A stretch of DNA of 64,000 bases from a virus. Shown here piece after piece: positions 1-64,000 of the stretch; the first letter of the stretch is position 1, and each line of letters starts with the position of its first letter. Where the stretch lies: positions 1 through 64,000 of IMG/VR virus record IMGVR_UViG_3300049434_000042. The stretch is one strand, 5' to 3'. The notes under the pieces are model-generated. The model had not been told where the DNA came from and made no database searches. It saw only the letters and a program-made list of their open reading frames with translations. The position numbers were made by a program, and so were the translations under genes.

Positions 1-2
1 CG

Positions 3-416
3 GCTTCGCGTCGGTCGCTGCGTTCCGTCGCGTGGGCTCTCGGCGGGCTCATCGTGGGTCTCGCTGTCGCGGCCGATCGCTGGTCGCTGCCGACGCTGGT
101 TATGGCGGTCACGCTCGGTCTCGTCGCCGGTTTCGTCACCGGTTGGGCCGGTCGGACTGGCGAAAATGCGCGGTGGGCGGAGGAGTGCCGGCGGTTGGTG
201 GCCGTTGCGGAGGATGGCGAGCGGATCGCTCTTGCCGAGTGTGAGCGGCTAGCTGCGCTGCCGGTGGCCGTGCCTATGCAAGCGGCGATGCCGGCGATCA
301 ATGTGCACGTTCATACCGGCGGTGACCCTTACCGGGATCTCGCCGGCGCCGCAGCGGCCGCGGTTGCTGCGCGGCTACCGATGGTGTTGGAGGCGGGTGA
401 CCCTGATGGTGGGTGA
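3..416 (+). CDS. 5'-truncated small membrane protein next to the conjugation block
   Basis: The reading frame is open to the left edge of the window, so the true start is not visible. The visible part begins with two hydrophobic stretches (roughly residues 10-22 and 25-45) separated by a short polar turn, followed by a charged soluble tail rich in Ala and Glu. The stop lies inside the start region of the next gene (11-nt overlap), which suggests translational coupling with the DUF2637 protein. No known enzymatic motif is visible. Its place just before Spd-like and TraG-like genes suggests a role in plasmid transfer or spread, but that is inference from context. Confidence 0.6.
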   Translation, partial: ASRRSLRSVAWALGGLIVGLAVAADRWSLPTLVMAVTLGLVAGFVTGWAGRTGENARWAEECRRLVAVAEDGERIALAECERLAALPVAVPMQAAMPAINVHVHTGGDPYRDLAGAAAAAVAARLPMVLEAGDPDGG

Positions 417-1572
417 CCAGCAGATCGAGCAGATCGAGCAGACCCGGCGCAGTGTGTTAGGGCTGACGTGGGGATGCGCGGCAATCGTGATGGCGACGAG
501 CGCGGCTAACGCGGTTTTGACCTTCCAAGCGTTGGAGGGGAACCGTGCGGTCGGTCTCGGTTTCGGTGTCGCAGTGGATCTCGCGTTGTGCATCGGGTTG
601 ATCGGTGACCGCCAGCTCCATATTCACGGTGAGTCGTCGAGTTGGGCTCGCGGTCTTCGCCTCACGGCGATGGCGATCTCTGTGGTGCTCAACACGGGTG
701 CCTCGATGATGCACGGGCACTACTTCCTCGGCGGGGTGTTGTGTTTCCTGCCGGTGCTGTTGTGGGTGCTCACGGAGTACGGGCAAGACGTCGCGCTCAA
801 GTTCACGCGGCTGGCCGACTCGGCGAGGATCAAGACCGAACGTCCCGCTCCGGCTCCGCCGGTGGTGGCTCCGGTGGCTTTCCCGGTCGTATCAGGCGCA
901 CCGCTCCAAACGTGGCGGCCCATACCGCCACCAGCAGCACGACCGTCAGCCCCACATCAGGTAGACGAGCCAGCGGGTCAGAGAGTGACTCTCGTCGAGC
1001 AGGTACGTCGGGCGTCACAAGCCGAGGACATCACCCGGGTTCCGGTTCAGCGGGAGGAGCCAGTCGCCGAGGTGGCACCGGTGCAGGTCGCCGAGCCAGT
1101 CGAGGTGCCGAAGCGGCAGATCCCGTCGGTGTCGTCGCCGGTCAGGCCGGTGGCGGTTTCACCCTCGCGGGACTCGAAGCGTAACGACTCAAGCACCGTC
1201 GACGATCACGTCAGTGTGGTCCGTCAGATGCTCGTCGATGCGGTCTCGGCTGGTCAGCCTGCACCCGGGCACCCCGCGGTAACGAAGAGGCTCGGTGTGA
1301 CGCAGTACCGGGCCCGGCAGCTTCTCCAGTTGGCGCGTGACGCGGCAGCTACGGAGGCAGTCAACGGCGGTGCCCGTCGGGGCAAGTTGGCAGCAGTAGG
1401 GCAGCGATCAAGCCGGCCCAGTGTCGAGGGTGGTCTCAGTTCGGATGAGCCTCTCGCCGTGTCGCAGCAGGTAGCCAGTGGATCGCCCGGAGGTCAGCAC
1501 ACCACGCGTCCCGCATCAACGACTCCCGTCAAGTCTGACCGGGTGAGACGAGCCGCCGTGGGCGGTCCCTGA
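406..1572 (+). CDS. DUF2637 (Spd-like) membrane protein with C-terminal HTH-like segment
   Basis: A 388-residue protein if started at ATG 406, which overlaps the previous stop. The N-terminal third carries four hydrophobic segments in the arrangement typical of DUF2637 proteins of actinobacterial plasmids and integrative elements (SpdA/SpdB-like spread proteins). A long Pro/Val/Glu-rich linker follows (about residues 150-300), then a helix-turn-helix-like segment around residues 300-320 containing VTKRLGVTQYRARQLLQ. Family members are linked to intermycelial or intercellular plasmid spread in Streptomyces; the biochemical role is not settled. An upstream in-frame start at 301 would lie wholly inside the previous gene and is less likely. 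Neighbours (SSB, TraG, relaxase) fit a transfer operon. Confidence 0.7.
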   Translation: MVGDQQIEQIEQTRRSVLGLTWGCAAIVMATSAANAVLTFQALEGNRAVGLGFGVAVDLALCIGLIGDRQLHIHGESSSWARGLRLTAMAISVVLNTGASMMHGHYFLGGVLCFLPVLLWVLTEYGQDVALKFTRLADSARIKTERPAPAPPVVAPVAFPVVSGAPLQTWRPIPPPAARPSAPHQVDEPAGQRVTLVEQVRRASQAEDITRVPVQREEPVAEVAPVQVAEPVEVPKRQIPSVSSPVRPVAVSPSRDSKRNDSSTVDDHVSVVRQMLVDAVSAGQPAPGHPAVTKRLGVTQYRARQLLQLARDAAATEAVNGGARRGKLAAVGQRSSRPSVEGGLSSDEPLAVSQQVASGSPGGQHTTRPASTTPVKSDRVRRAAVGGP

Positions 1573-1593
1573 CGGGATCCCACCCGGTCAGAC
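1533..1593 (+). terminator. 13-bp inverted repeat straddling the stop of the DUF2637 gene
   Basis: GTCTGACCGGGTG (1533-1545) and its exact reverse complement (1581-1593) flank a 35-nt loop that holds the stop codon. There is no T-run, so it may act as an attenuator or RNA-stability element between this gene and ssb rather than as a classical terminator. Confidence 0.5.
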
Positions 1594-1687
1594 CAGTCTC
1601 CGCCATTGACCCGGGCCACCCGATGCGCTGAGGCGGAGCCGCGTTCCACAGACCACCAGCAGAGACCAGACCGAGGAGGCAGTTCCG

Positions 1688-2167
1688 ATGAACGAGACCA
1701 TTCTCCGCATTACCGGCAACCTGACCGCTGACCCAGAGCTCCGCTTTACCCCTAACGGGATCGCAGTCTGCAACTTCACCGTAGCTGCCACGGAGCGTCG
1801 CTTCGATAAGGCTACCGGCGGATGGGTCGACCAAGAGCCCGTCTTCATGCGGTGCACCGCTTGGAAGCAGCTAGCCGAGAACATCGCCGAAAGCTGCACC
1901 CGGGGAATGTCCGTGATGGTCTCCGGGACTCTCAAGACGAACCGCTACGAGACCCGCGAGGGTGAGAAGCGCTCCAGTCTCGAACTGACCGCGCAGAAGG
2001 TCGGGGTCGATCTCCAGTTCGGTACGGCGAAGTTCGCGAAGGCTGAGCGCACCGGCGGCAAGCCGGCTAGCAGCGACGCTCCGCAGAGCGACGACCCGTG
2101 GGCGAACGTCCGCGGCCCGCAGACTCCGACCGAAGAGCCTCCGTTCGACGACGAGCCTCCGTTCTGA
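1688..2167 (+). CDS. ssb: Single-stranded DNA-binding protein (SSB)
   Basis: A 159-residue SSB. Residues 1-105 form the OB-fold, with recognisable starts such as NETILRITGNLTADPELRFT and the middle signature VFMRCTAWKQLAENIAES. A flexible Gly/Ser/Pro linker leads to an acidic tail ending DDEPPF, the canonical tip by which bacterial SSBs recruit partner proteins. A GAGGAGG ribosome site lies 8 nt before ATG 1688. Actinobacterial conjugative plasmids often carry their own SSB near transfer genes, where it protects incoming single strands. A second, divergent SSB is encoded at 34031-34393; this one, with the intact tip, is the more host-like. Confidence 0.93.
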   Translation: MNETILRITGNLTADPELRFTPNGIAVCNFTVAATERRFDKATGGWVDQEPVFMRCTAWKQLAENIAESCTRGMSVMVSGTLKTNRYETREGEKRSSLELTAQKVGVDLQFGTAKFAKAERTGGKPASSDAPQSDDPWANVRGPQTPTEEPPFDDEPPF

Positions 2168-2173
2168 CCGGCT

Positions 2174-2214
2174 GGCCCGGTCGGTCCCTCCTCCCGCGGG
2201 GGATCGGCCGGGCC
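2174..2214 (+). terminator. Hairpin downstream of ssb
   Basis: The segments 2174-2187 and 2201-2214 can pair over 14 positions, with two G-U wobbles, around a 13-nt loop, starting 7 nt after the ssb stop. No U-tract follows, so termination strength is uncertain. Confidence 0.6.
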
Positions 2215-2255
2215 CCGGTACCCGGGTAGGTCATAACTCAAGAGAGGTACTTCCG

Positions 2256-2435
2256 ATGATCGCTCCCATCCTCCGCGGAGCTCCGGTCACGGTGGTGTGG
2301 GTCGGCCAGTGCCGGCGCTGCCTTCGCGTGACTGACGAGCAGGAGACCCCTATGAGCGCTCATACCGCAGCGGTTCTCTGCTGCAAGTCCATCCCACTGT
2401 GGCCGGTGTCGCTCGTCGAGCTGGTCACCCTCTAG
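2256..2435 (+). CDS. Small Cys-pair protein (59 aa)
   Basis: ATG 2256 follows a good ribosome site (AGAGAGG) and opens a 59-codon frame. The product has a CRRC pair near residues 18-21 and a second CC pair near residue 44, the layout of a small zinc-binding domain. It starts 41 nt after the ssb hairpin and ends 80 nt before the coupling-protein start. I do not recognise a family. It may be a minor accessory gene of the transfer operon. Confidence 0.55.
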   Translation: MIAPILRGAPVTVVWVGQCRRCLRVTDEQETPMSAHTAAVLCCKSIPLWPVSLVELVTL

Positions 2436-2515
2436 CCGGGCGGTGGGCCTACGGAGATCACTCCCGGGCCCACTGCCTCACCACTTCCCCTGACAACCTC
2501 GAAGGGAGGCCCACG

Positions 2516-4519
2516 ATGGGCCTCGGTACCGAAGTCGCTCTGATCAGTGCCGCGCTGGCGTTGGTCGGTGCTGGCCTCTTCTGGAAGGCGAAGAGCTACC
2601 CGCCGGCGGCGGGGATGGCGATCGTCTTGCTCGTCGCGCTCGACACGATCTCTCACATCCTGCCGATCGTCACGCTCTTACTGATCGCGGCGAAGGTGTA
2701 CTCGAAGTACACCGGGACGGCGTCGCTCGTGAAGCGGTGGGCGGGTCGAGCTCGGCGGAAGTCGGGGGTCGCCTCCTCGTTCGACGTTTTCTGGCGCGCG
2801 TCGTGGTTCGCGATGCGCCGGCAGGCCCACATCCTCCGGCCGAGCTTCGCTTCGTTGCCGTCGACGAAGGGCCTCGATTCGCTGGCGAAGCTATGGGCGG
2901 CTATCACGCTGACCGTCGTGGGTTGCTTCCTCGTTCCGTCGGGTGCGCTGTATGTGCTGCCGGCGGCCGCGTGCGGGATCCTGCTCGGCCACCTATGGCG
3001 GCGTGGGTCTGGCTGTCCGTCGATGGCGAGGCGGTGGCGGGTATGGGGGACGACGCTCTCGCTCGTCGTGGGTGTGCCGTTGCACGCGTTCTCGATCCGG
3101 CTTGCTCAGGTTGGGTGGTTCACACTTCGGCAGCCGATCGAGCTCGTGACCCTGATTTTCGGGGGCCCTCGGAAGGGCAAGTCGGGTTTGCTGATGCGGA
3201 TCATTATCGACGCGCCGGGTGCTGTGATCGCGACGTCGACGAGGACGGATCTGTACGACTCGACGCAGGGCATGAGGAGTCTCGGCGGGCGGCCGGTGTA
3301 CGTGTTCAATGCGGCCGGGCTCGGGAAGCTGGCGTCGACGGTGACGTTCCCGGTGCTGGCGGGTTGCACCGATCCCGTCGTCGCGATGGGCCGGGCGGAA
3401 GACATGCTCTCGGGTCAGGTTGGTGGCGGGGAGCGGGAGCATTGGGTCGCCGAGGCGAAGCGGATCTTCGGGATCTTCCTGCACGCGGCCGCGCTCGATA
3501 AGCGTCCCCTCGAAGACGTGCAGCGGTGGATCTCTGACACCGACCGATGGCACCGTGAGATCACGGCGGCTCTCAAAAAGTCGTCGCAGCAGATCTACGG
3601 GCCGATGGTCGAGCAGTTCCTCAAGACGAACGACCGGACGCGGACCTCGGTCACGAACGGGCTCTCGCCGGCGCTGGCGTGGCTGGCGTCTCCTGCAGCG
3701 GTGGCGGCCGCGTCGGATCTGTGCCCGCTGGACGTCGAGGATCTGCTGCGTCGGCGTGGCACGGTGTACCTGCTCGGCGCGAAAGAGACTCATACCGCGC
3801 CACTGCTGGCCGGGTTGACTGGTCTTATTGCGCGGGAGGCTCGCCGTTTAGCTGCGTCGGATTCGAGCGTGTCATCGGGTCGCCGGCTCGATCCTCACCT
3901 GACGTTGGCCCTCGACGAATGCGCACTGATTTGCCCTATCCCTCTCGACGACTGGTCGGCTGATATGGGTGGCCGCGGTGTTCACATTGTGGCGTGTTTC
4001 CAGTCTCGGGCAGATATTCGCGCGAAGTGGGGAGTCGAAGGCGGTAAGCGCATTTTCAATAACTCGGGCGCGATGGTCCTATTCGGTGGGACGAATGACG
4101 AAGAGGACGCGCGGCTTTGGTCGACTCGGACCGGGGTCCGGGATGAGCTCGTCGGCGGGCAGACGCGGCAGGTGCCGGTTTTGACTCCGCAGCAGATCGC
4201 GGATTTGCCGCCGTGGCGTGTGGTGCTATTCCCGTCGGGGATGCCGTGTTCGCTCGGGAAGGTCAAGCCGGCGTGGAAGTACCGGGACTATAAGCGGTGG
4301 ATGCGTCACGAGGCAGCCGCTACGCAGGCTGCGGTCGATTCGGTTATCGCTGCGGCGGAGCGGGAGACGGAGCTCGCGGAGTCGGTGCCGGCGTTGTCGT
4401 GGTCGGGCGACGGTGTGTACCGGTCGGGTGGCGCGGTCGACGAGCCGGTCGGTCCGGTGCCGGCGCAGCGGTCGGTCGACCCGCGGTCGAATAGTCGGGC
4501 GGGTGGTTCGGGTGAGTGA
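2516..4519 (+). CDS. Type IV coupling protein, TraG/VirD4 family
   Basis: A 667-residue membrane ATPase. ATG 2516 is chosen because GAAGGGAGG lies just upstream; the frame runs further up but without a comparable site. The N-terminal 200 residues hold several hydrophobic segments (about 3-20, 24-60, 125-160). The Walker A motif GGPRKGKSG is near residues 216-224 and the Walker B motif LTLALDECA near 462-470, followed by a TraG-typical region containing GGTNDEEDARLWSTRTG. Coupling proteins bind relaxosomes and pump DNA to a type IV secretion channel. It overlaps the next gene by 8 nt and is followed two genes later by a relaxase, the usual order in actinobacterial conjugative plasmids. No channel (VirB4/VirB6-like) gene is visible, so the channel may be encoded to the left of the window or supplied elsewhere. 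Confidence 0.9.
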   Translation: MGLGTEVALISAALALVGAGLFWKAKSYPPAAGMAIVLLVALDTISHILPIVTLLLIAAKVYSKYTGTASLVKRWAGRARRKSGVASSFDVFWRASWFAMRRQAHILRPSFASLPSTKGLDSLAKLWAAITLTVVGCFLVPSGALYVLPAAACGILLGHLWRRGSGCPSMARRWRVWGTTLSLVVGVPLHAFSIRLAQVGWFTLRQPIELVTLIFGGPRKGKSGLLMRIIIDAPGAVIATSTRTDLYDSTQGMRSLGGRPVYVFNAAGLGKLASTVTFPVLAGCTDPVVAMGRAEDMLSGQVGGGEREHWVAEAKRIFGIFLHAAALDKRPLEDVQRWISDTDRWHREITAALKKSSQQIYGPMVEQFLKTNDRTRTSVTNGLSPALAWLASPAAVAAASDLCPLDVEDLLRRRGTVYLLGAKETHTAPLLAGLTGLIAREARRLAASDSSVSSGRRLDPHLTLALDECALICPIPLDDWSADMGGRGVHIVACFQSRADIRAKWGVEGGKRIFNNSGAMVLFGGTNDEEDARLWSTRTGVRDELVGGQTRQVPVLTPQQIADLPPWRVVLFPSGMPCSLGKVKPAWKYRDYKRWMRHEAAATQAAVDSVIAAAERETELAESVPALSWSGDGVYRSGGAVDEPVGPVPAQRSVDPRSNSRAGGSGE

Positions 4520-5153
4520 ACCGACGAACGGTCGGTCGGAGGGTCATTCGACCGCGTTCGACTGGAAAGGTGCGTTCCGGTCGTTCGGGCAGGAGTTGGA
4601 GCGGGTCAACCGTCGGGTTACCGACCTCGACGAGCTGCTCGCCACGCTCGCCCGGGATGTGACGGCGATCAATGAAACCTTGGAGGACGCGAAGGGCCAG
4701 GCCACGGTGTCGTGGCTGCTGCTGGCGGATCCGGTGGCGGCCGTGGCGGTGCTCGGGGATCTGGCGGTGTGGTGTGAGGAGGTCTACCTCCGGTACGACG
4801 ACGCGGCGTTGCCGGCGTGCTGGCTGTGGCATGCCGGGCTCGTCGAGGAGCTCCTCACCCTCCGCCAGGGTCACGCTGACGCCTTCCACTCGAAGTCACG
4901 CTCTGCAGCGAAGGCTCTGGACTGGCACGAGCGGTACCGGCCCGGCGTAGTCAAGCGGCTCCTCGAAACGGTCCGGGACTGCGACCTCTCCAAGCACGAG
5001 CCACCAGCACTGCCGAGGCCTACCCCTCTCAAGCTCACGATCGAACGAGCAGCAGTAGCTCACGCGCAGGGACTCACCATCACTCCAACCTCTGACGAGA
5101 TCACCGAAGCAGACGCCTACCAGCCGGACTACACACCCACGCAGCAGCAGTAA
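4512..5153 (+). CDS. DUF4913-like transfer-operon protein
   Basis: A 213-residue protein starting at GTG 4512, overlapping the coupling-protein stop by 8 nt. Residues 25-65 form a predicted coiled coil (heptad pattern after WKGAFRSFGQELERV). The middle region around CEEVYLRYDDAALPACWLWH resembles DUF4913 proteins, which are commonly encoded between coupling proteins and relaxases in actinobacterial plasmids. The tail is polar and proline/threonine-rich. Function unknown; the position suggests a relaxosome or coupling accessory. The DUF assignment is from visual similarity only. Confidence 0.65.
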   Translation: MSEPTNGRSEGHSTAFDWKGAFRSFGQELERVNRRVTDLDELLATLARDVTAINETLEDAKGQATVSWLLLADPVAAVAVLGDLAVWCEEVYLRYDDAALPACWLWHAGLVEELLTLRQGHADAFHSKSRSAAKALDWHERYRPGVVKRLLETVRDCDLSKHEPPALPRPTPLKLTIERAAVAHAQGLTITPTSDEITEADAYQPDYTPTQQQ

Positions 5154-5190
5154 CGAAGGCACCCTCTCAACCGATCACTCATCTACAGAG

Positions 5191-5261
5191 CAAGATCACG
5201 AGAGCAGGTCAACCCATGAACACACAAGATCCAAATACACAATCCACTACCAAGATCACGA
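5191..5261. repeat. 11-bp direct repeat before the relaxase gene (oriT candidate)
   Basis: CAAGATCACGA occurs at 5191-5201 and exactly 60 bp later at 5251-5261; a third partial copy (CAAGATC) begins at 5225. The stretch 5154-5343 is visibly poorer in GC than its surroundings and lies directly upstream of the MobF relaxase gene, the usual place for an origin of transfer. The nick site cannot be identified by eye. The second repeat falls inside a 44-codon frame. Confidence 0.4.
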
Positions 5262-5350
5262 AGTCAGTCACACCTAGGCATCCCGATGTCCAGGTGATCG
5301 ACTTCGCGCTTCGCGCTCGTCTATCGAAGATCAACGGCACGCCGTGTTAA
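5216..5350 (+). CDS. 44-aa leader-like ORF overlapping the relaxase start
   Basis: ATG 5216 follows GAGAGCAGG at good spacing. The 44-residue product is rich in Thr, Gln and Asn at its start and basic in the second half (FALRARLSKING). Its TAA overlaps the GTG start of the relaxase by 7 nt, and that start has no ribosome site of its own, so the small frame may exist to couple translation into the relaxase. Codon use is less GC-rich than its neighbours. It could alternatively be non-coding oriT DNA. Confidence 0.45.
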   Translation: MNTQDPNTQSTTKITKSVTPRHPDVQVIDFALRARLSKINGTPC

Positions 5351-8300
5351 GCGTCGGCGTCGGGTATGACTCTGCGTACTACACGGGCATCGTTGGGTCC
5401 GGCCGTGAGGGCTACTACACGGGCGCCTCAGCGACGGGCGAGCCTCCCGGCGTCTGGCACGGTGCCGGCGCTGCGGAGCTCGGGCTCGTCGGGGAGATCG
5501 ACCCGGAGCTCATGCACGCTATCTATGACCTACTCCTCGACCCGCGGGATCCGAACACTCACGACCGGACGACATGGGGCAAGGCGGAGGGCCTCGGCGC
5601 GGCGCACAAGCACTACCAGTCCGCGGAGCAGCTCTACGCAGCGTCACTAGAGCGGGAGCCCGACGCCGGCCCGGAGCGACGATCCGAACTCCGGCAAGCG
5701 GCGGAGGAAGCGGCCCGGCAGGCGGTCGAGTTGATCGACGCGACGTTCTCGCCGGCGAAGTCGGTCACGGTCACCGCGGCCAGCTTCGAGCGGATGGCCA
5801 ACGATGCTGCAGCGCGTGGTGACCACGAGGCGGCCGCCATGTGGTCGATGCGGCATGCGGCGGTCGAACATGCGGTGATGATGGGGGCGACCGCTTCGGT
5901 CGACTACCTGCAGGATGTCGCCGGCTACGGTCGAGTGGGCAAGCACACGGCGGGTGGTCCTAACCGTTGGGTCGACTCACATAAGTGGGTGGTCGCGCAG
6001 TTCCTACAGCACGACAGTCGACTGCACGATCCTCAGTTGCACGTACATCAGGTAATCCTCAACCGTCAGCTATGCGCCGACGGGAAGTGGCGCGCGCTCG
6101 ACTCGCGGGCGATCCATGGGTACAAGCGGGCAGCCGGCGCGATGGGTGAACGGGTCATGGAGGCCGAGCTCGCACGGTCGCTCGGTCTGCAGTTCGAGAC
6201 GCGCGTCGACGGTCAGGCCCGGGAGGTCGTGGGAGTCGACCACAGGGTTATGGATCTGTTCTCAGAGCGGTCGAAACACATCAGCGCGAAGACCGCGGAG
6301 CTCGCCGACGCTTTCCGGGAACGGTACGGCAGGGAGCCGTCGGCGCGGGACATGACGATGCTCAAGACCGAGTCCACGCTCATTACTCGTAACGCGAAAG
6401 AATACGGCGGGGAGAGTTTCGTTGAGCGTATGGACCGGTGGGAGGCGCAGTGCCGCGCGGAGATCCCGGCCGGGTTGGCCGCGGTCGCCGAAGCCGTTCT
6501 CGAGAACGCAGCGCGGCCCGCGGAGCCGGCGACGTGGGTGCCTCGGGACGTAACCGAACGGGCCCTCGCAACGCTGACGGATAAGGGTCAGACGTGGGGC
6601 GACTCGGACGTCACGGGCGCGGTTGATAAGGCGTTGCCGGCAAATCTCGGGCTCGCTCCGCAAGACGTCCGGCCATTCTTGGAAAGTGTCGTCGCGGAGA
6701 CGCTGGCGGCCGCTATCCCGGTCAAGAAAGGCGAGACCACCACCAATCTGCCGAGCGCTCTGCGTTTGGAGAATGGACGCTCGGCGTATGAGGCACCAGC
6801 GGCCCGCCGGTGGACGGCGGAGGGTGTGGTCGCCGCGGAGCGGTTGCTGCGTGATGCCGCCGTGCTGCGGGGGGCAGCGACGGTGAGCTTGGAGCAGGCC
6901 GAGGAGTACATCGCGCGGTATGCGTCGTCGGATCATCGCCTCGGTGAGGATCAGGCCGCGATGCTGCGGGGGATCCTGACGTCGGGGGCGTTGACGGAGA
7001 CGGTGTGCGCGCCGGCGGGGACGGGCAAGACCTTCGCCGTTGGAGCGGCCGCAGAGGCGTGGCGGGAGATGGGTCGCAGCGTCGTCGGGCTGGCCACTAC
7101 GCAGAATGCGACGGAAGAGCTCGCGGCGGAGGGGTTGGACTGTCGGAACATCGCCGGGTGGCTCAAGGCGCAGGAGCGGATCGAGCAGGGTCACCCACGG
7201 CCGGGCGATGAGCTCTTCGAGTTGACGCCGGAGTCGATGGTGTTCCTCGACGAGGCGAGTATGACGTCGACGCTCGACCTCGCACGGGTAGCGGAGAAGT
7301 GCAACGACGCCGGCGCGAAACTGGTCTTCGTTGGTGACCCGGCGCAGCTCTCACCGGTGGGCCCGGGTGGTGCGTTGGCTGACCTCGCAGAGCACGGGAT
7401 CCGGTACGAGCTCTCGACGGTGCGACGGTTCGCTGACCAGTGGGAGCGGGATGCCTCACTGCGGTTACGGGCGGGCGATAAGTCGGCGATCGCGGATTAC
7501 GACAAACATGGCCGGCTGCGCGATGGGGGAAGTCGGGAGGAGACGGAGGCGGCCGCTGCCCGGGCGTGGCTGGCCGACACGCTCGCGGGGAAAGAGTCGC
7601 TCCTACTGGTCGGTACAAATGACGCAGCGGACCGGATCGCGGGGCAGTTGCGGGACACGCTCGTCGAGCTCGGCATGGTCGAGGAGGCCGGTGTTCCGCT
7701 CGGGATGCAAGGCACTGTCGCCGGCGTCGGTGATCTCGTGCAGGCCCGTCGCAACGGCTGGGAACTGACGGGATACGAGGGGAACACGCGGGCACCGATC
7801 AACCGTCAGGCCTACGAGGTGACGGCGACCCGCGATGACGGCGGTCTCGTGGTGCGGGCTTTGCATGCCGACCCGGAGGATCCGGCGGCCAAATTAACGC
7901 TGCCGGGCTCCTACGTTGATTCGGCGATGTGTTTGGCGTATGCCTCGACGGTTCACGCTGCGGAGGGCCGGACGGTCGACACTGGTCACGAGATCATCGG
8001 TGACGGTATGGACGCCTCCGGGGCCCTGGTGGGCCTCACGCGTGGTCGTGAGTCCAACACGGCGTGGGCGGTGACGCAGCGGACCGCGCAGGACGCGGAG
8101 CCGGGGCAGGTTCACGAGGTCGAGGAACGCTCCGCGGTGGGTGTGATGCGGGATCTGCTCGAACGGGCGGAGGAGCAGCGAACGGCGACGGCGCAGCAGG
8201 AGCAGGCCGCGATCGACGAGGTGTCGACCCGGTCCCACGCGGAGAAGCTCATAGATGGTGTCAATCAGGTACTCGCGGACCGCTCGGCCGGTGTTCTCGA

Positions 8301-9702
8301 CGCTCTGCACGCGGAGGGTGTCCTCTCGGCGCACGACCGTGAGCGGTTGGCCGGGGATACCGGGATGGGTGCCCTCGATCAGCTGCTCCGGCGCGTTGAG
8401 CTTGCCGGCCACGATCCGCGGGAGGCGCTCGCGACCGCGGTGACGCAGCAGGGTCTCGACTCGGCGCAGTCGCCGGCGCAGGTGTTGCACTGGCGGGTGA
8501 GAACGTCATATGACGATCGTCTGACTCCGGTGGCTCGGTCGCATGCGGATCTCATTCCGGCGGATGTGCCGGCGGAGTGGCGGCCGTGGCTGACTGACCG
8601 GGCCGACGCTGCGGACGATCGTCGGCGGGAACTCGGCGCGCAGGTGGCGGAGGAGGGCCCGCAGTGGCTCGTCGAGGCTCTCGGTGCGGCGCCGGAAGAT
8701 GCGATCGCGCGGGCTGAGTACGAGCACAAGGCTGGCTATGCGGCCGCGTACCGGGAGCAGACGGGTCACACGGCGGAGGCGGATCCGTTGGGTTCGGCGC
8801 CTCCTGCAGGGCTGCCGGAGAAGTTCGCCCTATGGCACGCGGGGCATGCTGCGCTCGACCTGCCGGACGCCGGCGCGGATGAGGCGAAGATGTCCGACGG
8901 GCAGCTCCGCAACCGTGTGCGCGCGTACGAGCGTGAGACTTTCTGGGCTCCGAAGTACGTCGGCGACCAGCTTGCAGCGACGTCGACGGCAGCCGATCAG
9001 GCGAGGGTTGACGCGCAGATTTGGGGGGCCCGGGCGGAGGTCGAGACTGAGGCCGAGGCTGCGGTGCAGTTGCGTGAGGCGGCTCAAGCGGCCGCGGCGG
9101 AGGCGGAGCTTCTAGCGACGAGGGCTGCGCAGCTTGATAAGAGCGACACGCAGCGCGCGGATTGGTTTATTCATACGTCGAAGACGAGGGAGGCCTCGGA
9201 GCGTGCTCGTGCGGCGTTGGGGGCCCGTGGTGTGGACCTCGACGCGCCGGCGGAGCGGACGACTGCGGCGGAGTGGCTGGCTGCGCATGTCGAGGAGCAG
9301 CGGGCCGATGAGCGTGGGCGGCCGGTGCGTGATGAGGTCGAGCTCGTCGACGAGGAGTCGGAGGCGGTGCGCGCGGAGGTCGACGAGGCGACGACGCCGG
9401 CGTTCGCTGATGGTCTACCGGAGACGGCGCTGCAGGATATTCGGGAGACTGCGGTCCCGGATGTGACGGAGCTGGCCGACGAGGCTGTCCAACGCCGGGT
9501 GCCGGCGGTCGATGAGACGGCGGAGGCGGTGGATCGGGCGCATGAGGCTGCGCGGGAGATCCAAGCTAGGGCGACTCTCGACGCACAGAACGAGGACGAC
9601 CGTCACGCGCAGCAGCTCTCGGCGTGGGCAGCCGCGGATGAGGCTCGCGAGTACGAGTCAACGGAGTGGCAGCGGGACGAAGAGCCGGCGTGGGAGCACT
9701 AG
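5344..9702 (+). CDS. MobF-family relaxase fused to RecD-like helicase (TraA/TrwC type)
   Basis: A 1452-residue conjugative relaxase. The N-terminus has paired tyrosines (Y12/Y13 and Y24/Y25, in AYYTG and GYYTG), candidates for the nicking tyrosines. The three-histidine metal motif is HDSRLHDPQLHVH at residues 223-235. The phrase FSPAKSVTV (135-143) is also typical of TrwC-like relaxase domains. The helicase half has Walker A CAPAGTGKT (about 556-564) and Walker B VFLDEAS (about 633-639). The C-terminal 400 residues are Ala/Glu-rich and probably helical. It nicks oriT, stays linked to the 5' end and unwinds the strand for transfer through the coupling protein at 2516. GTG 5344 is chosen because the family starts only a few residues before the first Tyr pair. 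It ends convergently with the next gene (4-nt overlap). Confidence 0.95.
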   Translation: MLSVGVGYDSAYYTGIVGSGREGYYTGASATGEPPGVWHGAGAAELGLVGEIDPELMHAIYDLLLDPRDPNTHDRTTWGKAEGLGAAHKHYQSAEQLYAASLEREPDAGPERRSELRQAAEEAARQAVELIDATFSPAKSVTVTAASFERMANDAAARGDHEAAAMWSMRHAAVEHAVMMGATASVDYLQDVAGYGRVGKHTAGGPNRWVDSHKWVVAQFLQHDSRLHDPQLHVHQVILNRQLCADGKWRALDSRAIHGYKRAAGAMGERVMEAELARSLGLQFETRVDGQAREVVGVDHRVMDLFSERSKHISAKTAELADAFRERYGREPSARDMTMLKTESTLITRNAKEYGGESFVERMDRWEAQCRAEIPAGLAAVAEAVLENAARPAEPATWVPRDVTERALATLTDKGQTWGDSDVTGAVDKALPANLGLAPQDVRPFLESVVAETLAAAIPVKKGETTTNLPSALRLENGRSAYEAPAARRWTAEGVVAAERLLRDAAVLRGAATVSLEQAEEYIARYASSDHRLGEDQAAMLRGILTSGALTETVCAPAGTGKTFAVGAAAEAWREMGRSVVGLATTQNATEELAAEGLDCRNIAGWLKAQERIEQGHPRPGDELFELTPESMVFLDEASMTSTLDLARVAEKCNDAGAKLVFVGDPAQLSPVGPGGALADLAEHGIRYELSTVRRFADQWERDASLRLRAGDKSAIADYDKHGRLRDGGSREETEAAAARAWLADTLAGKESLLLVGTNDAADRIAGQLRDTLVELGMVEEAGVPLGMQGTVAGVGDLVQARRNGWELTGYEGNTRAPINRQAYEVTATRDDGGLVVRALHADPEDPAAKLTLPGSYVDSAMCLAYASTVHAAEGRTVDTGHEIIGDGMDASGALVGLTRGRESNTAWAVTQRTAQDAEPGQVHEVEERSAVGVMRDLLERAEEQRTATAQQEQAAIDEVSTRSHAEKLIDGVNQVLADRSAGVLDALHAEGVLSAHDRERLAGDTGMGALDQLLRRVELAGHDPREALATAVTQQGLDSAQSPAQVLHWRVRTSYDDRLTPVARSHADLIPADVPAEWRPWLTDRADAADDRRRELGAQVAEEGPQWLVEALGAAPEDAIARAEYEHKAGYAAAYREQTGHTAEADPLGSAPPAGLPEKFALWHAGHAALDLPDAGADEAKMSDGQLRNRVRAYERETFWAPKYVGDQLAATSTAADQARVDAQIWGARAEVETEAEAAVQLREAAQAAAAEAELLATRAAQLDKSDTQRADWFIHTSKTREASERARAALGARGVDLDAPAERTTAAEWLAAHVEEQRADERGRPVRDEVELVDEESEAVRAEVDEATTPAFADGLPETALQDIRETAVPDVTELADEAVQRRVPAVDETAEAVDRAHEAAREIQARATLDAQNEDDRHAQQLSAWAAADEAREYESTEWQRDEEPAWEH

Positions 9703-10286
9703 GAGGCGTACCGGGCGCGGGTTTCGTCGATGAGGTCGACGAGCTCGCGGTACCGGCGCGCGGTGGCTACCGCTTCGGTGTTCAGGGCGAGGCGTTGCTC
9801 GGCGTGCCGGTACCGGGCCGGTCGCAGCATGGTTGCAGCGGTGACGAGTTGCTGCGCGGTGACGGGCTGGCCGTCCTCTTGCCGGAGTGGCAGGGGGAGC
9901 GGGGAGACCTGCCCGTCGGTGCCGAGGAGCCAGCGCAGGCAGCGCCAGGTTCCGTCGGCGTAGCCGGGGTCCGTGGTGACGATCGCCCACGCTGGCACTT
10001 TGAGTTGTTGGCAGATCAGGGTCAGTGGTGGTGGGCTCTTCTGCTCCGTGAGGCTGAGCGCTGTCCAGAGCTCGGCGCGAGCGTGGTTTTCCTCGACGGG
10101 TTGCTCGTCGCGGTCGGTGATGGGCCCTACGCGGCCGCCACGTACCCACGCGATCGACGCTGCAGCACCGATGACCCATGGCCGGCGGGTGTCTTCGGCA
10201 ACGCGGAATGCCAGCCAGTGAAAGTCGTCGACTTCGGCTGGTCGAGGTGTCACCCATTGCGGGGTGCGCGCCACCCATTCACCCAC
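9699..10286 (-). CDS. Hypothetical protein (195 aa), convergent with the relaxase
   Basis: A lone minus-strand frame of 195 residues with protein-like composition: Trp-rich N-terminal half (EWVARTPQW, FHWLAFRV), then mixed alpha/beta-like sequence and a charged C-terminal helix (RYRELVDLIDETRARY). No family recognised. The start GTG 10286 lies 6 nt after a -10-like CATACT (rc of 10293-10298), which would give a leaderless transcript, a common arrangement in actinobacteria. It is the only gene in the left third that faces the transfer operon. Confidence 0.75.
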   Translation of the reverse strand: MGEWVARTPQWVTPRPAEVDDFHWLAFRVAEDTRRPWVIGAAASIAWVRGGRVGPITDRDEQPVEENHARAELWTALSLTEQKSPPPLTLICQQLKVPAWAIVTTDPGYADGTWRCLRWLLGTDGQVSPLPLPLRQEDGQPVTAQQLVTAATMLRPARYRHAEQRLALNTEAVATARRYRELVDLIDETRARYAS

Positions 10287-10604
10287 GGGCCGAGTATGCC
10301 TTACATGGTTGTAATTCCGCCTGTCCCTCGTGGTGTGGACTGCGCGGACGCCTCCGGCGACTCATCGTTTTCTCCCTCCCCACCCTCGTCGGGATGGTCT
10401 AACCGCGTCCCGAATGCGTCAAGGGCGAACCGTCGCGGGCCCCTGCACCCACGACGAACCGCTCGCTGCGCTCACCGCTGCGCGGCCCTTGACGCCTCCG
10501 TGCCACGGCTAGAGGCCGCCGGGTGTCGGGTGAGGGAGGGGTCTGGTGTTTGTTCTCGCTGCTCAGGGCCCGTATTCAGCTCGGGTGGTTCCGCCATTCG
10601 GTCG
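10287..10604. other. Non-coding gap with long inverted repeat (10416-10426/10485-10495)
   Basis: No convincing gene is seen in this 318-bp stretch between the divergent units. It contains a perfect 11-bp inverted repeat, GCGTCAAGGGC and its complement, separated by 58 nt of GC-rich sequence that can itself fold. This could be a small RNA, a replication or regulatory element, or a fold without function. Confidence 0.5.
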
Positions 10605-10668
10605 TATGTGGTGACCCCCGGCTAGCGTACTATTAGAGGTGCTGGCGACGGCTGGCTAAGCACGGAGG
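10605..10668 (+). promoter_or_regulatory. Promoter and conserved leader (AGCACGGAGG) for the plus-strand operon
   Basis: A -35-like TATGTG (10605-10610) is 17 bp from a -10 TACTAT (10628-10633). The conserved 10-mer AGCACGGAGG lies at 10659-10668, 13 nt before ATG 10682. The same -10 form and 10-mer recur upstream of minus-strand phage genes, so this is likely the head promoter of the 10.7-13.1 kb operon. Confidence 0.6.
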
Positions 10669-10681
10669 AAGAGGTGCCGTT

Positions 10682-11260
10682 ATGGCAAGTCGAAGTGATC
10701 GGATCGCAGCCGAAGGTTGCCGGGATGATCTCGATAAGCGTGCGCAGATGCTCGGTCACTCAATGAAATGGGAGCTCGGAGCGGACTCGACGAAACGCGG
10801 GTGCTGCTATCACTTCGTAGGTCGGTGTGAGAACTGCGGGGCGATGGCGACGGCGATGCCCGGTTGTTCGTCGTGCCCCACAGTGCTAGACGCGCGGCGG
10901 GCGATCTGCAGCGGGCCCGGTACGGCGATCCTGACGGAGATCGAGGAGTCGCGTTCATCGGAACTCATCGCCGGCGCGGTCACTGCGTTCGGTCGAGCGG
11001 TGGCGGAAGACCAGCAGGGCGAGGTCGATGGCGAGCGGATTGGAATCGCTACCCGGGAGCTCGTCTTCCACATCGACGAAGCGGACGCGGCGATCAGGAT
11101 GGCTGGCCGGGAGCTCGATCTCCTGCTCGGTGAGTTGTACGACGTTGAGCTAGTGGGAGCTACTGGTGACGACATGCGCCATGAGCTTGAGGTGGCAAGT
11201 CGGGCGATGCGGAACGTTCTCCGGGCAGTGCAGCTCCGACGCACCCTGCTCGCACCATGA
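10682..11260 (+). CDS. Cys-rich N-terminal protein heading the plus-strand operon
   Basis: A 192-residue protein. Residues 40-68 carry several cysteines (GCCYHFVGRCENCGAM and PGCSSC), likely zinc ligands. The remainder is mostly helical, with long amphipathic stretches. It is the first gene after the promoter at 10605, has a strong GGAGGAAGAGG ribosome site, and overlaps the next gene by 4 nt. Family unknown; the layout suggests a small regulator or DNA-associated protein. Confidence 0.8.
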   Translation: MASRSDRIAAEGCRDDLDKRAQMLGHSMKWELGADSTKRGCCYHFVGRCENCGAMATAMPGCSSCPTVLDARRAICSGPGTAILTEIEESRSSELIAGAVTAFGRAVAEDQQGEVDGERIGIATRELVFHIDEADAAIRMAGRELDLLLGELYDVELVGATGDDMRHELEVASRAMRNVLRAVQLRRTLLAP

Positions 11261-11463
11261 GTGAACCGTTGCAGCCGCGTGATTGGGGCGTGTCGTGGTT
11301 CGCCGGCCGGGCACTGCCGGGGACGTGCCAGCGGTGCCAGCAGGCAGGGCCGGTGTTCACCGGTTACGAGGGCGGTCAGGTGACCGCGGTGGTGATGTGC
11401 GGGTTCTGTGGCCCGTTGGCTATTCGGGAGACGCGGATGAGCTGCGGGGTCCGTCGTGGCTAA
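11257..11463 (+). CDS. Zinc-ribbon small protein (68 aa)
   Basis: 68 residues with two Cys pairs, CQRC (about 24-27) and CGFC (about 48-51), spaced as in a zinc ribbon, and a further Cys near the end. Starts by a 4-nt ATGA overlap with the previous stop. No family name is evident. One of about a dozen small Cys-pair proteins on this element. Confidence 0.75.
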   Translation: MSEPLQPRDWGVSWFAGRALPGTCQRCQQAGPVFTGYEGGQVTAVVMCGFCGPLAIRETRMSCGVRRG

Positions 11464-11815
11464 GCAATCCCGGACGCTGGTCGGTGACGCCGAGGCGCGT
11501 CGTCGTGACGCCGGCGGGGGCATGGCCGGGGAGCACGCGGCGGAGACGGCGGTGCTCGATCGAGGTGGGTTGTGGATCGAAGGCGCGTGGTACTGGCGGG
11601 TGGACCTCGAAGCGCAGCAGCGCGCCGAGCGGGAGGCCCGCAGCAGGGCACACGCGCCGAAGACTCGCCGGGACGGTGGACCGTTGCCGTCGCTAGCGCA
11701 TTACCGGCCTACGGAGCGGTGGGTTCCTCACCCTCGTGGGCACGAGCCGTATTTCGCGGGCGCGGTGGCGCGGTTGTGGGCATGGGTTCCACCAATGGAA
11801 GGGAGCGCAGGGTGA
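11456..11815 (+). CDS. Hypothetical protein (119 aa)
   Basis: 119 residues starting with GTG inside the end of the previous gene (8-nt overlap). Charged N-terminus (SRTLVGDAEARRRDAGG), a Trp-rich centre (LWIEGAWYWRVDLEAQQRAE) and a Pro/His-rich end. No domain recognised. Operon member by overlap on both sides. Confidence 0.65.
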   Translation: MAKQSRTLVGDAEARRRDAGGGMAGEHAAETAVLDRGGLWIEGAWYWRVDLEAQQRAEREARSRAHAPKTRRDGGPLPSLAHYRPTERWVPHPRGHEPYFAGAVARLWAWVPPMEGSAG

Positions 11816-12090
11816 GTGAGGCGCACGAGGTGAGAAAGGGCCTGCAAGCGGCCGCGACGGCACTGGCCGGGATGGCGCTGCAGCAAGACCGGATCGCGGA
11901 CATGCTCGCGACGTGGGATAAGCGGGCGAGCTGGGAAGACGGGATGACCGTTCCCGACAGTGTCTACGTAGACGAGCGCCGGCAGGCGCGGACGTGGGCG
12001 TCGGCGGCCGCGGAGCTACGAGCGGCGATCGCACCGTCATCGGAAGACATCAGGGCAGCACTGGCGAAGTTGGAGGCGAGAGCGCAATGA
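11812..12090 (+). CDS. Hypothetical helical protein (92 aa)
   Basis: GTG 11812 overlaps the previous stop by 4 nt (GTGA). The 92-residue product is strongly helical and Ala/Glu-rich, with a likely amphipathic core (ATALAGMALQQDRIADML). Four-nt overlaps at both ends mark it as a genuine operon gene. Function unknown. Confidence 0.7.
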   Translation: MSEAHEVRKGLQAAATALAGMALQQDRIADMLATWDKRASWEDGMTVPDSVYVDERRQARTWASAAAELRAAIAPSSEDIRAALAKLEARAQ

Positions 12091-12275
12091 CAAACGTGCA
12101 GCGGGACGGGCGCGGCGCGTGGGTATGGCTGTCTGACGAGGAGCTCACAGTTGTGCACACGGCGCTTATGGAGTCCGCGAACACGGAGCGGAGGCTCTCG
12201 TTCAATGGGCACGACGAGCAGGTTCGGGTAGTCGAGGGTCTGATCGCCCGGGTACTGGGAGCGGTGCCGGCATGA
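12087..12275 (+). CDS. Hypothetical protein (62 aa)
   Basis: ATG 12087 overlaps the previous stop (ATGA). The product contains an alpha/beta-like stretch GAWVWLSDEELTVVHTALME and ends with a helix. Coupled by overlap to genes on both sides. No family recognised. Confidence 0.7.
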   Translation: MTNVQRDGRGAWVWLSDEELTVVHTALMESANTERRLSFNGHDEQVRVVEGLIARVLGAVPA

Positions 12276-12619
12276 CCGACGAGGACAAAGTCGCGGCCGC
12301 GCAGCAGATCGCGGAGCAGATGGCGCTGCAGCTTCACCTTGCGGTAGTCGTGACGCCGGTGGGCGAGGACGGCTGGCGTTGGGGGCAGCCATCGGTCGTC
12401 GAGGCGAGTCACGTCCTCTCGGTGCTCGATGACGGTGGGTACGAGCCGGGTGGCTTCACTCGGACTTTGATTGAGGCGATGCTGCGGGCGGATGCGTTGA
12501 GTCTCGGCAAACTGGCGCTCGCTTTCCCGGGCTATGCCTCAGCCATCTATGCGTACAAGTTCGACCTCGACGGGCTCGACCGGCTCCGAGTGGTCGTTTG
12601 GGGGAATCGGAGGCCATGA
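12272..12619 (+). CDS. Hypothetical protein (115 aa)
   Basis: 115 residues, starting by ATGA overlap. An N-terminal amphipathic helix (AAAQQIAEQMALQLHLAVVV) is followed by mixed alpha/beta sequence ending in basic residues. No motif for a known activity. Part of the same tightly packed operon. Confidence 0.7.
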   Translation: MTDEDKVAAAQQIAEQMALQLHLAVVVTPVGEDGWRWGQPSVVEASHVLSVLDDGGYEPGGFTRTLIEAMLRADALSLGKLALAFPGYASAIYAYKFDLDGLDRLRVVVWGNRRP

Positions 12620-13062
12620 CTGAGGAGGAGCGTCGGACGTTGCGGGCGGATCTCCTGCTCGCCTTTCAGGACTCGGAAGTTATCAAGGTCGCCGAGGACG
12701 GCAAGCCGGTGCGGTGGGATTCCGCGACGGGTGAGGAAGCCGAGCGGATGGCGGATCTCGTGTTCGCGGTGCTCGACGAGCATGGTCTCGACGTCGTCGA
12801 GGTGCCCGGTGCGTCTCGGGGTGAGCGGGAGGCCGCGGAGCTGGCCACTAGCTACCGGGTGACCGACGCCGGCGGCCAATTGATCGAGGAGGGGTCGCCC
12901 GTCCGGTATCCGAATGGCGTCGAGGGGATCTTCGGCCGGGTCATCACCCCCGGCTGCGTCGAGGTGGACGGGTTCGCGCAGCTATCGAGCAAGTTCGGGC
13001 TGACGGTTATCTCCGTCGCGCCGGCGGAGCTCACGATGCCGGATTTGCCTGCAGAGCAGTAA
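12616..13062 (+). CDS. Hypothetical acidic protein (148 aa)
   Basis: ATG 12616 gives the usual ATGA overlap; a GTG-type start slightly upstream lies within the previous gene. The acidic 148-residue product has a helical first half and a beta-rich second half (GSPVRYPNGVEGIFGRVI) that resembles a small SH3-like or barrel fold, by sequence pattern only. It is the last gene before the WhiB leader. Confidence 0.7.
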   Translation: MTEEERRTLRADLLLAFQDSEVIKVAEDGKPVRWDSATGEEAERMADLVFAVLDEHGLDVVEVPGASRGEREAAELATSYRVTDAGGQLIEEGSPVRYPNGVEGIFGRVITPGCVEVDGFAQLSSKFGLTVISVAPAELTMPDLPAEQ

Positions 13063-13094
13063 CGCTCGGACGTCGAGCAGCGATACATCAGAAA

Positions 13095-13130
13095 GGGCCC
13101 GTCGACGGATCGGCCCGCACAGCACGGAGG
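13095..13130 (+). promoter_or_regulatory. Conserved leader with imperfect hairpin before whiB
   Basis: A GGGCCCG...CGGCCC imperfect hairpin (13095-13116) is followed by CAC and the 10-mer AGCACGGAGG (13121-13130), 8 nt before the GTG start. The CGACGG element in the loop is shared with the leaders at 27.2 and 30.6 kb. Confidence 0.55.
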
Positions 13131-13138
13131 TGAGATCA

Positions 13139-13549
13139 GTGGACTGGCGGCATCGTGGATCGTGTCGGGACGAAGACCCGGAGCTCTTTTTCCCAGCTCC
13201 GAAAGACACGCGTGCGCTGGCCGAGGCCCGTTCGGTGTGTGAGACCTGCCCGGTAGTGGCGGAGTGCCTCAAGTGGGCCCTCGATAACGGTCAGATCGAC
13301 GGGGTGTGGGGCGGTCTGAGTGAGGACGAGCTCCGTAAGCACCCTGATCGGAAGGGTCAGACCGGGGGGATCGAGGCCTACGTCGAGTGCCGTCGGTGTC
13401 ACAAGATGCTGCCGGTAGAGCGTTTCGGCCGTGACCGGAATCGGTCGAGTGGCCGTAAGGCGCGGTGCGGGAAGTGTGTTTATGCGGCGGAGTCGGATCG
13501 ACGGGCGCGGAAGCGAACGGAGGTGCAGGAGTCGCTGTTTGCTAGCTAG
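13139..13549 (+). CDS. WhiB-family iron-sulfur regulator with C-terminal zinc knuckle
   Basis: A 136-residue protein. The N-terminal 80 residues are a Wbl domain: first Cys in GSCRDEDPELFFP, then CETCPVVAEC giving the C-x2-C-x5-C set, then the signature turn GVWGGLS. Wbl proteins bind a 4Fe-4S cluster and act with the primary sigma factor at promoters. After a short basic linker a second module has CRRC and, about 20 residues later, CGKC, a zinc-knuckle layout usual in phage HNH-type proteins and not normally part of Wbl proteins. GTG 13139 is chosen because GGAGG sits 8 nt upstream; the earlier in-frame GTG overlaps that site. Phage-encoded WhiB proteins are known to modulate host transcription and superinfection. 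Confidence 0.92.
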   Translation: MDWRHRGSCRDEDPELFFPAPKDTRALAEARSVCETCPVVAECLKWALDNGQIDGVWGGLSEDELRKHPDRKGQTGGIEAYVECRRCHKMLPVERFGRDRNRSSGRKARCGKCVYAAESDRRARKRTEVQESLFAS

Positions 13550-13554
13550 TTAGT

Positions 13555-13594
13555 GGGGCCCGGCTGACGTGGTCGGGCCCTTTCAGCACGGAGG
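13555..13594 (+). terminator. GC-rich hairpin with TTT tail abutting the leader of the next gene
   Basis: GGGCCCG (13556-13562) pairs perfectly with CGGGCCC (13574-13580) around an 11-nt loop, extended by a G-U pair, and is followed by TTTC and at once by AGCACGGAGG (13585-13594). It can end the whiB transcript or, as RNA, present or hide the ribosome site of the 13602 gene. Confidence 0.65.
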
Positions 13595-13601
13595 CGAGGA
13601 G

Positions 13602-16600
13602 ATGGCAGTGAGTGAACCATTTGACGGTCTTAACGAGGAATGGCTAGCTGAGGAAGATGCTCGGTCTTTGGCATTTCAGGCGACCGGTGGGCGGTCGTGG
13701 TATCAGTCGCCGAGCGACGGGACGTGGCGGTCGGTCACCGGTGGGTGGTCGCCGTCGGAGCTCGCTAATCGGATGACGATGGGGGACGCGACTCCTCGGC
13801 ATGAGGCGGCCGCGGCTGACTTCTGGGCGATGGCGGCCCATCAGGCGTACGTCAATGCGAATTACCGCGCGGAGGAGGAGCTGCAGCGCGACGTCGACGA
13901 GGAGACCTCGCAGTCGCAGCAGGCCGCGGTCGAGGCTACGGAGCTGGTCGACTTGACGGGGCAGATCCTCGTCGAGTTGCAGGATGAGGCCGATCGGCTC
14001 AACGACCGGGCCGACGCGGTCGAGCAAGCACAGTTTGAGGCCTATAACGCTCGGGTCGAAGCGGTCAAAGCGGTGCATGAACAGTTGATCGACCGGGATT
14101 TGTACGACTCTCACCGTCATCAGGACGACTACAGCGACGAGATCTGGGCGCAGGCTGAGCAGCTCGTCGACGTGGGCATCACGAGCGCTGACGTCGACGT
14201 GATGACGGGCCAGCGCGACACCTACCACGAGGAGTACGACGACCTGTACGAGCAGCACCAGCACGCCGAGTTTGAGCGGCAGCGTGACGAGCGTAAGGCG
14301 CAGATGGCCGCGGAGGGCCCGGTGTCGGAGGCGTGGCGCGCAGCGGTGGGAGTGACGTACCACGAGCAGGTACTCGAATACGGCAACGATGGTCGACCGG
14401 AAGACGATCGGTTTTTGACCGACGCCGAGCAGGCCACGCGAACGGCTGCGGTCGACCTGATCGCCCGGGCGACGGGTGTCTCCCCCGGGTACGTGCATAG
14501 CGAATTGCAGGACGCAGCCCACGCTTACGGGCAGGCGCCGGGCACTGACTATGACCCGGACTACTTAGCTCCGCCGGACTGGTCAGAGTTTGTGAGCGGC
14601 TACGAGCGTCTCGGTTTCGAGCCGGCTCCGCCGGAGGCAGTCGAGGGCCCTTTAGTCCTAGAGGACGGCACCACTTTCACGGCTGACGAGCCAGCACCGG
14701 TCAAGCTCACAGAAGCGGGCGAGGCGGAGGCACTGGCTAGCGCGTGGGATGCGCAGGCCGAGCGGATGCGGGGCGATGTTGCCAGTGACTTGCTCGCGGC
14801 GAATGTCGAAGAGCTCACCGGGGCGACTCTGACCGAGGAGATCCCGGAGGCCTTGCTCGATCGGGGTATGAGCTCCGATGAGTTGTCGGCCGAGCTCTTC
14901 CCGGAAGGTGATGCTGCGGTCGGCGACAACCTCGCACGTATGGAAGAGACCGCCGGCGTGCTCCCTGATACATGGGAGGCAAAGAATCCCGACGCTCCGT
15001 GGGCAGCGCATGAGGACAACGTCGCGGCCGCGGTCGATGCGTTCGGGCCGGATGTGTTCCGTCCGTTGCCGGCTGAGCTAGTCGACGCGGTTGCGGCGGA
15101 AGCGGCCGCGGGCTCGGAGCTCGAACTGGCCGCAGGTGAGCGGGAGCGTGAGGAGCACACTGACCACCTCTTCGAGGAGGCTCTCGCGACGGATCCGGCG
15201 TTCGCTGCGCGGATCGCAGATAGCGCCCGGTCGCATGCCGAGGCGGCTCTCGGTCGGGAGCTCGAACCGTGGGAACACGCAGCGATCGACAATGCGGCCA
15301 GGGAGGGTGCCGAGCTCGACGCCGACGATCTGACGACGAAGCGGGCCGAGCGGGACTACGAGGACGCGATGAGCGCTGGTCTGGCCCGAGAGGAGGCTCT
15401 CGCAAATGCGGAAGCGGACCTCGGTCGAGATCTGACCTTCGAGGAAGCGGTTGCCGCGGTGGCCAGCGTCGACGCGCAGGACGGTGACGGGCTCGACGAG
15501 CGGGTCGACGACGAGGCAGCTACGGCGGAGCGGTGGGACGATACCGTCGCCTCCGCCGGCGCGTGGCAGGACTTCCTCCGTGGTCAGGAGACGGCGAAGG
15601 TGGCCGAGCTCGAAGCGGAGGCCGGCGCGCTGCAGCAAGACCTCGACGCGGGCAACGTGCCAGCAGCAGAGGAACACGCGGTAGCCGAGCACGTCCAGCA
15701 CCTCGAAGAGGAAGCGGCGATCGCTCGCGGGGAGTGGCCGTTCGAGAGCGCAGCACCGACGCCGGCGATGCAAGAGCAGATCGACACGCACCGTGCGGCG
15801 TGGGATGCGGCTACCGAGGACGTGGCCCGGATGCAGGGCACGACGGTCGACACCCTCGACGTGCCGATCGTGACGGCTGATGACTTCGCTGAGCTCGTCG
15901 AGCGGGCCGAGGCTGCAGTGCGGGAGGAGGAGCGGCTCGCAGGCGCGGACGCGGCCGCTGACGTCCAAGAGCAAGCCGACCTAGCCGGCGCGGCAACGGA
16001 GCCGGCGGAGTATTGGACGCCGGCGCGTGAGGCGGAAGCTGCAGCGCAGTATCAGCGGGCTTTCAACGCGGCCAACGCCGACCCGGCGACTATTCCGCCG
16101 GAGGTGTACGCGAAGGGTTGGGATGCGGTAGCTGACTACCAGCAGGAGCAGGTCGACGCCGACCCGGATCCGGCGGGTTGGGCTTCCCTGCCGGCTGACG
16201 TGCCGGAGTGGGTAGCGGAGCAAGGCTCCGAGGCGACTGCTGATTACGTCGCCGAGCGGGCCGATCGAGAGTCCGTTCCGTCACCGGTGGCCGGTGATGA
16301 GGAGCTCGGCGACGACGAGCCGGATCGTGAGGGTCACGGGGTGCCGTCAGATGAGGAAGTCGAGGCGCGGGGTTACGGGCTAGATGCGTACGAGCAGGCC
16401 CTCGCAGACCCGGATGACGACGACGGGACGGTGTACGACGATCCAAAGTTTCGGGCTGAGCTCGAAGCGGCTGCAGCGGCCCGGGCGGAGGCAGCGGAGC
16501 AGGGAAAATCGGAGGCCGCGGAGGCAGTACAGGCAGCGCATGAGGCCACGCAGGAAACGGTCGACGCGCAGCAGTCAGCCGACGCGGCCGCACCAGCGGC

Positions 16601-16643
16601 GGAGTCAGCCGCGGAGAGCAGTGGGGATGGTGACGGGTCGTGA
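13602..16643 (+). CDS. Very large acidic Ala/Glu-rich coiled-coil protein (1013 aa)
   Basis: A 1013-residue protein starting at ATG 13602, 7 nt after the AGCACGGAGG leader. The composition is extreme (Ala, Glu, Asp dominate) with long coiled-coil-like stretches at about 95-170 and 500-760 and a low-complexity Ala/Glu/Gln tail. A short internal repeat is visible (LGRELEPWEHAA and LGRDLTFEEAVAA, about 60 residues apart). No catalytic motif is recognised. The style resembles the C-terminal third of the relaxase, which may point to a shared origin or partnership. It is the largest gene of the operon, so a structural or scaffold-like role in DNA transfer or virion function is possible but unproven. 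Confidence 0.85.
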   Translation: MAVSEPFDGLNEEWLAEEDARSLAFQATGGRSWYQSPSDGTWRSVTGGWSPSELANRMTMGDATPRHEAAAADFWAMAAHQAYVNANYRAEEELQRDVDEETSQSQQAAVEATELVDLTGQILVELQDEADRLNDRADAVEQAQFEAYNARVEAVKAVHEQLIDRDLYDSHRHQDDYSDEIWAQAEQLVDVGITSADVDVMTGQRDTYHEEYDDLYEQHQHAEFERQRDERKAQMAAEGPVSEAWRAAVGVTYHEQVLEYGNDGRPEDDRFLTDAEQATRTAAVDLIARATGVSPGYVHSELQDAAHAYGQAPGTDYDPDYLAPPDWSEFVSGYERLGFEPAPPEAVEGPLVLEDGTTFTADEPAPVKLTEAGEAEALASAWDAQAERMRGDVASDLLAANVEELTGATLTEEIPEALLDRGMSSDELSAELFPEGDAAVGDNLARMEETAGVLPDTWEAKNPDAPWAAHEDNVAAAVDAFGPDVFRPLPAELVDAVAAEAAAGSELELAAGEREREEHTDHLFEEALATDPAFAARIADSARSHAEAALGRELEPWEHAAIDNAAREGAELDADDLTTKRAERDYEDAMSAGLAREEALANAEADLGRDLTFEEAVAAVASVDAQDGDGLDERVDDEAATAERWDDTVASAGAWQDFLRGQETAKVAELEAEAGALQQDLDAGNVPAAEEHAVAEHVQHLEEEAAIARGEWPFESAAPTPAMQEQIDTHRAAWDAATEDVARMQGTTVDTLDVPIVTADDFAELVERAEAAVREEERLAGADAAADVQEQADLAGAATEPAEYWTPAREAEAAAQYQRAFNAANADPATIPPEVYAKGWDAVADYQQEQVDADPDPAGWASLPADVPEWVAEQGSEATADYVAERADRESVPSPVAGDEELGDDEPDREGHGVPSDEEVEARGYGLDAYEQALADPDDDDGTVYDDPKFRAELEAAAAARAEAAEQGKSEAAEAVQAAHEATQETVDAQQSADAAAPAAESAAESSGDGDGS

Positions 16644-16846
16644 GTGGTGGTCATTGGTGGTCGTGGTTCTCGGGTGAGTGTTCTAACCCGGTGCAGGTGG
16701 TGGCGCAGCCGACGGCGACTGGCGCGGTGAGGGACGCTCACGCGGCGACGAGGGAGACGATCGCGGTAAGCACGCGTTCCTCGTCGTCGGGTGCTGCCTC
16801 GTCGGCTAGCGGTACCTACTGCGTGGGCAAGGCGGCGGGGTCGTGA
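16640..16846 (+). CDS. Ser/Ala-rich small protein (68 aa)
   Basis: GTG 16640 overlaps the previous stop (GTGA), and its own stop overlaps the next GTG in the same way. The 68-residue product begins with a Trp/His-rich segment (SGGHWWSWFSGEC) and becomes Ser/Thr/Ala-rich. No domain. The overlaps at both ends are the main support. Confidence 0.5.
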   Translation: MSGGHWWSWFSGECSNPVQVVAQPTATGAVRDAHAATRETIAVSTRSSSSGAASSASGTYCVGKAAGS

Positions 16847-17808
16847 CGGAGGGTCCGGTGTTGCCGCCGTACTACCTCACCCACGAGACGCCGGCGGGCC
16901 GGAGGTACGCGTACCCGCGGCCGGGTCGAGACGCTGACTACGGGCTGATGTTCCCGATAGCGGCGTCGACTCCCGTTCAGTGGTCGACGGTGTCAGGGTC
17001 GGTGGTGCAGCGCGGGGACTGGCTGATTTCGACGGTGCCCATGGAGCAGGTCACGGTGACGTGGCAGCCGCCGGACGAGCCGGGCCCGTGGGTGAAGCGG
17101 ACCGAGGCACCGGAGGAACCGATCGCTCGGCAAGCGTGGATGCACGCGCCGGCGGAGCCGACGATCAGCGACGTCGAGCACTACCGCAGTTATGGATGTG
17201 ACCTCGACGAGTGCTGTCTCCGGTGCCAGTTCCACCGTGCGGTTTACGCGCGGACGACGGTGCAGCCTCCGGCGAAGTCGAGGCAGTTCGATTTCGGTCT
17301 GTGGCGGCCGCTGCCGGGTGATGTGGATATGTACCCGGGGCAGCAGTGGGTCGTCGACGAGCCGAGCCTCTTAGCGGTGTTCGGGCGTCACACGGCGCAT
17401 ATGTGGCCGGGTCAGGTGCCGGGGTTCCGTGAGGCGGTCAAGAAAGCGCTCGACGGTCATCCTCGGGTCGAGCACGTCTTCGAGGATCGGGCTCGGCTCC
17501 GGCCCGGTACTTACGAGGTGGTGTCGCGGATCCCGTGGGAGAAGCCTCGGACGGTGCTCCGTGACCGGTACGGGCGTGGTGGCCGAAAGCTGCGGGGTCG
17601 GGAGCAGGTGCCGTCGCCGATCGCTCACTCGTGGCGGGTGACATTGAACGTCGCCGAGGGCCTGCACGCGTCGTCGAAGGCGCGGGCGGTCGGTTCGTGG
17701 GACGCCGAGATCGAGCGGGTGGTCGGGCGGTTCTTGCCGGCGGATGTTGTGGCTTGTGATCGCTGTGATGGTCACGGGCATCTACTACGTGAGGAGGTGC
17801 CGGAGTGA
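16843..17808 (+). CDS. Hypothetical protein with terminal zinc motif (321 aa)
   Basis: 321 residues starting at GTG 16843. The first 90 residues are beta-rich (PYYLTHETPAGRRYAYPRPG). A CDLDECCLRC cluster lies near 125-134, and a CDRCDGHGHL motif at the very end resembles one CxxCxGxG repeat of DnaJ-type zinc domains. No enzymatic family recognised. It sits in the overlapping operon between small Cys proteins. Confidence 0.75.
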   Translation: MTEGPVLPPYYLTHETPAGRRYAYPRPGRDADYGLMFPIAASTPVQWSTVSGSVVQRGDWLISTVPMEQVTVTWQPPDEPGPWVKRTEAPEEPIARQAWMHAPAEPTISDVEHYRSYGCDLDECCLRCQFHRAVYARTTVQPPAKSRQFDFGLWRPLPGDVDMYPGQQWVVDEPSLLAVFGRHTAHMWPGQVPGFREAVKKALDGHPRVEHVFEDRARLRPGTYEVVSRIPWEKPRTVLRDRYGRGGRKLRGREQVPSPIAHSWRVTLNVAEGLHASSKARAVGSWDAEIERVVGRFLPADVVACDRCDGHGHLLREEVPE

Positions 17809-18017
17809 GCGACGATCGGGTCGAGGTGTGGGAACGGGTGCGTTGCCCGCATTGCACTAAGCCGGTGTTGACGTCGAACGAGGGCCGGACATTGCGGGCC
17901 CACTCCCGGTCGAGGAAGCCGCGCCGGCGTTGTGATGGGTCGGATATGCGGGTCGTCGATGCGTTGGGGAGAGCTGGCGCTGACGTCGAGCACGTCCGAC
18001 GGGGGAGGTCGAAGTGA
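17805..18017 (+). CDS. Basic zinc-finger-like small protein (70 aa)
   Basis: 70 residues, GTGA overlap. CPHC near residue 14, then a basic stretch (RAHSRSRKPRRRC) providing further possible ligands, as in short nucleic-acid-binding zinc fingers. Function unknown. Confidence 0.7.
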   Translation: MSDDRVEVWERVRCPHCTKPVLTSNEGRTLRAHSRSRKPRRRCDGSDMRVVDALGRAGADVEHVRRGRSK

Positions 18018-18415
18018 GTTGGTACGACTATCAGCGGGCGAAAGAGTTGTACGTCTCCGATGTCCCGTTCTATGCCTTGATCATGGCGGCGATGCTCAAA
18101 GCGGACTCGCGTAACTCAGCCTTCCTCGGTGCGGTGTTCGGTCAGGTGCAGCGGGAGCTCGACGCGCGGTACAACGCGCCGGGAGGGAAGCTGCCCGGTG
18201 ATGACGAGCCGATCAACGTGGTTGTCACGGTGATCACTGCAGAAGAGCTGCAGGCCATGGCCGAGAGGGAGATCGTGCACCGGTGTCCGGCGATCGGGGA
18301 GGGCCGTACGCAGTGCTGCAATCAGATCGTTTTCGAGCTCCCTCGGGATCACCGGATGACGGATCTCCCGGGTTTGGTGACCTGCAGGGGACCGGAGGCT
18401 CCTCATGCGGTTTAG
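18014..18415 (+). CDS. Conserved actinophage-type hypothetical protein (133 aa)
   Basis: 133 residues. The N-terminal half (WYDYQRAKELYVSDVPFYAL, then IMAAMLKADS) is a pattern I associate with conserved hypothetical proteins of actinobacterial phages and mobile elements. Cysteines in the C-terminal half (HRCPAIGEGRTQCC and VTCRG) could bind zinc. Starts by GTGA overlap. Biochemical role unknown. Confidence 0.75.
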   Translation: MSWYDYQRAKELYVSDVPFYALIMAAMLKADSRNSAFLGAVFGQVQRELDARYNAPGGKLPGDDEPINVVVTVITAEELQAMAEREIVHRCPAIGEGRTQCCNQIVFELPRDHRMTDLPGLVTCRGPEAPHAV

Positions 18416-18497
18416 CGCGGGTGAGCTGGCCTACGCGGGGATTGTCCTGCTAACGGGCATGTTCGCTTTCCTGATGGTGATGGGTTGGCTTCCGTAA
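18405..18497 (+). CDS. 30-aa single-helix membrane peptide
   Basis: ATG 18405 lies inside the end of the previous gene with GGAGG upstream at about 18394. The product is one hydrophobic helix (AYAGIVLLTGMFAFLMVMGW). Its TAA shares one base with the ATG of the next gene (TAATG), typical of coupled genes. Confidence 0.55.
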   Translation: MRFSAGELAYAGIVLLTGMFAFLMVMGWLP

Positions 18498-18679
18498 TGG
18501 AGGCGTTCGAGGCGGTGGTGCTGGCGCTGCTCACCGTGGCGTGCGTCGGCGCCGGCGCCGAGCTCGTGTTCTATGTGCTGGCCGGGCGACCAGTGGGCGT
18601 GTTGCTGGCCGGAGGGTGCCTGATCGTGGGCCTCTCCGGCGGTGCCGCTTTCTGGTGGCCCTCTTCCGCTGTGGTGTAA
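18497..18679 (+). CDS. Two-helix small membrane protein (60 aa)
   Basis: ATG 18497 overlaps the previous stop by one base. Two hydrophobic helices (about 8-30 and 36-53) are joined by a short basic turn (LAGRPVG). The stop codon lies inside the 5' part of the tRNA gene that follows, an overlap of 15 nt. Function unknown. Confidence 0.65.
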   Translation: MEAFEAVVLALLTVACVGAGAELVFYVLAGRPVGVLLAGGCLIVGLSGGAAFWWPSSAVV

Positions 18680-18736
18680 CTGGCAGCACCCCGGACTTTG
18701 GTTCCGGGAGTCTAGGTTCGATCCCTGGCAGCGGAG
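18665..18736 (+). tRNA. tRNA-Gln (anticodon UUG)
   Basis: A complete cloverleaf can be drawn by hand. Acceptor 18665-18671 pairs with 18729-18735 (7/7). The D stem is GTG/CAC. The anticodon stem CCGGA/TCCGG encloses loop CTTTGGT with anticodon TTG at 18698-18700. The T stem (18712-18716/18724-18728, one G-U) encloses TTCGATC. CCA is not encoded. The D-arm text GTGTAACTGGCAGCAC is typical of bacterial tRNA-Gln. It would read CAA and, by wobble, CAG. Its 5' end overlaps the stop of the preceding small gene. Confidence 0.95.
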
Positions 18737-18820
18737 CAGTAACGGGCGGTGTCTCGCCGGCGATAGTCCGGGTGTGAGGCGCGCACCCGGCGGGCCCGGA
18801 AGGTAGAAGAGGTGGGCCGA

Positions 18821-18952
18821 GTGATCGCTTTCCTGCTCGGGGATCTGGTGATCGGGGACCTTCGCGTCCCGGTGTGGTTCCTCGTCCTCGGTCTCGTGAT
18901 CGGGGTTGGTACCGCGCTGGAGATCCTCCTAGATGTGAGGAGGGGGAGGTGA
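18821..18952 (+). CDS. 43-aa membrane peptide
   Basis: GTG 18821 follows AGAGG at 8-nt spacing (an in-frame GTG at 18812 is too close to that site). Two short hydrophobic segments (IAFLLGDLVIG and WFLVLGLVIGVGTALEILL) and a basic end. The stop overlaps the next GTG (GTGA). Confidence 0.5.
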   Translation: MIAFLLGDLVIGDLRVPVWFLVLGLVIGVGTALEILLDVRRGR

Positions 18953-19125
18953 GCGGTCCGGTCGGGGTGGCCCGGGTGTGTGTGCTCGATCTGATCGGGC
19001 GGTGTGTTCAGGTCGCCTCGACGACATGGCAGGGCTTGCCGTGCTGTGAGGCGTGCGCTGAGCGGTGCGCTGAGCTCGACGAGAGGTATCCGATCGGCCA
19101 GCCGGTAGAGGAGTGGACGCATTGA
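18949..19125 (+). CDS. Cys-rich small protein (58 aa)
   Basis: 58 residues from GTG 18949 (GTGA overlap). At least six cysteines (CVLDLIGRC and GLPCCEACAERC) arranged like a metal site. Ends with a 4-nt overlap into the next frame. No family recognised. Confidence 0.6.
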   Translation: MSGPVGVARVCVLDLIGRCVQVASTTWQGLPCCEACAERCAELDERYPIGQPVEEWTH

Positions 19126-19310
19126 GCTCACGAGAGCCGACCGACCGGGACACGCTACTCGCGCTCGGAGGGCTGACCGCGTTTTTCGCAGTGGTAACGG
19201 CGGCCGCGGTAGTCCTGTTGCCGCTGATGGTGGCGGCCGTTCCCGGGCTGATCGCGATGGTCTTCGGACTGTTTTTCTTGTGGGCCCTGCTCGGTCTGCC
19301 GATTGGGTAA
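19122..19310 (+). CDS. Small membrane protein (62 aa)
   Basis: TTG 19122 overlaps the previous stop by 4 nt and has GAGGAG 8 nt upstream; an in-frame GTG at 19113 is the alternative. Two hydrophobic segments span residues 14-36 and 38-58. Candidate membrane accessory or holin-like protein; nothing more specific can be said. Confidence 0.6.
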   Translation: MSSREPTDRDTLLALGGLTAFFAVVTAAAVVLLPLMVAAVPGLIAMVFGLFFLWALLGLPIG

Positions 19311-19317
19311 CGCTGCG

Positions 19318-19340
19318 GATATACCGGGCGATATACCGGG
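19318..19340. repeat. Tandem 11-bp repeat (GATATACCGGG), candidate operator
   Basis: GATATACCGGG occurs twice with a one-base gap (19318-19328, 19330-19340) in the short gap before the 19377 gene. A close relative, CGATACACCGGGTGT, containing the perfect palindrome ACACCGGGTGT, is at 19718-19732 before the next gene. This spacing suggests a protein-binding site. Confidence 0.45.
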
Positions 19341-19376
19341 TGTCAGGCACGCAGCGGGAACACTTCGGAGGTTGTG

Positions 19377-19673
19377 ATGGTCAGCACGGCGGCAGTGATG
19401 ACGGAGATCAGGGGTCGGGTCGCTGAGCGGATCGAAACGCTCTCTTGCCCGGATCCGTTCGACAACCGCGCAACGTGCGCGACTATGGTGCGGGTGCTCC
19501 AAACGTTGAGCTTGTGGGCAGTCAACGATCGGACCGTCGCGGGCACGCTCGCCGATCACCCGGACTGCCACATGATGAGCCACCTACTCGGAGAGTCGCT
19601 CGACTGTCAGCTCGATCTAGGCCCGGCTGGTGAGGTTGAGCAGTTCGGTCGGCAAGGCGTTATCCGCTGGTAG
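19377..19673 (+). CDS. Hypothetical protein (98 aa)
   Basis: ATG 19377 with CGGAGG upstream. A helical protein with scattered cysteines and histidines (SCPDPFDNRATC, DHPDCHMMSHLL) that could bind a metal. Followed by a strong terminator. Function unknown. Confidence 0.65.
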   Translation: MVSTAAVMTEIRGRVAERIETLSCPDPFDNRATCATMVRVLQTLSLWAVNDRTVAGTLADHPDCHMMSHLLGESLDCQLDLGPAGEVEQFGRQGVIRW

Positions 19674-19681
19674 GGAGGGCG

Positions 19682-19716
19682 AGGGCCCCGGGGTGTAACA
19701 ACCCTGGGGCCCTTTG
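19682..19716 (+). terminator. Intrinsic terminator (13-bp stem, TTT)
   Basis: AGGGCCCCGGGGT (19682-19694) pairs with 19701-19713 including one G-U, around a 6-nt loop, followed by TTTG. It closes the long plus-strand operon after the 19377 gene. Confidence 0.75.
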
Positions 19717-19738
19717 CGATACACCGGGTGTGGACGAC

Positions 19739-19864
19739 ATGATCGGCGCGTACTTCGAGCTTATGAGTCGGGCAACCCTGGTCGACTACCTCTTCGCTGG
19801 GTTCCTCACGGTGTGTCTGCTGACGATCGGCCACCTGCTCAGCCAGTCCCGGAGGAGGGTGTAA
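19739..19864 (+). CDS. 41-aa single-helix membrane protein
   Basis: ATG 19739 (or in-frame GTG 19730) opens a short frame with one transmembrane helix (LFAGFLTVCLLTIGHLL) and a basic end. The ribosome site is weak. It lies just after a terminator and the ACACCGGGTGT palindrome, so it may have its own promoter. Confidence 0.45.
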   Translation: MIGAYFELMSRATLVDYLFAGFLTVCLLTIGHLLSQSRRRV

Positions 19865-19927
19865 CGAAGCCGGCGGGGCGAGCGATAGACAGTATGTAAG
19901 CGTCGGAACTACTCGTAGGAGCCAGCA

Positions 19928-20083
19928 GTGAGCACCACCATTCTCAGCCAGGAAGCCGCCGAAGCCCTCGCAATCGCGTTGACGCTCGAAGACCGGTGGA
20001 AGAGCTACCGGAGGATGGTGCAGATCGCGATCTACATGGCAGCCATGGCCGTCGTGCTGATGGTGGCGTCGGTTCTGATCTGA
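19928..20083 (+). CDS. 51-aa tail-anchored membrane protein
   Basis: GTG 19928 has TAGGAG 8 nt upstream. The N-terminal half is a charged helix (SQEAAEALAIALTLEDRW), and the C-terminal third one transmembrane helix (IAIYMAAMAVVLMVASVLI). Last gene before the bidirectional terminator. Confidence 0.6.
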   Translation: MSTTILSQEAAEALAIALTLEDRWKSYRRMVQIAIYMAAMAVVLMVASVLI

Positions 20084-20095
20084 CCCGGAGACCCT

Positions 20096-20142
20096 CACGA
20101 GGGCCGGTCACTAAGGCGAGTAGCCGGTGACCGGCCCTCGTG
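20096..20142. terminator. Bidirectional terminator, 16-bp perfect stem
   Basis: CACGAGGGCCGGTCAC (20096-20111) and its exact complement (20127-20142) flank a 15-nt loop. It lies between the converging plus-strand operon and the minus-strand phage gene cluster, exactly where both must stop. Confidence 0.85.
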
Positions 20143-20177
20143 GCGTTAGACCTACCCAGTATGCGCTGGTCAGCGGT

Positions 20178-20411
20178 TTAGAGCAGGTTTAGAGCACCAG
20201 TCCAGCGGCCTAGCCAGTAGCGCTGCCGCGCGGTGACCGGTCGTGGTGTGCGGCGGATGCGGATCTCTTCGCCGGCGCTAGTGGTGATGACGAGGTGACC
20301 GGATGAGTCGAGCAGGCAGAGCAGCGCATGGCCGGCGTCATGGTGGACGTCGACGTCGAGGTCATGGATGGTCACCCACGTTGCGGTAGGCAGCGCACCG
20401 GATACGACCAT
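20178..20411 (-). CDS. Hypothetical protein (77 aa), last gene of the early cluster
   Basis: 77 residues with a beta-rich middle (HALLCLLDSSGHLVITTSAG) and a basic Arg-rich end. ATG preceded by GGAAGAGG. It lies 13 bp downstream of the RusA gene and ends 36 bp before the bidirectional terminator. No family recognised. Confidence 0.7.
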   Translation of the reverse strand: MVVSGALPTATWVTIHDLDVDVHHDAGHALLCLLDSSGHLVITTSAGEEIRIRRTPRPVTARQRYWLGRWTGALNLL

Positions 20412-20424
20412 GGTGGGCCTCTTC

Positions 20425-21081
20425 CTAGAGCAGGATCCGGGAGATGGTGATGTAGGCGCCGCAGTGGGTCGGGCCGAGGCCCCATCCGGCGTAGTCCTTA
20501 TCGCCGGTCGCGCGTTTGACTTGACCGTCGTCGGGCATGACGCCGGCGATGACGAGCGCGTCGAGGGTGCCGCGGAGGTACTTATCGACGTCGGGTGCCA
20601 CGACGGGCGCGGTGCGTTCGTTTGGTGGTGCGGTGTCGGGGCGCCGAACGGAGAAGAGGCACTCGACGAGCAGTGGGGCCCGGGCGGGGAACGAGTGCCG
20701 GTACCGGCCTCCGACCGCGGCCGCGACGGCGCGGCGCCAGGCTTTGACTTTCGCGTCGGCGACCTCGACGAGGGCGACTTTCCCAGTAAAGCGGCGGGCG
20801 CGGCCGGTGCCCTCGTAGATCGGGAAGGCGTCTTTCGAGCCTTGCGGGGCGGGGTGACCGCGGACGGTGATGCGGATCTGCCCGATGGTTTGGATCGGCG
20901 GTGTGTTGAGCTCGGGTGCTTTCTTGAGGAGCTCGTCGCGCTGCAGGTCGTGAGCAGTGATGGCGGCTACGTAGGTTGGGCAGTGCGGTACGTGGTGGGT
21001 GGTGCCGGCGCAGCACGCGGAGTCGAGGGGGACTTCGATGACGTCGTCGAAGAGGCCCGGCAGGCTTAGCTGACCGTTCAT
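20425..21081 (-). CDS. RusA-family Holliday junction resolvase
   Basis: A 218-residue protein. Residues 75-215 match RusA: the conserved strand with GHPAPQGSKDAF, and the acidic signature PDVDKYLRGTLDALVIAGVM followed by PDDGQV, holding the metal-binding aspartates. RusA enzymes cut four-way junctions and help resolve replication and recombination intermediates. The first 70 residues are an extension with a Cys/His cluster (CCAGTTHHVPHC) not normally in RusA, perhaps a small zinc site. Coupled by a 4-nt overlap to the upstream gene. Fits with the ERF protein and nuclease in the same cluster. Confidence 0.88.
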   Translation of the reverse strand: MNGQLSLPGLFDDVIEVPLDSACCAGTTHHVPHCPTYVAAITAHDLQRDELLKKAPELNTPPIQTIGQIRITVRGHPAPQGSKDAFPIYEGTGRARRFTGKVALVEVADAKVKAWRRAVAAAVGGRYRHSFPARAPLLVECLFSVRRPDTAPPNERTAPVVAPDVDKYLRGTLDALVIAGVMPDDGQVKRATGDKDYAGWGLGPTHCGAYITISRILL

Positions 21082-21386
21082 TGCTGCCCCTTCGAGGGTT
21101 CCCAGCTACCGGGGATGATACGGAGCCGGATGAGCGCGCCGGCGTAGCCGACGGACTCGGTCGGGTTATCGCGTGCGCGGGCGATGTGTTCGAGGACGCG
21201 GGCAGCGATGACGACATAGCGCCGGCGGTGTTCGAGGTCGAGGCGGTCCCATGGCTGGTAGTCGCCTTCGGCGATGTAGCTGGCTAGGTCGGCGACTTCG
21301 GGTAGAGCGTTGACGAGGGCCCCGTCAGGGTCAGGGACGTCGACGATCCGGCTCGCGCCGTTGATCGTGAGGGTCACGGTGATCAC
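21078..21386 (-). CDS. Hypothetical protein (102 aa)
   Basis: 102 residues. A beta-rich N-terminus (MITVTLTINGASRIVDVPDP) then helices with an Arg-rich segment (DLEHRRRYVVIAARVLEHIA). Overlaps RusA by 4 nt at its end and the upstream gene by 4 nt at its start. Role unknown. Confidence 0.7.
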   Translation of the reverse strand: MITVTLTINGASRIVDVPDPDGALVNALPEVADLASYIAEGDYQPWDRLDLEHRRRYVVIAARVLEHIARARDNPTESVGYAGALIRLRIIPGSWEPSKGQQ

Positions 21387-21655
21387 TCGCTATCCCACTC
21401 CCTGCCTTCGTCGTTGCGGTGGCGGCCGTGGTGCCCTGCTGGCCGGGTGCAGGTGTAGACGAGCTTTGTGCCGTTGAGCTCGGGCCCGAATATGGAGTCG
21501 AGGCAGGCGATGCTTGCTTGCCGGCTGCAGAGCTGCGCGAGGAGCTCGCGGCTTTGTCGTTGGCCGGCGTCGAGGCGGATGAGCCGGCGGAGCAGGTATC
21601 GAAAGAGGACGAAGTCGAGCAGGGCGTTGGTGATGACTACGACGGCCGTGTTCAC
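21383..21655 (-). CDS. Small protein with N-terminal membrane helix (90 aa)
   Basis: The first 25 residues (VVVITNALLDFVLFRYLL) form a membrane helix. An Arg/Gln-rich segment and a C-terminal TCTRPAGHHGRHR motif follow; the latter, with Cys/His, is of a kind often seen in actinophage hypothetical proteins. Overlaps on both sides support expression. Confidence 0.65.
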   Translation of the reverse strand: MNTAVVVITNALLDFVLFRYLLRRLIRLDAGQRQSRELLAQLCSRQASIACLDSIFGPELNGTKLVYTCTRPAGHHGRHRNDEGREWDSE

Positions 21656-21903
21656 GGCGGCCGCGGATCCGCCCGGCGCGAGTTGCGGTCTTGCCAGGGC
21701 CCGTCACCGATGCGGGTGCCACCACACGCGCAAATCTGCGACCAGTCGCGGAGGTTGACCCATCCCTGCGTCTGCGCCCGGCATAGGTGCCAGATGCGCG
21801 GGACGGGCGCGTCGGCCCATGGGATGCCTCCCCGATGTTCCCATCCGTTCTCGCCGGCGATGAACGAGGAGGAGTGCCGGCGGCCCGCGAGGTGGCGGCT
21901 CAT
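21652..21903 (-). CDS. Zinc-motif phage hypothetical protein (83 aa)
   Basis: 83 residues. The segment CACGGTRIGDGPWQDRNSRR resembles a motif in short actinophage proteins. With the upstream His/Cys (IWHLC) it could form a zinc site. Four-nt overlaps both sides. Function unknown. Confidence 0.65.
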   Translation of the reverse strand: MSRHLAGRRHSSSFIAGENGWEHRGGIPWADAPVPRIWHLCRAQTQGWVNLRDWSQICACGGTRIGDGPWQDRNSRRADPRPP

Positions 21904-22121
21904 GGCCGGCGTCCGTTGCTCGCGTCGCGGGTTCGGTAGGCCTCTGCGAGGAGCTTGCGGACCATGAGGGAGAGGTTGCCTTCGGCTTCGACGCCGGCGT
22001 CGGCTTTGAGCCGGTCGAGGCCACTGCCGGAGACGCTGATCGTGATGCGTTGTCGGGGGGTCGCTGTCACATCCGACAGTGTATGAGGTTGCCCGACATT
22101 CTCTGCAATCGTATGAGCCAT
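21900..22121 (-). CDS. Ribbon-helix-helix DNA-binding protein
   Basis: The core RITISVSGSGLDRLKADAG followed by an amphipathic helix (SLMVRKLLAEAYRTR) has the strand-helix-helix pattern of RHH/CopG-type regulators. ATG 22121 gives 73 residues. An in-frame GTG at 22070 lies 7 nt after a TACACT -10-like element and may be the true, leaderless start (56 residues). It faces a plus-strand cassette across a 45-bp gap, so it may control one or both directions. Confidence 0.65.
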   Translation of the reverse strand: MAHTIAENVGQPHTLSDVTATPRQRITISVSGSGLDRLKADAGVEAEGNLSLMVRKLLAEAYRTRDASNGRRP

Positions 22122-22166
22122 TTAGCGGCTAGCCGAGGCCCGGGAGGGGAACCTACGTTCGAGTGT

Positions 22167-22319
22167 ATGAACGTTTGCGGAGCCGAGGTGTATCCCCTAT
22201 GCGACCGTGACGCCGGCTGGGAGTGTGTGCTCCCCCCTCATGGGCCCGGCGTTCATCACAGAGACCTAGACGGCACCCGGTGGCCCGTCGACGAGCTCGG
22301 GCCCGTGTTCCTAGGCTGA
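22167..22319 (+). CDS. Cys/His small protein (50 aa) in a reversed cassette
   Basis: ATG 22167 opens 50 codons with ligands spaced as in a zinc finger (NVCGAEVYPLCDRDAGWEC, then HGPGVHH). The ribosome site GGGAGGGG is 16 nt away, so initiation is unclear. First of three plus-strand genes inside the minus-strand cluster. Confidence 0.5.
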   Translation: MNVCGAEVYPLCDRDAGWECVLPPHGPGVHHRDLDGTRWPVDELGPVFLG

Positions 22320-22323
22320 CCGA

Positions 22324-22509
22324 ATGTCCCCTGACTTGCTGCTGGCCGTGCGGTTCTCCCTAGCCAACCCTGACCCGCTCGGCGTGGCCCTCTTCCTGCT
22401 CGCGATCGCGGGGATCGTGTCCGTGCTCACCGCGCTCTTCCTTAGCCACTTGCCGAGCGACGCGGAGCAAGCGGAGATAGACGAGGCGACTCGAAGGCTG
22501 CGCGGCTGA
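22324..22509 (+). CDS. Single-pass membrane protein (61 aa)
   Basis: One strong transmembrane helix at about 19-41 (LGVALFLLAIAGIVSVLTAL), then an acidic/basic cytoplasmic-type tail. Starts 5 nt after the previous stop and ends in the TGATG overlap with the next gene. Function unknown. Confidence 0.65.
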   Translation: MSPDLLLAVRFSLANPDPLGVALFLLAIAGIVSVLTALFLSHLPSDAEQAEIDEATRRLRG

Positions 22510-22697
22510 TGGTGTGGGTACAGGTCACCAGCGCGCACCGGTGTGAGATCCCGGATGACTGGCGGGCGATGGGCCCGGGCTCGATCTGGGAGTGCACATC
22601 GTGTGACCGGCAGTGGGTTGTCGGCATGAGTGCGTTGCACTTGCGGCCGCCGAAGTTGATCCGGTGGGTCGGCCGGATCCTCGGCGAGGACATCTAG
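22509..22697 (+). CDS. Zinc-ribbon-like small protein (62 aa)
   Basis: 62 residues; a Cys near residue 12 and CTSC near 30-33 (WECTSCDRQW) suggest a small metal site. The ATG overlaps the previous stop (TGATG). Its stop overlaps the stop of the terminase gene on the other strand by 4 nt, so the two converge end to end. Confidence 0.65.
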   Translation: MVWVQVTSAHRCEIPDDWRAMGPGSIWECTSCDRQWVVGMSALHLRPPKLIRWVGRILGEDI

Positions 22698-23476
22698 GCC
22701 GCTTCGACGGCGACGCTGCCGGGGATGCACGCTGCGGGGTCGAACTCGGCGGCGTACCGGCGGAAGCGGTAGAGCGGGTTTGTTCGCATGCCGTTGAGCA
22801 GGTCACGCTCGTGGAATGGTGTGCCGACGAGCATCACGCGCGTGGGTGGCATGAGCAGGGTGCGGCGTTCGTCCCACCAGCGGGTACGGACTTTGCGGAT
22901 GGTCCCGGGGTGTGCCATACCGCCGACTGAGCCAAACCACCAACGGTGTGTGCGTTTGCGGCCGAGCTCTGTCATGCACCCTTCCTCTTCGAGCACGTCG
23001 TCTCCGACGATCCGGTCGGGGTGCGCGCCGCGGACTGCCTTACCTGCGCCAGCGACGGTGACTTTTGACCCGTTCGCGAACTCGATTTCGGTCATGTTGT
23101 CGACGAATGCGGTAGCAACCATCCACGGGGCGACGAGCTCCATGGTCGCTTTGATATTCGCGAGGAGCGCTTTGGCCTGGTCGAGGGTGGCCGAGAAGAT
23201 GTAGGTCCATAGGCCGGGTGTGTTCAGGGACTCCCAAACGGTGCCGTTGACGGCGATCGTTGCGGACTTCCCGTGCTCGCGGGGGGCGATGATGCACCCT
23301 CGTGACCACGTCATAGCCAGTTCGCACCACTCCCAGTGAAACGGGGCGAGCTCGTAGCCGAGGCGCCGTTCGGCCCAGACGCCGAGGTGAGCTCGGCAGG
23401 CTAACGCTTCCGCTTCGGCCGCGGTGAGGTCCATCAGCGCGGGGTGTAGGCCTCCGCCGTCCGCGTAGGGCGGCAC
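22694..23476 (-). CDS. Phage terminase large subunit, ATPase domain only
   Basis: A 260-residue protein. The Walker A motif is APREHGKSATI (about 63-73). Walker B is RIVGDDVLEEEG (about 134-146), with DD at the end of the strand and the catalytic Glu after. The coupling motif is VMLVGT near 215. This is the packaging ATPase half of TerL. Normal TerLs continue for about 200 residues as an RNase H-like nuclease, but here the frame stops (PGSVAVEAA) and the DNA beyond encodes convergent plus-strand genes, so the nuclease is absent at this locus. It may be a split gene, with the nuclease elsewhere (possibly beside the portal outside the window), or a remnant. The start is GTG 23476; an in-frame ATG at residue 15 is the alternative. 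Confidence 0.88.
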   Translation of the reverse strand: MPPYADGGGLHPALMDLTAAEAEALACRAHLGVWAERRLGYELAPFHWEWCELAMTWSRGCIIAPREHGKSATIAVNGTVWESLNTPGLWTYIFSATLDQAKALLANIKATMELVAPWMVATAFVDNMTEIEFANGSKVTVAGAGKAVRGAHPDRIVGDDVLEEEGCMTELGRKRTHRWWFGSVGGMAHPGTIRKVRTRWWDERRTLLMPPTRVMLVGTPFHERDLLNGMRTNPLYRFRRYAAEFDPAACIPGSVAVEAA

Positions 23477-23479
23477 TGG

Positions 23480-23836
23480 TTACCGCTGCCGTTCGTAGCC
23501 GCACGCGCACCGGTCAAACGTCGGGTAGCGGGTTATGAGGTGGGTCGGGTGTAGGCAGGTGCGGGCGATGATGGTGGCGCCGAGCGCGGGATTGGGTGAC
23601 TTCCAGCGGCGGGCTTCGGGTGGGTGCCCGTTGGTGCTGGCCAGTTCGCGTCGGGTGAGGCCGAGCGCGTCGACGAGCTGCGGGAGTGTCAATCCGCTGG
23701 TAGATATTACTGCGATTGCCTCACGGAGCCACGCGGAAGGCGACAGTGCGTCGCGTGCGGCCATGGCTTCGAGGGTGGTGTGTATCTCGGGTGGTGCCCG
23801 AAAGGACAATGGTTTGTGTGTAGCCGCGCCAGACAT
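23480..23836 (-). CDS. RHH/Arc-like protein with C-terminal Cys motif (118 aa)
   Basis: Residues 8-40 (LSFRAPPEIHTTLEAMAARD, then SAWLREAIA) fit the ribbon-helix-helix pattern. A second helical region contains LPQLVDALGLTRREL. The C-terminus holds CLHPTH and CACGYE, a possible zinc site. It lies 3 bp upstream of the terminase gene in the same direction. Likely a DNA-binding protein; target unknown. Confidence 0.65.
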   Translation of the reverse strand: MSGAATHKPLSFRAPPEIHTTLEAMAARDALSPSAWLREAIAVISTSGLTLPQLVDALGLTRRELASTNGHPPEARRWKSPNPALGATIIARTCLHPTHLITRYPTFDRCACGYERQR

Positions 23837-23883
23837 AGCGCGGAGACTACCTGCAGTAATACGGGATTACCTGCAGCTAGCAG

Positions 23884-24111
23884 CTATTCGATGATTCGCA
23901 GGGCCCGCGCCTGATTGTGAAGTCGTTGGACGTAGCCCTTCGTGACGAGTTGCGAGATCAGCGCGGCCGCGGACGAGGTCGAGGAAACACCGGTGAGGCG
24001 GGCGAGCTCGCGCACGGTGGGCACCATGTGGACGGTGCGGATGTACTCGCGCAGCGCGTCGAGCATTACCTGCTGACGGGGGGTGAGCTTCGGGCGTTCA
24101 GCGGTGTTCAC
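23884..24111 (-). CDS. LexA-type winged-helix DNA-binding domain, stand-alone
   Basis: 75 residues from GTG 24111 (GTGA overlap with the gene upstream). The sequence TPRQQVMLDALREYIRTVHM followed by PTVRELARLTGVSSTSS matches the N-terminal winged helix of LexA, including the recognition-helix region. The protease half with the Ser-Lys pair is missing, so it cannot self-cleave. It might compete with or imitate host LexA at SOS-type operators. An upstream in-frame start would add 10 residues inside the previous gene. Confidence 0.75.
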   Translation of the reverse strand: MNTAERPKLTPRQQVMLDALREYIRTVHMVPTVRELARLTGVSSTSSAAALISQLVTKGYVQRLHNQARALRIIE

Positions 24112-24299
24112 TGGGGGGCCTCCTGCTCGACGAGCCCGCACTTCCGAGCGTGGAGCCCGGGGTCTAGCTGGCCATAGATCTCGGTCCGGGCTGCAGTGTT
24201 AGGCGGGTACTGGCAGGGCCCGCAGCAGTGGCTTTGACCGGGCCAGCGCGGTCGCTCGCAGCCGGGGGTGACACACGGGAGGGCCGTGGAGTCGCTCAC
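24108..24299 (-). CDS. Cys-rich zinc-finger small protein (63 aa)
   Basis: Ligand pattern CVTPGCERPRWPGQSHCCGPC (split across two knuckles) in the first half, then a polar tail. Four-nt overlap into the LexA-like gene. Common type in actinophage early regions; function unknown. Confidence 0.65.
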   Translation of the reverse strand: MSDSTALPCVTPGCERPRWPGQSHCCGPCQYPPNTAARTEIYGQLDPGLHARKCGLVEQEAPQ

Positions 24300-24314
24300 A
24301 CGTTCGAGACTAAC

Positions 24315-24407
24315 TCACCTACGTGCACTTAGGTACACCAATAGGAGTAGGCCGAGCTCGCCACACGCGACGGTGACCGCGCCGACGAGGAGTAGGTGTG
24401 CGGTCAT
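24315..24407 (-). CDS. 30-aa membrane peptide
   Basis: ATG 24407 overlaps the stop of the terminase small-subunit gene (ATGA). The product is one hydrophobic helix (TAHLLLVGAVTVACGELGLL) with a basic end. Confidence 0.5.
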   Translation of the reverse strand: MTAHLLLVGAVTVACGELGLLLLVYLSARR

Positions 24408-24901
24408 TCGGGCTCGGTCCCGGTGCGGGGTAGCGCGCGGTGCAGCCGGAGAGCCATTTCGCGGACGGATCCGGGCGCGGTGAAGTCTTCGGGGGGCAGC
24501 ACTTCGGCCAGCGTGCGGGTAGTGACTTGCTGGTCGGCGCCGGGGGTGTCGAGCTGCAGGATCACGGGACGGTCTAGGCCGTTGAGCTGCCGGCGTGAGC
24601 GCTCGATCTCGACGAGGACGCGCATAGCGGGGACGTTGCCATGCTCAGCCTCTCGCCAGGCGATGCGCCAGACCTCGTCGAGTCGGAGGTTGGACGCTTT
24701 GCGCTGTACGGCGATCGCGTCGGGCTCGGGCGCTTTCCCGTAGAACTGCTGGACGAGGCGGTACGCGTTGCCGGGGTTGCCGAGGCGCAGTTTGTCGGCG
24801 ATCTGCCGGTAGGACAGTCCGCGGAGGTGCAGGGCCCCGGCGTCAGCACGGCGTTTATCTGCGCGCTGGCGCCGGGACTCGGGTCGAGGGGTGTCAGGCA
24901 A
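24404..24901 (-). CDS. Terminase small subunit-like HTH protein
   Basis: About 165 residues if started at TTG 24901, which is downstream of the previous stop; the frame is open further up to 25048. The segment ADAGALHLRGLSYRQIADKL followed by GNPGNAYRLVQQ is a helix-turn-helix of the kind that opens terminase small subunits, and the following helical region (NLRLDEVWRIAWREAEHGN) fits. TerS recognises the packaging site and loads TerL. It lies four small genes upstream of the TerL ATPase gene on the same strand. It could instead be a regulator with a similar HTH. Confidence 0.65.
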   Translation of the reverse strand: MPDTPRPESRRQRADKRRADAGALHLRGLSYRQIADKLRLGNPGNAYRLVQQFYGKAPEPDAIAVQRKASNLRLDEVWRIAWREAEHGNVPAMRVLVEIERSRRQLNGLDRPVILQLDTPGADQQVTTRTLAEVLPPEDFTAPGSVREMALRLHRALPRTGTEPE

Positions 24902-24908
24902 CGGGGTC

Positions 24909-25253
24909 CTAGACGTCGCCGTAAGAGCCGCGGTAGTGCGCACCGTGGGTTTCGATCGGGAGCTCGGTGCCATCGGATCCGTCGCCGGCGTAGCTGACAG
25001 CGGGAGAAGCCTCGTCGGTGCCGGTGCTGGCCGGTGCGCTGTGAGCACCGGTGTCGGTATCGCTGCGGGTCGAGGCCTTGCGGCTGTCGTCGCCGGCGTC
25101 GTGGTCGGAGGTGCGGCGGGTGGTCCGGGTGTCTGTCATACCGCGGATACTAAGCGTCAGCACCGGGCCTAACGGTGAGTTGACCACGACGGGCCGGAGT
25201 AGGTGCCTACGTCCGGGCTCGTCGGGTGGTGTTGCCTGTACGGCGTGGGTCAC
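24909..25253 (-). CDS. Polar low-complexity protein (114 aa, or 76 aa from ATG 25139)
   Basis: GTG 25253 overlaps the stop of the upstream small frame (GTGA), giving 114 residues. An internal ATG 25139 follows a TAGTAT -10-like element and gives 76. The product is rich in Thr, Asp, Arg and Ser with no hydrophobic core, so it is probably disordered. Function unknown. Confidence 0.5.
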   Translation of the reverse strand: MTHAVQATPPDEPGRRHLLRPVVVNSPLGPVLTLSIRGMTDTRTTRRTSDHDAGDDSRKASTRSDTDTGAHSAPASTGTDEASPAVSYAGDGSDGTELPIETHGAHYRGSYGDV

Positions 25254-25452
25254 GGGGTGACGGTGTCAGGGTGCTGGCCGGGACTGGTCGCGGGGTGGTC
25301 GTCCGGCGTGGGCGGTTCGGCCCAGTGGCGGCCGCGTTTGATCCCGCCGGAGTCCCTCTCGAAACACAGTTGATCGTAGATAGGGGTCGGTTGGTCGGGC
25401 CCGACAACCACGCGTCGATCCTTTCCAGCGCGGCCGCTAGTCGATCATCCAT
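25207..25452 (-). CDS. 81-aa frame whose first part may feed a -1 frameshift
   Basis: ATG 25452 opens MDDRLAAALERIDAWLSG, a convincing amphipathic start, but the rest of this frame (Thr/Arg/Pro-rich) looks like out-of-frame sequence. At the switch point this frame reads G GGC CCG, the X-XXY-YYZ form of a -1 slippery heptamer, which would lead into the 53-residue frame. Probably only the first 20 codons are meaningful here. Confidence 0.4.
   Translation of the reverse strand: MDDRLAAALERIDAWLSGPTNRPLSTINCVSRGTPAGSNAAATGPNRPRRTTTPRPVPASTLTPSPRDPRRTGNTTRRART
25250..25411 (-). CDS. 53-aa small protein from an overlapping frame
   Basis: GTG 25411 has a good ribosome site (GGAAAGGATC) and encodes 53 residues including PTPIYDQLCFERDSGGIKRG and HWAEPPTPDDHP, more protein-like than the overlapping continuous frame. 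The stop overlaps the next gene (GTGA). The two frames may be joined by a -1 shift at 25396-25404, or this may be an independent internal start. Confidence 0.5.
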   Translation of the reverse strand: MVVGPDQPTPIYDQLCFERDSGGIKRGRHWAEPPTPDDHPATSPGQHPDTVTP

Positions 25453-25462
25453 ACCCGGATAA

Positions 25463-26134
25463 CTAGGCTCGGGGGTGATCCGTCGCGCGTGGCCCCCATT
25501 GTGGTTCGTCAGGGGGCGGTAGGCGTCGGCCGGGGGAGTCGGCTAGGACCACGGTCGAGGGGGAGTGTAGGAGCTCGATCTGCAGGCTCATGGTGCTCTC
25601 ACCGGTGCCGACGAGGGCCCAGTGCGACGGCTGGTAGGGGATCCGTTCGACGGAGTACGGCAGGTACAGGGGATGTTTGGGGGTGCCGTTCTGATTGATC
25701 CCTACGCATGAGAGCCGGTCGGCGTGGCGGGACTGGCGGATGAGCTCTAACACTCGGGAGGCCCTGCCGGCGACGAGGTGAGCGGCCGCGTTGCCGTTGC
25801 CCCATCCGACGATGATGTCGCCGACGCGTGGGTCGGCCAGCGTGTACCGGATCCACTGGTCGTTGAGATCACCGATCGCCTCGACGCGAAGCAGGCCCTC
25901 GGGTTTGGTGGCGCGGTAGGCAAAGAGGTTGAGCAGGATCACCCCGCCGTATCCCCATTGGTCGGCCAGCATGCGGCATTTCACGAGGGTGGGATCGTTG
26001 ATCTTCGCGTCGGCGGTTGAGGGGTTGAGCAGGATCCATACGAGGATCGGCCGGCTGGTATCCCATATGCGGGTGAGGGTGTAGCGGTAGAGCGGCCGCG
26101 GTTCCTCGTGGGAGAGCTCAGCTTCGGCGATCAC
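25463..26134 (-). CDS. DUF1643 family protein
   Basis: 223 residues. The family pattern is clear: RYTLTRIWD at the start, LLNPSTADAKINDPT (about 38-52), then GYGGVILLNLFAYRATKPEG and a later VGWGNGNA. DUF1643 proteins occur in many phages and bacteria and are of unknown function, though often placed near nucleotide or DNA-modification enzymes. The C-terminal 30 residues are a low-complexity addition. It overlaps the upstream gene by 4 nt. Confidence 0.85.
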   Translation of the reverse strand: MIAEAELSHEEPRPLYRYTLTRIWDTSRPILVWILLNPSTADAKINDPTLVKCRMLADQWGYGGVILLNLFAYRATKPEGLLRVEAIGDLNDQWIRYTLADPRVGDIIVGWGNGNAAAHLVAGRASRVLELIRQSRHADRLSCVGINQNGTPKHPLYLPYSVERIPYQPSHWALVGTGESTMSLQIELLHSPSTVVLADSPGRRLPPPDEPQWGPRATDHPRA

Positions 26135-26460
26135 GGGCCACCTACCGGGATGTAGGGCGAGCAGGCCTCACAGAGTCGAATGATCGGCCCGCGGGGACCG
26201 AGGCGGGCGAGCCACGTCGCGGTGTAAATGACGTGTTCGGGCTCTCCCCCTCGGCTGGTGAGGTGGTATCCGAGGGGGGTCACGCAGCCGTAGCAGCGGG
26301 CCCGGTCGACGGCTCCGATGAGCTCGTCGAGGGCTTCGCCGAAGGGACCGAGGAGACCTTCGTAGTCGGCGTGGATCCGGTTAGAGTCGATCAGCGGGGG
26401 AGTCTCGACGGCCAGATACTCAATCCACAAGATCCGGGGATCGTCAGCGCGGCCGATCAT
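26131..26460 (-). CDS. Zinc-site hypothetical protein (109 aa)
   Basis: 109 residues. Two Cys pairs, CYGC in the middle and CEAC near the end (LCEACSPYIPVGG), probably form one zinc ribbon. The N-terminal half is helical and acidic. Linked by ATGA overlaps to genes on both sides. No family known to me. Confidence 0.7.
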   Translation of the reverse strand: MIGRADDPRILWIEYLAVETPPLIDSNRIHADYEGLLGPFGEALDELIGAVDRARCYGCVTPLGYHLTSRGGEPEHVIYTATWLARLGPRGPIIRLCEACSPYIPVGGP

Positions 26461-26651
26461 AGGGGCACCTTCGAGATCTGCGTGTCGCGGTAGATCGCCA
26501 TTTGAGCGGTAGCCGCGGCGAAGTGGGCTTGTGAGGCGAGCAGGGCCTCGACGACGGGTGGCCCGGAGGCGAGCTCGTGAGCGGCCGCGAGGTATTCCTC
26601 CCCACGCCGGTAGTGCCCTTGAGCGGATAGGCCGCGGATTCGGTCACTCAT
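26457..26651 (-). CDS. Helical small protein (64 aa)
   Basis: 64 residues, mainly two amphipathic helices (RRGEEYLAAAHELASG and VVEALLASQAHFAAATAQM) resembling a TPR-like pair. Overlaps neighbours by 4 nt at both ends. Function unknown. Confidence 0.7.
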   Translation of the reverse strand: MSDRIRGLSAQGHYRRGEEYLAAAHELASGPPVVEALLASQAHFAAATAQMAIYRDTQISKVPL

Positions 26652-27193
26652 CGGAGCTCACTGATTTGCTTCGCAAGGTACGCGGCGGGGTTGTCAGCGA
26701 CGGCAGCGAAGTTACGGGTGCCGGCGTCGAGGAGGTAGCCGAGGACGTACGCAGGGTCGCGGTCGGAGTGCATGGCGATGTAGGAGCCGATGCGGTAACG
26801 CAGGGCGCCGTAGGCCTCACTGGTGCGGATCTCGGCTGCGACGTCGGCGTCGAAGAGTCCGCTGAGTGCGTGCTCGATCTGCTGGTCGAGGTTGCGCGCC
26901 GGTCGGGCAGTGTTGACTTTGCCGGCAGTCGTCATGCCGCGGGCTTCGATGACGACGGGATCCGGCGCCGGTTGGTCGGTGCCGAGCAGCTCTTGCCACG
27001 CTTTGCGCTCGGCGGGGATCATGTCGTCTGCCATTCCGGCGGCCGCGAAACCGCGGATCTCGGCGAGTTTCGCGTGCACGCCGGCGATCTGGACTCTGAC
27101 GTCGATCGAGAGCTTATCCATGTCGGCGCCGAGGGCGATGCCAGTCAGGATCGCTTCGGCTTGTGCGAAGTGTTCGGCCGCGTATCTGCTCAC
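26648..27193 (-). CDS. Hypothetical helical protein (181 aa), first gene after a conserved leader
   Basis: 181 residues, mostly helical, opening SRYAAEHFAQAEAILTGIAL. The GTG start lies 9 nt after the GGAGG of the AGCACGGAGG leader (27203-27212). It heads a run of four overlapping genes (this one to DUF1643). The alpha-helical first 60 residues echo the next small gene (AEHFAQAEAIL versus GEEYLAAAHEL), hinting at duplication. No catalytic motif seen. Confidence 0.75.
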   Translation of the reverse strand: MSRYAAEHFAQAEAILTGIALGADMDKLSIDVRVQIAGVHAKLAEIRGFAAAGMADDMIPAERKAWQELLGTDQPAPDPVVIEARGMTTAGKVNTARPARNLDQQIEHALSGLFDADVAAEIRTSEAYGALRYRIGSYIAMHSDRDPAYVLGYLLDAGTRNFAAVADNPAAYLAKQISELR

Positions 27194-27202
27194 GATGAGA
27201 CT

Positions 27203-27277
27203 CCTCCGTGCTTTGGGGCGGGTGACCCGTCGGCCACCTCACCACCAATAGTACAGAGTTAGGGGGTCGCTACACAA
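27203..27277 (-). promoter_or_regulatory. Promoter and AGCACGGAGG leader for the 27193 gene
   Basis: Read on the minus strand: -35-like TTGTGT (27272-27277), 18-bp spacer, -10 TACTAT (27248-27253), then CGACGGGTCACC and AGCACGGAGG (27203-27212). The -35 overlaps the 3' end of the upstream endonuclease-like gene. Confidence 0.65.
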
Positions 27278-27816
27278 TACGAGGCGATTTGTGCCAGGGT
27301 CCGCTGGTCTCGGTCCGTGGTGGGCAGGGTGATGCGGTACTCGACGAGTACTGCTGCCCACCGTTGCTCGTACCAGCATCGGGCACCGACGTCGGGGGGG
27401 AGGTAGTCGGCGGGCCCGCGTTCGCCCTTCGAGCGGTTCTCGTGGACGGAGGTAAGGACGAGGTTTGTAGGGTCGTTGGCGAACGATTGGCGCTGTCTAG
27501 GTGTCCACTTGTCGGCACCGTGGCGCCACATCCAAGCGCGGGGGACGATCTCGTCGACGTCGACGTTCGACCTGCCGTTGACGGTCTGTCCGGTGTAGGG
27601 GTCGGTGATGGTGACGTCGAGGACGCGCGGGGGGCACGGTCCGGGCATGGCGAGGAGCTCTTCGCGGGTGTTGCAGCCGTCGTGGTCCTCATCAGCCCAT
27701 TTCGCGCCGAACTTATCGCGGGAGTAGCCGCCGTGGTCGACGAGCGGGAGGAAGCCTGCAGCGACGGTCAACGCGGCCGCGACGGCGCCGGCGACGATGG
27801 TTGCGGGTTTAGTCAT
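27259..27816 (-). CDS. Membrane-anchored DUF1524/HNH-type nuclease-like protein with altered active site
   Basis: 185 residues from ATG 27816. The N-terminus (TIVAGAVAAALTVAAGFLPL) is a signal or anchor helix, so the rest is probably exported. The body matches secreted HNH-type (DUF1524) nucleases: GYSRDKFGAKWADEDHDGCN, then VDVDEIVPRAWMWRHGADKW, then FANDPTNLVL and the NRSKG motif. In the family the second motif reads D-H-x-V-P-L with a catalytic His; here the His position is Glu (DEIVP). This would weaken or abolish ordinary HNH cleavage, unless another residue substitutes. It could act as a nuclease inhibitor, a binding protein or an enzyme with changed chemistry. Confidence 0.75.
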   Translation of the reverse strand: MTKPATIVAGAVAAALTVAAGFLPLVDHGGYSRDKFGAKWADEDHDGCNTREELLAMPGPCPPRVLDVTITDPYTGQTVNGRSNVDVDEIVPRAWMWRHGADKWTPRQRQSFANDPTNLVLTSVHENRSKGERGPADYLPPDVGARCWYEQRWAAVLVEYRITLPTTDRDQRTLAQIASYCVATP

Positions 27817-28117
27817 GCTCGCGATGTTCTCGCGGATCTGGCGGGTACTGGTGGTCGACACACAGCACGGCGACGGCTAGCGCCATCGTTGGGTGATCTG
27901 CGCCGAGCGATCCGCCGACGCCGGACAATCTTCGGTGTTCCGCGGCAGTGGCCAGCACCGCGGCGATGGCGACTCCGAGCGGGCCCGGGAACCGCTGCTC
28001 GGCGGCGTGGCTGGCGTCGCGGTAGAGCTGCAGGACGCTAGTGCGGTGGGATATGTGCCTAGTCGCGTCGTGGGTCAGGCCGAGCAGTCGGGCTAGCGCA
28101 TCATTCTCGGTGCTCAT
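27809..28117 (-). CDS. Hypothetical protein (102 aa)
   Basis: ATG 28117 overlaps the upstream stop (ATGA). The helical 102-residue product has His-rich segments (THDATRHISHRTSVLQLYRD) and a CVDHQYPP ending. That C-V-D-H motif recurs in the next gene (CVDHEY), suggesting a shared terminal element. Function unknown. Confidence 0.65.
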   Translation of the reverse strand: MSTENDALARLLGLTHDATRHISHRTSVLQLYRDASHAAEQRFPGPLGVAIAAVLATAAEHRRLSGVGGSLGADHPTMALAVAVLCVDHQYPPDPREHREHD

Positions 28118-28512
28118 GTACGCGGCCGGTACTCGTGGTCGACACACGCTGGCCACCATGCCCGGCAGTCCGAAGCTGCGCCGGAGCTGACTCGGGGGAA
28201 TGCGCGGGGTGTGTTTCGTTCGGCAGCCGGCGACTGATAGTGGCATTTCGGGTAGTCGTTGGAGGTGCCGCGGTTGGTGCTGGTGCGGTGGAAGCGGCAG
28301 TTTCCGCAGCGTCGGCCCGGGGAGCTCGGTTCCGGCGCGGCCGCTTCGACGTGCAGGGGGAGGTAGCGGCCGGCGACGTGCCCGGACAGTGGGTGCACGC
28401 CGGAGCGGATCCGGGTGCTTTGCACTTCGGTGAGGCGCCGGCCCGGGGACTGTTTCGCCGGCGGGGACACCCGGGCCATGCCGAAGAGCGCCGGCTGATC
28501 GTCGTTGGCCAT
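28114..28512 (-). CDS. Zinc-binding phage hypothetical protein (132 aa)
   Basis: 132 residues. The C-terminal half has CGNCRFH, then YPKCHYQ and CRAWWPACVDHEY, a ligand-rich layout found in actinophage early genes. The first half is polar and Pro-rich. Coupled to the downstream gene by overlap. Likely nucleic-acid or protein binding. Confidence 0.7.
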   Translation of the reverse strand: MANDDQPALFGMARVSPPAKQSPGRRLTEVQSTRIRSGVHPLSGHVAGRYLPLHVEAAAPEPSSPGRRCGNCRFHRTSTNRGTSNDYPKCHYQSPAAERNTPRAFPRVSSGAASDCRAWWPACVDHEYRPRT

Positions 28513-28515
28513 GGG

Positions 28516-28911
28516 TCAGTCCGGGCTATGCGCGGTGAAGTCGCCGGAGTCGTCGCGGATGGGTTGGCCACCCATGGCGCAGTAGGCGCGTCGGACGTCG
28601 TCGATGGCTACCTCGTTATTGATCGTCCCGTTGGGGTCGTGGCCGATCGCGGCGCGGAAGAGCCGAACGTCGTACCGGAGGCTCGCGATGGTGTCGGTGT
28701 AGCCACGGTCGAGGCCGACGGCTAGCTCGTAGTCGGGGAGCTCGACCTCGACGACGGGCCCGGCTTCGGCTAGCAGGTTGTCCCATGAGAGGCCACGGCC
28801 GCGAATCCACCACCAGCCGTTATCGCGGCTGGCTATCTGGCCTCGACGAGTGAGGACGTGGGCGACGTTCGCGATCTCGGGGGTGCCGGCCTTAAATACG
28901 CGGGGTCTCAT
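28516..28911 (-). CDS. Hypothetical protein (131 aa)
   Basis: 131 residues from ATG 28911 (overlap with the upstream stop). The start has a basic strand-helix pattern (RPRVFKAGTPEIANVAHVLT), then a Trp cluster (NGWWWIRGRGLSW) and an acidic beta-rich end. No domain recognised. Confidence 0.7.
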   Translation of the reverse strand: MRPRVFKAGTPEIANVAHVLTRRGQIASRDNGWWWIRGRGLSWDNLLAEAGPVVEVELPDYELAVGLDRGYTDTIASLRYDVRLFRAAIGHDPNGTINNEVAIDDVRRAYCAMGGQPIRDDSGDFTAHSPD

Positions 28912-29675
28912 GCGCGGACCTGCTCTTCGATTTCGGCTAGTCCGATGAGGGCTGCGTCGAGGCTTGTGCATTGCGTGGCTGCGCGCCGGCCGAGGTCGAC
29001 CGGGACGCCGTTGCGGTCTTGTGCGCGGCGGGCGACGGCGTCGAGGGTCTCTTTGATCCCGGGGATGATCTCGCGTAGAGCGGTGATGTGGCCGATCGCA
29101 ATGGTTACGTGGTCGTCGTGGCCGGTGTGGTGGTGACGGTCGGCCCAGGAGTGGCCTCTCGTGCTGTCTCGGTGCCAGGTGGGCGGCACAGTGGCGTAGG
29201 AGACGTGGCCGGGCTCGCGGTCGCAGGTCCAGCCGTAGTCGGTGTGGATTTGCCCGCAGCGGTTCTCGGTGTCGATGGTCTCGGCTAGGCGGATCGTGGC
29301 GTGTAGGGCGCTCGCGCGGACGCGGCCGGCGATGATGTCGGCGGAGGGTGGCTCTTCGCTGACGGTGCCGAAGCGGTCGGTGATCTCGTCGCTGCTAAGG
29401 ATGAGGATCCATCGGTCGGAGTATTCCTCGTCGCCGTTCGGGTCGTCGCGTCGGAAGTCGAGCCCGGATCCGGTGTAAACGGTGTCGACGCCGGCGGGGA
29501 TCTCTTCGCCGGGGCCCCACGTCCGGGGGTAGATGCCGAGGCCGCGGAGGGCTTGCCGGGCCATGGCCTGTAGGGCGTTGCGGCTCTTCCCGTAGGGCAT
29601 GTCTTGCACTTCGGGGGTGTCGCCCCACGCGGTGACGATCTGGTCGACGAGTTGGTCTTCGGACAGTCGGGTCAT
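28908..29675 (-). CDS. Hypothetical protein with GW-Cys-His motif (255 aa)
   Basis: 255 residues. Residues 140-165 contain CGQIHTDYGWTCDREPGHV, a short Cys/His motif repeated in many actinophage proteins and likely a zinc or structural knuckle. The flanking parts are helical (SRNALQAMARQALRGLGIYP at the start; an amphipathic end). Overlaps both neighbours by 4 nt. No enzyme assignment is possible. Confidence 0.75.
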   Translation of the reverse strand: MTRLSEDQLVDQIVTAWGDTPEVQDMPYGKSRNALQAMARQALRGLGIYPRTWGPGEEIPAGVDTVYTGSGLDFRRDDPNGDEEYSDRWILILSSDEITDRFGTVSEEPPSADIIAGRVRASALHATIRLAETIDTENRCGQIHTDYGWTCDREPGHVSYATVPPTWHRDSTRGHSWADRHHHTGHDDHVTIAIGHITALREIIPGIKETLDAVARRAQDRNGVPVDLGRRAATQCTSLDAALIGLAEIEEQVRA

Positions 29676-29890
29676 CGGTTACCTCCGGGTGGGTTGATCG
29701 CGGTCAGGCAGGACGGGCAGGCGAGGTCGTCGGGTAGGGCTGGTCGGAGCTCCATCAGTGGGATGTCGGTGTTTGGGTCGGCGCAGTAGGTCATTGCGGT
29801 GGCAGCGAATAGGAGGCGCACGCAGTGGGAGATCACTGGCAGGCCGGCTCGTTTGTCGCACCACCAGTGACCCTCGATGGTTGGGTGCAC
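29672..29890 (-). CDS. Small Cys-pair protein (72 aa)
   Basis: GTG 29890 shares one base with the upstream TAG. The 72-residue product has WWCDKRAGLPVISHC and a final LACPSC pair, a likely zinc ribbon. Four-nt overlap with the downstream gene. Confidence 0.65.
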   Translation of the reverse strand: MHPTIEGHWWCDKRAGLPVISHCVRLLFAATAMTYCADPNTDIPLMELRPALPDDLACPSCLTAINPPGGNR

Positions 29891-30270
29891 TACTTCCACC
29901 TGCCGCGGGTGGCGAAGCGTAGGGCCCGGCGCCACCAGCGGCGGTACGCGCGCCGGCTTCGGCGGAGGGTGAAGAGCGCGCGGTCGGTGTCGACGAGATC
30001 GGGGATCCGTTGGTCTTCGGGGCAGAGCTCCTCCCGCCACGCGCCGAGCAGGGCCCGGAGCACGTTCTCCTGATCGGCGAAGGCAGCGTCGGTGAGTGTC
30101 TTACTGTCGAGGATGGCGGCGAGGGTCTCGCGTTCCGCGTCGGTGATCCTGCCGCCGGCGGCAATCACGTTGAGCATGTCGTCGTCGCGCTGTACCGCTG
30201 CCAGGTCGGCGACGGTCTCGTCGGTCGGGCGGCCGTAGTGGCTACGGGGGGTGCCGCCGGTGCCGTTCAC
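29890..30270 (-). CDS. Hypothetical protein (126 aa)
   Basis: GTG 30270 overlaps the upstream stop. Mostly helical: RDDDMLNVIAAGGRITDAER, then LAAILDSKTLTDAAFADQEN. It ends in a Trp/Arg-rich basic tail (RRSRRAYRRWWRRALRF) that may bind nucleic acid or membranes. Confidence 0.7.
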   Translation of the reverse strand: MNGTGGTPRSHYGRPTDETVADLAAVQRDDDMLNVIAAGGRITDAERETLAAILDSKTLTDAAFADQENVLRALLGAWREELCPEDQRIPDLVDTDRALFTLRRSRRAYRRWWRRALRFATRGRWK

Positions 30271-30587
30271 AGCAGGACGTCGAGGTCGATGCGGGCGTTG
30301 TCGACGAGCATGGGCCGGACGAGACGCTCGGCGCATTCGGGGCACTGCAGCTCGTCGACGTCGGGGACTGCGACGGTGCCGAGGCCGTGGGCGGAGTCGG
30401 TGCCGCAAGTCGACGTCGTCCAGACCTGCACTCCATCGGTGGTCTCGACCGCTTCGGCGTTAACGATCCAGTCCACCTCGGTCATACCGTCGAGCCGGGC
30501 GATCGTGTGGTTTTGAGCTTCGACCCTGCGTGCGGTCCGGTCGACGGCGGAGAGGATCTCTGCGTTGAGTGCGGTAGCGATGGTCAT
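30267..30587 (-). CDS. Hypothetical protein with Cys pair (106 aa), first gene after a conserved leader
   Basis: 106 residues from ATG 30587, with AGCACGGAGG at 30596-30605. An N-terminal helix is followed by a domain ending in LQCPECAERL, half of a zinc ribbon. It heads the overlapping run that ends at 27259. Function unknown. Confidence 0.75.
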   Translation of the reverse strand: MTIATALNAEILSAVDRTARRVEAQNHTIARLDGMTEVDWIVNAEAVETTDGVQVWTTSTCGTDSAHGLGTVAVPDVDELQCPECAERLVRPMLVDNARIDLDVLL

Positions 30588-30595
30588 TGTGTGTT

Positions 30596-30667
30596 CCTCC
30601 GTGCTGTGTCGGTGTCCCGTCGGACCCTGACCTCCCCGATACTACTGTCCTACGGGTCAGGTCACAA
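30596..30667 (-). promoter_or_regulatory. Promoter and AGCACGGAGG leader for the 30587 operon
   Basis: Minus strand: -35 TTGTGA (30662-30667), exact 17-bp spacer, -10 TAGTAT (30639-30644), then CGACGGGACACC and AGCACGGAGG (30596-30605). Best-formed of the four matching promoters. It starts right after a terminator hairpin. Confidence 0.75.
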
Positions 30668-30670
30668 AGA

Positions 30671-30712
30671 ATAGATCCGGTGCAGGGCGTGTGTGCCTTA
30701 CACCGGATCTAT
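30671..30712 (-). terminator. Intrinsic terminator, 12-bp perfect stem
   Basis: ATAGATCCGGTG (30671-30682) is the exact complement of 30701-30712, with an 18-nt loop and a TCTTT run on the minus-strand side. It ends the transcript of the 30740-31354 membrane protein just before the next promoter. Confidence 0.85.
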
Positions 30713-30739
30713 CGGGTACTGCTGGCGGATCGTTACAGG

Positions 30740-31354
30740 TCAGCCGACCTTGACGAAGTCCTTACATCCGCTGAACTTGACGGCTTTGTCGGTCGGCTCG
30801 ATGGTGACCACTGCGGGGCCCTGACTGACGTCGCTTGTGATGATCTCGTTCAGGGTGCCTCCGGTACCGGAGAGCCGCTGCCACATGCACACCGGGATCA
30901 CGCTCGGAGTCGGGCCGGCTGACTTATAGGTACCGGAGGGGATCTCGGCGCCGACGAGCCAGCTTCCGTCACCGAAGCTCTCGACCATGTGTAGCTGTCC
31001 GGCGCCGGCGGCGTGACCGGTCGAGGGTGCCACTGCAGGGACCATGGTCGGCGATCCGTCGTGGGAGGCGTGGCTAGCGATGGCGAACACTCCGACGGTG
31101 ACCAGCAGGCCGAAGAATGCGCCGATGGCGCCGAGGACGATGCCGGCTACGGCTTGACCGGATCCGACGTCCGGGCCTCGGCGGGCTTGGCGGTAACCCA
31201 TGATGCCGACGCCGAGCGCGAGGCTGGCGGTAAAGAAGCCGACGATCGGTACCCAACAGAAGAACACGCCGAGGATGCCGAGGACGAGGGCGACCGTGGC
31301 CGGTTTGTTGCCGCGTGAGGGTGCAGGGGTGGGCTGGTCGATTACGGTGGTCAT
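30740..31354 (-). CDS. DUF4190-like membrane protein with C-terminal extracellular domain
   Basis: 204 residues. Two transmembrane helices (about 22-48 and 70-95, e.g. ALVLGILGVFFCWVPIVGF) with a DUF4190-like arrangement. The outer domain contains FGDGSWLVGAEIPSGTYKS, a beta-rich motif seen in actinobacterial lipoproteins and phage surface proteins. A late Cys pair (VCMW, GCKDF) may form a disulfide. It is framed by a hairpin upstream and a terminator downstream, so it is a single-gene unit. A surface-exposed protein in a phage can act in superinfection exclusion; that role is inference. Confidence 0.75.
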   Translation of the reverse strand: MTTVIDQPTPAPSRGNKPATVALVLGILGVFFCWVPIVGFFTASLALGVGIMGYRQARRGPDVGSGQAVAGIVLGAIGAFFGLLVTVGVFAIASHASHDGSPTMVPAVAPSTGHAAGAGQLHMVESFGDGSWLVGAEIPSGTYKSAGPTPSVIPVCMWQRLSGTGGTLNEIITSDVSQGPAVVTIEPTDKAVKFSGCKDFVKVG

Positions 31355-31374
31355 TGCGGAGTCCTTTCCGTTGG

Positions 31375-31416
31375 GGCCCGGTCGGAGTGTTCGGAGCGGG
31401 ATGCTCCGACCGGGCC
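31375..31416 (-). terminator. 13-bp perfect hairpin between clamp-like and membrane genes
   Basis: GGCCCGGTCGGAG (31375-31387) pairs exactly with 31404-31416 around a 16-nt loop. No T-run follows in either direction. It likely terminates or attenuates the replication-gene transcript. Confidence 0.65.
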
Positions 31417-31459
31417 GGTAGTTACTTACATGCGGTGTATCGCCGGCGGGCGGAGAGTG

Positions 31460-32254
31460 TTACACCGGCAGGGGGTCGGGCTCGACTCGAACTGGGAGCT
31501 CGGGATCGAAGACGCGGACGGTCGGGGCGAGGTGTTCGCCGTTGTCGGCGTCGAGGGGTACAGGCATGGCTACGCAGTGCCAGCCTCCGCCGACTTCCCA
31601 GACCCATCCTTTTAGTTGGTGCTGCTGATAGCAGCGGATGTCCATCTTCCGGCGTTTCGCGACGGCGGAGATGAGGGCGAGGTTCTCGGCTCGTAGGCCG
31701 GTGCCGTAGCTGGCGGGGATGACTTTGCCGTCGACTTTGACCTCGGCGCCGATCTTCGGGGTCAATTTGTTCACGATGTCGCGGGGGAAGTCGGTCGAGT
31801 CGAGGAGGTGGACGGTGAGCACTTTGCCCCCGGGGATGGTTTGGGGATCCTCCCGGAAGGTCAAGGTCTCGCCGGAGAGCTCGATCTCCGTTTGGTGGGT
31901 GCGGTCTTTGCCCAGTGTGTTGATCAGGGGGCGGAAGAGGTCGATGACGGCGTTGACGTCGACGGCGGCGACGAGGCAGGGCCGGTGAAAGGTGCCGCCG
32001 GAGTCCACCCATGTGTGAGCTTGAGCGATGATTTTGCCGTTTAGCGCGGTGGCGACGAGCAGGCCAGTCTCGACGGTGTCGAGCATGGATTCAGTGCCGC
32101 CGTCTTCGTCGTCGGGGATGGCAAACTCGCCCGTCGAAGTGTGCAGCAGCACGGCGGTGAGGTGCGGTACGAGGTCTTTCGCTTTCGCTGCGCAGCAGAT
32201 GGTGTCTTTGAGCAGCGCGACGAGGGTGCGGGTAGGCAGGGTTACTCGGCTCAT
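31460..32254 (-). CDS. Sliding-clamp (DnaN)-like phage protein, tentative
   Basis: 264 residues from ATG 32254, overlapping the upstream stop. The start SRVTLPTRTLVALLKDTICC and the end pattern (GGGWHCVAMPVPLDAD, like the clamp's final strand with a conserved M-P) resemble phage-encoded beta-clamp proteins. The alternating helix and strand pattern also fits. Clamp proteins tether polymerases to DNA. It is shorter than bacterial DnaN (about 370-390 residues), so it may be a two-domain version. The assignment is by eye and could be wrong. Confidence 0.5.
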   Translation of the reverse strand: MSRVTLPTRTLVALLKDTICCAAKAKDLVPHLTAVLLHTSTGEFAIPDDEDGGTESMLDTVETGLLVATALNGKIIAQAHTWVDSGGTFHRPCLVAAVDVNAVIDLFRPLINTLGKDRTHQTEIELSGETLTFREDPQTIPGGKVLTVHLLDSTDFPRDIVNKLTPKIGAEVKVDGKVIPASYGTGLRAENLALISAVAKRRKMDIRCYQQHQLKGWVWEVGGGWHCVAMPVPLDADNGEHLAPTVRVFDPELPVRVEPDPLPV

Positions 32255-32724
32255 GCGGCGATCCTTTCTGCGGGGGCGAACTGTGGACAGTGGCGGCCGG
32301 CGACGGTGCCGTCGGGTAGCCACTCGGCGTGGCCGTTTCGGCGTAGCCAGTCGATCTGACGTTCGGTGAGCCACTCGCGGCGAATCTTGAGTCGGCCGGA
32401 GTCTTTCGCGACGTGGTGACCGTTCGCGGTCTCGTCGCACAGTGGCCAGCCGTTCTCGACGACGGACGGGCCACCTTGTGAGCGCTTAATCAGGTGATCC
32501 ATTTGTGTTCGGGTGCTGCCGCAGCCGGGTATCGAGCACACCGGTCCGTACTCGGCGGTGCATTGCGCGTGCCAGGGTGCGTCGTTTCGGCGTCTGCTCT
32601 TGGAGCTGCAGCCGGCGGGGCGGGGTTGCTTGGACATGCCGCGGGCCCGTCGGGCGGTTGCCTGACGGGCCTCATAGGCGCGGATTTTCTCGAGACTGGG
32701 GCGGGCGAAGCCGCTGCGTTTCAC
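32251..32724 (-). CDS. HNH endonuclease
   Basis: 157 residues. A basic N-terminal region, then the HNH module: CSIPGCGSTRTQMDHLIKRS with the first Cys pair and D-H, then GGPSVVENGWPLCDETANGH with Asn and the second Cys, and HHVAK. All expected catalytic and zinc residues are present. Phage HNH proteins often help terminases cut DNA or act as homing nucleases; here it sits between the exonuclease and the clamp-like gene, with overlaps on both sides. Confidence 0.88.
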   Translation of the reverse strand: MKRSGFARPSLEKIRAYEARQATARRARGMSKQPRPAGCSSKSRRRNDAPWHAQCTAEYGPVCSIPGCGSTRTQMDHLIKRSQGGPSVVENGWPLCDETANGHHVAKDSGRLKIRREWLTERQIDWLRRNGHAEWLPDGTVAGRHCPQFAPAERIAA

Positions 32725-34031
32725 ACGGTCTCCTCTTCTGCAGGTGCTTTCTTGCGGCTGACTTTTTTCCCTGCCGGCGCGCGGCTGGCGCAGTTGAGGA
32801 GGTCGTCACGCAGCGAAGGGTCGAGGGTGGCGCCGGCGCGTTTGAGGGATTCACCGGAGCCGGTCAGGGCGAGGCGGTATTCGGCCTCGTGGTCAGGGAG
32901 GAGGAGGTCGGCGACGGCGACGGGGTCGACGGTGACTTTCGTCGCCTCTTCCGACGTCCAGATTTGCTCACCGATGCGGAGGGTTTTCGCGGCGTGTGTT
33001 TCCTGATCGAGTGCGCCTCGGAGGTCGTCGACTTGATTTTTGAGGAGCTTCGAGACCATGGATGCCCGGGGGTAGGTCTCGGCTAGCTGCCGCGGAGTGC
33101 GCCCGGACATGCGGACTCGCATGCTTTCGCCGACGTCGGGCAGTGCTTGCCAGGCAGGGCAGCCGAAGCGCACCGCGCAGTAGGTACACCCGTCGTTGAG
33201 GATTGGTGCCGGCGCGTTGTCGCGGAGCATGGTTCGGGCCATGGCGCAGGCCCACGCGTACCAGAGATCGCGTTCGCCTTTCGAGTACTCGTGGGCGAGG
33301 TCTCGGTAGCGGAGCAGGTCGAGGTAGCAGACGACGCGGTCGGGCGGGGTGCCGTACTTCTGTGCCCACCACTGTCGGATGAGCCAGTCATAGCCGAGGA
33401 GCTGGACGTCGCCGCGGAGGCTCTCGCGCTCGACGGGGCGGGCGGCTGATTTGTGGTCGATGACGCGGGCGACGGTTTCGTCTTCGTCGTTGGGGTCGAT
33501 CGAGACGTTGTCGATGATGCCTCGGAAGTAGACCGGGCCGAAGTCGTCGTCGACGTAGAGCTCGAATGTTGCGTCGAGCTCGGTCGCGATGGTGGCGTAG
33601 CGGTTCAGGGGCCCGCCGCGGTCGAGGTAGCCGAGGAGTATTTCGACGGCGTCGGCGTAGTCGGGCATCGTGAGTGACGGTGACCAGACGCGGCCGAGTG
33701 CGTCTTCCGGGCCGATCGCGTCGGTCTCCATGAGGTGCAGCGCAGAGTGTAGGACGGTGCCGAGCTCACTGGGGCGGGTAACGAGCTCGGGTGTCTCTCC
33801 GTGGCCGTAGGTCAGGGCGTAGGCCCGTGGGCAGCCTCGGACCTCTTCGGCGTTGGTGCCGAGTAGGTCGACGGCTCCGTATCGGCGGTACTGGCTTATG
33901 GATACCTGCGGGTGGCCCTGCGAGTTGCGGGGGACGATCAGGGTTGGTGGTGCGGGGTCGTGGTATCCGCGTCGGTGTGGTGGGAGCGCGCAGGTTCCCC
34001 CGGGGCACGGTTCGCCGCATGTGGTGGTCAT
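32721..34031 (-). CDS. Cas4/RecB-like PD-(D/E)XK exonuclease with Fe-S-type cysteines
   Basis: 436 residues. After a Cys-bearing N-terminus (TTTCGEPCPGGTC), the nuclease core shows LGTVLHSALHLME (conserved His), then FRGIIDNVSIDP and ARVIDHKSAA (D...D-x-K active site). The C-terminal DGCTYCAVRFGCPAW holds three cysteines that, with an upstream one, would bind a 4Fe-4S cluster as in Cas4 and AddB-type nucleases. A basic Lys-rich tail follows. It lies next to SSB and ERF genes, a standard phage recombination set in which the exonuclease makes single strands for annealing. Confidence 0.88.
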   Translation of the reverse strand: MTTTCGEPCPGGTCALPPHRRGYHDPAPPTLIVPRNSQGHPQVSISQYRRYGAVDLLGTNAEEVRGCPRAYALTYGHGETPELVTRPSELGTVLHSALHLMETDAIGPEDALGRVWSPSLTMPDYADAVEILLGYLDRGGPLNRYATIATELDATFELYVDDDFGPVYFRGIIDNVSIDPNDEDETVARVIDHKSAARPVERESLRGDVQLLGYDWLIRQWWAQKYGTPPDRVVCYLDLLRYRDLAHEYSKGERDLWYAWACAMARTMLRDNAPAPILNDGCTYCAVRFGCPAWQALPDVGESMRVRMSGRTPRQLAETYPRASMVSKLLKNQVDDLRGALDQETHAAKTLRIGEQIWTSEEATKVTVDPVAVADLLLPDHEAEYRLALTGSGESLKRAGATLDPSLRDDLLNCASRAPAGKKVSRKKAPAEEETV

Positions 34032-34393
34032 TAGAAAGCGGGCTCCTCTCCCGGCTCGATCCGGGGTGCTGGTGGTGTACGTACGAGGGTGGCGACCATG
34101 GCCCGGACGTGGGTCTTCCGCTCTTTCTTGCCGCGGGAGACCTCGACTTCCTGCTGCGTGAGCTCACCGACGATGTGGACGAAGGCGCCTTTCTGCCAGG
34201 TGGCGACGAGCTCGGCGACGTCTTCCCACGCTTGGACTCTGACGAAGACGGTTTCGACGATGTCGGCTTCGGTGCGCCGGTCATAGCGGACGTGCTTAAC
34301 GATCACGGTCAGGGTTGCTCGGATGGCGCGCTGGCCGACGTCTTCGAGGTCGGGCTCTTTGAGGAGGATCCCGGCGATCTCTACGCGGTTCAT
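34031..34393 (-). CDS. Second SSB-like OB-fold protein
   Basis: 120 residues. RVEIAGILLKEPDLEDVGQR, FVRVQAWEDVAELVATWQKG and FVHIVGELTQQEVEV match the OB fold of SSBs, but the acidic tip is only EPGEEPAF rather than a full DDxPF. It is coded between the exonuclease and the annealing protein. Likely the phage's own SSB for recombination, distinct from the transfer-region SSB at 1688. Confidence 0.85.
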   Translation of the reverse strand: MNRVEIAGILLKEPDLEDVGQRAIRATLTVIVKHVRYDRRTEADIVETVFVRVQAWEDVAELVATWQKGAFVHIVGELTQQEVEVSRGKKERKTHVRAMVATLVRTPPAPRIEPGEEPAF

Positions 34394-34605
34394 GCTTCGA
34401 CCTGCCTTTCATGCTTTGCCGCTTGACCGCTCGGCGTCTTAGGGTGGTGATCAGACGGTGAGTGACACGGTCCCGACGGGGACCTAGTCGGTTGCTCTGC
34501 CGTCGGGCCCCCCTGCCGGACGGTTTTGGGAAGGTGAGCTGCAGTGTCTAGCCATCCGCTGCGCTCCCCCTCCGTGCTGGCCGTTCGCCAGGGGGCCCAC
34601 CTCAT
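34390..34605 (-). CDS. 71-aa polar protein joined by ATGA overlaps on both sides
   Basis: The frame fills the gap between ERF and SSB exactly, starting in the ERF stop (ATGA) and ending in the SSB start (ATGA). The product is polar (Pro, Ser, Gln, His) and probably disordered. A seventh copy of AGCACGGAGG (34569-34578) lies inside it and precedes a 23-codon frame at 34484-34555. The perfect overlaps are the main reason to believe the 71-residue frame. Confidence 0.55.
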   Translation of the reverse strand: MRWAPWRTASTEGERSGWLDTAAHLPKTVRQGGPTAEQPTRSPSGPCHSPSDHHPKTPSGQAAKHERQVEA

Positions 34606-35411
34606 ACCTCCTGTTTCGTCGCCATGCGGGACTCTTCGATCTCTCGGATCGAGCGTTTGATCGCGTTGCGCATGATGGCGGCGTTCTCGACGGAAAGCCG
34701 GCGGATCTCGATTGCTTCGATCGGGCCACCCTCGACGGCGGTCTTGACGACGTCGGTGCCGAGGCGCTCGCGGCAGTACTTCGCGACGCGGCCGTTCGAG
34801 GTCTCTTCGTCTTCGCCGCGTAGGACGCGAACTTGCTCGATCACCGACAGTAGGTCGGCGTGGGTGTCGCGGGGTGCGGCCGCGCGCTGGTCGTGCTGCC
34901 GGACGCGTTCCTCAGTTTTGACGTCGGCGCGTTCGTAGCTTTGTGAGTCGGGCTCTTCGTGTAGCTCTCGGGTGGGGATGAGGAGGGCCTGCAGTAGGGC
35001 GATACGCAGCGCGACGGACATGGCTTTGGGTGTGGATTTGTCACCGGAGTCCATGGCTTCGCCGGGGACGATGACGTCGAGGAAGTCGATCGGGCCTTGG
35101 AAGCGGTAGCCGACGGAGAGGGTGACCTCCCGCATCTTCGAGCCGCTGGTCGAGACGATGTCGCGGGTCTGCGCGGTGGCCAGTTGGGGCAGGATGAGTA
35201 TTCCGAGCTCGGCGAACACGGGCGAGACGGTGTTGACGACGTCGTCGATGCCGCGGAAGTCGTAATTCTGTTTGACGTTGTGGCCGAGTTTGCCGACGGC
35301 GCCGACGCGTCGCTTCGCTTCCATAAGTAGCCGGTAGATCGTCCAAGTGGTGTAGTCGAGGTCGGTGTCGAGCTCTGCGAGGTCGTCGGGTGCTGGCGCC
35401 ACGGTGGTCAT
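34602..35411 (-). CDS. ERF-family single-strand annealing protein
   Basis: 269 residues. The ERF core is seen in LDYTTWTIYRLLMEAKRRVG, then KQNYDFRGIDDVVNTVSPVF and the middle motif VTLSVGYRFQGP, with GDKSTPKAMSVALRIALLQA later. ERF proteins anneal complementary strands with help from an exonuclease and SSB. All three are adjacent here. The C-terminal third is charged and helical. ATG 35411 is chosen by the GAGGGAGAA site and overlap with the upstream stop. Confidence 0.9.
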   Translation of the reverse strand: MTTVAPAPDDLAELDTDLDYTTWTIYRLLMEAKRRVGAVGKLGHNVKQNYDFRGIDDVVNTVSPVFAELGILILPQLATAQTRDIVSTSGSKMREVTLSVGYRFQGPIDFLDVIVPGEAMDSGDKSTPKAMSVALRIALLQALLIPTRELHEEPDSQSYERADVKTEERVRQHDQRAAAPRDTHADLLSVIEQVRVLRGEDEETSNGRVAKYCRERLGTDVVKTAVEGGPIEAIEIRRLSVENAAIMRNAIKRSIREIEESRMATKQEV

Positions 35412-36019
35412 GCGGGGTTCTCCCTCGTCGTTGTGATGTCGAGTACTGCCTCGACACCGATCGACCATGCGATCACTTGAGTTATCGCTGTGTGTTCCTC
35501 GGGTGTTACACCCTCCGTGACATGCCGGCGGGTGTCGGATTCGCGCCACGGCTGACGGACGGGAGCGAGGAAGAGGATCTCCCCCCGGTCAGGGGTGACG
35601 ATGTAAACGATCAGGTAGTCGGGGAGTGCGTCTTTGGGCCGGCGCCCGTCGGGCCGGAGGATCGGGATCCCTTGGACTGACCAGCCTTGCCAGCGGATGA
35701 GTCTGATCGGGGCGACGTGTTGGTTTCGTTGCGAGGTCACGGTGTAGGCGACGTCGAGTTTCGCGGCCGGCGGCAGTGAGGGCTTGTGCGTGGGTTCGGC
35801 GCCGGGATTCACTTCGTAGTAGGCGTACCGGCGGTCGATGTCGGCGTCGTCGGGGTGGTGGCCGCGCCGGCGGATGACGCCTTTGTCGCGGAGCTGCGCG
35901 AGGAGCGCGGTGACGTAGGACGGCGAGATCCGCAGCTCCGCGGCGATCTGGGAGGGACGCATGTTCTCGGAGATGCAGCGAAAGACCGACCATTCGGCGT
36001 CGGTTAGGCCAGGTTGCAT
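35408..36019 (-). CDS. Winged-helix DNA-binding protein (203 aa)
   Basis: 203 residues from ATG 36019, 10 nt after the AGCACGGAGG leader. Residues 5-60 form a MarR/LuxR-like winged helix (TDAEWSVFRCISENMRPSQI, AAELRISPSYVTALLAQL, then a wing RRRGHH). The remainder is a beta-rich domain with Pro/Trp clusters (IRLIRWQGWSVQGIPI). As first gene of its transcript, ahead of ERF and the nuclease, it may regulate the recombination genes. Confidence 0.75.
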   Translation of the reverse strand: MQPGLTDAEWSVFRCISENMRPSQIAAELRISPSYVTALLAQLRDKGVIRRRGHHPDDADIDRRYAYYEVNPGAEPTHKPSLPPAAKLDVAYTVTSQRNQHVAPIRLIRWQGWSVQGIPILRPDGRRPKDALPDYLIVYIVTPDRGEILFLAPVRQPWRESDTRRHVTEGVTPEEHTAITQVIAWSIGVEAVLDITTTRENPA

Positions 36020-36029
36020 CGTGTGATCG

Positions 36030-36108
36030 CCTCCGTGCTTGTGGTGCGGGGTCGTCACCCCGTGACCTGCTGAAACTGATCATACAGTAGGTGGGGGTCG
36101 GCCCACAG
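36030..36108 (-). promoter_or_regulatory. Promoter and AGCACGGAGG leader for the recombination operon
   Basis: Minus strand: -35-like CTGTGG (36103-36108), 18-bp spacer, -10 TATGAT (36079-36084), then GGTCACGGGGTGACG, which can form a small hairpin, and AGCACGGAGG (36030-36039). It lies in the gap directly after dnaB. Confidence 0.65.
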
Positions 36109-36110
36109 AG

Positions 36111-37454
36111 TCACATATTGCGACCGACGAACTCGGACCGGGCCCGGGCGTAGTAGCCGGAGAACGAGAGGACGACGTCGTCGGTTTGGCCGTTGCGGTT
36201 CTTACCGATGATCAGAGTGATCTCTCCGGGGCGGTCCTCTTCGCGGTGCAGGAGGATGACGACGTGGGCGTCCGCTTCGATCTGGCCGGATTCGCGGAGG
36301 TCGGCGACGACGGGCCGGGACTTTGAGCGGGTCTCCGGCCCGCGGTTGAGTTGGTGCAGGAGAACGATCGGGATGTCGAGCTCTTTCGCTAGTTGGGTGA
36401 GCTCGCGGGACATGCGGGCGACTTCCTCTTGACGGTTGCCGCTCTTCGTCGATACGGCCGTGATCAAATTGAGTTGGTCGATGACGACGAGGCCGAGGCC
36501 TTCGCGTTTGCGTTGCCGGCAGGCCGCGGCGATCTCGGCGACGGTGATCCCTGACCGGGTGTGGACCCATAGCGGCCAGTTGCGGATCCGGTCGGCGCAG
36601 CGGATGACGCGGCCGCGGTCCTCTTCGCTGAGCTCGTGGCGGATGAGGTGACGCAGGGGCACGCTGGCGGTGTCGGCGATAAGCCGGGCCATCACCTCGG
36701 ATTCGGGCATTTCGAGGGAGAAGAGCAGGGTCGGCACGTTGAGTTGTGCGGCCGCGCGTGCGCAGGAGAAGCCGATGATGCTCTTGCCGACGCCGGGGCG
36801 GGCGGCAACGATGATGAGCTGCCCGCGGCCTAGGCCTCCGTTGAGGATGTCGTCGACGTCTGGCCACGGGGTCTGTACGACACCGGGTGGCGGTTCGTCG
36901 AGGCTGTCTACGTAGCCGTCGACGATGTCGAGCAGTGCTGGCGCGGCAGCGGATTCGCGGAGTGCAGCCGCGTCGACGAGCTCGCGTGCCATGAGCTGTA
37001 GCTCGTCGAGGTCGGCGCCGGATCCGCCGATTTGCCAGATGCGGTGGCCGGCTTGGACGAGGCGCCGGCGTGATGCTTTCTCGGCGACTATCGAGGCGTA
37101 GTAGGTGGCGTTTGCTGCGGTGGGGCATGCGCGGGTGAGGTTGTGTAGCCAGACGCCTCCGCCGGCGCGGGCGATGTGTTCGTCTCGGCTGGTCTCCTCG
37201 AACACGGTCAGCGCGTCGATCGGTTTCCCGGCTGCGCGCATGTCGAGCAGGGTTGACCAGAGTTGCGCGTGTATGGGCCGGTAGAAGTCGTCGGGGGTGA
37301 CGATCGCGACGACGTCGTCGAGGACGTGCTCCGACATGAGGACGGCGCCGAGGAGCGCTGCCTCGGATTCGGTGCTGGCGTCGGGGTCGGCCGCGGTGGC
37401 GGTGTCGTCGTCGGGGTAGTCGTCGGGTGGTGGTTCGAGCAGCGTCGAGGTCAT
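36111..37454 (-). CDS. dnaB: Replicative DNA helicase, DnaB family
   Basis: 447 residues from ATG 37454, overlapping the loader stop (ATGA). The N-terminal domain starts at TESEAALLGAVLMSEHVLDD (about 28-47) with the usual primase-interacting helices. The RecA-like motor has Walker A AARPGVGKS (about 223-231), Walker B GLVVIDQLNLI and the late VVILLHRE and FSGYYARARSEF motifs. It unwinds DNA at the replication fork. Length is normal for the family and there is no intein. It is encoded right after its likely loader and initiator, forming a self-contained replication-initiation unit. Confidence 0.95.
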   Translation of the reverse strand: MTSTLLEPPPDDYPDDDTATAADPDASTESEAALLGAVLMSEHVLDDVVAIVTPDDFYRPIHAQLWSTLLDMRAAGKPIDALTVFEETSRDEHIARAGGGVWLHNLTRACPTAANATYYASIVAEKASRRRLVQAGHRIWQIGGSGADLDELQLMARELVDAAALRESAAAPALLDIVDGYVDSLDEPPPGVVQTPWPDVDDILNGGLGRGQLIIVAARPGVGKSIIGFSCARAAAQLNVPTLLFSLEMPESEVMARLIADTASVPLRHLIRHELSEEDRGRVIRCADRIRNWPLWVHTRSGITVAEIAAACRQRKREGLGLVVIDQLNLITAVSTKSGNRQEEVARMSRELTQLAKELDIPIVLLHQLNRGPETRSKSRPVVADLRESGQIEADAHVVILLHREEDRPGEITLIIGKNRNGQTDDVVLSFSGYYARARSEFVGRNM

Positions 37455-38095
37455 CGTGTGCTCCGGCGGCGATCGGGCCCGGTGAAGGCGACGCGGGTGC
37501 ACATTTCGTCGAGCCGGGATGTGGTGCGGTCACCAAACGTGGTCCCGAACTCGGATGATTTGACGTTGCTCGTGATGATCGTGGGCCGGAGGTGCTCGTT
37601 TCGGTCGTTGATCAGGCCGAGTAGGACGCTCTCGTTCCACGTGGAACGGACCTCCGAGCCCAAATCGTCGAGGAGCAGGACGGGGCAGGTGGCGAGGGTG
37701 TCGTATTCCTGCTCGGCGTTGACGTCGGGGCGTGGCCGGAGGCGGCCGAAGAGCCGGCGTTCGGTTAGTGCGCGCCACCTGCAGACGACGACGCCGGCGG
37801 AGAGGGCCCGCAGCGCGCCGTAGGCCTCCCAGGTCTTGCCGGTGCCTACGGGCCCGACGAGCAGCAGTGACCCGCCGGTGCGGATGGTGGGCAGGCCTAC
37901 TCGGCGTTCGGTGACTGCCCGGTCGACGAGGTCGACTACCCACGAGCGGACGACGGGGTTTGTCGCAGTGGCGTCGGCGTAGCGGGGAGGGACGTGCTCG
38001 GCTGCCCACGCGCGGCCCTGCTCAGTGAGAGCCTCGACGTCGAGTGGGTCGAGGCCGTCTTTGGTGCTGGCGTAGGCGATCGTTGGATCGGTCAT
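37451..38095 (-). CDS. DnaC/IstB-like helicase loader ATPase
   Basis: 214 residues. Walker A VGPVGTGKTWEAYGALRAL (about 78-96), Walker B VLLLDDLGSE (about 139-148), sensor region TIITSNVKSSEF and the arginine finger area DRTTSRLDEMC. This is the AAA+ core of DnaC-like loaders, which open the DnaB ring. It overlaps dnaB downstream and the initiator-like gene upstream by 4 nt each. Confidence 0.92.
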   Translation of the reverse strand: MTDPTIAYASTKDGLDPLDVEALTEQGRAWAAEHVPPRYADATATNPVVRSWVVDLVDRAVTERRVGLPTIRTGGSLLLVGPVGTGKTWEAYGALRALSAGVVVCRWRALTERRLFGRLRPRPDVNAEQEYDTLATCPVLLLDDLGSEVRSTWNESVLLGLINDRNEHLRPTIITSNVKSSEFGTTFGDRTTSRLDEMCTRVAFTGPDRRRSTR

Positions 38096-38946
38096 CGGAG
38101 TGGCCCTTCGTAATCGAGGTCACTCCGGGTATCGCGGTACGCGGTGTGTCCGTTACGGGCGGTGCTCGGCGTGCTGGTCGGTGTTTCGTCGTCCCAGCAG
38201 CCAGACCGGAGCCACGTCGACGGGTGTTTGACGAGCTTCGGGTCGCGTGAGCAGGTCTCGGCGTAGCGTTTCGCGCCGAGCGTGAGGGCCTCGACGTCGA
38301 CGAGTCGCCGGCGCAAGACGGAGTCCCACTCTTTCCGGGCGCCGATCTTGCCGACTTTGCGCGGGTAAACCGCCCACCATGCGTCGAAAGCGGCTCCGTT
38401 CCCGTCGTGGCCGGGTTTAGACCCTGCCTTCGAGGAAGGGGCAGGGGGCATGCCTGGCAGGAGTAGCTCGTCGGTCGCCGCGCTAGCGGTGATCAAAGGT
38501 TTAGGGGTGTTCTTAGGTTGTTGGTCTTCTAGATTCTTAGTCTTCTTACTGCTAGTTGGCTTTACCGGCGCCGGGTCAGCCGTCGCCGGAAAACCCGGCG
38601 CCGGTTCCGACGTGGGCTTTTGTGGCTGGACGTGCAGCCGGAAGACGACGACGCCGAGTCGGCCGAAGCGGTCGCGTTCTTGCCGTTTGGTGAGGTAGCC
38701 GGCGCGCTGCAGCTCTGTGAAGCGGGCCCGGTGAGCGTCGCGGCCGTCGGTGCTTTGCGCGATGAGTGCATCGACGGTCATTCGGAAGCCGGGGGCGTTG
38801 GAGGCGAGCTCGCAGACCAGTCCTTTCGCGCCGAGGCTGAGCTCGGGGCAGCGGACGATCGAGTTTGGTACTCGGGTCCAGCCGGGGTCGGCCCATGCGT
38901 CGTCTAGTTCGACGTAGGTGCCGGGGTCTGCTCGGCGGTCAGCCAT
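38092..38946 (-). CDS. DnaD/phage-O-like replication initiator
   Basis: 284 residues from ATG 38946. Residues 15-105 form a winged helix typical of phage replisome organisers (WTRVPNSIVRCPELSLGAKG, then a recognition helix and wing). A low-complexity linker of Pro/Ser/Lys follows. The C-terminal domain FDAWWAVYPRKVGKIGARKE matches the short DnaB-contact motif found in such initiators. It would recognise the origin and recruit the DnaC-DnaB pair next door. The origin may lie inside this gene or in the repeat-rich gap upstream. Confidence 0.8.
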   Translation of the reverse strand: MADRRADPGTYVELDDAWADPGWTRVPNSIVRCPELSLGAKGLVCELASNAPGFRMTVDALIAQSTDGRDAHRARFTELQRAGYLTKRQERDRFGRLGVVVFRLHVQPQKPTSEPAPGFPATADPAPVKPTSSKKTKNLEDQQPKNTPKPLITASAATDELLLPGMPPAPSSKAGSKPGHDGNGAAFDAWWAVYPRKVGKIGARKEWDSVLRRRLVDVEALTLGAKRYAETCSRDPKLVKHPSTWLRSGCWDDETPTSTPSTARNGHTAYRDTRSDLDYEGPLR

Positions 38947-39273
38947 GCCGTACCGCGCTGAGGCTGAGGGTGGCGCCGGGGATCCCTGCTGGGGGGCAGA
39001 TACCCGGCGCCGCGGGGACAGTACCCCGGATAGCACAAACCCTCGGCGACCGACGCGGGTCTGCCGAGGGTTGGGCTGGCTTGGCGAGCCTGCACCTTGC
39101 GAGTGCAGGGATGACTTTAGCAGGGGTAGGGGACATCAGGGGTGCTCCTCGCAAGGTGTGCGCCGGGTCTCCGTTGGACGGGCCTGACGGTGTGTCGTTG
39201 TCGCGTCTCCGGGTGCCACGCCGGTGACGGACAGAACTTTACTCTCCGTACATCGCTGCCCGGTGCGGGAACG
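38947..39273. other. Non-coding gap with two inverted repeats (possible origin or control region)
   Basis: 327 bp without a convincing gene, upstream of the initiator. It holds a 10-bp-stem hairpin at 39038-39072, a separate 11-bp inverted repeat (39093-39103/39148-39158) enclosing CAGGGG-type repeats, and two TAAAGT -10-like elements read on the minus strand, one in an extended TGCTAAAGT context. Suits a promoter/operator or replication-origin region. Confidence 0.55.
39038..39072 (-). terminator. Terminator for the 39274-39723 gene
   Basis: AACCCTCGGC (39038-39047) pairs exactly with GCCGAGGGTT (39063-39072). On the minus strand the stem is followed by TGTGC after a TTT run. It would end transcripts coming from the right, leaving initiator expression to its own promoter. 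Confidence 0.7.
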
Positions 39274-39723
39274 TTACGCGCCGTTGACCTGCGCGACGTT
39301 TAGTGAGTGGCGGTGGCGGCCGTGGCGGGTTTTGCCCCATGGTTTCGCCACGGAGATCGCAATGATCGCGACGAGGGAGAGGGTGGCGCAGCTACGCGCG
39401 GTGAGTACTGAGAGTGGGTCGAGGAGGCCGGCGAGGCTGGCCAGTCCGGGCGCGATGACGACGAGGGAGATCTGCGCTTTGACGGTGACCCATCGGTATC
39501 GGCGGAGTCCCCACGGGGTGCCGTAAGCGAGGAGAAGCCCGGTGGCCAGCGATGTCGCTGCGGTCGGGGTGACGATCCATCGCGCGATGAACGGTGCGGC
39601 TGGTGAGGTTGGGTCGGTGAGGGTGATGGTGATGACGACGGCGCAGAGCGTGGCCCATCCTGCTCCGGTGAGGATGTGCAGGGTGAGGAGTGCTGTGCGT
39701 AGTGGTCGTGGGAATCGCGCCAT
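39274..39723 (-). CDS. Four-helix membrane protein (149 aa)
   Basis: 149 residues with four hydrophobic segments (about 10-35, 44-68, 80-103, 108-128); the first contains LLTLHILTGAGWATLCAVVI, reminiscent of DUF2269-like membrane proteins. A basic, His-rich C-terminal tail. A degenerate leader, AGCACGGCGG, lies at 39750-39759. It stands between late structural and early replication genes, where an immunity or exclusion membrane protein is plausible, but nothing proves that. Confidence 0.7.
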   Translation of the reverse strand: MARFPRPLRTALLTLHILTGAGWATLCAVVITITLTDPTSPAAPFIARWIVTPTAATSLATGLLLAYGTPWGLRRYRWVTVKAQISLVVIAPGLASLAGLLDPLSVLTARSCATLSLVAIIAISVAKPWGKTRHGRHRHSLNVAQVNGA

Positions 39724-39822
39724 TCCCGGTGCCGCCGTTTCGAGCTGTGCCGCCGTGCTGACTCGGTGTCAGCGCGTGCGTGACGATCCCAGCTCTCGGA
39801 GGGTAACCACTGCGGGGTGTGC

Positions 39823-40074
39823 TTAGCGGGGCTCTGAGGCCGTGTTTTTGCCTTCGAGCTCGGCTAGCCGGGTCTGCAGGGCTTCGATGAGGGCGAGCGG
39901 GTCGGGTACGGCGGCCGCTTCGATCGCGGTGGTGCGGTGCGGGCAGCTCTCCTCGTGGCAGGCGACGTCGGCGAACGCGGTCAGGAGCTCTTGACCGTCT
40001 TCGGTGACGAGGTGGTCGCCTTGCCAGACGAGCGCACCGCACGGGCCGTAGCAGGTAACGGCGTAGTTGCTCAT
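39823..40074 (-). CDS. Small Cys/His protein (83 aa) after the tail fibre
   Basis: 83 residues: CYGPCGALVW early and CHEESCPH in the middle make a probable zinc site. A C-terminal helix ends with a coiled-coil-like LIEALQTRLAELEGK. Follows the fibre gene by 16 nt on the same strand. May be a fibre accessory; unknown. Confidence 0.65.
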   Translation of the reverse strand: MSNYAVTCYGPCGALVWQGDHLVTEDGQELLTAFADVACHEESCPHRTTAIEAAAVPDPLALIEALQTRLAELEGKNTASEPR

Positions 40075-40090
40075 TAGTCGCGCCTCCGGG

Positions 40091-42010
40091 TCAGGGTCGC
40101 AGCCAGGTTAGTGAGACGTGCCCGGTGCCGCCGAAGCCGACGTCGGTGGTGACGCTTGAGCCATTGTTCTGCCAGGTGCCGACGTAGATCTTGTCGTTGA
40201 CGGCGACGCGGAACACGGCCACGCAGTTGAGGGTGACCGGCGCGGTGGCGACGTTGACTTTCGTGTCGCCTCCCTGCCTGCCGGCGACGGCGAAGGTGCC
40301 GGTGCCTTTCTCGATCCATAGGTGGCGCTCTCCGGCGGTTGCCCCGACGTAGCGGAGGCCGGCGGTGACGAGGATGAGGCCGGCGCGGTTCGCGTTGAAG
40401 TCGGTATTGCCGGTGCCGGATGCGGTGAAGTCGTTAGATGTGTAGACCGAGGTTTGGAATGGTGTCTTCGTGTCCGTCGAGGTGACGACGGTCATCAGCG
40501 TTGTGTGGTGGTACCGGGCCTCGTGCTGCGTGGCGGCCGCGCCGGAGCTGATGGCGAGGAAGGCTTCCCAAACGCTGCCGGTGTAGCGGTAAAGCATCAT
40601 GTCCGTGGTGTTGAGGATGAGCTTGCCGGTAAACAACGCCGTGGCGTTCGCGGTGGCGGTGACTACCTCAATCGGCGTGGACGTGCGCCATCCGCTCGCC
40701 TGACCGCTGTCTGCGATGTTCGTTTGGCCGTTGCTGCCGACTCCGAAACGCGCCGGCGTGCTCGCGGCGGTGGCGATGTAGAGGTCGCCCTTCGTGGTGA
40801 GGGTCGATTTATCAGCCTTGCCGTCGAGCGCGGTCTGCTGAGCGGTGCTGACCGGTTTCCCGGTGTCCGCGGTGTTGTCGACGCTGCCGAGCCCGACGTC
40901 GGCTTTGACGAGGACGAGCGCGGTCTTGACCTGCGCCGGGGTCCGGGAGGCCCACGCGCCGGCGACGCTCTGTATGACGTTGTCGGTCGTGGCGGTGAGG
41001 CCGGCGATGGTGGTCAGGTCCGCGTCGAGGGGTTGCTTGCCGTCGAGGGCGGTCTGCTGCAGGGTGCTGACGGGTTTGGCCGTGTCGGCGGTGTTGTCGA
41101 CGGATCCGAGGCCTACGTCGGCTTTAGCGAGGGCGAGGCTGGTCTTGACTTGCGTCGGTGTGCGGTTCGCCCACGCGCCGGCGATCCGTTGCATAAGGTC
41201 GTTATCCGCGGGGGCGATCGCGGCGATCGTGGTCAGGTCAGTGTCGAGGGGTTGTTTTCCGTCGAGGGCGGTTTGCTGCGCGGTCGAGACGGGCTTCGCG
41301 GTGTCGGCGGTGTTATTTACGTTGCCGAGGCCTACGTCTCCGGCTGTGAGCGCGAGGTCGGTTTTGAGTTGCGCGGGGGTGCGGGATGTCCAGGCGCCGG
41401 CTTTGCGTTGGATCGTCGCGTCGTTGGCAGGAGCGAGCGCAGCGATCGCGGTGAGGTCGGAGTCGAGGGGTTGATAGCGGGCGTCTCCTCTCGCGTCGGT
41501 GTGGTACTGCGTGTGATCGTCGTCGCCGAGGCCGGTTAAGAATCCGTGGTCGGTGACTCCGGCGACGGGGTTTTGCCAGCTAATGCCGGAGGCTGCGGAT
41601 GCGTCGCGGGTGGGGAGCTGCCCGTCGACGGTACCCGCGGGGATGATGACGGACGTCCCAGCGGCCGAGGAGCCGATGAGTTGGCCCTTCGCGGTGAACG
41701 CGGCGCTCGTGAGGTCGCCGGCGGGCCCGGTTGGTCCGGTGGGCCCTGCAGAGCCGGTGTTCCCGGTGGGCCCGGTCGCGCCGGTGGGTCCGGTGTTCCC
41801 GGTGGGTCCGGGGATGCCTTGGATCCCTTGCGAGCCAGTCGCTCCGGTCGCGCCAGTAGCTCCGGTGGCGCCGGCGGGTCCGGTGGTGCCTTGCGGGCCG
41901 GCGACGGGCACGACCTCGACGGTGCTCGACGGTGGGGCGCCCATGACGATTTCGGGGACGCCCGGGGGGTCGACGACGACTTCGGCACCGTCGCCGAGGC
42001 TAAGCGACAT
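40091..42010 (-). CDS. Tail fibre with collagen-like shaft and tandem phage-fibre repeats
   Basis: 639 residues. After 35 residues a collagen-like Gly-X-Y segment (about 36-97) forms a triple-helical stalk. Residues about 185-395 hold three tandem repeats of roughly 70 residues containing [19 protein letters not shown] and [10 protein letters not shown], the pattern of trimeric phage tail-fibre shafts. The last 180 residues are beta-rich with Tyr/His clusters (EARYHHTT) and probably bind the host surface. The gene overlaps the next upstream gene by 11 nt. It is the last large gene of the late operon and the best candidate for host-range determination. Confidence 0.9.
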
Positions 42011-42314
42011 GCACCGACCCCCGGTGCCATATGGTCGGCTCCCCTCCCGACGGGGTGTGCCGGAGAACTACTGATCGGTTGTCGGCGGCGATGAGAGCGG
42101 CGACTTGTGCGACGGTTTTATCCCAGGATGCGCGGGCCCCGGAGATGGTGGCGGCCCAGGTGATCGCGGCGCCGGAGCCGGTGAAGTAAAGCTCGATGGT
42201 GTCGCTCGGTACCCAGTTCGTGCCGGTGCGGTCGATGATCGCTGCAGCCCACTTGCCGCCGGCGGTGACGGTGACGGTGATGTCGGGAGGATCCCAGCCG
42301 AGGCGGATACTCAC
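42000..42314 (-). CDS. LtfC-like small tail protein (104 aa), tentative
   Basis: 104 residues, beta-rich, starting [19 protein letters not shown]. The pattern and its place right before the fibre gene resemble the LtfC-like proteins of actinophages. It may be a base or chaperone of the fibre. The assignment is by impression. Confidence 0.65.
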
Positions 42315-42332
42315 GGGATCCTCCCTTCCGGG

Positions 42333-42404
42333 TTATTTCTTGCCGCGGTTGCGCTTGAGACGCTTATCAGCCTTCGTGCCCTTGCTCGGTTTCCCCTTCG
42401 CCAT
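42333..42404 (-). CDS. 23-aa lysine-rich peptide of the lysis region
   Basis: ATG 42404 shares a base with the holin stop (TGATG). The product is very basic (AKGKPSKGTKADKRLKRNRG). Similar tiny Lys-rich genes occur near lysis cassettes in actinophages. Too short for routine gene finders. Confidence 0.6.
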   Translation of the reverse strand: MAKGKPSKGTKADKRLKRNRGKK

Positions 42405-42751
42405 CACAGGCCGCCGGCGGTCAGCGGGGCGGTGGGTGTGGCCGGGATGAGGGGCACGAGCTCACTGTCGACGACGAGCGCCGGCGAGGTGATCGGGGTG
42501 ACGTCCTTTTGTGCGTGCTTCGCGGTGCCGAACGCTCCGAAGATGCCGGAGCCGGCGGAGACGACGGCTAGCAGCGCGGAGAAGAGCACATTGACCGAGG
42601 CGGATCCGGTGTTCACGGCGTCGGCTTGCGCGGAGCTGAGCACGCCGTTGGAGACGGCGAAGGTGAGGACCGCGCCGATCCCGCCGGCGACGAGGGCCCA
42701 GATGCGGGCTGCGTCGAGGAGCGGCTTAGGGCGGTCAGCGGTGAGCGGCAC
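42404..42751 (-). CDS. Holin-like membrane protein (115 aa)
   Basis: 115 residues from GTG 42751, preceded by GGAGG. Two hydrophobic helices (about 17-38, IWALVAGGIGAVLTFAVSNG; about 52-75) with a charged C-terminal tail. Located directly after the endolysin gene, as phage holins usually are. It would permeabilise the membrane so the endolysin reaches the wall. Confidence 0.7.
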   Translation of the reverse strand: MPLTADRPKPLLDAARIWALVAGGIGAVLTFAVSNGVLSSAQADAVNTGSASVNVLFSALLAVVSAGSGIFGAFGTAKHAQKDVTPITSPALVVDSELVPLIPATPTAPLTAGGL

Positions 42752-42788
42752 GGTTACCTCCGGTAGTTGACGGTTGCGGCGGATTCTG

Positions 42789-43832
42789 TCAGTGCTCGAC
42801 TTCCGGTGTGACAGATCCATAGGCCCGCGTGGCGAGGCGCACGACGAGGAGGTCATCGCCGGCGGGGAGCTCCCACTTCTGCGTGTCGAACGCGGACACG
42901 TAGCGGCCGCCGGTCTTCGCTTTCGGGTCGTACCGGTCGACGTAATGCCGGCCTGATGGTGCAGACCACGCCTCCTCGACGAACGCGCCGCGGTAGCCGA
43001 AGGCAGCGCGCATGATGATGCGGCCGCGCCATCCTCCGACGAGGCCGGGTGTGGCGATGGTGTGCTCGACGGCTGGCCATCCGCCGATCGGGACGTCTTC
43101 GGGCTTCGCACCTTCGGGGATCGGGGTTGGGGGGATCGGGTAAGCCATGTCTGCCTCCGGTGTGGTGCGGGCGATGAGGGGGACGGGTGCGCCGATGAGT
43201 GAGGCGAAGCTGTCTCGGGTGCCGAGGTAGGCGTTCACGTCGATGGCGCGGCCGGCGACGAGCGCGGATTGCGCGAATTGGAGGACTCCGACGGGGTTGC
43301 CTCCGTAGCTGACCCATCGTGAGGGGGTCACCGCGGCGTACAGGTCGGTGGCGAGCGCCTTGCGGTTCGAGGGGTAGGAGCTCGATACGAGGACGGGCAA
43401 GCCAGCCAGCGGGGGGGATCCGATGCGCTGCCAGTACCACTTCGGGAGGTAGAGCAGGGGGATTCGGGCGCCGTAGGCGGTGGCGGTGACGTAGAACTCG
43501 TGGATCGCTTGGATCGTGAGCGTCGGGGTTTTGTCGTCGGCTGCGAGGGCTTCGGCGTCGATCATCCCGGGGACGTCGCAGAGCTTGAGGCCGTCGGCGA
43601 AGAGACGGGCTTGCTCGCGGATGTTGCCAGGCCGGAGGTAGTGGTAGCCGGCGCAGACCATGCCGACGGCTTTGCCGCGGCGGATCCAATCGCGGGAGCC
43701 CATGGCGATGTAGCCGTCGCCGAGGCCTTCGGAGAGTTTCGCGATGAGAAAGTCGAAGCCTTCGCGGTGGATCTGTTCGATCGAGATCCCGGCTTGGAAT
43801 CCGGGGTGAATGTCGACACCGAAGATCGTCAC
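42789..43832 (-). CDS. Endolysin, glycoside hydrolase 25 (lysozyme) type
   Basis: 347 residues. TIFGVDIHPGFQAGISIEQI with the first catalytic-type Asp, FLIAKLSEG, then the D-x-E motif MIDAEAL (about 91-97) and VGVLQFAQS near 185 match GH25 muramidases. Residues after about 225 form a separate C-terminal domain with Tyr/Arg-rich beta strands (GRHYVDRYDPKAK), probably wall binding. No mycolate esterase (LysB) gene was recognised in view. GTG 43832 overlaps the small membrane frame upstream. Confidence 0.88.
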   Translation of the reverse strand: MTIFGVDIHPGFQAGISIEQIHREGFDFLIAKLSEGLGDGYIAMGSRDWIRRGKAVGMVCAGYHYLRPGNIREQARLFADGLKLCDVPGMIDAEALAADDKTPTLTIQAIHEFYVTATAYGARIPLLYLPKWYWQRIGSPPLAGLPVLVSSSYPSNRKALATDLYAAVTPSRWVSYGGNPVGVLQFAQSALVAGRAIDVNAYLGTRDSFASLIGAPVPLIARTTPEADMAYPIPPTPIPEGAKPEDVPIGGWPAVEHTIATPGLVGGWRGRIIMRAAFGYRGAFVEEAWSAPSGRHYVDRYDPKAKTGGRYVSAFDTQKWELPAGDDLLVVRLATRAYGSVTPEVEH

Positions 43833-43936
43833 CGGTCACCTCGCAGAATGCGGAGGGCCTGACTGTCTCGTCGCCACCAGATGACGGACCTGATGGCGAC
43901 GAGGGTCAGTGCTGCCCAGATGAGCCAGCGGATCAG
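43829..43936 (-). CDS. 35-codon membrane-peptide frame lacking a standard start
   Basis: Between the coiled-coil gene stop and the endolysin start lies an open frame encoding LIRWLIWAALTLVAIRSVIW and a basic tail. Its stop overlaps the endolysin GTG by 4 nt, as real genes here do. No ATG, GTG or TTG is present in frame; a CTG at 43936 overlaps the upstream TGA. Either a CTG or reinitiation start, or a fused tail by readthrough. Confidence 0.4.
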   Translation of the reverse strand: MIRWLIWAALTLVAIRSVIWWRRDSQALRILRGDR

Positions 43937-44412
43937 ACAGTCCCGCCGGTGGTGTCGTCGGCCGGGGGCACGTCGCCACCAGTGCCGCCGGCGTCGGCGG
44001 GCGGGGTCGGCAGCGGGTCAGCCGGGGTACCGGAACCGATGGCTTGCAGATCAGCGATCAGGGGTGACAGTGCGTCGCTGACCTCGGTCACTGCGGCGTC
44101 CTCACCGGATGCAAGGCGGGCCTGCAGGTCGGCGAGCTCTCCGCTGATGCGGTTGGTCTGGCTGTTGACTTCGCCACGGAACTCAGTCAGGAAATCGGCA
44201 AGGCGGGTCATGCGTACCTCCCAGGCTCGAACACGGCGGGTAAGGCGGCCGAGGCGCTGATCGTGCGCCGCGAGTTGTGCAGTGTGATCTTCGATGGTGG
44301 CGTTGAGAGCTTGGATCAGGCGATTCTGCAGCCAGTCGGTCAGGCTGATGGCGATCCGGCGTACGGGGTTGCCTGCCACGGTTGCTCCCTTGCCTTCGAG
44401 GTCGCTTCGCAT
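43933..44412 (-). CDS. Coiled-coil protein of the lysis region (159 aa)
   Basis: 159 residues. A short basic start, then a long heptad region (about 20-115: IQALNATIEDHTAQLAAHDQ, RLTRRVRAWEVRMTRLADFL). The last 40 residues are Pro/Gly/Asp-rich and disordered. May be a spanin-like or virion accessory; unknown. Confidence 0.65.
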   Translation of the reverse strand: MRSDLEGKGATVAGNPVRRIAISLTDWLQNRLIQALNATIEDHTAQLAAHDQRLGRLTRRVRAWEVRMTRLADFLTEFRGEVNSQTNRISGELADLQARLASGEDAAVTEVSDALSPLIADLQAIGSGTPADPLPTPPADAGGTGGDVPPADDTTGGTV

Positions 44413-44504
44413 GTTGGCATCCGGGAGGGACGGGCTTGTGATCTTCGCGGGAGTGTTCGGCTTCGGGTCTTACACCGGGCGAGGAACGAGACCGGGGCCC
44501 GCTC

Positions 44505-44876
44505 TTAAACGATCGGATCCCACGGAAAGTCGATGTTGTGCTGTTTGAGCAGGGCCCGGGCTCGGTCGTAGTTCGCGGTCTGCTCCTGCTGGCGTTGGGT
44601 GAGCAGCCGTACGCGGGCGGCTGCCTCTTCGTACTGTGTCGTGGCTGTTGCTGCGGTGTCGGTGAGCCGGGAAACGCGCAGTTCGAGGCGTTCAATTTCG
44701 GCGCGCATCGGATCGAGTAGAACGATGGTGGCGTCGGCGACTTTGCGGAGTGAGTCCGTGTCGAGGCTGCGTCGTTGGGAGCGGATCGTTGCGAGCTGGA
44801 AGAGGCCTCCGCCGGTGAATAGCGCAACGATGATCGCTGCGATGGTGCCGAGCAGGCCTCCGCCGGTCGGGTTCAC
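44505..44876 (-). CDS. Membrane-anchored coiled-coil protein (123 aa)
   Basis: GTG 44876 overlaps the previous stop. A glycine-rich transmembrane helix (GGGLLGTIAAIIVALFTGGG) at the N-terminus is followed by a long coiled coil (EIERLELRVSRLTDTAATAT). Topology and location suggest a lysis accessory (holin or spanin-like). Confidence 0.65.
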   Translation of the reverse strand: MNPTGGGLLGTIAAIIVALFTGGGLFQLATIRSQRRSLDTDSLRKVADATIVLLDPMRAEIERLELRVSRLTDTAATATTQYEEAAARVRLLTQRQQEQTANYDRARALLKQHNIDFPWDPIV

Positions 44877-45340
44877 TGCGCGGACTCCGCTCTCTTGATC
44901 CGGGCGACGGTTCGTTTCCAGCGGTTCAGTTCGCAGGTGATGTCGAAGATTCGCCACATGCCGGCGATACCGAACATGGAGGAGATGATCGTGCCGAGTC
45001 CGAAGACGGTTCCGGTGGCGACGTAGACGAGGGCGATCGGGTAGACGAGTAGTACTCCGGTGAAGGGGAGTAGTCCGATGCGTTCCCAGATGAGCCGGTC
45101 GCGCAGGTCGGGTAACCATACGGCGACGGTCACGGTGAGGCCGGCGGTGAGGAGTAGCCCGTAGTAGATGTGTCGCCATGGTTCGGGGATGAAACGGTCG
45201 ACGGCCGAGACGGGGCTCGGGGGCAGTAGCAGACCGACCGCGCCGGCGACGGCGGAGGCCATCATGGTGAGAACCGCGATCGGGTGACGACCGTCGCGGA
45301 TGGTGAGGACTGTCGCGACGGATGCGTTACCCGGCGGCAT
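44873..45340 (-). CDS. Polytopic membrane protein (155 aa), holin candidate
   Basis: 155 residues from ATG 45340. Four hydrophobic segments (about 22-42, 60-75, 93-112, 117-132) and a basic helical end. Overlaps genes on both sides. Could be a second holin or antiholin, by position only. Confidence 0.6.
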   Translation of the reverse strand: MPPGNASVATVLTIRDGRHPIAVLTMMASAVAGAVGLLLPPSPVSAVDRFIPEPWRHIYYGLLLTAGLTVTVAVWLPDLRDRLIWERIGLLPFTGVLLVYPIALVYVATGTVFGLGTIISSMFGIAGMWRIFDITCELNRWKRTVARIKRAESAQ

Positions 45341-45521
45341 CTGCGACTCGTTCCTGACGGGCTGTGTCGAGCTCGGCGTTAGCGACGTCGAGCAGCGCGC
45401 GGGCGATGGCAAGTTGCTGCGCTTGGCTGGCGATGATGCGGCCGAGGTGGTCGATGATCGCGCTGTATTCGACGCCGACGGTGCCGGGTGGTGGCTGCTC
45501 TGGCTGGTCAGGACTTGACAC
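45327..45521 (-). CDS. Small helical protein (64 aa)
   Basis: GTG 45521 starts inside the end of the large tail gene; an in-frame TTG at 45539 is the alternative. Pro-rich start, then a long amphipathic helix (IDHLGRIIASQAQQLAIARA). Function unknown. Confidence 0.6.
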   Translation of the reverse strand: MSSPDQPEQPPPGTVGVEYSAIIDHLGRIIASQAQQLAIARALLDVANAELDTARQERVADAAG

Positions 45522-48500
45522 GGGCGCGGAGGTCGTCAATGTCTCTCCCCTGTTCGATGATCTTGCGGTACATACGGCGGAGTATCTCCCACTGCAGGCC
45601 CATCATTGAGCCGTGGTCGATGTGCGGGGCGGTGGGTTCGGCGGGGGTGTAGACGCGGACACCTTCGGGGAGGTCTTCGGCCATGGGCCCGTAGTGCCGT
45701 TGGATCGGGAGGCCGGGGTCTTCGACCTGCACGTCGATGACGTCGGTGACGGTCTTCCCGTCTTTGTCGAGGCGCTGGCGGCGTAGGGGTTTCGGCTTTG
45801 GTCGAGCGTCGTGGTCTCGGCGGTACTCCCAGCGTTTCGCCGGCGCTGCGTCGAGCACAGCGAGGACGTCTTCGTCGATGTCGGCGATGTTGGTTTTCGT
45901 GGCGATCCCGGATGACTGCGTGACGGTCGAGGCGGTGAAACCGACGTGCAGGCTCGTGTTGCCGGCGGCGACGGCGTAAAGCCAGTTCGACTGAAAGGCG
46001 AGGGCGGAGCCTTTCGCGGGGCACGCGAGGATGAAGGCGTTGTCGGCGTCGCGGAACATTTGGCCGAGGCCGACTGCCTGCGTCCCGCTGTCTGTGGTGA
46101 AGGCGAACTCGTGGACGGGTTGGTCTCGGAGGCCGTGGGCGACGAAGAGCAGCCGTGATCCGTTCATGCCGGCGGAGTACTGCCGGGCATATACCGCAGA
46201 TTCAGTAGATGAGAGCAGGTCGGCGGTCGAGTCGAACCATCCGAACGCTGCCTCGTAGTACCACATTCGGAGTACCGCTTCGCCACCTAGACCGGTGTAG
46301 CGGTCGCCCTTGATGTAGGTCAGGGAGTAGCCGGGTACTCCTCCTGGTATGTCGGAGGTGAATATCGACACGTACTTGCCGAGGGTGCCGTTCGCGGGGT
46401 AGAGCCGCATTTCGGCGGGGGCGGTGCCTCCGGGGTTGATTACCATCCGGGCGCCGGAGGCTGCGGTTTTGATCTCGCCGAGGATCGAGACGGCGCCGGC
46501 GTTGGTGACTTGGAAGGTTTTTGTGCCGGCGGCGTTCCATGCGTAGAGCTCGGCGGAGCTCATTCCGAAGCGGGCTCCGGTGGCTGCGGTGCGGATGTCG
46601 CCGGAGAGGGTGACGATCGCGGTCAGGGTTCCGGTTACGAGCTTGCCGACGTCGAGGTCGATGATCTGCGCGGAGCCGATCGACACGGCAGCGATGTCGG
46701 GGTTGAGGATCTGGCGGGGCATGGCCGACGCTTTGACCGATGCGCCGGAGCGGTTGCCGGAGGTGTCGACGGAGACGAACCGAACAAACTGTGTGACGCC
46801 GTACGCGCCTTTTGTGTAGCCGACGGCTGAGGCGCCGGTGATCGTGTCGTACAGGGTCGCGGTTGTGGGTGGGAAGTTGTCGACGGTGGAGACGTGGACC
46901 TCGACGCACTTAAAGTCGGCGGGCATCGTTTCGCCGAGCGATCCTAGGCCGTTCCACTCGATCCGAATGCTGCCGATAAACGCGGTCAGGAGCGGTGTGC
47001 TCGGGATGGGTGGCGCGTTGGTGTCGTTGGCTGTGGTGTGTAGGACCGCGGTCGACCAGCCGGAGAAGTTGCCGGCGACGTCGGTTGCACCGATGCGGAT
47101 CTCGATCTGCACGCCGGGCCGGACGGCGGAGAACGAGGTGTGTAGTTCACCGGTGGTGGCGGCCATTGTCCACGCGAGGAACGGGTTGGTCGGTGCCATG
47201 CCCGCGGCGGTGTAGCGCCAGAAAACGGTATAGGTGCCTAGGTCGGTGAGGGCGGTGCCGTCCTGGTTTAGGAGGATCGCGTCCCATGTGACAGTGACCG
47301 CGGCGAGGGTGACGTTCTCGGTCGTGGTGTAGGCGATCGAGGTCACTGATAGGCCGGTGGGAGGGCTTGGAGGTACCCCGTCGATCAAGCTGTCCGGTAT
47401 TTGACGGGCGTTTGACGTGCCGGTGATGGTGGTGCCGCCGGCGATGCCTTCGAGGCGGTGCGCGAGGCGGTCTTCGCGGTCGGCGATGAGGTCGTTTAGG
47501 GCGACGGTGGCGGTGAGCTCTCCGTTCGCGTCACCGGCGAGTGTCCACGCTTTGACGCGGAGGCGTTCGAGGCCGACGCCGAGCTCGGACCACGACCAGT
47601 CGTGAATATCGAAGTCGTCGATCGGGAAGGGTCCGTCGCCGGGGGCGATGCCGTGGGTTTTCTCCATTTGCCCGGAGACGGCGCCGGTGAGGTAGTACTG
47701 CCCGTAGGCGGTGAGGGTGTCGGGGTCTCGTATGGAGCCTTGTGAGACGGAGCCTTCGATTCGGCGGCCGCGGCGGGTGAGTGCGGCGGCGTCTTCTATC
47801 CACTGGTAGAGACCGTCGGCTCCGACGACGAGCGCGGCCGTGACGGATCCGCGGGTTGAGTGTTTACGGGGGGAGTCTTTGAGGGTTTGGCCTTCGCGGA
47901 AGACCAGCGGGGGCAGGGTGAGGGTGCGGTCAACGCCGAGTGTGTCGATTTCGTAGAGGCGGAGGTCGTTTCCGATGACGCGGAACTCGCCGAGGCCGGC
48001 TTGCACGAGGGCCTGTAGCACTTTGAGGTAGTCGGTGCCGGGGGTGAGTTTCAGTGTGATGATTTGTGACCATGCGACGCCGTTGGAGTCGTGGGTTCCG
48101 GTGAAGGTGGCGAAGGTCATGTCGGTTAGCGCGCCGCGGAGCTGAGCTTCGACCATGAGCGTCGAGACGATCGTGCCCATTGTGCAGGAGTAGTAGTGGC
48201 CGTCTTGCTCGATCGTTGAGTCGCCGTCGGCGGCTGCCATACCGGATTTGGGTTTGACGAGGGCCTCGGCGAGTCGGCCGGTTGCGAGGGTGCCGGTGTA
48301 TGTCCAGACGGCAGCTTCGGCGATGTCGTCGCCTTGGGCTTCGGAGAGGATCGAGCGGAGCTCGTGGCGGGTGGTGCCGTCGATGGCGACTTCGATGCGG
48401 ACGTCGCGGTCGAGTGTGACGCCTTCGTGCAGGGTCGCCCAGTTGATCCCGGTCGTCGGGTAGTGCAGTTGCAGCGCGCCGGCGTCGTTGGCTACGGGGG

Positions 48501-48582
48501 CGATGTCCCACGATTCGTAGTCGGGGAGTGGGCACCGGCGGGTGCCGTCAGTGTTGAGGATCCAAAACTCGACGAGCTCCAT
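45508..48582 (-). CDS. Large minor tail protein with FN3-like domains and S74 chaperone end
   Basis: 1024 residues. The first 380 (ELVEFWILNTDGTRRCPLPD onward) look like the baseplate-type proteins encoded after Dit in siphoviruses. Fibronectin-III-like segments lie at about 395-480 and 490-600 (GVPPSPPTGLSVTSIAYTTT). A beta-rich stalk follows. The C-terminal 135 residues are an S74 intramolecular chaperone: S-x4-K-x-N-I with Ser about 891 and Lys about 896 (SSGIATKTNI), then the Met/Leu-rich coiled coil (MGLQWEILRRMYRKIIEQGR). Such modules fold the trimer and then cut themselves off. A likely host-contact tail-tip protein. Confidence 0.85.
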   Translation of the reverse strand: MELVEFWILNTDGTRRCPLPDYESWDIAPVANDAGALQLHYPTTGINWATLHEGVTLDRDVRIEVAIDGTTRHELRSILSEAQGDDIAEAAVWTYTGTLATGRLAEALVKPKSGMAAADGDSTIEQDGHYYSCTMGTIVSTLMVEAQLRGALTDMTFATFTGTHDSNGVAWSQIITLKLTPGTDYLKVLQALVQAGLGEFRVIGNDLRLYEIDTLGVDRTLTLPPLVFREGQTLKDSPRKHSTRGSVTAALVVGADGLYQWIEDAAALTRRGRRIEGSVSQGSIRDPDTLTAYGQYYLTGAVSGQMEKTHGIAPGDGPFPIDDFDIHDWSWSELGVGLERLRVKAWTLAGDANGELTATVALNDLIADREDRLAHRLEGIAGGTTITGTSNARQIPDSLIDGVPPSPPTGLSVTSIAYTTTENVTLAAVTVTWDAILLNQDGTALTDLGTYTVFWRYTAAGMAPTNPFLAWTMAATTGELHTSFSAVRPGVQIEIRIGATDVAGNFSGWSTAVLHTTANDTNAPPIPSTPLLTAFIGSIRIEWNGLGSLGETMPADFKCVEVHVSTVDNFPPTTATLYDTITGASAVGYTKGAYGVTQFVRFVSVDTSGNRSGASVKASAMPRQILNPDIAAVSIGSAQIIDLDVGKLVTGTLTAIVTLSGDIRTAATGARFGMSSAELYAWNAAGTKTFQVTNAGAVSILGEIKTAASGARMVINPGGTAPAEMRLYPANGTLGKYVSIFTSDIPGGVPGYSLTYIKGDRYTGLGGEAVLRMWYYEAAFGWFDSTADLLSSTESAVYARQYSAGMNGSRLLFVAHGLRDQPVHEFAFTTDSGTQAVGLGQMFRDADNAFILACPAKGSALAFQSNWLYAVAAGNTSLHVGFTASTVTQSSGIATKTNIADIDEDVLAVLDAAPAKRWEYRRDHDARPKPKPLRRQRLDKDGKTVTDVIDVQVEDPGLPIQRHYGPMAEDLPEGVRVYTPAEPTAPHIDHGSMMGLQWEILRRMYRKIIEQGRDIDDLRARVKS

Positions 48583-48585
48583 GGG

Positions 48586-49404
48586 TCACGCTCCGGCGTA
48601 TTTGCGGCAGCCGGTGAGGCGCACGCTGCCGGTGGCGCCGGCGGTTTGGCTGAATGTGCAGCGCGGCGTTGGGTCGCCGGGTTCGAGGACGAACCACCTC
48701 GGGTCGCCTCCGTGGTCGAGGCCGGTGCCGGGTTGATAGCTGACGGTGAGGCCTCCGCCGGTGGTGATGGCCCATGTCCCGCAGTTGATCGACACCCATT
48801 GCGCGCCGGTGAGGACGGCGTTGTACGCGACGTAGATGCCGCTTGGACTGGTGAGCCGGGGGTTGGTGCAGGCGCCGTCAAAGCGGACGGTGAGGTCGGA
48901 CATGCGGGCGGTGGCGCCCTCGAAAGCGGCGACGTCCCAAACCCCCGTGCCGGTTTTGCTGGCGGTTAGCGGGTCGACGTCTTCCCAGTAGGCCGCGGCG
49001 CAGATGAGGCTGACGGAGAACGTGGCGCGGGTGCCGCCGGCTTGTGAGGTTGGGTCGATGACGTCGAGTACTTGCCCGGTGATGGTGCGGTGGGTGCCGT
49101 CGGGTGCCTCGTCGACGAGGGTCACGGTGTCGGCGGTGAAAAGCCGACGGAGGCGGTCGAGGTTGTCGAGGCAGAGCTCGCGCGGGGTGCCGTAGGCGGG
49201 GATTTCGCCGTCTTCGTTGGCTCCGACTACCCACATGGGGAGGATTACGGTGTTGCCGGCGTGGCGTTTCCCGGGGGTAAAGATGGCTCCGTCGCGGCCG
49301 GGGACGTCGAGGTTTTTGCCCTTGCGTGGTGGTGTGGTCATGCGCCCAGTTCGGCTGGCCACGTTGTAGGCGAGGGTGTCAAGGTTCACGCCGTTGGCGA
49401 TCAC
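48586..49404 (-). CDS. Distal tail (Dit-like) protein
   Basis: 272 residues from GTG 49404, overlapping the tape-measure stop (GTGA). ANGVNLDTLAYNVASRTGRM at the start and PGRDGAIFTPGKR match the N-terminal core of siphovirus distal tail proteins, and the order tape measure, Dit, tail-tip protein is standard. The second half is a beta-rich galectin-like part. It forms the hub that joins the tail tube to the tip. Confidence 0.8.
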   Translation of the reverse strand: MIANGVNLDTLAYNVASRTGRMTTPPRKGKNLDVPGRDGAIFTPGKRHAGNTVILPMWVVGANEDGEIPAYGTPRELCLDNLDRLRRLFTADTVTLVDEAPDGTHRTITGQVLDVIDPTSQAGGTRATFSVSLICAAAYWEDVDPLTASKTGTGVWDVAAFEGATARMSDLTVRFDGACTNPRLTSPSGIYVAYNAVLTGAQWVSINCGTWAITTGGGLTVSYQPGTGLDHGGDPRWFVLEPGDPTPRCTFSQTAGATGSVRLTGCRKYAGA

Positions 49405-52400
49405 GAGAACGCTCCCATCAGTTGCAGCGATCGCATGCGCCGGCCGACGGAGTCGCTCGCGGGCTCGGCGACGGGGTTGTAGACGTTCGTGACGTTCGTG
49501 ATGGTCTTGCTGCTCTGGTCGGTGTTGCCGAGGCTGGCCGGGCCGGTACCGGTGCCGGTGAGCATTTCGCGGAGCCCGGCGAGTTGGGAGATGTCGGGGA
49601 GGCCGATCGCGGAGTCCTGCAGCAGGCGGGTCTGCGCGGGGTCGATGATTTGGGCGGTGGCGCGGAGGCTGCCGAACGTGATCGCTTTGAGGAACGGCAA
49701 GAATCGGGCGGTGGCGTCTTTGGGTACTACCCACTCGCCGGCGGTGGCGCGGATGATTTGGTTGTCGCCGTCACCGGATCCGCCGACCATGCCGCCGGTA
49801 GCAAACCCGGGGATGTAGCTGGTCACGCTGGAGATCGCAGCGCTGGCCTTCGCGCGCAGCGAGTCGATCGCTGTGTTGAGGCGGTCGATCTGGCGTTGGA
49901 TCCATGAGACGACGCCGTCGATGGTGCGTTGGATCCCTCCCCAGATGTCGGCGACTTTCTGCCCTGCCCGGTCCCAGGCGCCGGCGAAGTCGGTACCGAG
50001 TACCCCGTCAACCATGCCGAGGATGTCTCGGATCGCGTTCGCTTTGTCGTTGGTATTGCCGGTGATGATGTCCCAGGCGTCACCGACGGTGCGCTTCGTG
50101 GTCTCGAAGGCGTCCCAGAAAGTCGACTTAATCTTCTCGCCGAGGTCTCGGGTTTTCGCGTCTAGCCCGTCGCTGAACTCTTGAGACTTTTGTGTTACGG
50201 CATCCCAGGCGCCGGAGACTTTGTCTTTGCACCAGTCCATGGCTGCGCCGAGCGCGCCCTTGACGAGCTCGAATCCGGCATAAATGGCGGCTCCGAGGTC
50301 AGGGGCACCGAATAGGCCACCTAGCCAACCCCACAGGGCCTGTGCCCCGTCCCATATCCAGCCAAAGAATGCGCCGATCCATTGTTTGACGGTGTCCCAG
50401 TGGGTGATGATTTCGTAGATGGCGAAGGCGACGGCCGCGATCGCGAGGATGACGAGGCCCACGGGGGTGAGCAGGGCGAGGAAGAGAAACGCGGCCGCTT
50501 CGAGGAGCGGGACGAGCAGGGTCAGGGCTGCGCCGATCGCACCAAACCAGCCGGCGACGAGGCCGAGGGCGGCGGCCGCGCCGGCGAGGGTCAGGACGAA
50601 GCCGATCACAGGGCCCAGGCCGGGTATGGACAGGATCCAAGCTAGTGCCGCGGCTATGCCGTTCAGGACGGCGAGGAAGCCGACGAGGGCCCCTCCTCCT
50701 AGCGCGGTGATGATGTCGGCGAGGTGGGTGGCCAGGGCGACGAGCTGCGGGCCGACGCCGGACTGCAGCTTCGTGATCAGGTTCTCGATCGCGGGGAGGA
50801 GCTCGGTGCGGATTTTCGCGATCAGTGGGGCGAGGTCTTCGTTTTGACCGATCCGCACGATGCTCAGGACTAGATCGTTGAATAGGCGACCTAGTTCTTT
50901 TACGGCGGGGACGATCGACATAAAGTAGTCGTGCAACTTCGTTTGACCGTCAACACTGCCAGTGAACTCGCGGAGCTTTCGTGTGGCTGCCTCGAAGCTG
51001 TTAAGGAGTATTTGCCCGGCGGGTTCGGCGGCTTTGCCGATGTTCCACAGTGAGACGAATAGGTTACCGAGGATTCGGAGGAGTTGCTCGATAACGTTTC
51101 CGGCTTTGTCGAAGAATGCACCCATTTCACCGGAGGTGCGTTTCGCTTCGAGGAATGCCTTAGCGGTCTCGGATCCCTTGAGGATTAGGTTGGTGAGTCG
51201 CTCGGCGAGTGGCAGCGCGGTTACCCATACGTTGCGCAGCGCGTCGGCCCAGTTGAGCGCAGCATCGCCGGCGGTGGTGATCATCCGGTTATTGCTGTCG
51301 AGGATGGTGGCGAAGTCGCGCGTCCAGGGCCCGGAGCTGACCATGTTCGCGCCCTTGATCGCGACGTCGCCGAGGCGGTCTGCGGTGTCGCCGAGCTTGG
51401 AGGCGAAGAGGTCGGTGAGGGGTAGCAGGGTGCGGATCGCGGTCTCGAACTTCGGCAGGGCCCGCTCTTGGATGGCGTCGCGGATCCGGTGCAGGGCGGG
51501 GACGACTTCGTTGTTCAGGAAGAGCGCGAAGCGTTGCGCTGCGGGTGAGGCTTTGTCGAAGGCGTCGGCTGCGCCGCCACCAGCGGTGTCCGCGGCGACG
51601 ACAGCGTCGCGGTAGGCCTGCGCTAGCTCCCTGCTGGCGTCGGTGACGGCGCGCTGAGCGTCGGCGTTGGCCCAGTCGGTCTGTTGGATGGTTTGGGAAA
51701 GCTGGATCTGTGCGTCTTCGATCGAGCGGGCGGCGTCTTTCCGGGCTTGGGTGAGGGCTGCCTCGGCGTCGCCGACGTTCTGTGTCGCGTCAGCTACCCG
51801 GGCGTGGGCGTCGATTACGGCTTGATCGCCTTCGATGCCGGTCTTCGCGGCTTGCTCGGCTTGCGTGGCGAGCTGCGCGTTGCGGTGCTGGACCTCGATC
51901 AGGGCTTCGTCGGCTTGCTTGACGGCGAGCTGTGCCTCTTGCAGGTCTAGACCGCTGCCGCCGGCGCGCTGTACGCGGATGAGCTCTTCGCGGGCCCGCT
52001 TTGTGCGGATGGTGGCCGCTTCCTCGTCGAGCATCCCGCCGTTGACGGCGTCTTGGAGGTCGATGAGGCGTTGTCGGGCTTCGTCGCGGGTGCGGTTGAG
52101 GTCGGCCTGCGCGGCGTCGGCGGCTTTGACGGCGTCGGTGTAGGAGCGTTCGGCGGAGGCCACTTGCTGCGCGGCCGCGCTGATGGCGTCGGCGAGGGAT
52201 CGTTCGGCGGCTTTGACTTGCTGGTCGCCGGTGATGGCGGTGCGGTTGCGTTGCTCGATCGCGCGTTCGACGGTGCGTTGCGCGGCCGCGATCCGGTCGG
52301 CGCTGGCCTGCGCGGCTTTCGCGGTGCTGGCTGCGCTACTTCCCCCTCCCCCTCCTCCGCTCTGGCGGGTTTGTAGCGCTTTGAGGGCTTTGCCTACCCC

Positions 52401-53243
52401 GGAGAGGGCGATCGCGGCGACTCCGACGCCTTGGGCTAGCGCGCCGGCCATGGCGAGGACACCGGCTAGGCCGGCGATGGCGGGTGCGGCCGCGGAGGCT
52501 ACGGAGAGGAGCCCGCCGGCGAGTGCGGCGACGGCACCGATGACGGGCCCGATGAGGGCGGCCGCGCCGGCGACGACTCCGACGATGGTGCCCAGCGTTT
52601 TGAGTTTCGAGGTGTCGACGTCGACTTTGATTTTCGGGCGTTTGCGGTCGACCTGATCGGCTTCGCGGGAGACCGCGGCCAGCTTCGCCCGGGCCGAGGC
52701 GGTGTCGGCGTCGACGTTGAGCTTCGCGTCACGCAGCCCGGCGATGGTCGCTTTGAGCCGCTCGATTTTCGCTTCGGCCCGGATGATGTTCGCGTCGACT
52801 TCGGCGCTCGTAGGTTGGGTGCGGAGCTGGGAGAGCTCGCCCTCGACGGCGTGGAGCTCGGCGCGGGCCCGGGCTGCGTCGGCGTCGATCTGCAGCTTCG
52901 TGATGCGGAAGCCGGCCAGGTCGGTTTTGAGTTGCCGGATCTCGGTCTTCGCGCGGGTGGCGTCGACGTCGAGGGTGCTCTTGACCTTGATTTTTGAGAG
53001 CTCGCGGACGGATCCGAGGAGGCTCTTGACGTCCTTATCGGCGGCTTTGGAGCTGTCCCCTACTCCGCGGAGGCTCTTCGACGTGTCGTTGGATTGCTTC
53101 TCGACGTTGCCGAGCTCGGTGTCGGTGTCGTGGGCTGCGGAGCGGGTCTCTTTCAGGGCGTCGGCGGATCGTTTCGCTTCGCGGCGGAGGTTCGCGAAGT
53201 CGGCGATCGCCCGGAAGATCGCTTCGCCGGCGTTAGCTGCCAC
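49401..53243 (-). CDS. Tail tape measure protein
   Basis: 1280 residues. The long helical N-terminal half has coiled coils (e.g. FANLRREAKRSADALKETRS). Hydrophobic segments lie at about 205-275 and 865-960 (LAWILSILGLGPVIGFV-like). The C-terminal quarter contains the Trp-rich helices usual in tape measures (WNGAQALWGWLGGLFG-like), the family's typical make-up. It sets tail length and enters the host membrane. Length predicts a tail of roughly 190 nm at about 0.15 nm per residue (general rule, not measured). Preceded by the frameshifted chaperone pair, as expected. Confidence 0.95.
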   Translation of the reverse strand: MAANAGEAIFRAIADFANLRREAKRSADALKETRSAAHDTDTELGNVEKQSNDTSKSLRGVGDSSKAADKDVKSLLGSVRELSKIKVKSTLDVDATRAKTEIRQLKTDLAGFRITKLQIDADAARARAELHAVEGELSQLRTQPTSAEVDANIIRAEAKIERLKATIAGLRDAKLNVDADTASARAKLAAVSREADQVDRKRPKIKVDVDTSKLKTLGTIVGVVAGAAALIGPVIGAVAALAGGLLSVASAAAPAIAGLAGVLAMAGALAQGVGVAAIALSGVGKALKALQTRQSGGGGGGSSAASTAKAAQASADRIAAAQRTVERAIEQRNRTAITGDQQVKAAERSLADAISAAAQQVASAERSYTDAVKAADAAQADLNRTRDEARQRLIDLQDAVNGGMLDEEAATIRTKRAREELIRVQRAGGSGLDLQEAQLAVKQADEALIEVQHRNAQLATQAEQAAKTGIEGDQAVIDAHARVADATQNVGDAEAALTQARKDAARSIEDAQIQLSQTIQQTDWANADAQRAVTDASRELAQAYRDAVVAADTAGGGAADAFDKASPAAQRFALFLNNEVVPALHRIRDAIQERALPKFETAIRTLLPLTDLFASKLGDTADRLGDVAIKGANMVSSGPWTRDFATILDSNNRMITTAGDAALNWADALRNVWVTALPLAERLTNLILKGSETAKAFLEAKRTSGEMGAFFDKAGNVIEQLLRILGNLFVSLWNIGKAAEPAGQILLNSFEAATRKLREFTGSVDGQTKLHDYFMSIVPAVKELGRLFNDLVLSIVRIGQNEDLAPLIAKIRTELLPAIENLITKLQSGVGPQLVALATHLADIITALGGGALVGFLAVLNGIAAALAWILSIPGLGPVIGFVLTLAGAAAALGLVAGWFGAIGAALTLLVPLLEAAAFLFLALLTPVGLVILAIAAVAFAIYEIITHWDTVKQWIGAFFGWIWDGAQALWGWLGGLFGAPDLGAAIYAGFELVKGALGAAMDWCKDKVSGAWDAVTQKSQEFSDGLDAKTRDLGEKIKSTFWDAFETTKRTVGDAWDIITGNTNDKANAIRDILGMVDGVLGTDFAGAWDRAGQKVADIWGGIQRTIDGVVSWIQRQIDRLNTAIDSLRAKASAAISSVTSYIPGFATGGMVGGSGDGDNQIIRATAGEWVVPKDATARFLPFLKAITFGSLRATAQIIDPAQTRLLQDSAIGLPDISQLAGLREMLTGTGTGPASLGNTDQSSKTITNVTNVYNPVAEPASDSVGRRMRSLQLMGAFS

Positions 53244-53246
53244 TGG

Positions 53247-54190
53247 TCAGCCTCGGATGCGTGTCCGGGAGGAGACGGGCATGAGGGCAGCGACTTGCGC
53301 CATGGTGGGGAGCTCGCGTTTGCGTTCGGATTTGGGCAGGAAGTGGACCTCGGCGGCCGCGGCCGCGGGCTGGCCTTTTTTTGCGTGCCCTGATGAGGCC
53401 CACATGCTCTGCACGAGGTAGCGGGTTTGTAGCTCTAGGCCGCGTAGGTGGGTGCGGTGGTCTTCCCGCTGCCGGGCGAGGACGACGTCGCGGATTTGCC
53501 TGACTCGGCGGAGCGGCAGGTCGAGGATCTGCTCGTCGGTCCACCCGTACTCCCTGCTAATCAGGTCGAACGTGCGCGCCCACGGCCGACGGGCCCAGTC
53601 GGCGGCTACTTCGGAGGAGTCCCCTTCCGGGTGAGTACCTGTGCGAAGCCGAAGAGCTGCCGTGCTTTTCCCACCAGTGCGGCGAGGTCGTCTTTTTCTT
53701 GTGCGACGACGGCGCCGAGGATGTCCATCGTGACGTCGATCGGGGGGTTGCCCATGAGCTCGCCGAGGGCTTGTTTATCGCTCTTGTTTCGGGGTTCGAC
53801 GAGGGCGGCGAGGAGGTCGAGGAGCTCGTCGGGTGCGTCGGGGATGGCGGTGATGAGCAGCGCGAGGACGGTTTGGGTCAGTTCCTCTTTGTCGGCGGAG
53901 AGGTCGACGGATGCGATGCCGGCTCCCATTCCGACGGTGAGGACGCGGATCGCGAGGAGGAGCTCGCGGGTTTGGAGTCGGCGGATGCGGACGGGCATCC
54001 CGGCGATGTCGATCAGTGCGGGGTCGGGCATGATCACCGCGAGGTCAGGGTCAGCGGTCGCTGATGTAGCGGGAGGAGCCGCTGACCCTGCCTCGTTTAC
54101 TGCGGCGGTGTTTTCTGGTGAGCCGGGGACCGCTGCCACGGTGCGTGGCTTGCGGGTGGTGCCTACCTTGCGGGGAACTGTGGCGGTCAT
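53247..54190 (-). CDS. Tail assembly chaperone GT, made by -1 frameshift
   Basis: The downstream frame (to 53247) has no start of its own and encodes about 125 residues including ARTFDLISREYGWTDEQILD, LPLRRVRQIRDVV and KSERKRELPTMAQVAALMPV. It continues the upstream G frame if the ribosome slips back one base at the GGGG run (53621-53624) just before the G stop. The G-T arrangement before the tape-measure gene is conserved in siphoviruses, with GT present as a minor product. The slip site lacks a full canonical heptamer. Confidence 0.75.
53606..54190 (-). CDS. Tail assembly chaperone G
   Basis: 194 residues. A disordered Ala/Pro-rich start, then the helical core (RRLQTRELLLAIRVLTVGMG, LTQTVLALLITAIPDAPDEL, LLDLLAALVEPRNKSDKQAL) typical of tail chaperones. 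It coats the tape measure during assembly. It ends with TPPK and TAG just after the frameshift site. ATG 54190 is preceded by TAGGAGAG. Confidence 0.8.
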   Translation of the reverse strand: MTATVPRKVGTTRKPRTVAAVPGSPENTAAVNEAGSAAPPATSATADPDLAVIMPDPALIDIAGMPVRIRRLQTRELLLAIRVLTVGMGAGIASVDLSADKEELTQTVLALLITAIPDAPDELLDLLAALVEPRNKSDKQALGELMGNPPIDVTMDILGAVVAQEKDDLAALVGKARQLFGFAQVLTRKGTPPK

Positions 54191-54243
54191 GCCGCTCTCC
54201 TAGATTGTCGTGGGCTCGATCCTGGTGGCGGATCTATAACCCG

Positions 54244-55152
54244 TCAGGCAGCCGGCCGTGAGAGCAGGACGCCGACGCGTTTGCGGTTCGGGTTATCGGC
54301 CCACGGTGCACCGGTCTCGTCGCGGTCGGTGAGCAGCGCGCGGCCGTGGTAGTTGACCTTGAGGCCGTCTTTGTACTTCGGGCCGTCGAAGGTGATCGGT
54401 GCAAATTGGACCTTCGCGAGACCAAAGACGAACTCGCGGACGTTGCCGACGGAGTCTTTCGACGGGACGACGATGATCATTGGTCGGGGCGGTGTGTTGA
54501 ACGAGGCCTCGGTCCATAGCGGCATGGAGTACGTGGTCTCGGCGAGGCCTCCGGTGCCGGGTGTGGTCGTGGCTACGGCCACGGTCCCGCCGGTCAGGCC
54601 GGCGTTGTTAACGACGAGGACGGGGACGTTGCCGCGGTTGAGGTCGAAGGTCACGACCACGGGGGTTGTGTTGATCGGCCCGCCGGTGACGGTGATGTCG
54701 GCGGGGTCGAGGTTGGCCAGTCCACCTAGCGCGGTGCGGATCTGCGCTGCGCTGGCGTTCCATGGGATACCGGCTGCGGTCTCACCGTCGAAGGTCAGGG
54801 TAAAGGCGCCGGCGGTGACGGGGCCGGTTGCGGTGAGGGTCTGTACCTCGGAGGTGCCGCCGGCTTCGGTGACCGCTTCGCCGGTCAGGTTCGCTACCAG
54901 CGGGAATGAGAGGTAGCCGGCTTGGACGGAGACGTTCGCGCCCTTGAGCCAGTTCCACACGGAGAGCTCGACGTCGTCGCCTTCGTTAACGTATGAGTCG
55001 GTGTCGGGGTCGAGGCTGGCATCGTTAACGCCGTAGATGTCCCAGCCGTCGAGGTCGGTGCGGACGAGGGCTTCCTCGAAGGTTTCGGAGCCGTCGAGGA
55101 TCTGCGCGTGGGAGATCGAGAAACCTTCGAGGATCTGAGTAGGTGCGGTCAT
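54244..55152 (-). CDS. Major tail (tube) protein with inserted Ig-like domain
   Basis: 302 residues. The start FSISHAQILDGSETFEEALV and the end FVFGLAKVQFAPITFDGPKY are the flanks of an actinophage tail-tube protein. In between, residues about 100-195 form an Ig-like insertion (EVQTLTATGPVTAGAFTLTF, then IPWNASAAQIRTALGGL and ADITVTGGPI). The same insertion occurs in the decoration protein at 58614. Ig-like insertions are displayed on virion surfaces and thought to bind cells or glycans. Confidence 0.85.
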   Translation of the reverse strand: MTAPTQILEGFSISHAQILDGSETFEEALVRTDLDGWDIYGVNDASLDPDTDSYVNEGDDVELSVWNWLKGANVSVQAGYLSFPLVANLTGEAVTEAGGTSEVQTLTATGPVTAGAFTLTFDGETAAGIPWNASAAQIRTALGGLANLDPADITVTGGPINTTPVVVTFDLNRGNVPVLVVNNAGLTGGTVAVATTTPGTGGLAETTYSMPLWTEASFNTPPRPMIIVVPSKDSVGNVREFVFGLAKVQFAPITFDGPKYKDGLKVNYHGRALLTDRDETGAPWADNPNRKRVGVLLSRPAA

Positions 55153-55227
55153 GCGGGCCTCCTGCCGGGGCGTAACGACGCTGTCGTCTAGCCGGGGAGT
55201 GTGGCCGTCCGGGGGTCGGTAGATCTA

Positions 55228-55434
55228 TTAGCCGCGGCGTTGCCGGCGGTTCGGGTCATACGGTGCTGACTCGACGAGGTCGCCGGCGAGGTCGTACCGG
55301 TGGAGCTGCCTGCAGTCGCGGCAGGCGACCTCGATCAGGTTCGAGTTGCGGTCGATGACGACGTCAGGGTCACGGTGTAGGCGCATGAATAGCCGGGAGC
55401 GGTTGATCGGGCACCGGACGTCGACGGTGGTCAC
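55228..55434 (-). CDS. Com-like zinc protein (68 aa)
   Basis: GTG 55434 overlaps the previous stop (GTGA). VDVRCPINRSRLF and EVACRDCRQLHRYDL place cysteines as in Mu Com-like zinc proteins that regulate translation. Located after the head-tail genes and before the major tail gene. The regulatory role is a guess from the pattern. Confidence 0.6.
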   Translation of the reverse strand: MTTVDVRCPINRSRLFMRLHRDPDVVIDRNSNLIEVACRDCRQLHRYDLAGDLVESAPYDPNRRQRRG

Positions 55435-55661
55435 GGTCCGACGGCGGGGCGCCAGTTCCTCGGCTCCGCGGGGAGGCGGACGTCGGGGGCACTGTCGATG
55501 ATGGTGGCGCCGGCGTCGAGGTTGCCGGTGGCTATCCAGTGGGCGACGTGGAGGAGCTCGTCGGGAGTGTGGTCGACGGTGCCTTCGAGCTCTTGGAGCT
55601 CGGCGAAGACACGGAGCCGGGCGCGTTGGTCGTCGTCGAGCTCGTCGAGGTGATGGTTCAT
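55431..55661 (-). CDS. Small helical protein (76 aa)
   Basis: ATG 55661 overlaps the previous stop by one base (TGATG). Acidic helical first half (LDELDDDQRARLRVFAELQE). Member of the connector region; function unknown. Confidence 0.65.
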   Translation of the reverse strand: MNHHLDELDDDQRARLRVFAELQELEGTVDHTPDELLHVAHWIATGNLDAGATIIDSAPDVRLPAEPRNWRPAVGP

Positions 55662-55834
55662 CAGAAGCGCGCCTTCCTGCTGGTGCCCTTGCGGGTTGGT
55701 AGCCGGCGGTAGCGGGTTCGTTTGCCGCCGGCGGTGGCGTGCGCTTTCTTGTGCGCGTATCGGCGGAGTCGTGGGTTGGCAAAGAACAATCGCCATTGCG
55801 CTTTACTCTTAAAGCCAGTAGCTCGTTTGCCCAC
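55661..55834 (-). CDS. Basic 57-aa head-associated protein
   Basis: GTG 55834. The product is very basic and aromatic (GKRATGFKSKAQWRLFFANP, then RRYAHKKAH). Similar short basic proteins are found among head and connector genes in actinophages. It lies between two such genes with tight spacing. Confidence 0.6.
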   Translation of the reverse strand: MGKRATGFKSKAQWRLFFANPRLRRYAHKKAHATAGGKRTRYRRLPTRKGTSRKARF

Positions 55835-55844
55835 GGTGTGCCTC

Positions 55845-56336
55845 CTACCCGGTGAGGAGCGCGACGTTGAGTGCGTACGTCGCGGTGACGATGGCTGCGT
55901 CGCCTAGTGGTGTACCCCGTCGGGTGCCCCCTTCGAGGACGGCGGGGGCGAGCCATTGCGTCGAGGTGTTGACGAGCAGGCCGGGGTTTGATCCGATGCG
56001 TCCCCAGATTTGGCCGCGGCGTGGGTTGTGGAGTAGGCGGTGCACTGCTCGCCAGAGCGCGCGGGCGTTGGTTGCTCGGTCGGTGCGGGCGATGTCGCCG
56101 GTTTCGTCGCGGGTGCAGTCGGCCCAGCAATCGACGACGAGGGTGGGGAACTCGGCGCTGGCGCCTTCGTAGGTGTCTGAGTTTGACCATGAGGGCCCGC
56201 GGGTGAGGACTACGGCACGGAGGCCCATGGGTTGGACGGGCTCTTCGAGGCGGTCGGTGTAGATGCGGGTTGCGACGTAGCCGGCGACGGTCTCGTCGGC
56301 CAGCAGGCGCCGGCGGGCGGCGGGTTCGAGCTCCAT
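55845..56336 (-). CDS. Tail terminator-like protein (163 aa)
   Basis: 163 residues with the pattern of a tail-completion protein: LADETVAGYVATRIYTDRLE at the start, then PTLVVDCWADC and ARALWRAVHRLLHNP in the middle. It sits at the connector end of the head genes, just before the tail cluster. The assignment rests on position and secondary-structure pattern. Confidence 0.6.
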   Translation of the reverse strand: MELEPAARRRLLADETVAGYVATRIYTDRLEEPVQPMGLRAVVLTRGPSWSNSDTYEGASAEFPTLVVDCWADCTRDETGDIARTDRATNARALWRAVHRLLHNPRRGQIWGRIGSNPGLLVNTSTQWLAPAVLEGGTRRGTPLGDAAIVTATYALNVALLTG

Positions 56337-56740
56337 CAGAGGAACCTGCCGACCGCTGCGTCGATGCCGTCGAGGAGGGCCCTCTCGTAGTCGTCGCGGG
56401 ATTGTGCGAAGGCGACGGTTAGCCAGGCGTGGTCGTGGCCGCGTTGGTGCTCGTAGATGGCGTAGTCGACGACGCGGTCTCGGCGGCCGGGGACGCTGAC
56501 GGTTTGCCCGCCGTAGGTGACGTCGCCGAGGACGCGGTTATGGCCGTCGCGTTCGGTGTGGTACCTGCCGGTGGTGCGTAGGGCGTTGGTGATGACGTGC
56601 ACGGTCTCTTGTGAGTGGCCGTAGAACCGTTCTGTGGCTCGGTCCCATTCGCGCAGGACTTCGTCGGAGGCGTCGAGGTTTTCTAGGCCTTCGATCCATT
56701 CGTCGAACTTCACGGGCACGCGGATCCGGCTTCTGGTCAT
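56336..56740 (-). CDS. HK97 gp10-like head-tail protein (134 aa)
   Basis: 134 residues. The N-terminal helix and the later RTTGRYHTERDGHNRVLGDV with YGGQTVSVPGRRDRVVDYAI and YEHQRGHDHAWL fit gp10-like connector proteins. Its stop and the next start share a base at 56336. Function inferred from order. Confidence 0.65.
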   Translation of the reverse strand: MTRSRIRVPVKFDEWIEGLENLDASDEVLREWDRATERFYGHSQETVHVITNALRTTGRYHTERDGHNRVLGDVTYGGQTVSVPGRRDRVVDYAIYEHQRGHDHAWLTVAFAQSRDDYERALLDGIDAAVGRFL

Positions 56741-56967
56741 CAGTCACCCTCTAGCGTGCTGCGGATATTGCGGGTCGTGATGAGTTTCGCCGCTTCGATG
56801 ATGCCGAGCTGGCCAACCCACTCGACGTCGTCGGTGGCCGAGATCGAGATGCCGACCTCGGAGGTTTCCATGTCTTTGACTTTCGCGATGAGGATGGCGC
56901 CGGTGACGACGTCGGTGCGGTCGAGGTTGAGGGCTTCGATGAGCTCGGCGATCTCCTCGGGTGTCAC
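56740..56967 (-). CDS. Small connector-region protein (75 aa)
   Basis: 75 residues, acidic, containing VVTGAILIAKVKDMETSEVG and ISATDDVEWVGQLGIIEAAK. Short beta-alpha sequence. Shares a base at 56740 with its neighbour. Likely a head-tail joining protein; unnamed. Confidence 0.65.
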   Translation of the reverse strand: MTPEEIAELIEALNLDRTDVVTGAILIAKVKDMETSEVGISISATDDVEWVGQLGIIEAAKLITTRNIRSTLEGD

Positions 56968-57419
56968 GGTGAGGTGTCCGCGTCGAGGATCTGCTCGATC
57001 GAGAGGACCATGCCGCCGGCGGTGCCGGTACGTTGGCTGGTGATTGTCCAGCGTTCGCGGTTGTGGTCCCAGACGGACGCGGTCGTTTCGAGCTCGGTCT
57101 CGGGTTTGGGGATGGTGATCGTTGCGGTGCGGGTGGCCACGCCCGACGCGTCGTCGTTTTCGGTGGCCACGATGTCTGACCAGACGGCGGGCCCGTCGTA
57201 CAGGGTTGACCAGCCGTACTCGGCGACGCCGTCGTCATCGGTGCCGGTTTTGACGCGGTGTCGGACGATGACGCGGCCGCTGATTTGTTCTGTGGTCTCG
57301 ATAGGGACGTCGACGGCCGGGGTGCATGGTGCGCATTCGACGCCGGTGGCGGAGAGGACCACGCGGACACCGGGGGTCGGGGGGCAGCAGGTTCGGCCGT
57401 CGAGGGCTACTCGGACCAT
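56964..57419 (-). CDS. Head-tail adaptor-like protein (151 aa)
   Basis: 151 residues. A Cys-bearing start (RTCCPPTPGVRV, ECAPCTP), then a beta-rich domain (GWSTLYDGPAVWSDI, RTATITIPKPETELE) resembling stopper or adaptor proteins. First gene downstream of the capsid terminator hairpin. Confidence 0.6.
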   Translation of the reverse strand: MVRVALDGRTCCPPTPGVRVVLSATGVECAPCTPAVDVPIETTEQISGRVIVRHRVKTGTDDDGVAEYGWSTLYDGPAVWSDIVATENDDASGVATRTATITIPKPETELETTASVWDHNRERWTITSQRTGTAGGMVLSIEQILDADTSP

Positions 57420-57443
57420 GGGTCACCTCCCGGCGGTTGTTCA

Positions 57444-57492
57444 GCAGTAGCGGGCCTGCCCGTGGCGCGACCCCTAACAGGCCCGCTACTGC
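57444..57492 (-). terminator. 15-bp perfect hairpin after the capsid gene
   Basis: GCAGTAGCGGGCCTG (57444-57458) is exactly complementary to 57478-57492 around a 19-nt loop. It lies between the capsid stop and the next gene. With no T-run it may stabilise the capsid mRNA end or reduce downstream reading. Confidence 0.8.
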
Positions 57493-57531
57493 ACGTCCCC
57501 CTGTCCACCACGAACGGCGGGACGGTCTTAG

Positions 57532-58617
57532 TTACGCACCTAGCGTGAGCTGGCCCAGTAGGTGCGCGTTGGGCATGGTCGGGAAGGCGACTGCTACTGC
57601 CTTCGACCACTCGCCGGGAGGCTCGTCGGTGCCGTAGGTCGAGGCCCAGATGCCGGAGGCCATTTGCTGATAGGGGGTGCCGATCAGCGCGCGGGACTCG
57701 GCGGTCGGGCCCCAGAGTGTGTTCCCGACTGGCATGCCGGGGAGCAGGACGCCGACGTTCTGTCGCATGGGCCTGACCTGCGTGACGCTGCCGTCGGCCG
57801 CTTCCGCGCCTACGCTGACGTCATAGGTTTGAATCCGGGGCAGGTCATAGCGGTCCATTGTGGCTTGCACTTCGCCGGGCATCATGGGCCGGTCGGGTGC
57901 GGTGGTCTGGTAGGTCCATCCCTTGATCTGGTCGTTGGTGAGCAGGTAGTTCGCGTACTTCCGTGAGGTCAGCAGGGTTTGCGGCCGCTGCCCGGTCTCG
58001 TCTTGGATCTTCTGACAGATCGTCATCAGGTCCGTCAAGGGTGTGGCGTTGGCTACGTCGGACCATGCGGGCCCGTAGTCAGCGGCGACCGAGGTGCCGG
58101 CGCCGTCGGCTTGCGTGACGAGGTTGATCTGATACTCGTCGTTGAGACCGAAGTCGAAGCGGATCTTAATGCCACCCTCGTCGTAGACGACGGCGTCTTC
58201 GGAGAGCGCTTGCATGCGGAGCCACTCGACGCGGGCTTGGATCGAGGCGACGAGGTTGGAGATCCCTCCGAGGACGCCACGCAGCGCGGTCTGCTGGTCG
58301 GCGGTGCCGGTGCGGGGGGTGAGAAAGCGGATGATCTCTTTCTCGGAGATTCGCCGCTTCCGCTTGATCGGGGGGAGCTCACCCATCACGCGCTGACCTT
58401 GTGCCTCACGGCCAGCGATGGGGGCTTCGGCGTCCCAGCCGATGACGTGCGCCATTACCGGGATGTTCTGTGCCCCGATGATGTACTGATACTCGACGTC
58501 GTCGTGTGTTTGGTTGGGCAGCCACGTCGCGCCCTGGTACGCGGGGAGCGGGAGGAGCGCGCGGACGTAGGGCAGGAGCAGCGGCGGGGTGAGCTCTTCG
58601 AGCTGCCAAATGTTCAC
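57532..58617 (-). CDS. Major capsid protein, lambda gpE-like family
   Basis: 361 residues. The start IWQLEELTPPLLLPYVRALL and the late NVGVLLPGMPVGNTLWGPTA with ESRALIGTPYQ fit the gpE-type (capsid protein E) HK97-fold family, as does the middle region with TLLTSRKYANYLLTN. It forms the icosahedral shell. It overlaps the decoration gene by 4 nt and is followed by a strong hairpin. Confidence 0.88.
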   Translation of the reverse strand: MNIWQLEELTPPLLLPYVRALLPLPAYQGATWLPNQTHDDVEYQYIIGAQNIPVMAHVIGWDAEAPIAGREAQGQRVMGELPPIKRKRRISEKEIIRFLTPRTGTADQQTALRGVLGGISNLVASIQARVEWLRMQALSEDAVVYDEGGIKIRFDFGLNDEYQINLVTQADGAGTSVAADYGPAWSDVANATPLTDLMTICQKIQDETGQRPQTLLTSRKYANYLLTNDQIKGWTYQTTAPDRPMMPGEVQATMDRYDLPRIQTYDVSVGAEAADGSVTQVRPMRQNVGVLLPGMPVGNTLWGPTAESRALIGTPYQQMASGIWASTYGTDEPPGEWSKAVAVAFPTMPNAHLLGQLTLGA

Positions 58618-59351
58618 TGGTAGATCACCCTTCCGCCCATGTCAGCCTTAAACGCCGAGTCAACGCCGGCGCAGCGGGCTTCGAGTACCGACCCGTGGAT
58701 GAGCATGCCGGCGAGGGTGTCGCCCCACTGGACGTCGATGTCACCGGGGAAGAGGTGCCCGGTGCCGACTTCGCGGCCGTCGGCTGCGCCGGGGTTGGCT
58801 CCGCCGGCGGTAGTCGTACCGATGGTGACGTCTGGCGTGGTGCCGCCACCTAGGCCGGTGGCGTTCTTTGTCATCGCGGCTACGTCGGTGCCGATGTACT
58901 GGCCCTTGAAAGTGACGAGCAGCGCGGACCCGGGAAGCGGCCCGCCGGTGACGAGGACATCACCGGGGTTGATATTGCTGAGGCCTTCGAGGAGGGTCTG
59001 CGCCTGCGCTGCAGTGGCATTGAACGGAATAGTTGCGGTTTGACCGGCAAAGGTGAGCGCGAACGTTCCCGAGGTCGGCCCGCCGGTAACGGTGACGGAC
59101 TGCACTTCGTTGGTTTGCGGGAGGTAGGGCCCGTACTTGCCCGAGACGGTGATCTTGCCGATCGCGGTGCCACCTCGGAGGATCCGCTGCCCCTTCGCGT
59201 TGGCGGGCACGGTCGTGTAGTCGATCGTGATACCACCTTGCTTGACCATGTAGTGCTCGGAGGCGAGCCAGTCGACGGACGGATCGAGGTCCGTGGTGAC
59301 GGTCCGTAGCCCGGGGGAGTAACCACCCCCAAACTGTGCCGGTGCTGTCAT
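58614..59351 (-). CDS. Head decoration protein with inserted Ig-like domain
   Basis: 245 residues. The flanks, GQRILRGGTAIGKITVSGKY and the end FPGDIDVQWGDTLAGMLIHG, resemble a capsid decoration protein that stabilises the shell. Residues about 78-178 are an Ig-like insertion (EVQSVTVTGGPTSGTFALTF, IPFNATAAQAQTLLEGL, GDVLVTGGPL), a near copy of the one in the tail tube protein. It would be presented on the capsid surface. Confidence 0.8.
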   Translation of the reverse strand: MTAPAQFGGGYSPGLRTVTTDLDPSVDWLASEHYMVKQGGITIDYTTVPANAKGQRILRGGTAIGKITVSGKYGPYLPQTNEVQSVTVTGGPTSGTFALTFAGQTATIPFNATAAQAQTLLEGLSNINPGDVLVTGGPLPGSALLVTFKGQYIGTDVAAMTKNATGLGGGTTPDVTIGTTTAGGANPGAADGREVGTGHLFPGDIDVQWGDTLAGMLIHGSVLEARCAGVDSAFKADMGGRVIYQ

Positions 59352-59373
59352 TTCCTGCTCCTATTCGTGGCGG

Positions 59374-60303
59374 CTACTTCGCGGCCGGGGCTGTTTCCCA
59401 TCCGCGCTGTGTGTTCTCTTCCGCTGCCCACGCGCTCATTTGGCCTGCCTTTGCGCGTACTCGGGTGGCGTCGGTCTGGCTGACCGGCTGGCCTCCGACG
59501 GGGATGCCGACCGAGGTGGGTACGAATCCGGCGGGCTGAGCTCCGTCTTCGCGTAGTGCTCCTCGGCTGCGCAGTGACCGGATCATTTGCTCTTCGTAGG
59601 TGCGTCGAAGGGTCGTGATCCGTTGGGCGACCTGCCCTGCTACGTCGCGGCCGGCTTGATCGGGGGTGAAGCCGCGGGCGAGCATCCCGGGGATCATCGC
59701 TGCGGCGAGGTCGGCGGCGACTGCCTGCTCGTCGACGGAGCCGAAGGTGATCTGACCGGCGGTGTACTCCCGTGCTGCCATCCGGGCCTCTCGGAGGTCA
59801 CCGTCTGACGGTCCGGTCGGTACTGGCGCCGGCGGAGGGTACTGCTGCGGTTGCTGCTGCGGTTGCCCTTGCGGTTGCTGGCCGTGGGCCTGCTGGTACT
59901 GCGGGTTGCGCATGGCGTTGACCTGCCGGTCGACCGCTGACTGCACTTGCCGGGAGATGAGGTCTGCGATCGCGTTCGCGTCGAGTCCCTGCGCCGGCGG
60001 TTGGCCGGGTTGCCCCTGCTGGCCGTAGATGTACTGGCCGGGTTGCCCTTGCTGGCCGACCTGCCCTTGCTGCGGCGCGACGTCGAGCAACCCTGACCAC
60101 GGGTTGACGGACTGCTGCCCGGGTTGGCCGGGTTGTAGTAGTCCACCCTGTATCTGCTGGCCTTGCTGATCAGCGGGGGCGCCGGGTGCTTGCTGGCCTA
60201 CTTGCTGCGGTGCGGCCGGTAGTTGGGCCGGTAGTTGCTGCGGTTGGCCTCCGGTGGTGCCCTGCTGGCCGGTGTTCGTTTGCTGCGAGTTGGGTTGGGT
60301 CAT
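59374..60303 (-). CDS. Gln/Pro/Gly-rich scaffolding-like protein (309 aa)
   Basis: 309 residues from ATG 60303. The first 190 residues are almost wholly Gln, Gly and Pro (disordered). The C-terminal part is helical (DGDLREARMAAREYTAGQIT, RITTLRRTYEEQMIRSL). The position directly before the decoration and capsid genes and the helical end fit a scaffolding protein; the Gln-rich half is unusual. Confidence 0.65.
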   Translation of the reverse strand: MTQPNSQQTNTGQQGTTGGQPQQLPAQLPAAPQQVGQQAPGAPADQQGQQIQGGLLQPGQPGQQSVNPWSGLLDVAPQQGQVGQQGQPGQYIYGQQGQPGQPPAQGLDANAIADLISRQVQSAVDRQVNAMRNPQYQQAHGQQPQGQPQQQPQQYPPPAPVPTGPSDGDLREARMAAREYTAGQITFGSVDEQAVAADLAAAMIPGMLARGFTPDQAGRDVAGQVAQRITTLRRTYEEQMIRSLRSRGALREDGAQPAGFVPTSVGIPVGGQPVSQTDATRVRAKAGQMSAWAAEENTQRGWETAPAAK

Positions 60304-60703
60304 GTCGCGCCTTCCGTCTGGCGCGCTCTTCGGCTCCGTTTGCCTCTCGTCCGTTCCGCCCGTGGGCAGGTTGCCCCGTTCGGCCCGGCGACACCCGGCG
60401 TTCGCGCGCCTCTCATGGGGGCGGATCATCCGGGGTTCGTGCTGGCGGTGACCATTGCCGGGGTGATCACGGCGGTTTCGGGTCTTACAGCCGGTGGCGT
60501 GGGTGTGTCACTGCCGGGGGTGTCTCGTCGTTGACGGGGCGGAGCGCGCCGGGCCCCGGGTCGGGGGGTTTGGTCGGGGGCCGGCGCGGCAGGCTCGTCG
60601 ACGAGGGGGAGGTACCGACGAGCCCGTCTTTGAGCATAGACGGAGGCCCGCGTTTCCTGCCTCCCCTGACGGGGCAGTTACCCGGGCCTCCCGTGGGCTG
60701 ATG
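60304..60703. other. 400-bp non-coding gap with tandem hairpins
   Basis: No credible minus-strand gene is seen. Two adjacent hairpins are present: GGCTCGTCG with its complement (60592-60624) and CCGTCT/AGACGG (60624-60643). Such a long gap inside a late operon suggests a control region (promoter for scaffold and capsid, packaging site or small RNA). A 39-codon hydrophobic plus-strand frame (60415-60534) lacks support. Confidence 0.5.
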
Positions 60704-60913
60704 TTAGTGCCGGAGCGCGGATTTGACCCATCCGGCGAGGTCGTCCCAGCCTTCGGCGGCCAGCACGAGGGCCCAGACGGTAGCGGTTGTTTCGGCGTCG
60801 AGGTCGGTGTTGCGGATGGCGGTTGCCGCTTCGTCGCGGTAGGCGCGCAGCACGTGGTTTGGTGAGTTATGCACATGATCGTCTCTGATGACGACGAGCG
60901 CGCCGGGGTTCAT
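60704..60913 (-). CDS. Small head-region protein (69 aa)
   Basis: 69 residues starting by a 4-nt overlap. VVIRDDHVHNSPNHVLRAYR then helical sequence ending GWDDLAGWVKSALRH. Unknown; last gene before the non-coding gap. Confidence 0.65.
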   Translation of the reverse strand: MNPGALVVIRDDHVHNSPNHVLRAYRDEAATAIRNTDLDAETTATVWALVLAAEGWDDLAGWVKSALRH

Positions 60914-61701
60914 AGGAGCAGTACCACGAGAATGACTCCGAGGGCGACGAGGCGCCAGGAGTGCCGGCGGTGCAGCAGGATCCGCTGCGTCTGGCGGTCG
61001 AGGGTGGTGGCGGGGTGCCCGGCGGGGACCATGAACGCGAAGGGTTGGCCGTGGCGTGCGGCGTAGGCGGGGTCGAGGGTGGCCAGTAGGTACGTGTCGT
61101 CGCTGACGATGTCGCCGATTCGGAGATTCTGGTCGGGGCGGATGGCTCCGAACATGGTCGATTCGCGGCGGGTGCGGCTGGTGGTGATGGCTTCGTCGAG
61201 GTCGGCGACGTGGGCTGCGAGGTCGAGGTCGAGGGTGCCGGTGCGTAGTTGCCGGTCGAGCTCGACGGGGTCGTCGAGGTAGCGGTTAAGTGCGTCGAGG
61301 TACTTCTGATCGGGTTGGCCGAGGATCGAGTCGAGCTCTTCGCTGTAGTCGCCTCGGGCGACGTAGCCTCGGCGTTCGTAGGTGGCTTCGTGTGGGCCGG
61401 GGATCATTCTCGCGCCGACGCCGGCGGGGCCCTTGCGGCGTTCGGCGAGTGGCCGGCGCATGATTTCGAGGTTGGCTTCGTCGCGGTGGCCGGTGAGGAA
61501 TCCGTCGAGGTAGGGGATGATCACGGACCTGCACCAGCGGTGAAACGGTGGGTGGTCGAAGTCGCCTACGAGGGTGCGGAACGGGTCGGCCAGTTCGCGG
61601 ATTTGGCCGGCGCAGTCGAGGCAGATCATGGTTGTGGCGGGGTCGATCTGCGCGAGTAGTTGCTTCCGCAGCAGGGGGACTCTAGGAGGCCGCGGCGGCA
61701 C
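60910..61701 (-). CDS. MuF-like minor head protein fused to a degenerate ADP-ribosyltransferase-type domain
   Basis: 263 residues. Residues 24-66 have the MuF metal motif: C27 and C30 (MICLDCAGQ), H50/H54 and C57 (DHPPFHRWCRSVIIPY). Residues 130-250 follow the order of an ADP-ribosyltransferase toxin fold (RYLDDPVELDRQL; TMFGAIRP; IGDIVSDDTYLLATLDPAYA; FMVPAGHPA; QTQRILLHRRHSWRLV). In active toxins these motifs carry Arg in the YRG step, STS, and a Glu-x-Glu before LL. Here they read FGA, LATL and QTQR, so catalysis should be lost. MuF-toxin fusions are known as virion-borne effectors. The last 12 residues are hydrophobic. Confidence 0.7.
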   Translation of the reverse strand: MPPRPPRVPLLRKQLLAQIDPATTMICLDCAGQIRELADPFRTLVGDFDHPPFHRWCRSVIIPYLDGFLTGHRDEANLEIMRRPLAERRKGPAGVGARMIPGPHEATYERRGYVARGDYSEELDSILGQPDQKYLDALNRYLDDPVELDRQLRTGTLDLDLAAHVADLDEAITTSRTRRESTMFGAIRPDQNLRIGDIVSDDTYLLATLDPAYAARHGQPFAFMVPAGHPATTLDRQTQRILLHRRHSWRLVALGVILVVLLL

Positions 61702-62371
61702 GTGACCAACCCTGGTAGCCGGCGAGGAGTAGGCCGTTGACGACGGCGACGGATCCGGCGCGGGCCTCTTCGACGCAGCGGGAGCGCAGGGCCCAGAGCA
61801 CTCCGCGGCCGGGTGCGCCGGCGAGTCGGACGGGGTCTTCGGAGCACCAGCGGCGGGCGAGGTCGGCGGGTGTCTCTTCGGGGTGTACTGCCCAGACGCG
61901 GGCTTGCTCGGTCATTCGGCCGGCGGTGATGCCGACCTCGACGGCGATCCGGGCGCAGGCGGTGGCGTAGTAGCGGGCTTCGAGGTCGGGGGCGATGGTT
62001 TCGGCTGCGAGGACGCCGGCGCCGGCGACGGGTATGGCGTGGGGCCCGACGGTCTGCTGACAAGTGCGGAGCTGCCGGGCGATCACTGGGAGGGTTTCGC
62101 CGCGGGTCAAGGCGAGGAGCTGTGAGATCGCGGGCCCGGCGATGGCGAGGATCTGCTCGGGTGTGGGTAGGAGCTTCGGCACTGCTCGGCGTAGCGCGGT
62201 GCGGGTGCTGGCGCCGGCGGCGACGGTGCGTTCGGTGAGGGATACGGCGACGCCTCGGAGCCCAGATTCGATGACGGCGGCCGCGCGGTGCTCTTCGACG
62301 AGCAGGGCATCCATGAGGGCTTTGCTGGCGTCGGCGACGTCGCGGCCGGCGGAGGGTCGGCCGCCACTCAT
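61682..62371 (-). CDS. Helical minor head protein, possible MuF N-terminal half
   Basis: 229 residues, almost entirely helical (SKALMDALLVEEHRAAAVIE; RARVWAVHPEETPADLARRW). It lies between portal and the MuF-motif gene and overlaps both. In many phages one MuF protein combines a helical N-terminal part and the Cys/His domain, so this pair may be a split version. Likely ejected with DNA or bound to the portal. Confidence 0.6.
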   Translation of the reverse strand: MSGGRPSAGRDVADASKALMDALLVEEHRAAAVIESGLRGVAVSLTERTVAAGASTRTALRRAVPKLLPTPEQILAIAGPAISQLLALTRGETLPVIARQLRTCQQTVGPHAIPVAGAGVLAAETIAPDLEARYYATACARIAVEVGITAGRMTEQARVWAVHPEETPADLARRWCSEDPVRLAGAPGRGVLWALRSRCVEEARAGSVAVVNGLLLAGYQGWSRAAAAS

Positions 62372-64000
62372 CGGGCGGGCCGGAGGTGGGTGGGATTGTT
62401 CACGACGCCTCCGACGGTGCCGGGTGGTGTGTTGGTGCCGCCGACGACTCCGGTACCGGGTGAGGGTGCTCCGCCGAAGCGGCCGCCGTCGATGCCGCCG
62501 AATGCTGCCTGCTGCGCTTGCTGGTCACGCTGGCTTTGAGCGTCGATCTCGCCGGTAATCGTGGTGATCTCGGTGTTGGTGTACCCGCGTAGCCGGAGGG
62601 CCTCTTCTCGAGAAATTAGGTTCGCGGTGAAGTCGTCTCGGATTTGTGCGGCGTCGACTACTCCGCCGGAGCCGGTGCGGATCTCCGCGGAGCGTTGTGG
62701 GTAGACCTTGAGTGGGTCGATTTTCAGGGCTTCGACGACGGCGGTCACGCGGTCGAGTTGGTCTGCGCCGGCTGTCCAGTGGGCTTGACAGTCGAGGACG
62801 ATGTTGACGAGGGCGAGCCAGTCGCGGACGAGTTGGTTGCGTAGGACGTCGAAGGTCGATTCGGTGCGGGTGTTGAGAATCTCCAGCGCGTAGCCGGTGA
62901 CGGCGCCGAGGCCTTGCAGCGTGGACTGGTCGACGCGGGCGAGTCCGAATGTGCCGTAGAGAGCGTCGAGGAGCACGGTCCGCTGATGTTCGATCAGCGC
63001 CGTGTCTGTGGGGAGTACTACGGGGAAGGCTGCGGTGCCTCCGGGGAAAGTGAGCACGTCGGCCACGTCTTTGTGAATCTTGCCGTCGGCTTGAGTTTTC
63101 ATCATGGCTTGATCGCCGACGACGACGAGGGTTGCGTGCGCGTTGTGAGCAGCGGCGAGGAAGCCGCGCTGCAGCAGGGAGTCGAGGCGGTCAGCCGTTC
63201 GCATGGCGCGGGTGCTGACGACGGACTCGCCGCGCTCGACGCGCAGGCCCTTACGGGATCCGCGTAGCAGTCCCCACGGGACGAAGGGCACGCCGACTGG
63301 GATGCGATCGAGGAGGACGTCCTCGTCTTGCCCGGGGCGCTCTTCCCACCACGTCTCGACGCATTGCACGGTGACCGGGCCCGTTTCGGGGGTGCCGTCC
63401 GGGCCGGGGTACCAGTAGGCCTCGACACGCCATTCGCGGCGGATGGTGACCTGATGAACGTTGCCGTCGTCACCGGTGCGCCAGTGGGTCTCCCAGAGAG
63501 CGACGAACTCGGGGCGGTCGGATCGTTCGCGGGTGAAATCCATGCGGACGGCGTCGCTCGGGTAGAAGTCGAGCCAGCAGTTGCCGAGGGCGACGTCGAA
63601 GCGGACGCGTACGGGGCAGTCCATCGCGAGGAGAGCTTCGCGGGTGACGCGTTCGACTGAGAGCTCGTCGTCGTCAGCGGTGCCGGAGAGCTCCGGGGAT
63701 GAGTCGAGGCATCGGTCGATGACGTCTTGCACGGCTTTGTCTTTCGCCTCGACGGCGAAGTCGGTCACGAGCCGGTGGGTTAGGTAGTCGACGGAGTCTT
63801 CGATCTCCGAGGAGTAGGCGTGGAGTCGGAGGTGCTCGGGGAGGCGCCCGGAGACGATGGCCCGGGCGAGCATCTTCTCGCCGGCGCGAGCTTGCTCGGC
63901 GGTGAGGCCGGCTAGGCACGCGGTGTTGTCGGCGTCGAGTTGGGTGCCGCCGTAGTAGGCGCGGCGGGCGGCGACCTGATCGCGTCGGACGAGCTCGGCT
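62368..64000 (-). CDS. Portal protein, 5' end beyond the window
   Basis: The frame is open to the right edge (about 543 residues visible). The visible N-terminal part, AARRAYYGGTQLDADNTACL, and the core (SVDYLTHRLVTDFAVEAKDK, GNCWLDFYPSDAVRMDF, RGSRKGLRVERGESVV) match SPP1/HK97-type actinophage portals. The family's helix and clip order can be followed to the C-terminal GGIDGGRFGGAPS tail. The portal is the dodecameric ring through which DNA is packaged; the next gene to the right in the usual order would be a terminase. Confidence 0.88.
   Translation of the reverse strand, partial: AELVRRDQVAARRAYYGGTQLDADNTACLAGLTAEQARAGEKMLARAIVSGRLPEHLRLHAYSSEIEDSVDYLTHRLVTDFAVEAKDKAVQDVIDRCLDSSPELSGTADDDELSVERVTREALLAMDCPVRVRFDVALGNCWLDFYPSDAVRMDFTRERSDRPEFVALWETHWRTGDDGNVHQVTIRREWRVEAYWYPGPDGTPETGPVTVQCVETWWEERPGQDEDVLLDRIPVGVPFVPWGLLRGSRKGLRVERGESVVSTRAMRTADRLDSLLQRGFLAAAHNAHATLVVVGDQAMMKTQADGKIHKDVADVLTFPGGTAAFPVVLPTDTALIEHQRTVLLDALYGTFGLARVDQSTLQGLGAVTGYALEILNTRTESTFDVLRNQLVRDWLALVNIVLDCQAHWTAGADQLDRVTAVVEALKIDPLKVYPQRSAEIRTGSGGVVDAAQIRDDFTANLISREEALRLRGYTNTEITTITGEIDAQSQRDQQAQQAAFGGIDGGRFGGAPSPGTGVVGGTNTPPGTVGGVVNNPTHLRPAR

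Follow-up and report, generated by a model that had tools for sequence, protein, structure and literature searches.

Genes of the left arm

The window analysed here, a stretch of 64,000 nucleotides, is the first part of the IMG/VR contig IMGVR_UViG_3300049434_000042 (G000), whose record of 66,264 bp continues for another 2,264 bp; a check of its ends showed the contig to be linear and devoid of terminal repeats. The left arm encodes on the plus strand a 423-aa membrane protein with two predicted transmembrane segments (301..1572), a single-stranded DNA-binding protein (SSB, 1688..2167), a TraG/VirD4-type coupling protein of 667 aa (TCP, 2516..4519), an adjoining 213-aa partner protein (4512..5153) and, after a gap that is a candidate origin of transfer (oriT, 5154..5343, no strand assigned), a MOBF relaxase-helicase of 1452 aa (5344..9702). 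A 195-aa protein is encoded convergently with the relaxase gene (9699..10286, minus strand) and has a weak homologue (E 1e-4) at the same place and in the same orientation in G018, another phage contig.

The relaxase matches the TrwC domain (PF08751, E 2.5e-45), AAA_30 (9.5e-51) and the NCBIfam MobF family (NF041492, 1.1e-42), and its fold matches that of TrwC (1zm5, 2e-11). The tyrosine pair Y24/Y25, the triad (HDSR..PQLHVH) and the Walker motifs are all present, i.e., the protein has the TrwC-type domain, N-terminal tyrosines, HUH histidines and C-terminal SF1 helicase of MOBF relaxases. The coupling protein matches TraG-D_C (PF12696, 8e-16) and T4SS-DNA_transf (PF02534, 4e-12), has TrwB (1e9r, 5.6e-9) as its nearest solved structure, and carries a Walker A (GGPRKGKS), a Walker B (ALDE) and an N-terminal transmembrane segment, as expected of type IV coupling proteins. 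Domains, motifs and the phage genes described below thus bear out the sequence-only reading, which had proposed a TraG/VirD4-type ATPase and a 1452-aa MobF relaxase with intact motifs on tailed-phage DNA. The proposed SSB is also real (PF00436, 1.8e-30; 50% identity to the SSB of G018), but the Spd-like gene announced with it found no Spd match in profile searches of the contig.

The partner protein has homologues at the same position in G018 (4e-20) and in plasmids of S. tendae (2.4e-7) and N. albus (3.5e-6). The membrane protein occupies the position of the DUF2637 proteins of G018 and of Streptomyces plasmids. Profile searches lend no support to the DUF2637 label that it had been given (no match in Pfam, PHROG or NCBIfam; none to Pfam DUF2637 at E<0.1), and its C-terminal end matches the G018 DUF2637 protein weakly (E 2e-4, in one pairwise comparison with relaxed settings), so that this putative identity rests mostly on position.

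The phage genome

Between the module and the early genes of the phage lies a linking stretch on the plus strand (10682..18415), made up of small genes and one gene for an acidic protein of 1024 aa (13569-16643). This is the only large gene lacking an assignment, and a Walker A motif was sought in it and is absent; the last gene of the stretch (18014-18415) has an actinophage homologue (8e-11). A tRNA-Gln (UUG) follows (18665..18737, plus strand). Phage genes start at about 20 kb, at the distance of some 10 kb from the module given in the initial reading, and lie on the minus strand: a RusA-like resolvase (20425..21081; PF05866, 4e-8; phrog_140), the ATPase half of the large terminase subunit (22694..23434; phrog_28155, 1.9e-88; 49% identity to DanielleIgnace and 56% to KellEzio), replication and recombination genes (32721..38946: RecB-like nuclease, SSB, ERF, DnaB, IstB/DnaC-like ATPase), and the virion and lysis genes (40091..61629: tail fibre, endolysin, minor tail proteins, Dit, tape measure, tail tube, major capsid and neighbours), which are 84-97% identical in an independent IMG/VR contig (G001). 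The portal gene (62368..64000 in the window, to 64134 of the record; phrog_33334, 4e-100) adjoins the nuclease half of the split terminase, which lies outside the window (64131-65090 of the record; 52-53% to DanielleIgnace and KellEzio). Terminase, portal, major capsid and tape measure are therefore all present, as in tailed phages (Caudoviricetes).

The module in other phages

A scan of IMG/VR with the MOBF alignment revealed three further phage contigs in which a MOBF lies amid phage genes; two of the three also encode a TCP. G018 (69 kb) has the block DUF2637-TCP-230aa-MOBF between integrase and early genes on one side and HK97-type late genes on the other, and its packaging and late genes are unrelated to those of G000. 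G019 (37 kb) encodes TCP and MOBF alongside terminase, tape measure and ParA. In G017 (35 kb) the MOBF is flanked by a serine integrase gene on one side and by terminase/portal genes on the other, and the contig has no TCP. Scans of IMG/VR with MOBF or TCP as single proteins gave no match, and neither did the scan with the TCP alignment, although two of these contigs hold TCPs; the latter scan is thus insensitive and the observed prevalence is a lower bound. The TCP of a further contig (G011) was rejected as an additional case: it lies beyond a prophage integrase, beside excisionase and integrase/RepSA-like genes, and probably belongs to a flanking ICE.

The residues Y24/Y25, H233 and H235 are invariant in the alignment of the four phage relaxases. 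The MOBF of G000 is 48%, 43% and 32% identical to the other three, and in the phylogeny it forms with those of G018 and G017 a clade of its own (support 98/100; 41-48% identity inside), outside of which are placed the sampled plasmid MOBFs, 33-36% identical to the clade. The TCPs of G000 and G018 (41% identity) pair in their tree with support 100/99. The best reading of these data is that relaxase and coupling protein form a mobilisation module which recurs in tailed phages of actinobacteria.

Candidate origin of transfer, channel and lifestyle

The gap between the partner and relaxase genes (5154..5343) has the lowest GC of all gaps of the contig, contains four of the contig's seven AAGATC hexamers, and can form an imperfect hairpin (5259-5306). 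The corresponding gap of G018 is likewise its lowest in GC, whereas the whole gap 5' of the G017 MOBF is not low in GC, so the pattern is not universal. G000 thus has one hallmark of mobilisable elements, the relaxase, and a candidate for the other, an oriT suggested by low GC, repeats and hairpin.

No VirB4-like ATPase (AAA_10) was found in the whole 66-kb record of G000 or in G017, G018 and G019, while the control, ADLER F1725, was positive. This extends to the full record the earlier remark that no VirB-type channel gene is visible, as far as the channel ATPase is concerned, and sets G000 apart from self-transmissible T4SS elements, which are defined by this ATPase. Nor does it resemble the AICEs of the pSAM2 type, which combine an integrase with an FtsK/TraB translocator and transfer double-stranded DNA (PMC3218068): G000 has no integrase, its ATPase is of the TraG/VirD4 type, and it has a relaxase. 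The contig encodes no channel ATPase, ParA, integrase (tyrosine or serine) or recognised plasmid Rep, which leaves a prophage or plasmid state of G000 hypothetical. A scan of genome contigs with the terminase nuclease recovered no actinobacterial prophage. The traits of phage-plasmids are unevenly spread: G000 lacks integrase and ParA and is unclosed, G019 has ParA, and G018 and G017 have integrases. Since related phages carry integrases, the term phage-plasmid may be too narrow.

Comparison with plasmids and known phages

Small actinobacterial MOBF plasmids (S. tendae NZ_CP043961, Streptomyces sp. A2-16 p1, Natronoglycomyces albus p1) share TCP, partner and MOBF with G000, and a search of them likewise gave no VirB4-like ATPase, but they have no virion genes; in the two Streptomyces plasmids, DUF2637 comes first in the module. 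Like the four phage contigs, five of six comparable MOBF plasmids lack a VirB4-like ATPase. Phage-plasmids of Streptomyces and relatives (the 90-kb pSAM1 type, Actinoalloteichus pGBA129-24a, Corynebacterium phiCmus45274) are genomes of tailed phages that actinobacteria maintain as plasmids, and the TrwC and TraG-D_C domains are absent from all ten that we tested, which came from a capsid search in plasmids (a portal search there gave no match). Among P1-like phage-plasmids, two carry a relaxase or an oriT, as do 30 derived plasmids (PMC10879196). Their gain mostly accompanies the loss of phage genes, whereas here the virion sets are retained and a coupling protein is included. The nearest cultured relatives of G000, the Arthrobacter phages KellEzio, Kitkat and DanielleIgnace (split terminase 49-56%, portal 37-40%), differ from it in having neither relaxase nor coupling protein. 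The nearest solved homologues of the pair are TrwC and TrwB of R388, a plasmid with a complete T4SS, whereas G000 lacks VirB4.

Among INPHARED elements, only the Mycobacterium 'phage' ADLER F1725 (KF981876, two records) has a sizeable MOBF match. We did not retain it as a precedent: it looks like a conjugative ESX plasmid (VirB4-like ATPase, EccB/EccD, ParA), with virion genes neither annotated nor found among its largest unnamed proteins. Cultured phages, like the ten phage-plasmids above, are without the module.

Possible roles of the module

Virus particles and conjugation are usually regarded as distinct routes, yet four phage contigs with differing packaging genes bear a relaxase, three of them also a coupling protein, among phage genes. 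We favour, with a joint probability of about 0.58, the view that the window covers the greater part of the genome of a tailed actinobacteriophage carrying a plasmid-type module for conjugative DNA processing, and that this module serves a second route of spread. The module would comprise the membrane protein, SSB, coupling protein, partner protein, a probable oriT and the relaxase. By analogy with TrwC/TrwB of R388, nicking by the relaxase would take place at the oriT of the phage DNA (probably inside 5154-5343) during a plasmid or prophage stage of the phage in the cell; the helicase part of the enzyme would then unwind the DNA, and the resulting single strand would be delivered by the coupling protein to a channel in the membrane. 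As no VirB4 is encoded, the phage would use the channel of a conjugative element resident in the host, or else the coupling protein and the DUF2637-type membrane protein may be enough, as hinted by small plasmids that carry this module and are VirB4-less. The phage would thereby gain two routes between cells. We prefer this explanation because TCP and MOBF are intact, independent phage contigs carry MOBF with or without TCP, three phage MOBFs form a clade and two phage TCPs pair, the split-terminase order and the composition of the module arm tie module to phage, small plasmids have the same module, and in both G000 and G018 a gap of low GC lies 5' of the MOBF operon.

These data suggest that virus particles and bacterial mating may both serve some viruses as means of spread. 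The use of both routes by one element becomes testable, as does the ability of a small VirB4-less gene set to move DNA in actinobacteria. For metagenomes they counsel caution: relaxase or coupling-protein matches alone do not tell plasmids from phages.

The relaxase and its partners could instead serve the phage's own intracellular replication, with no transfer between cells: MOBF would nick an origin to start rolling-circle or strand-displacement synthesis and the coupling protein would move DNA for packaging or segregation. The lack of a channel ATPase in all four phage contigs fits this alternative, as do the separate lineage of three phage MOBFs (expected for a phage-specific job), the G017 contig with MOBF but no coupling protein, and the SSB adjoining the module. 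We nevertheless consider it unlikely: DnaB, a DnaC-like loader and a second SSB are encoded by G000 in any case, no role in phage replication is known for a coupling protein conserved at the side of the relaxase, and the closest cultured relatives manage with neither relaxase nor coupling protein. It is doubtful, too, that tailed phages of actinobacteria include a lineage which has long retained a conjugation set independent of VirB4 (membrane protein, TCP, partner protein, MOBF, oriT), that this set is itself the transfer machine, and that the lineage spreads as virions and by self-sufficient conjugation of a prophage or plasmid form. Still less probably, the module is cargo: phages would have picked up plasmid genes by recombining with plasmids in shared hosts, and these genes would be retained for a short time or would act on another plasmid in the cell, with no role in phage spread. 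Exchange of genes between plasmids and phage-plasmids has been documented (PMC10879196) and small plasmids bear the same module, but both reading frames (667 and 1452 codons) are unbroken and keep the catalytic residues, and the depth and support of the phage MOBF lineage indicate that the genes were long kept in phages.

It is highly improbable that the phage genome was fused by a metagenome assembler, at about 19-20 kb, with a plasmid from the same host. In favour of such a join, the strands switch there, the contig is linear with no terminal repeat, the independent close relative G001 covers only 30.5-65.3 kb and thus not the module, and the related contig G011 illustrates ICE-like genes at a prophage edge. 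Against it, the relaxase falls in the phage-type clade and, decisively, independent phage contigs have a MOBF in a phage setting (in G018 the block recurs, flanked on either side by phage genes and accompanied by late genes unrelated to those of G000), which also counters the objection that plasmid and phage genes might never share a molecule. In G002, a strand flip is all that is seen at the module region before the contig ends. The halves of the split terminase match the gene order of KellEzio and DanielleIgnace only if the G000 contig is circular, and the module then lies between them, inside the phage map, which also makes a chimera unlikely. No repeats common to module and phage arm, a possible regulatory tie, were found. 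The tetranucleotide composition of the module arm correlates at 0.54-0.63 with its own phage arm, against at most 0.55 with the records of other phages and plasmids.

Conjugation genes of the contig

The two conjugation genes are intact and lie where the sequence-only reading had placed them: a coupling protein of 667 aa (2516-4519; TraG-D_C, 8e-16; T4SS-DNA_transf, 4e-12) and a MOBF relaxase-helicase of 1452 aa (5344-9702; TrwC, 2.5e-45; AAA_30, 1e-50). Inspection bore out the catalytic motifs claimed for the relaxase, and the Walker motifs, the tyrosine pair and the histidines of the HUH triad were all found in this pair of proteins. By profile, the closest solved structures are TrwB of R388 for the coupling protein (5.6e-9) and TrwC of R388 for the relaxase (2e-23). 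An AlphaFold2 model of the relaxase domain, of moderate quality (mean pLDDT 68.7, built from four sequences), also matches TrwC (E 2e-11).

Small plasmids also carry the set of coupling protein, partner (~205 aa) and MOBF relaxase, preceded in two Streptomyces plasmids by a DUF2637 membrane protein. The protein encoded at 301-1572 resembles the latter in position and two-helix membrane profile but has no Pfam hit, and is therefore putatively of DUF2637 type.

The module recurs in independent phage contigs

When IMG/VR was scanned with five aligned MOBF relaxases, three further contigs emerged (G017, G018 and G019), all from other metagenomes. G018 (69 kb) encodes, in order, early genes, a tyrosine integrase (phrog_1, 8e-58), a DUF2637 protein (2e-11), the coupling protein (41% identical to that of the window), a 230-aa partner (4e-20), the relaxase (48%) and late genes, with capsid (phrog_10), protease, portal (phrog_2662/phrog_12) and terminase (phrog_9) at their far end. 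Its module is therefore flanked on both sides by phage genes, and its packaging genes are of a different family from those of the window. G017 (35 kb) has a serine integrase (phrog_95, 5e-96), a MOBF relaxase (43%), terminase (phrog_38), portal (phrog_104), scaffold and tape measure, with no coupling protein on the contig. G019 (37 kb) has primase genes, the partner, a coupling protein (31%), a MOBF relaxase (32%), ParA, a 266-aa terminase match and a tape measure.

In the phylogenetic trees, with a small plasmid sampling that for MOBF took in the top PLSDB hits, a single clade (98/100), separate from the sampled plasmid relaxases, unites the relaxases of the window's record, G018 and G017, and the coupling proteins of the first two pair together (100/99). 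The G019 relaxase falls outside the phage clade. The independent contigs, this clade and the paired coupling proteins show that actinobacterial tailed phages carry this module repeatedly and that it is not an accident of a single assembly.

Linkage of the module to the phage genome

From 20 kb to the end, the contig encodes on the minus strand RusA, the terminase ATPase half, a RecB-like nuclease, SSB, ERF, DnaB with a DnaC-like loader, tail fibre, endolysin, minor tail proteins, Dit, tape measure, tail tube, major capsid and portal. The region 30.5-65.3 kb recurs in the independent contig G001 (35 kb) at mostly 84-97% identity, and the nearest cultured relatives are KellEzio/DanielleIgnace-like Arthrobacter phages.

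These cultured phages have a split terminase, with the order ATPase gene, RusA and small genes, nuclease gene, portal. On our contig, the orthologous halves lie at 22.7-23.4 kb (ATPase, then RusA) and 64.1-65.1 kb (nuclease, then portal). Only if the contig is circular is the known order restored, and the 0-19 kb arm carrying the module then falls between the halves, inside the phage map. The record is linear (66,264 bp, of which the window is bases 1-64000) and has no terminal repeats of 10 bases or more, direct or inverted. In G002, the nearest non-identical relative (terminase 76% identical), the strand likewise flips just past the RusA-like gene, and the contig ends beyond that point. The tetranucleotide profile of the module arm correlates at 0.54-0.63 with its own phage arm and at 0.63-0.67 with the G001 copy of this phage; no other record tried exceeded 0.55. 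These values support, without proving, that the arm belongs to the phage.

Several other features were observed along the contig. The stretch that separates the module from the phage early region encodes a 1024-aa acidic, alanine-rich protein of unknown function (13569-16643), for which PLSDB gave no relatives and a close search of IMG/VR gave none either. The two halves of the protein at 18014-18415 match proteins from different actinophages (JustASigh and Kela), a possible fusion. A 75-aa protein with only a LexA-type DNA-binding domain (23884-24111) may be a phage regulator, and the early region encodes a protein with a GmrSD_C/HNH nuclease domain (27259-27861). The tail fibre gene, which matches collagen-like tail PHROGs, contains tandem copies of a ~219-bp unit (40817-41473). 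Intergenic inverted repeats of 42-49 bp (20096-20142, 38564-38605, 57444-57492) are probably terminators.

A candidate oriT and the possible route of transfer

Of all the gaps on the contig, the 190-bp one that precedes the relaxase gene (5154-5343) has the lowest GC (1 of 26; 0.53 vs 0.665); it holds four of the contig's seven AAGATC hexamers. It contains an imperfect hairpin (5259-5306), matched by 4/200 shuffles on one strand and 13/200 on the other. In G018 the gap between the partner gene and the operon of the MOBF relaxase is also the lowest in GC (1 of 28); in G019 the corresponding gap ranks 3 of 15, yet contains nearly the lowest window, and in G017 it is low in one part only. This pattern was spotted after inspection of the data; it makes the gap a candidate oriT, as a lead and not as a test. 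Separately, Natronoglycomyces albus plasmid p1 has, ahead of its MOBF gene (L008 30472-31416), a short GGGTCGGACTCG-type repeat in ~21 copies, likely an oriT or iteron array.

The most likely course, beyond the established genes, motifs, linkage and recurrence, is that the relaxase would nick phage DNA at the candidate oriT while the phage genome is maintained in the cell, possibly as a prophage, and that its helicase would then unwind the nicked DNA; the coupling protein would hand the strand to a channel either borrowed or built by the membrane protein and the coupling protein themselves. The sequence-only reading saw no VirB-type channel gene in the window, and a VirB4-like ATPase above the cut-off was found in none of the four phage contigs, nor in any of six MOBF plasmids (one had a sub-threshold hit); the same search gave a clear hit in ADLER, an ESX plasmid filed as a phage. 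The main rival explanation, that the relaxase module serves replication of the phage DNA, would fit both this lack of a channel gene and the phage-specific relaxase lineage, but it accounts poorly for the conserved coupling protein. As for persistence, the window has no integrase, no ParA and no plasmid replication gene recognised by the profiles used; the relatives G017, G018 and G019 show integrases or ParA.

Comparison with known elements

Among cultured phages, the coupling protein has no match, and the relaxase is matched over some length only by Mycobacterium phage ADLER F1725 (KF981876.1). We rejected this record as a precedent: it encodes ESX secretion genes, a VirB4-like ATPase, VirD4, MOBF and ParA, has no annotated virion genes (L004-L006), and is apparently a conjugative plasmid. 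Neither domain occurs in any of ten actinobacterial phage-plasmid records. Pfeifer and Rocha reported that two P1-like phage-plasmids, and 30 plasmids that descend from them and have lost phage genes, carry a relaxase or an oriT (PMC10879196). In the open-access literature searched, no report was found of tailed phages with both coupling protein and MOBF relaxase. On these comparisons, we rate the element as a tailed phage that carries a recurring conjugation module lacking VirB4 and that may be mobilisable or akin to phage-plasmids.

In a related contig, G011, an ICE-like element (55346-58027; L049 15346-18027) adjoins an integrated phage whose terminase belongs to the family found in the window phage; beyond the prophage integrase, it encodes a coupling protein and excisionase-like and integrase/RepSA-like genes.
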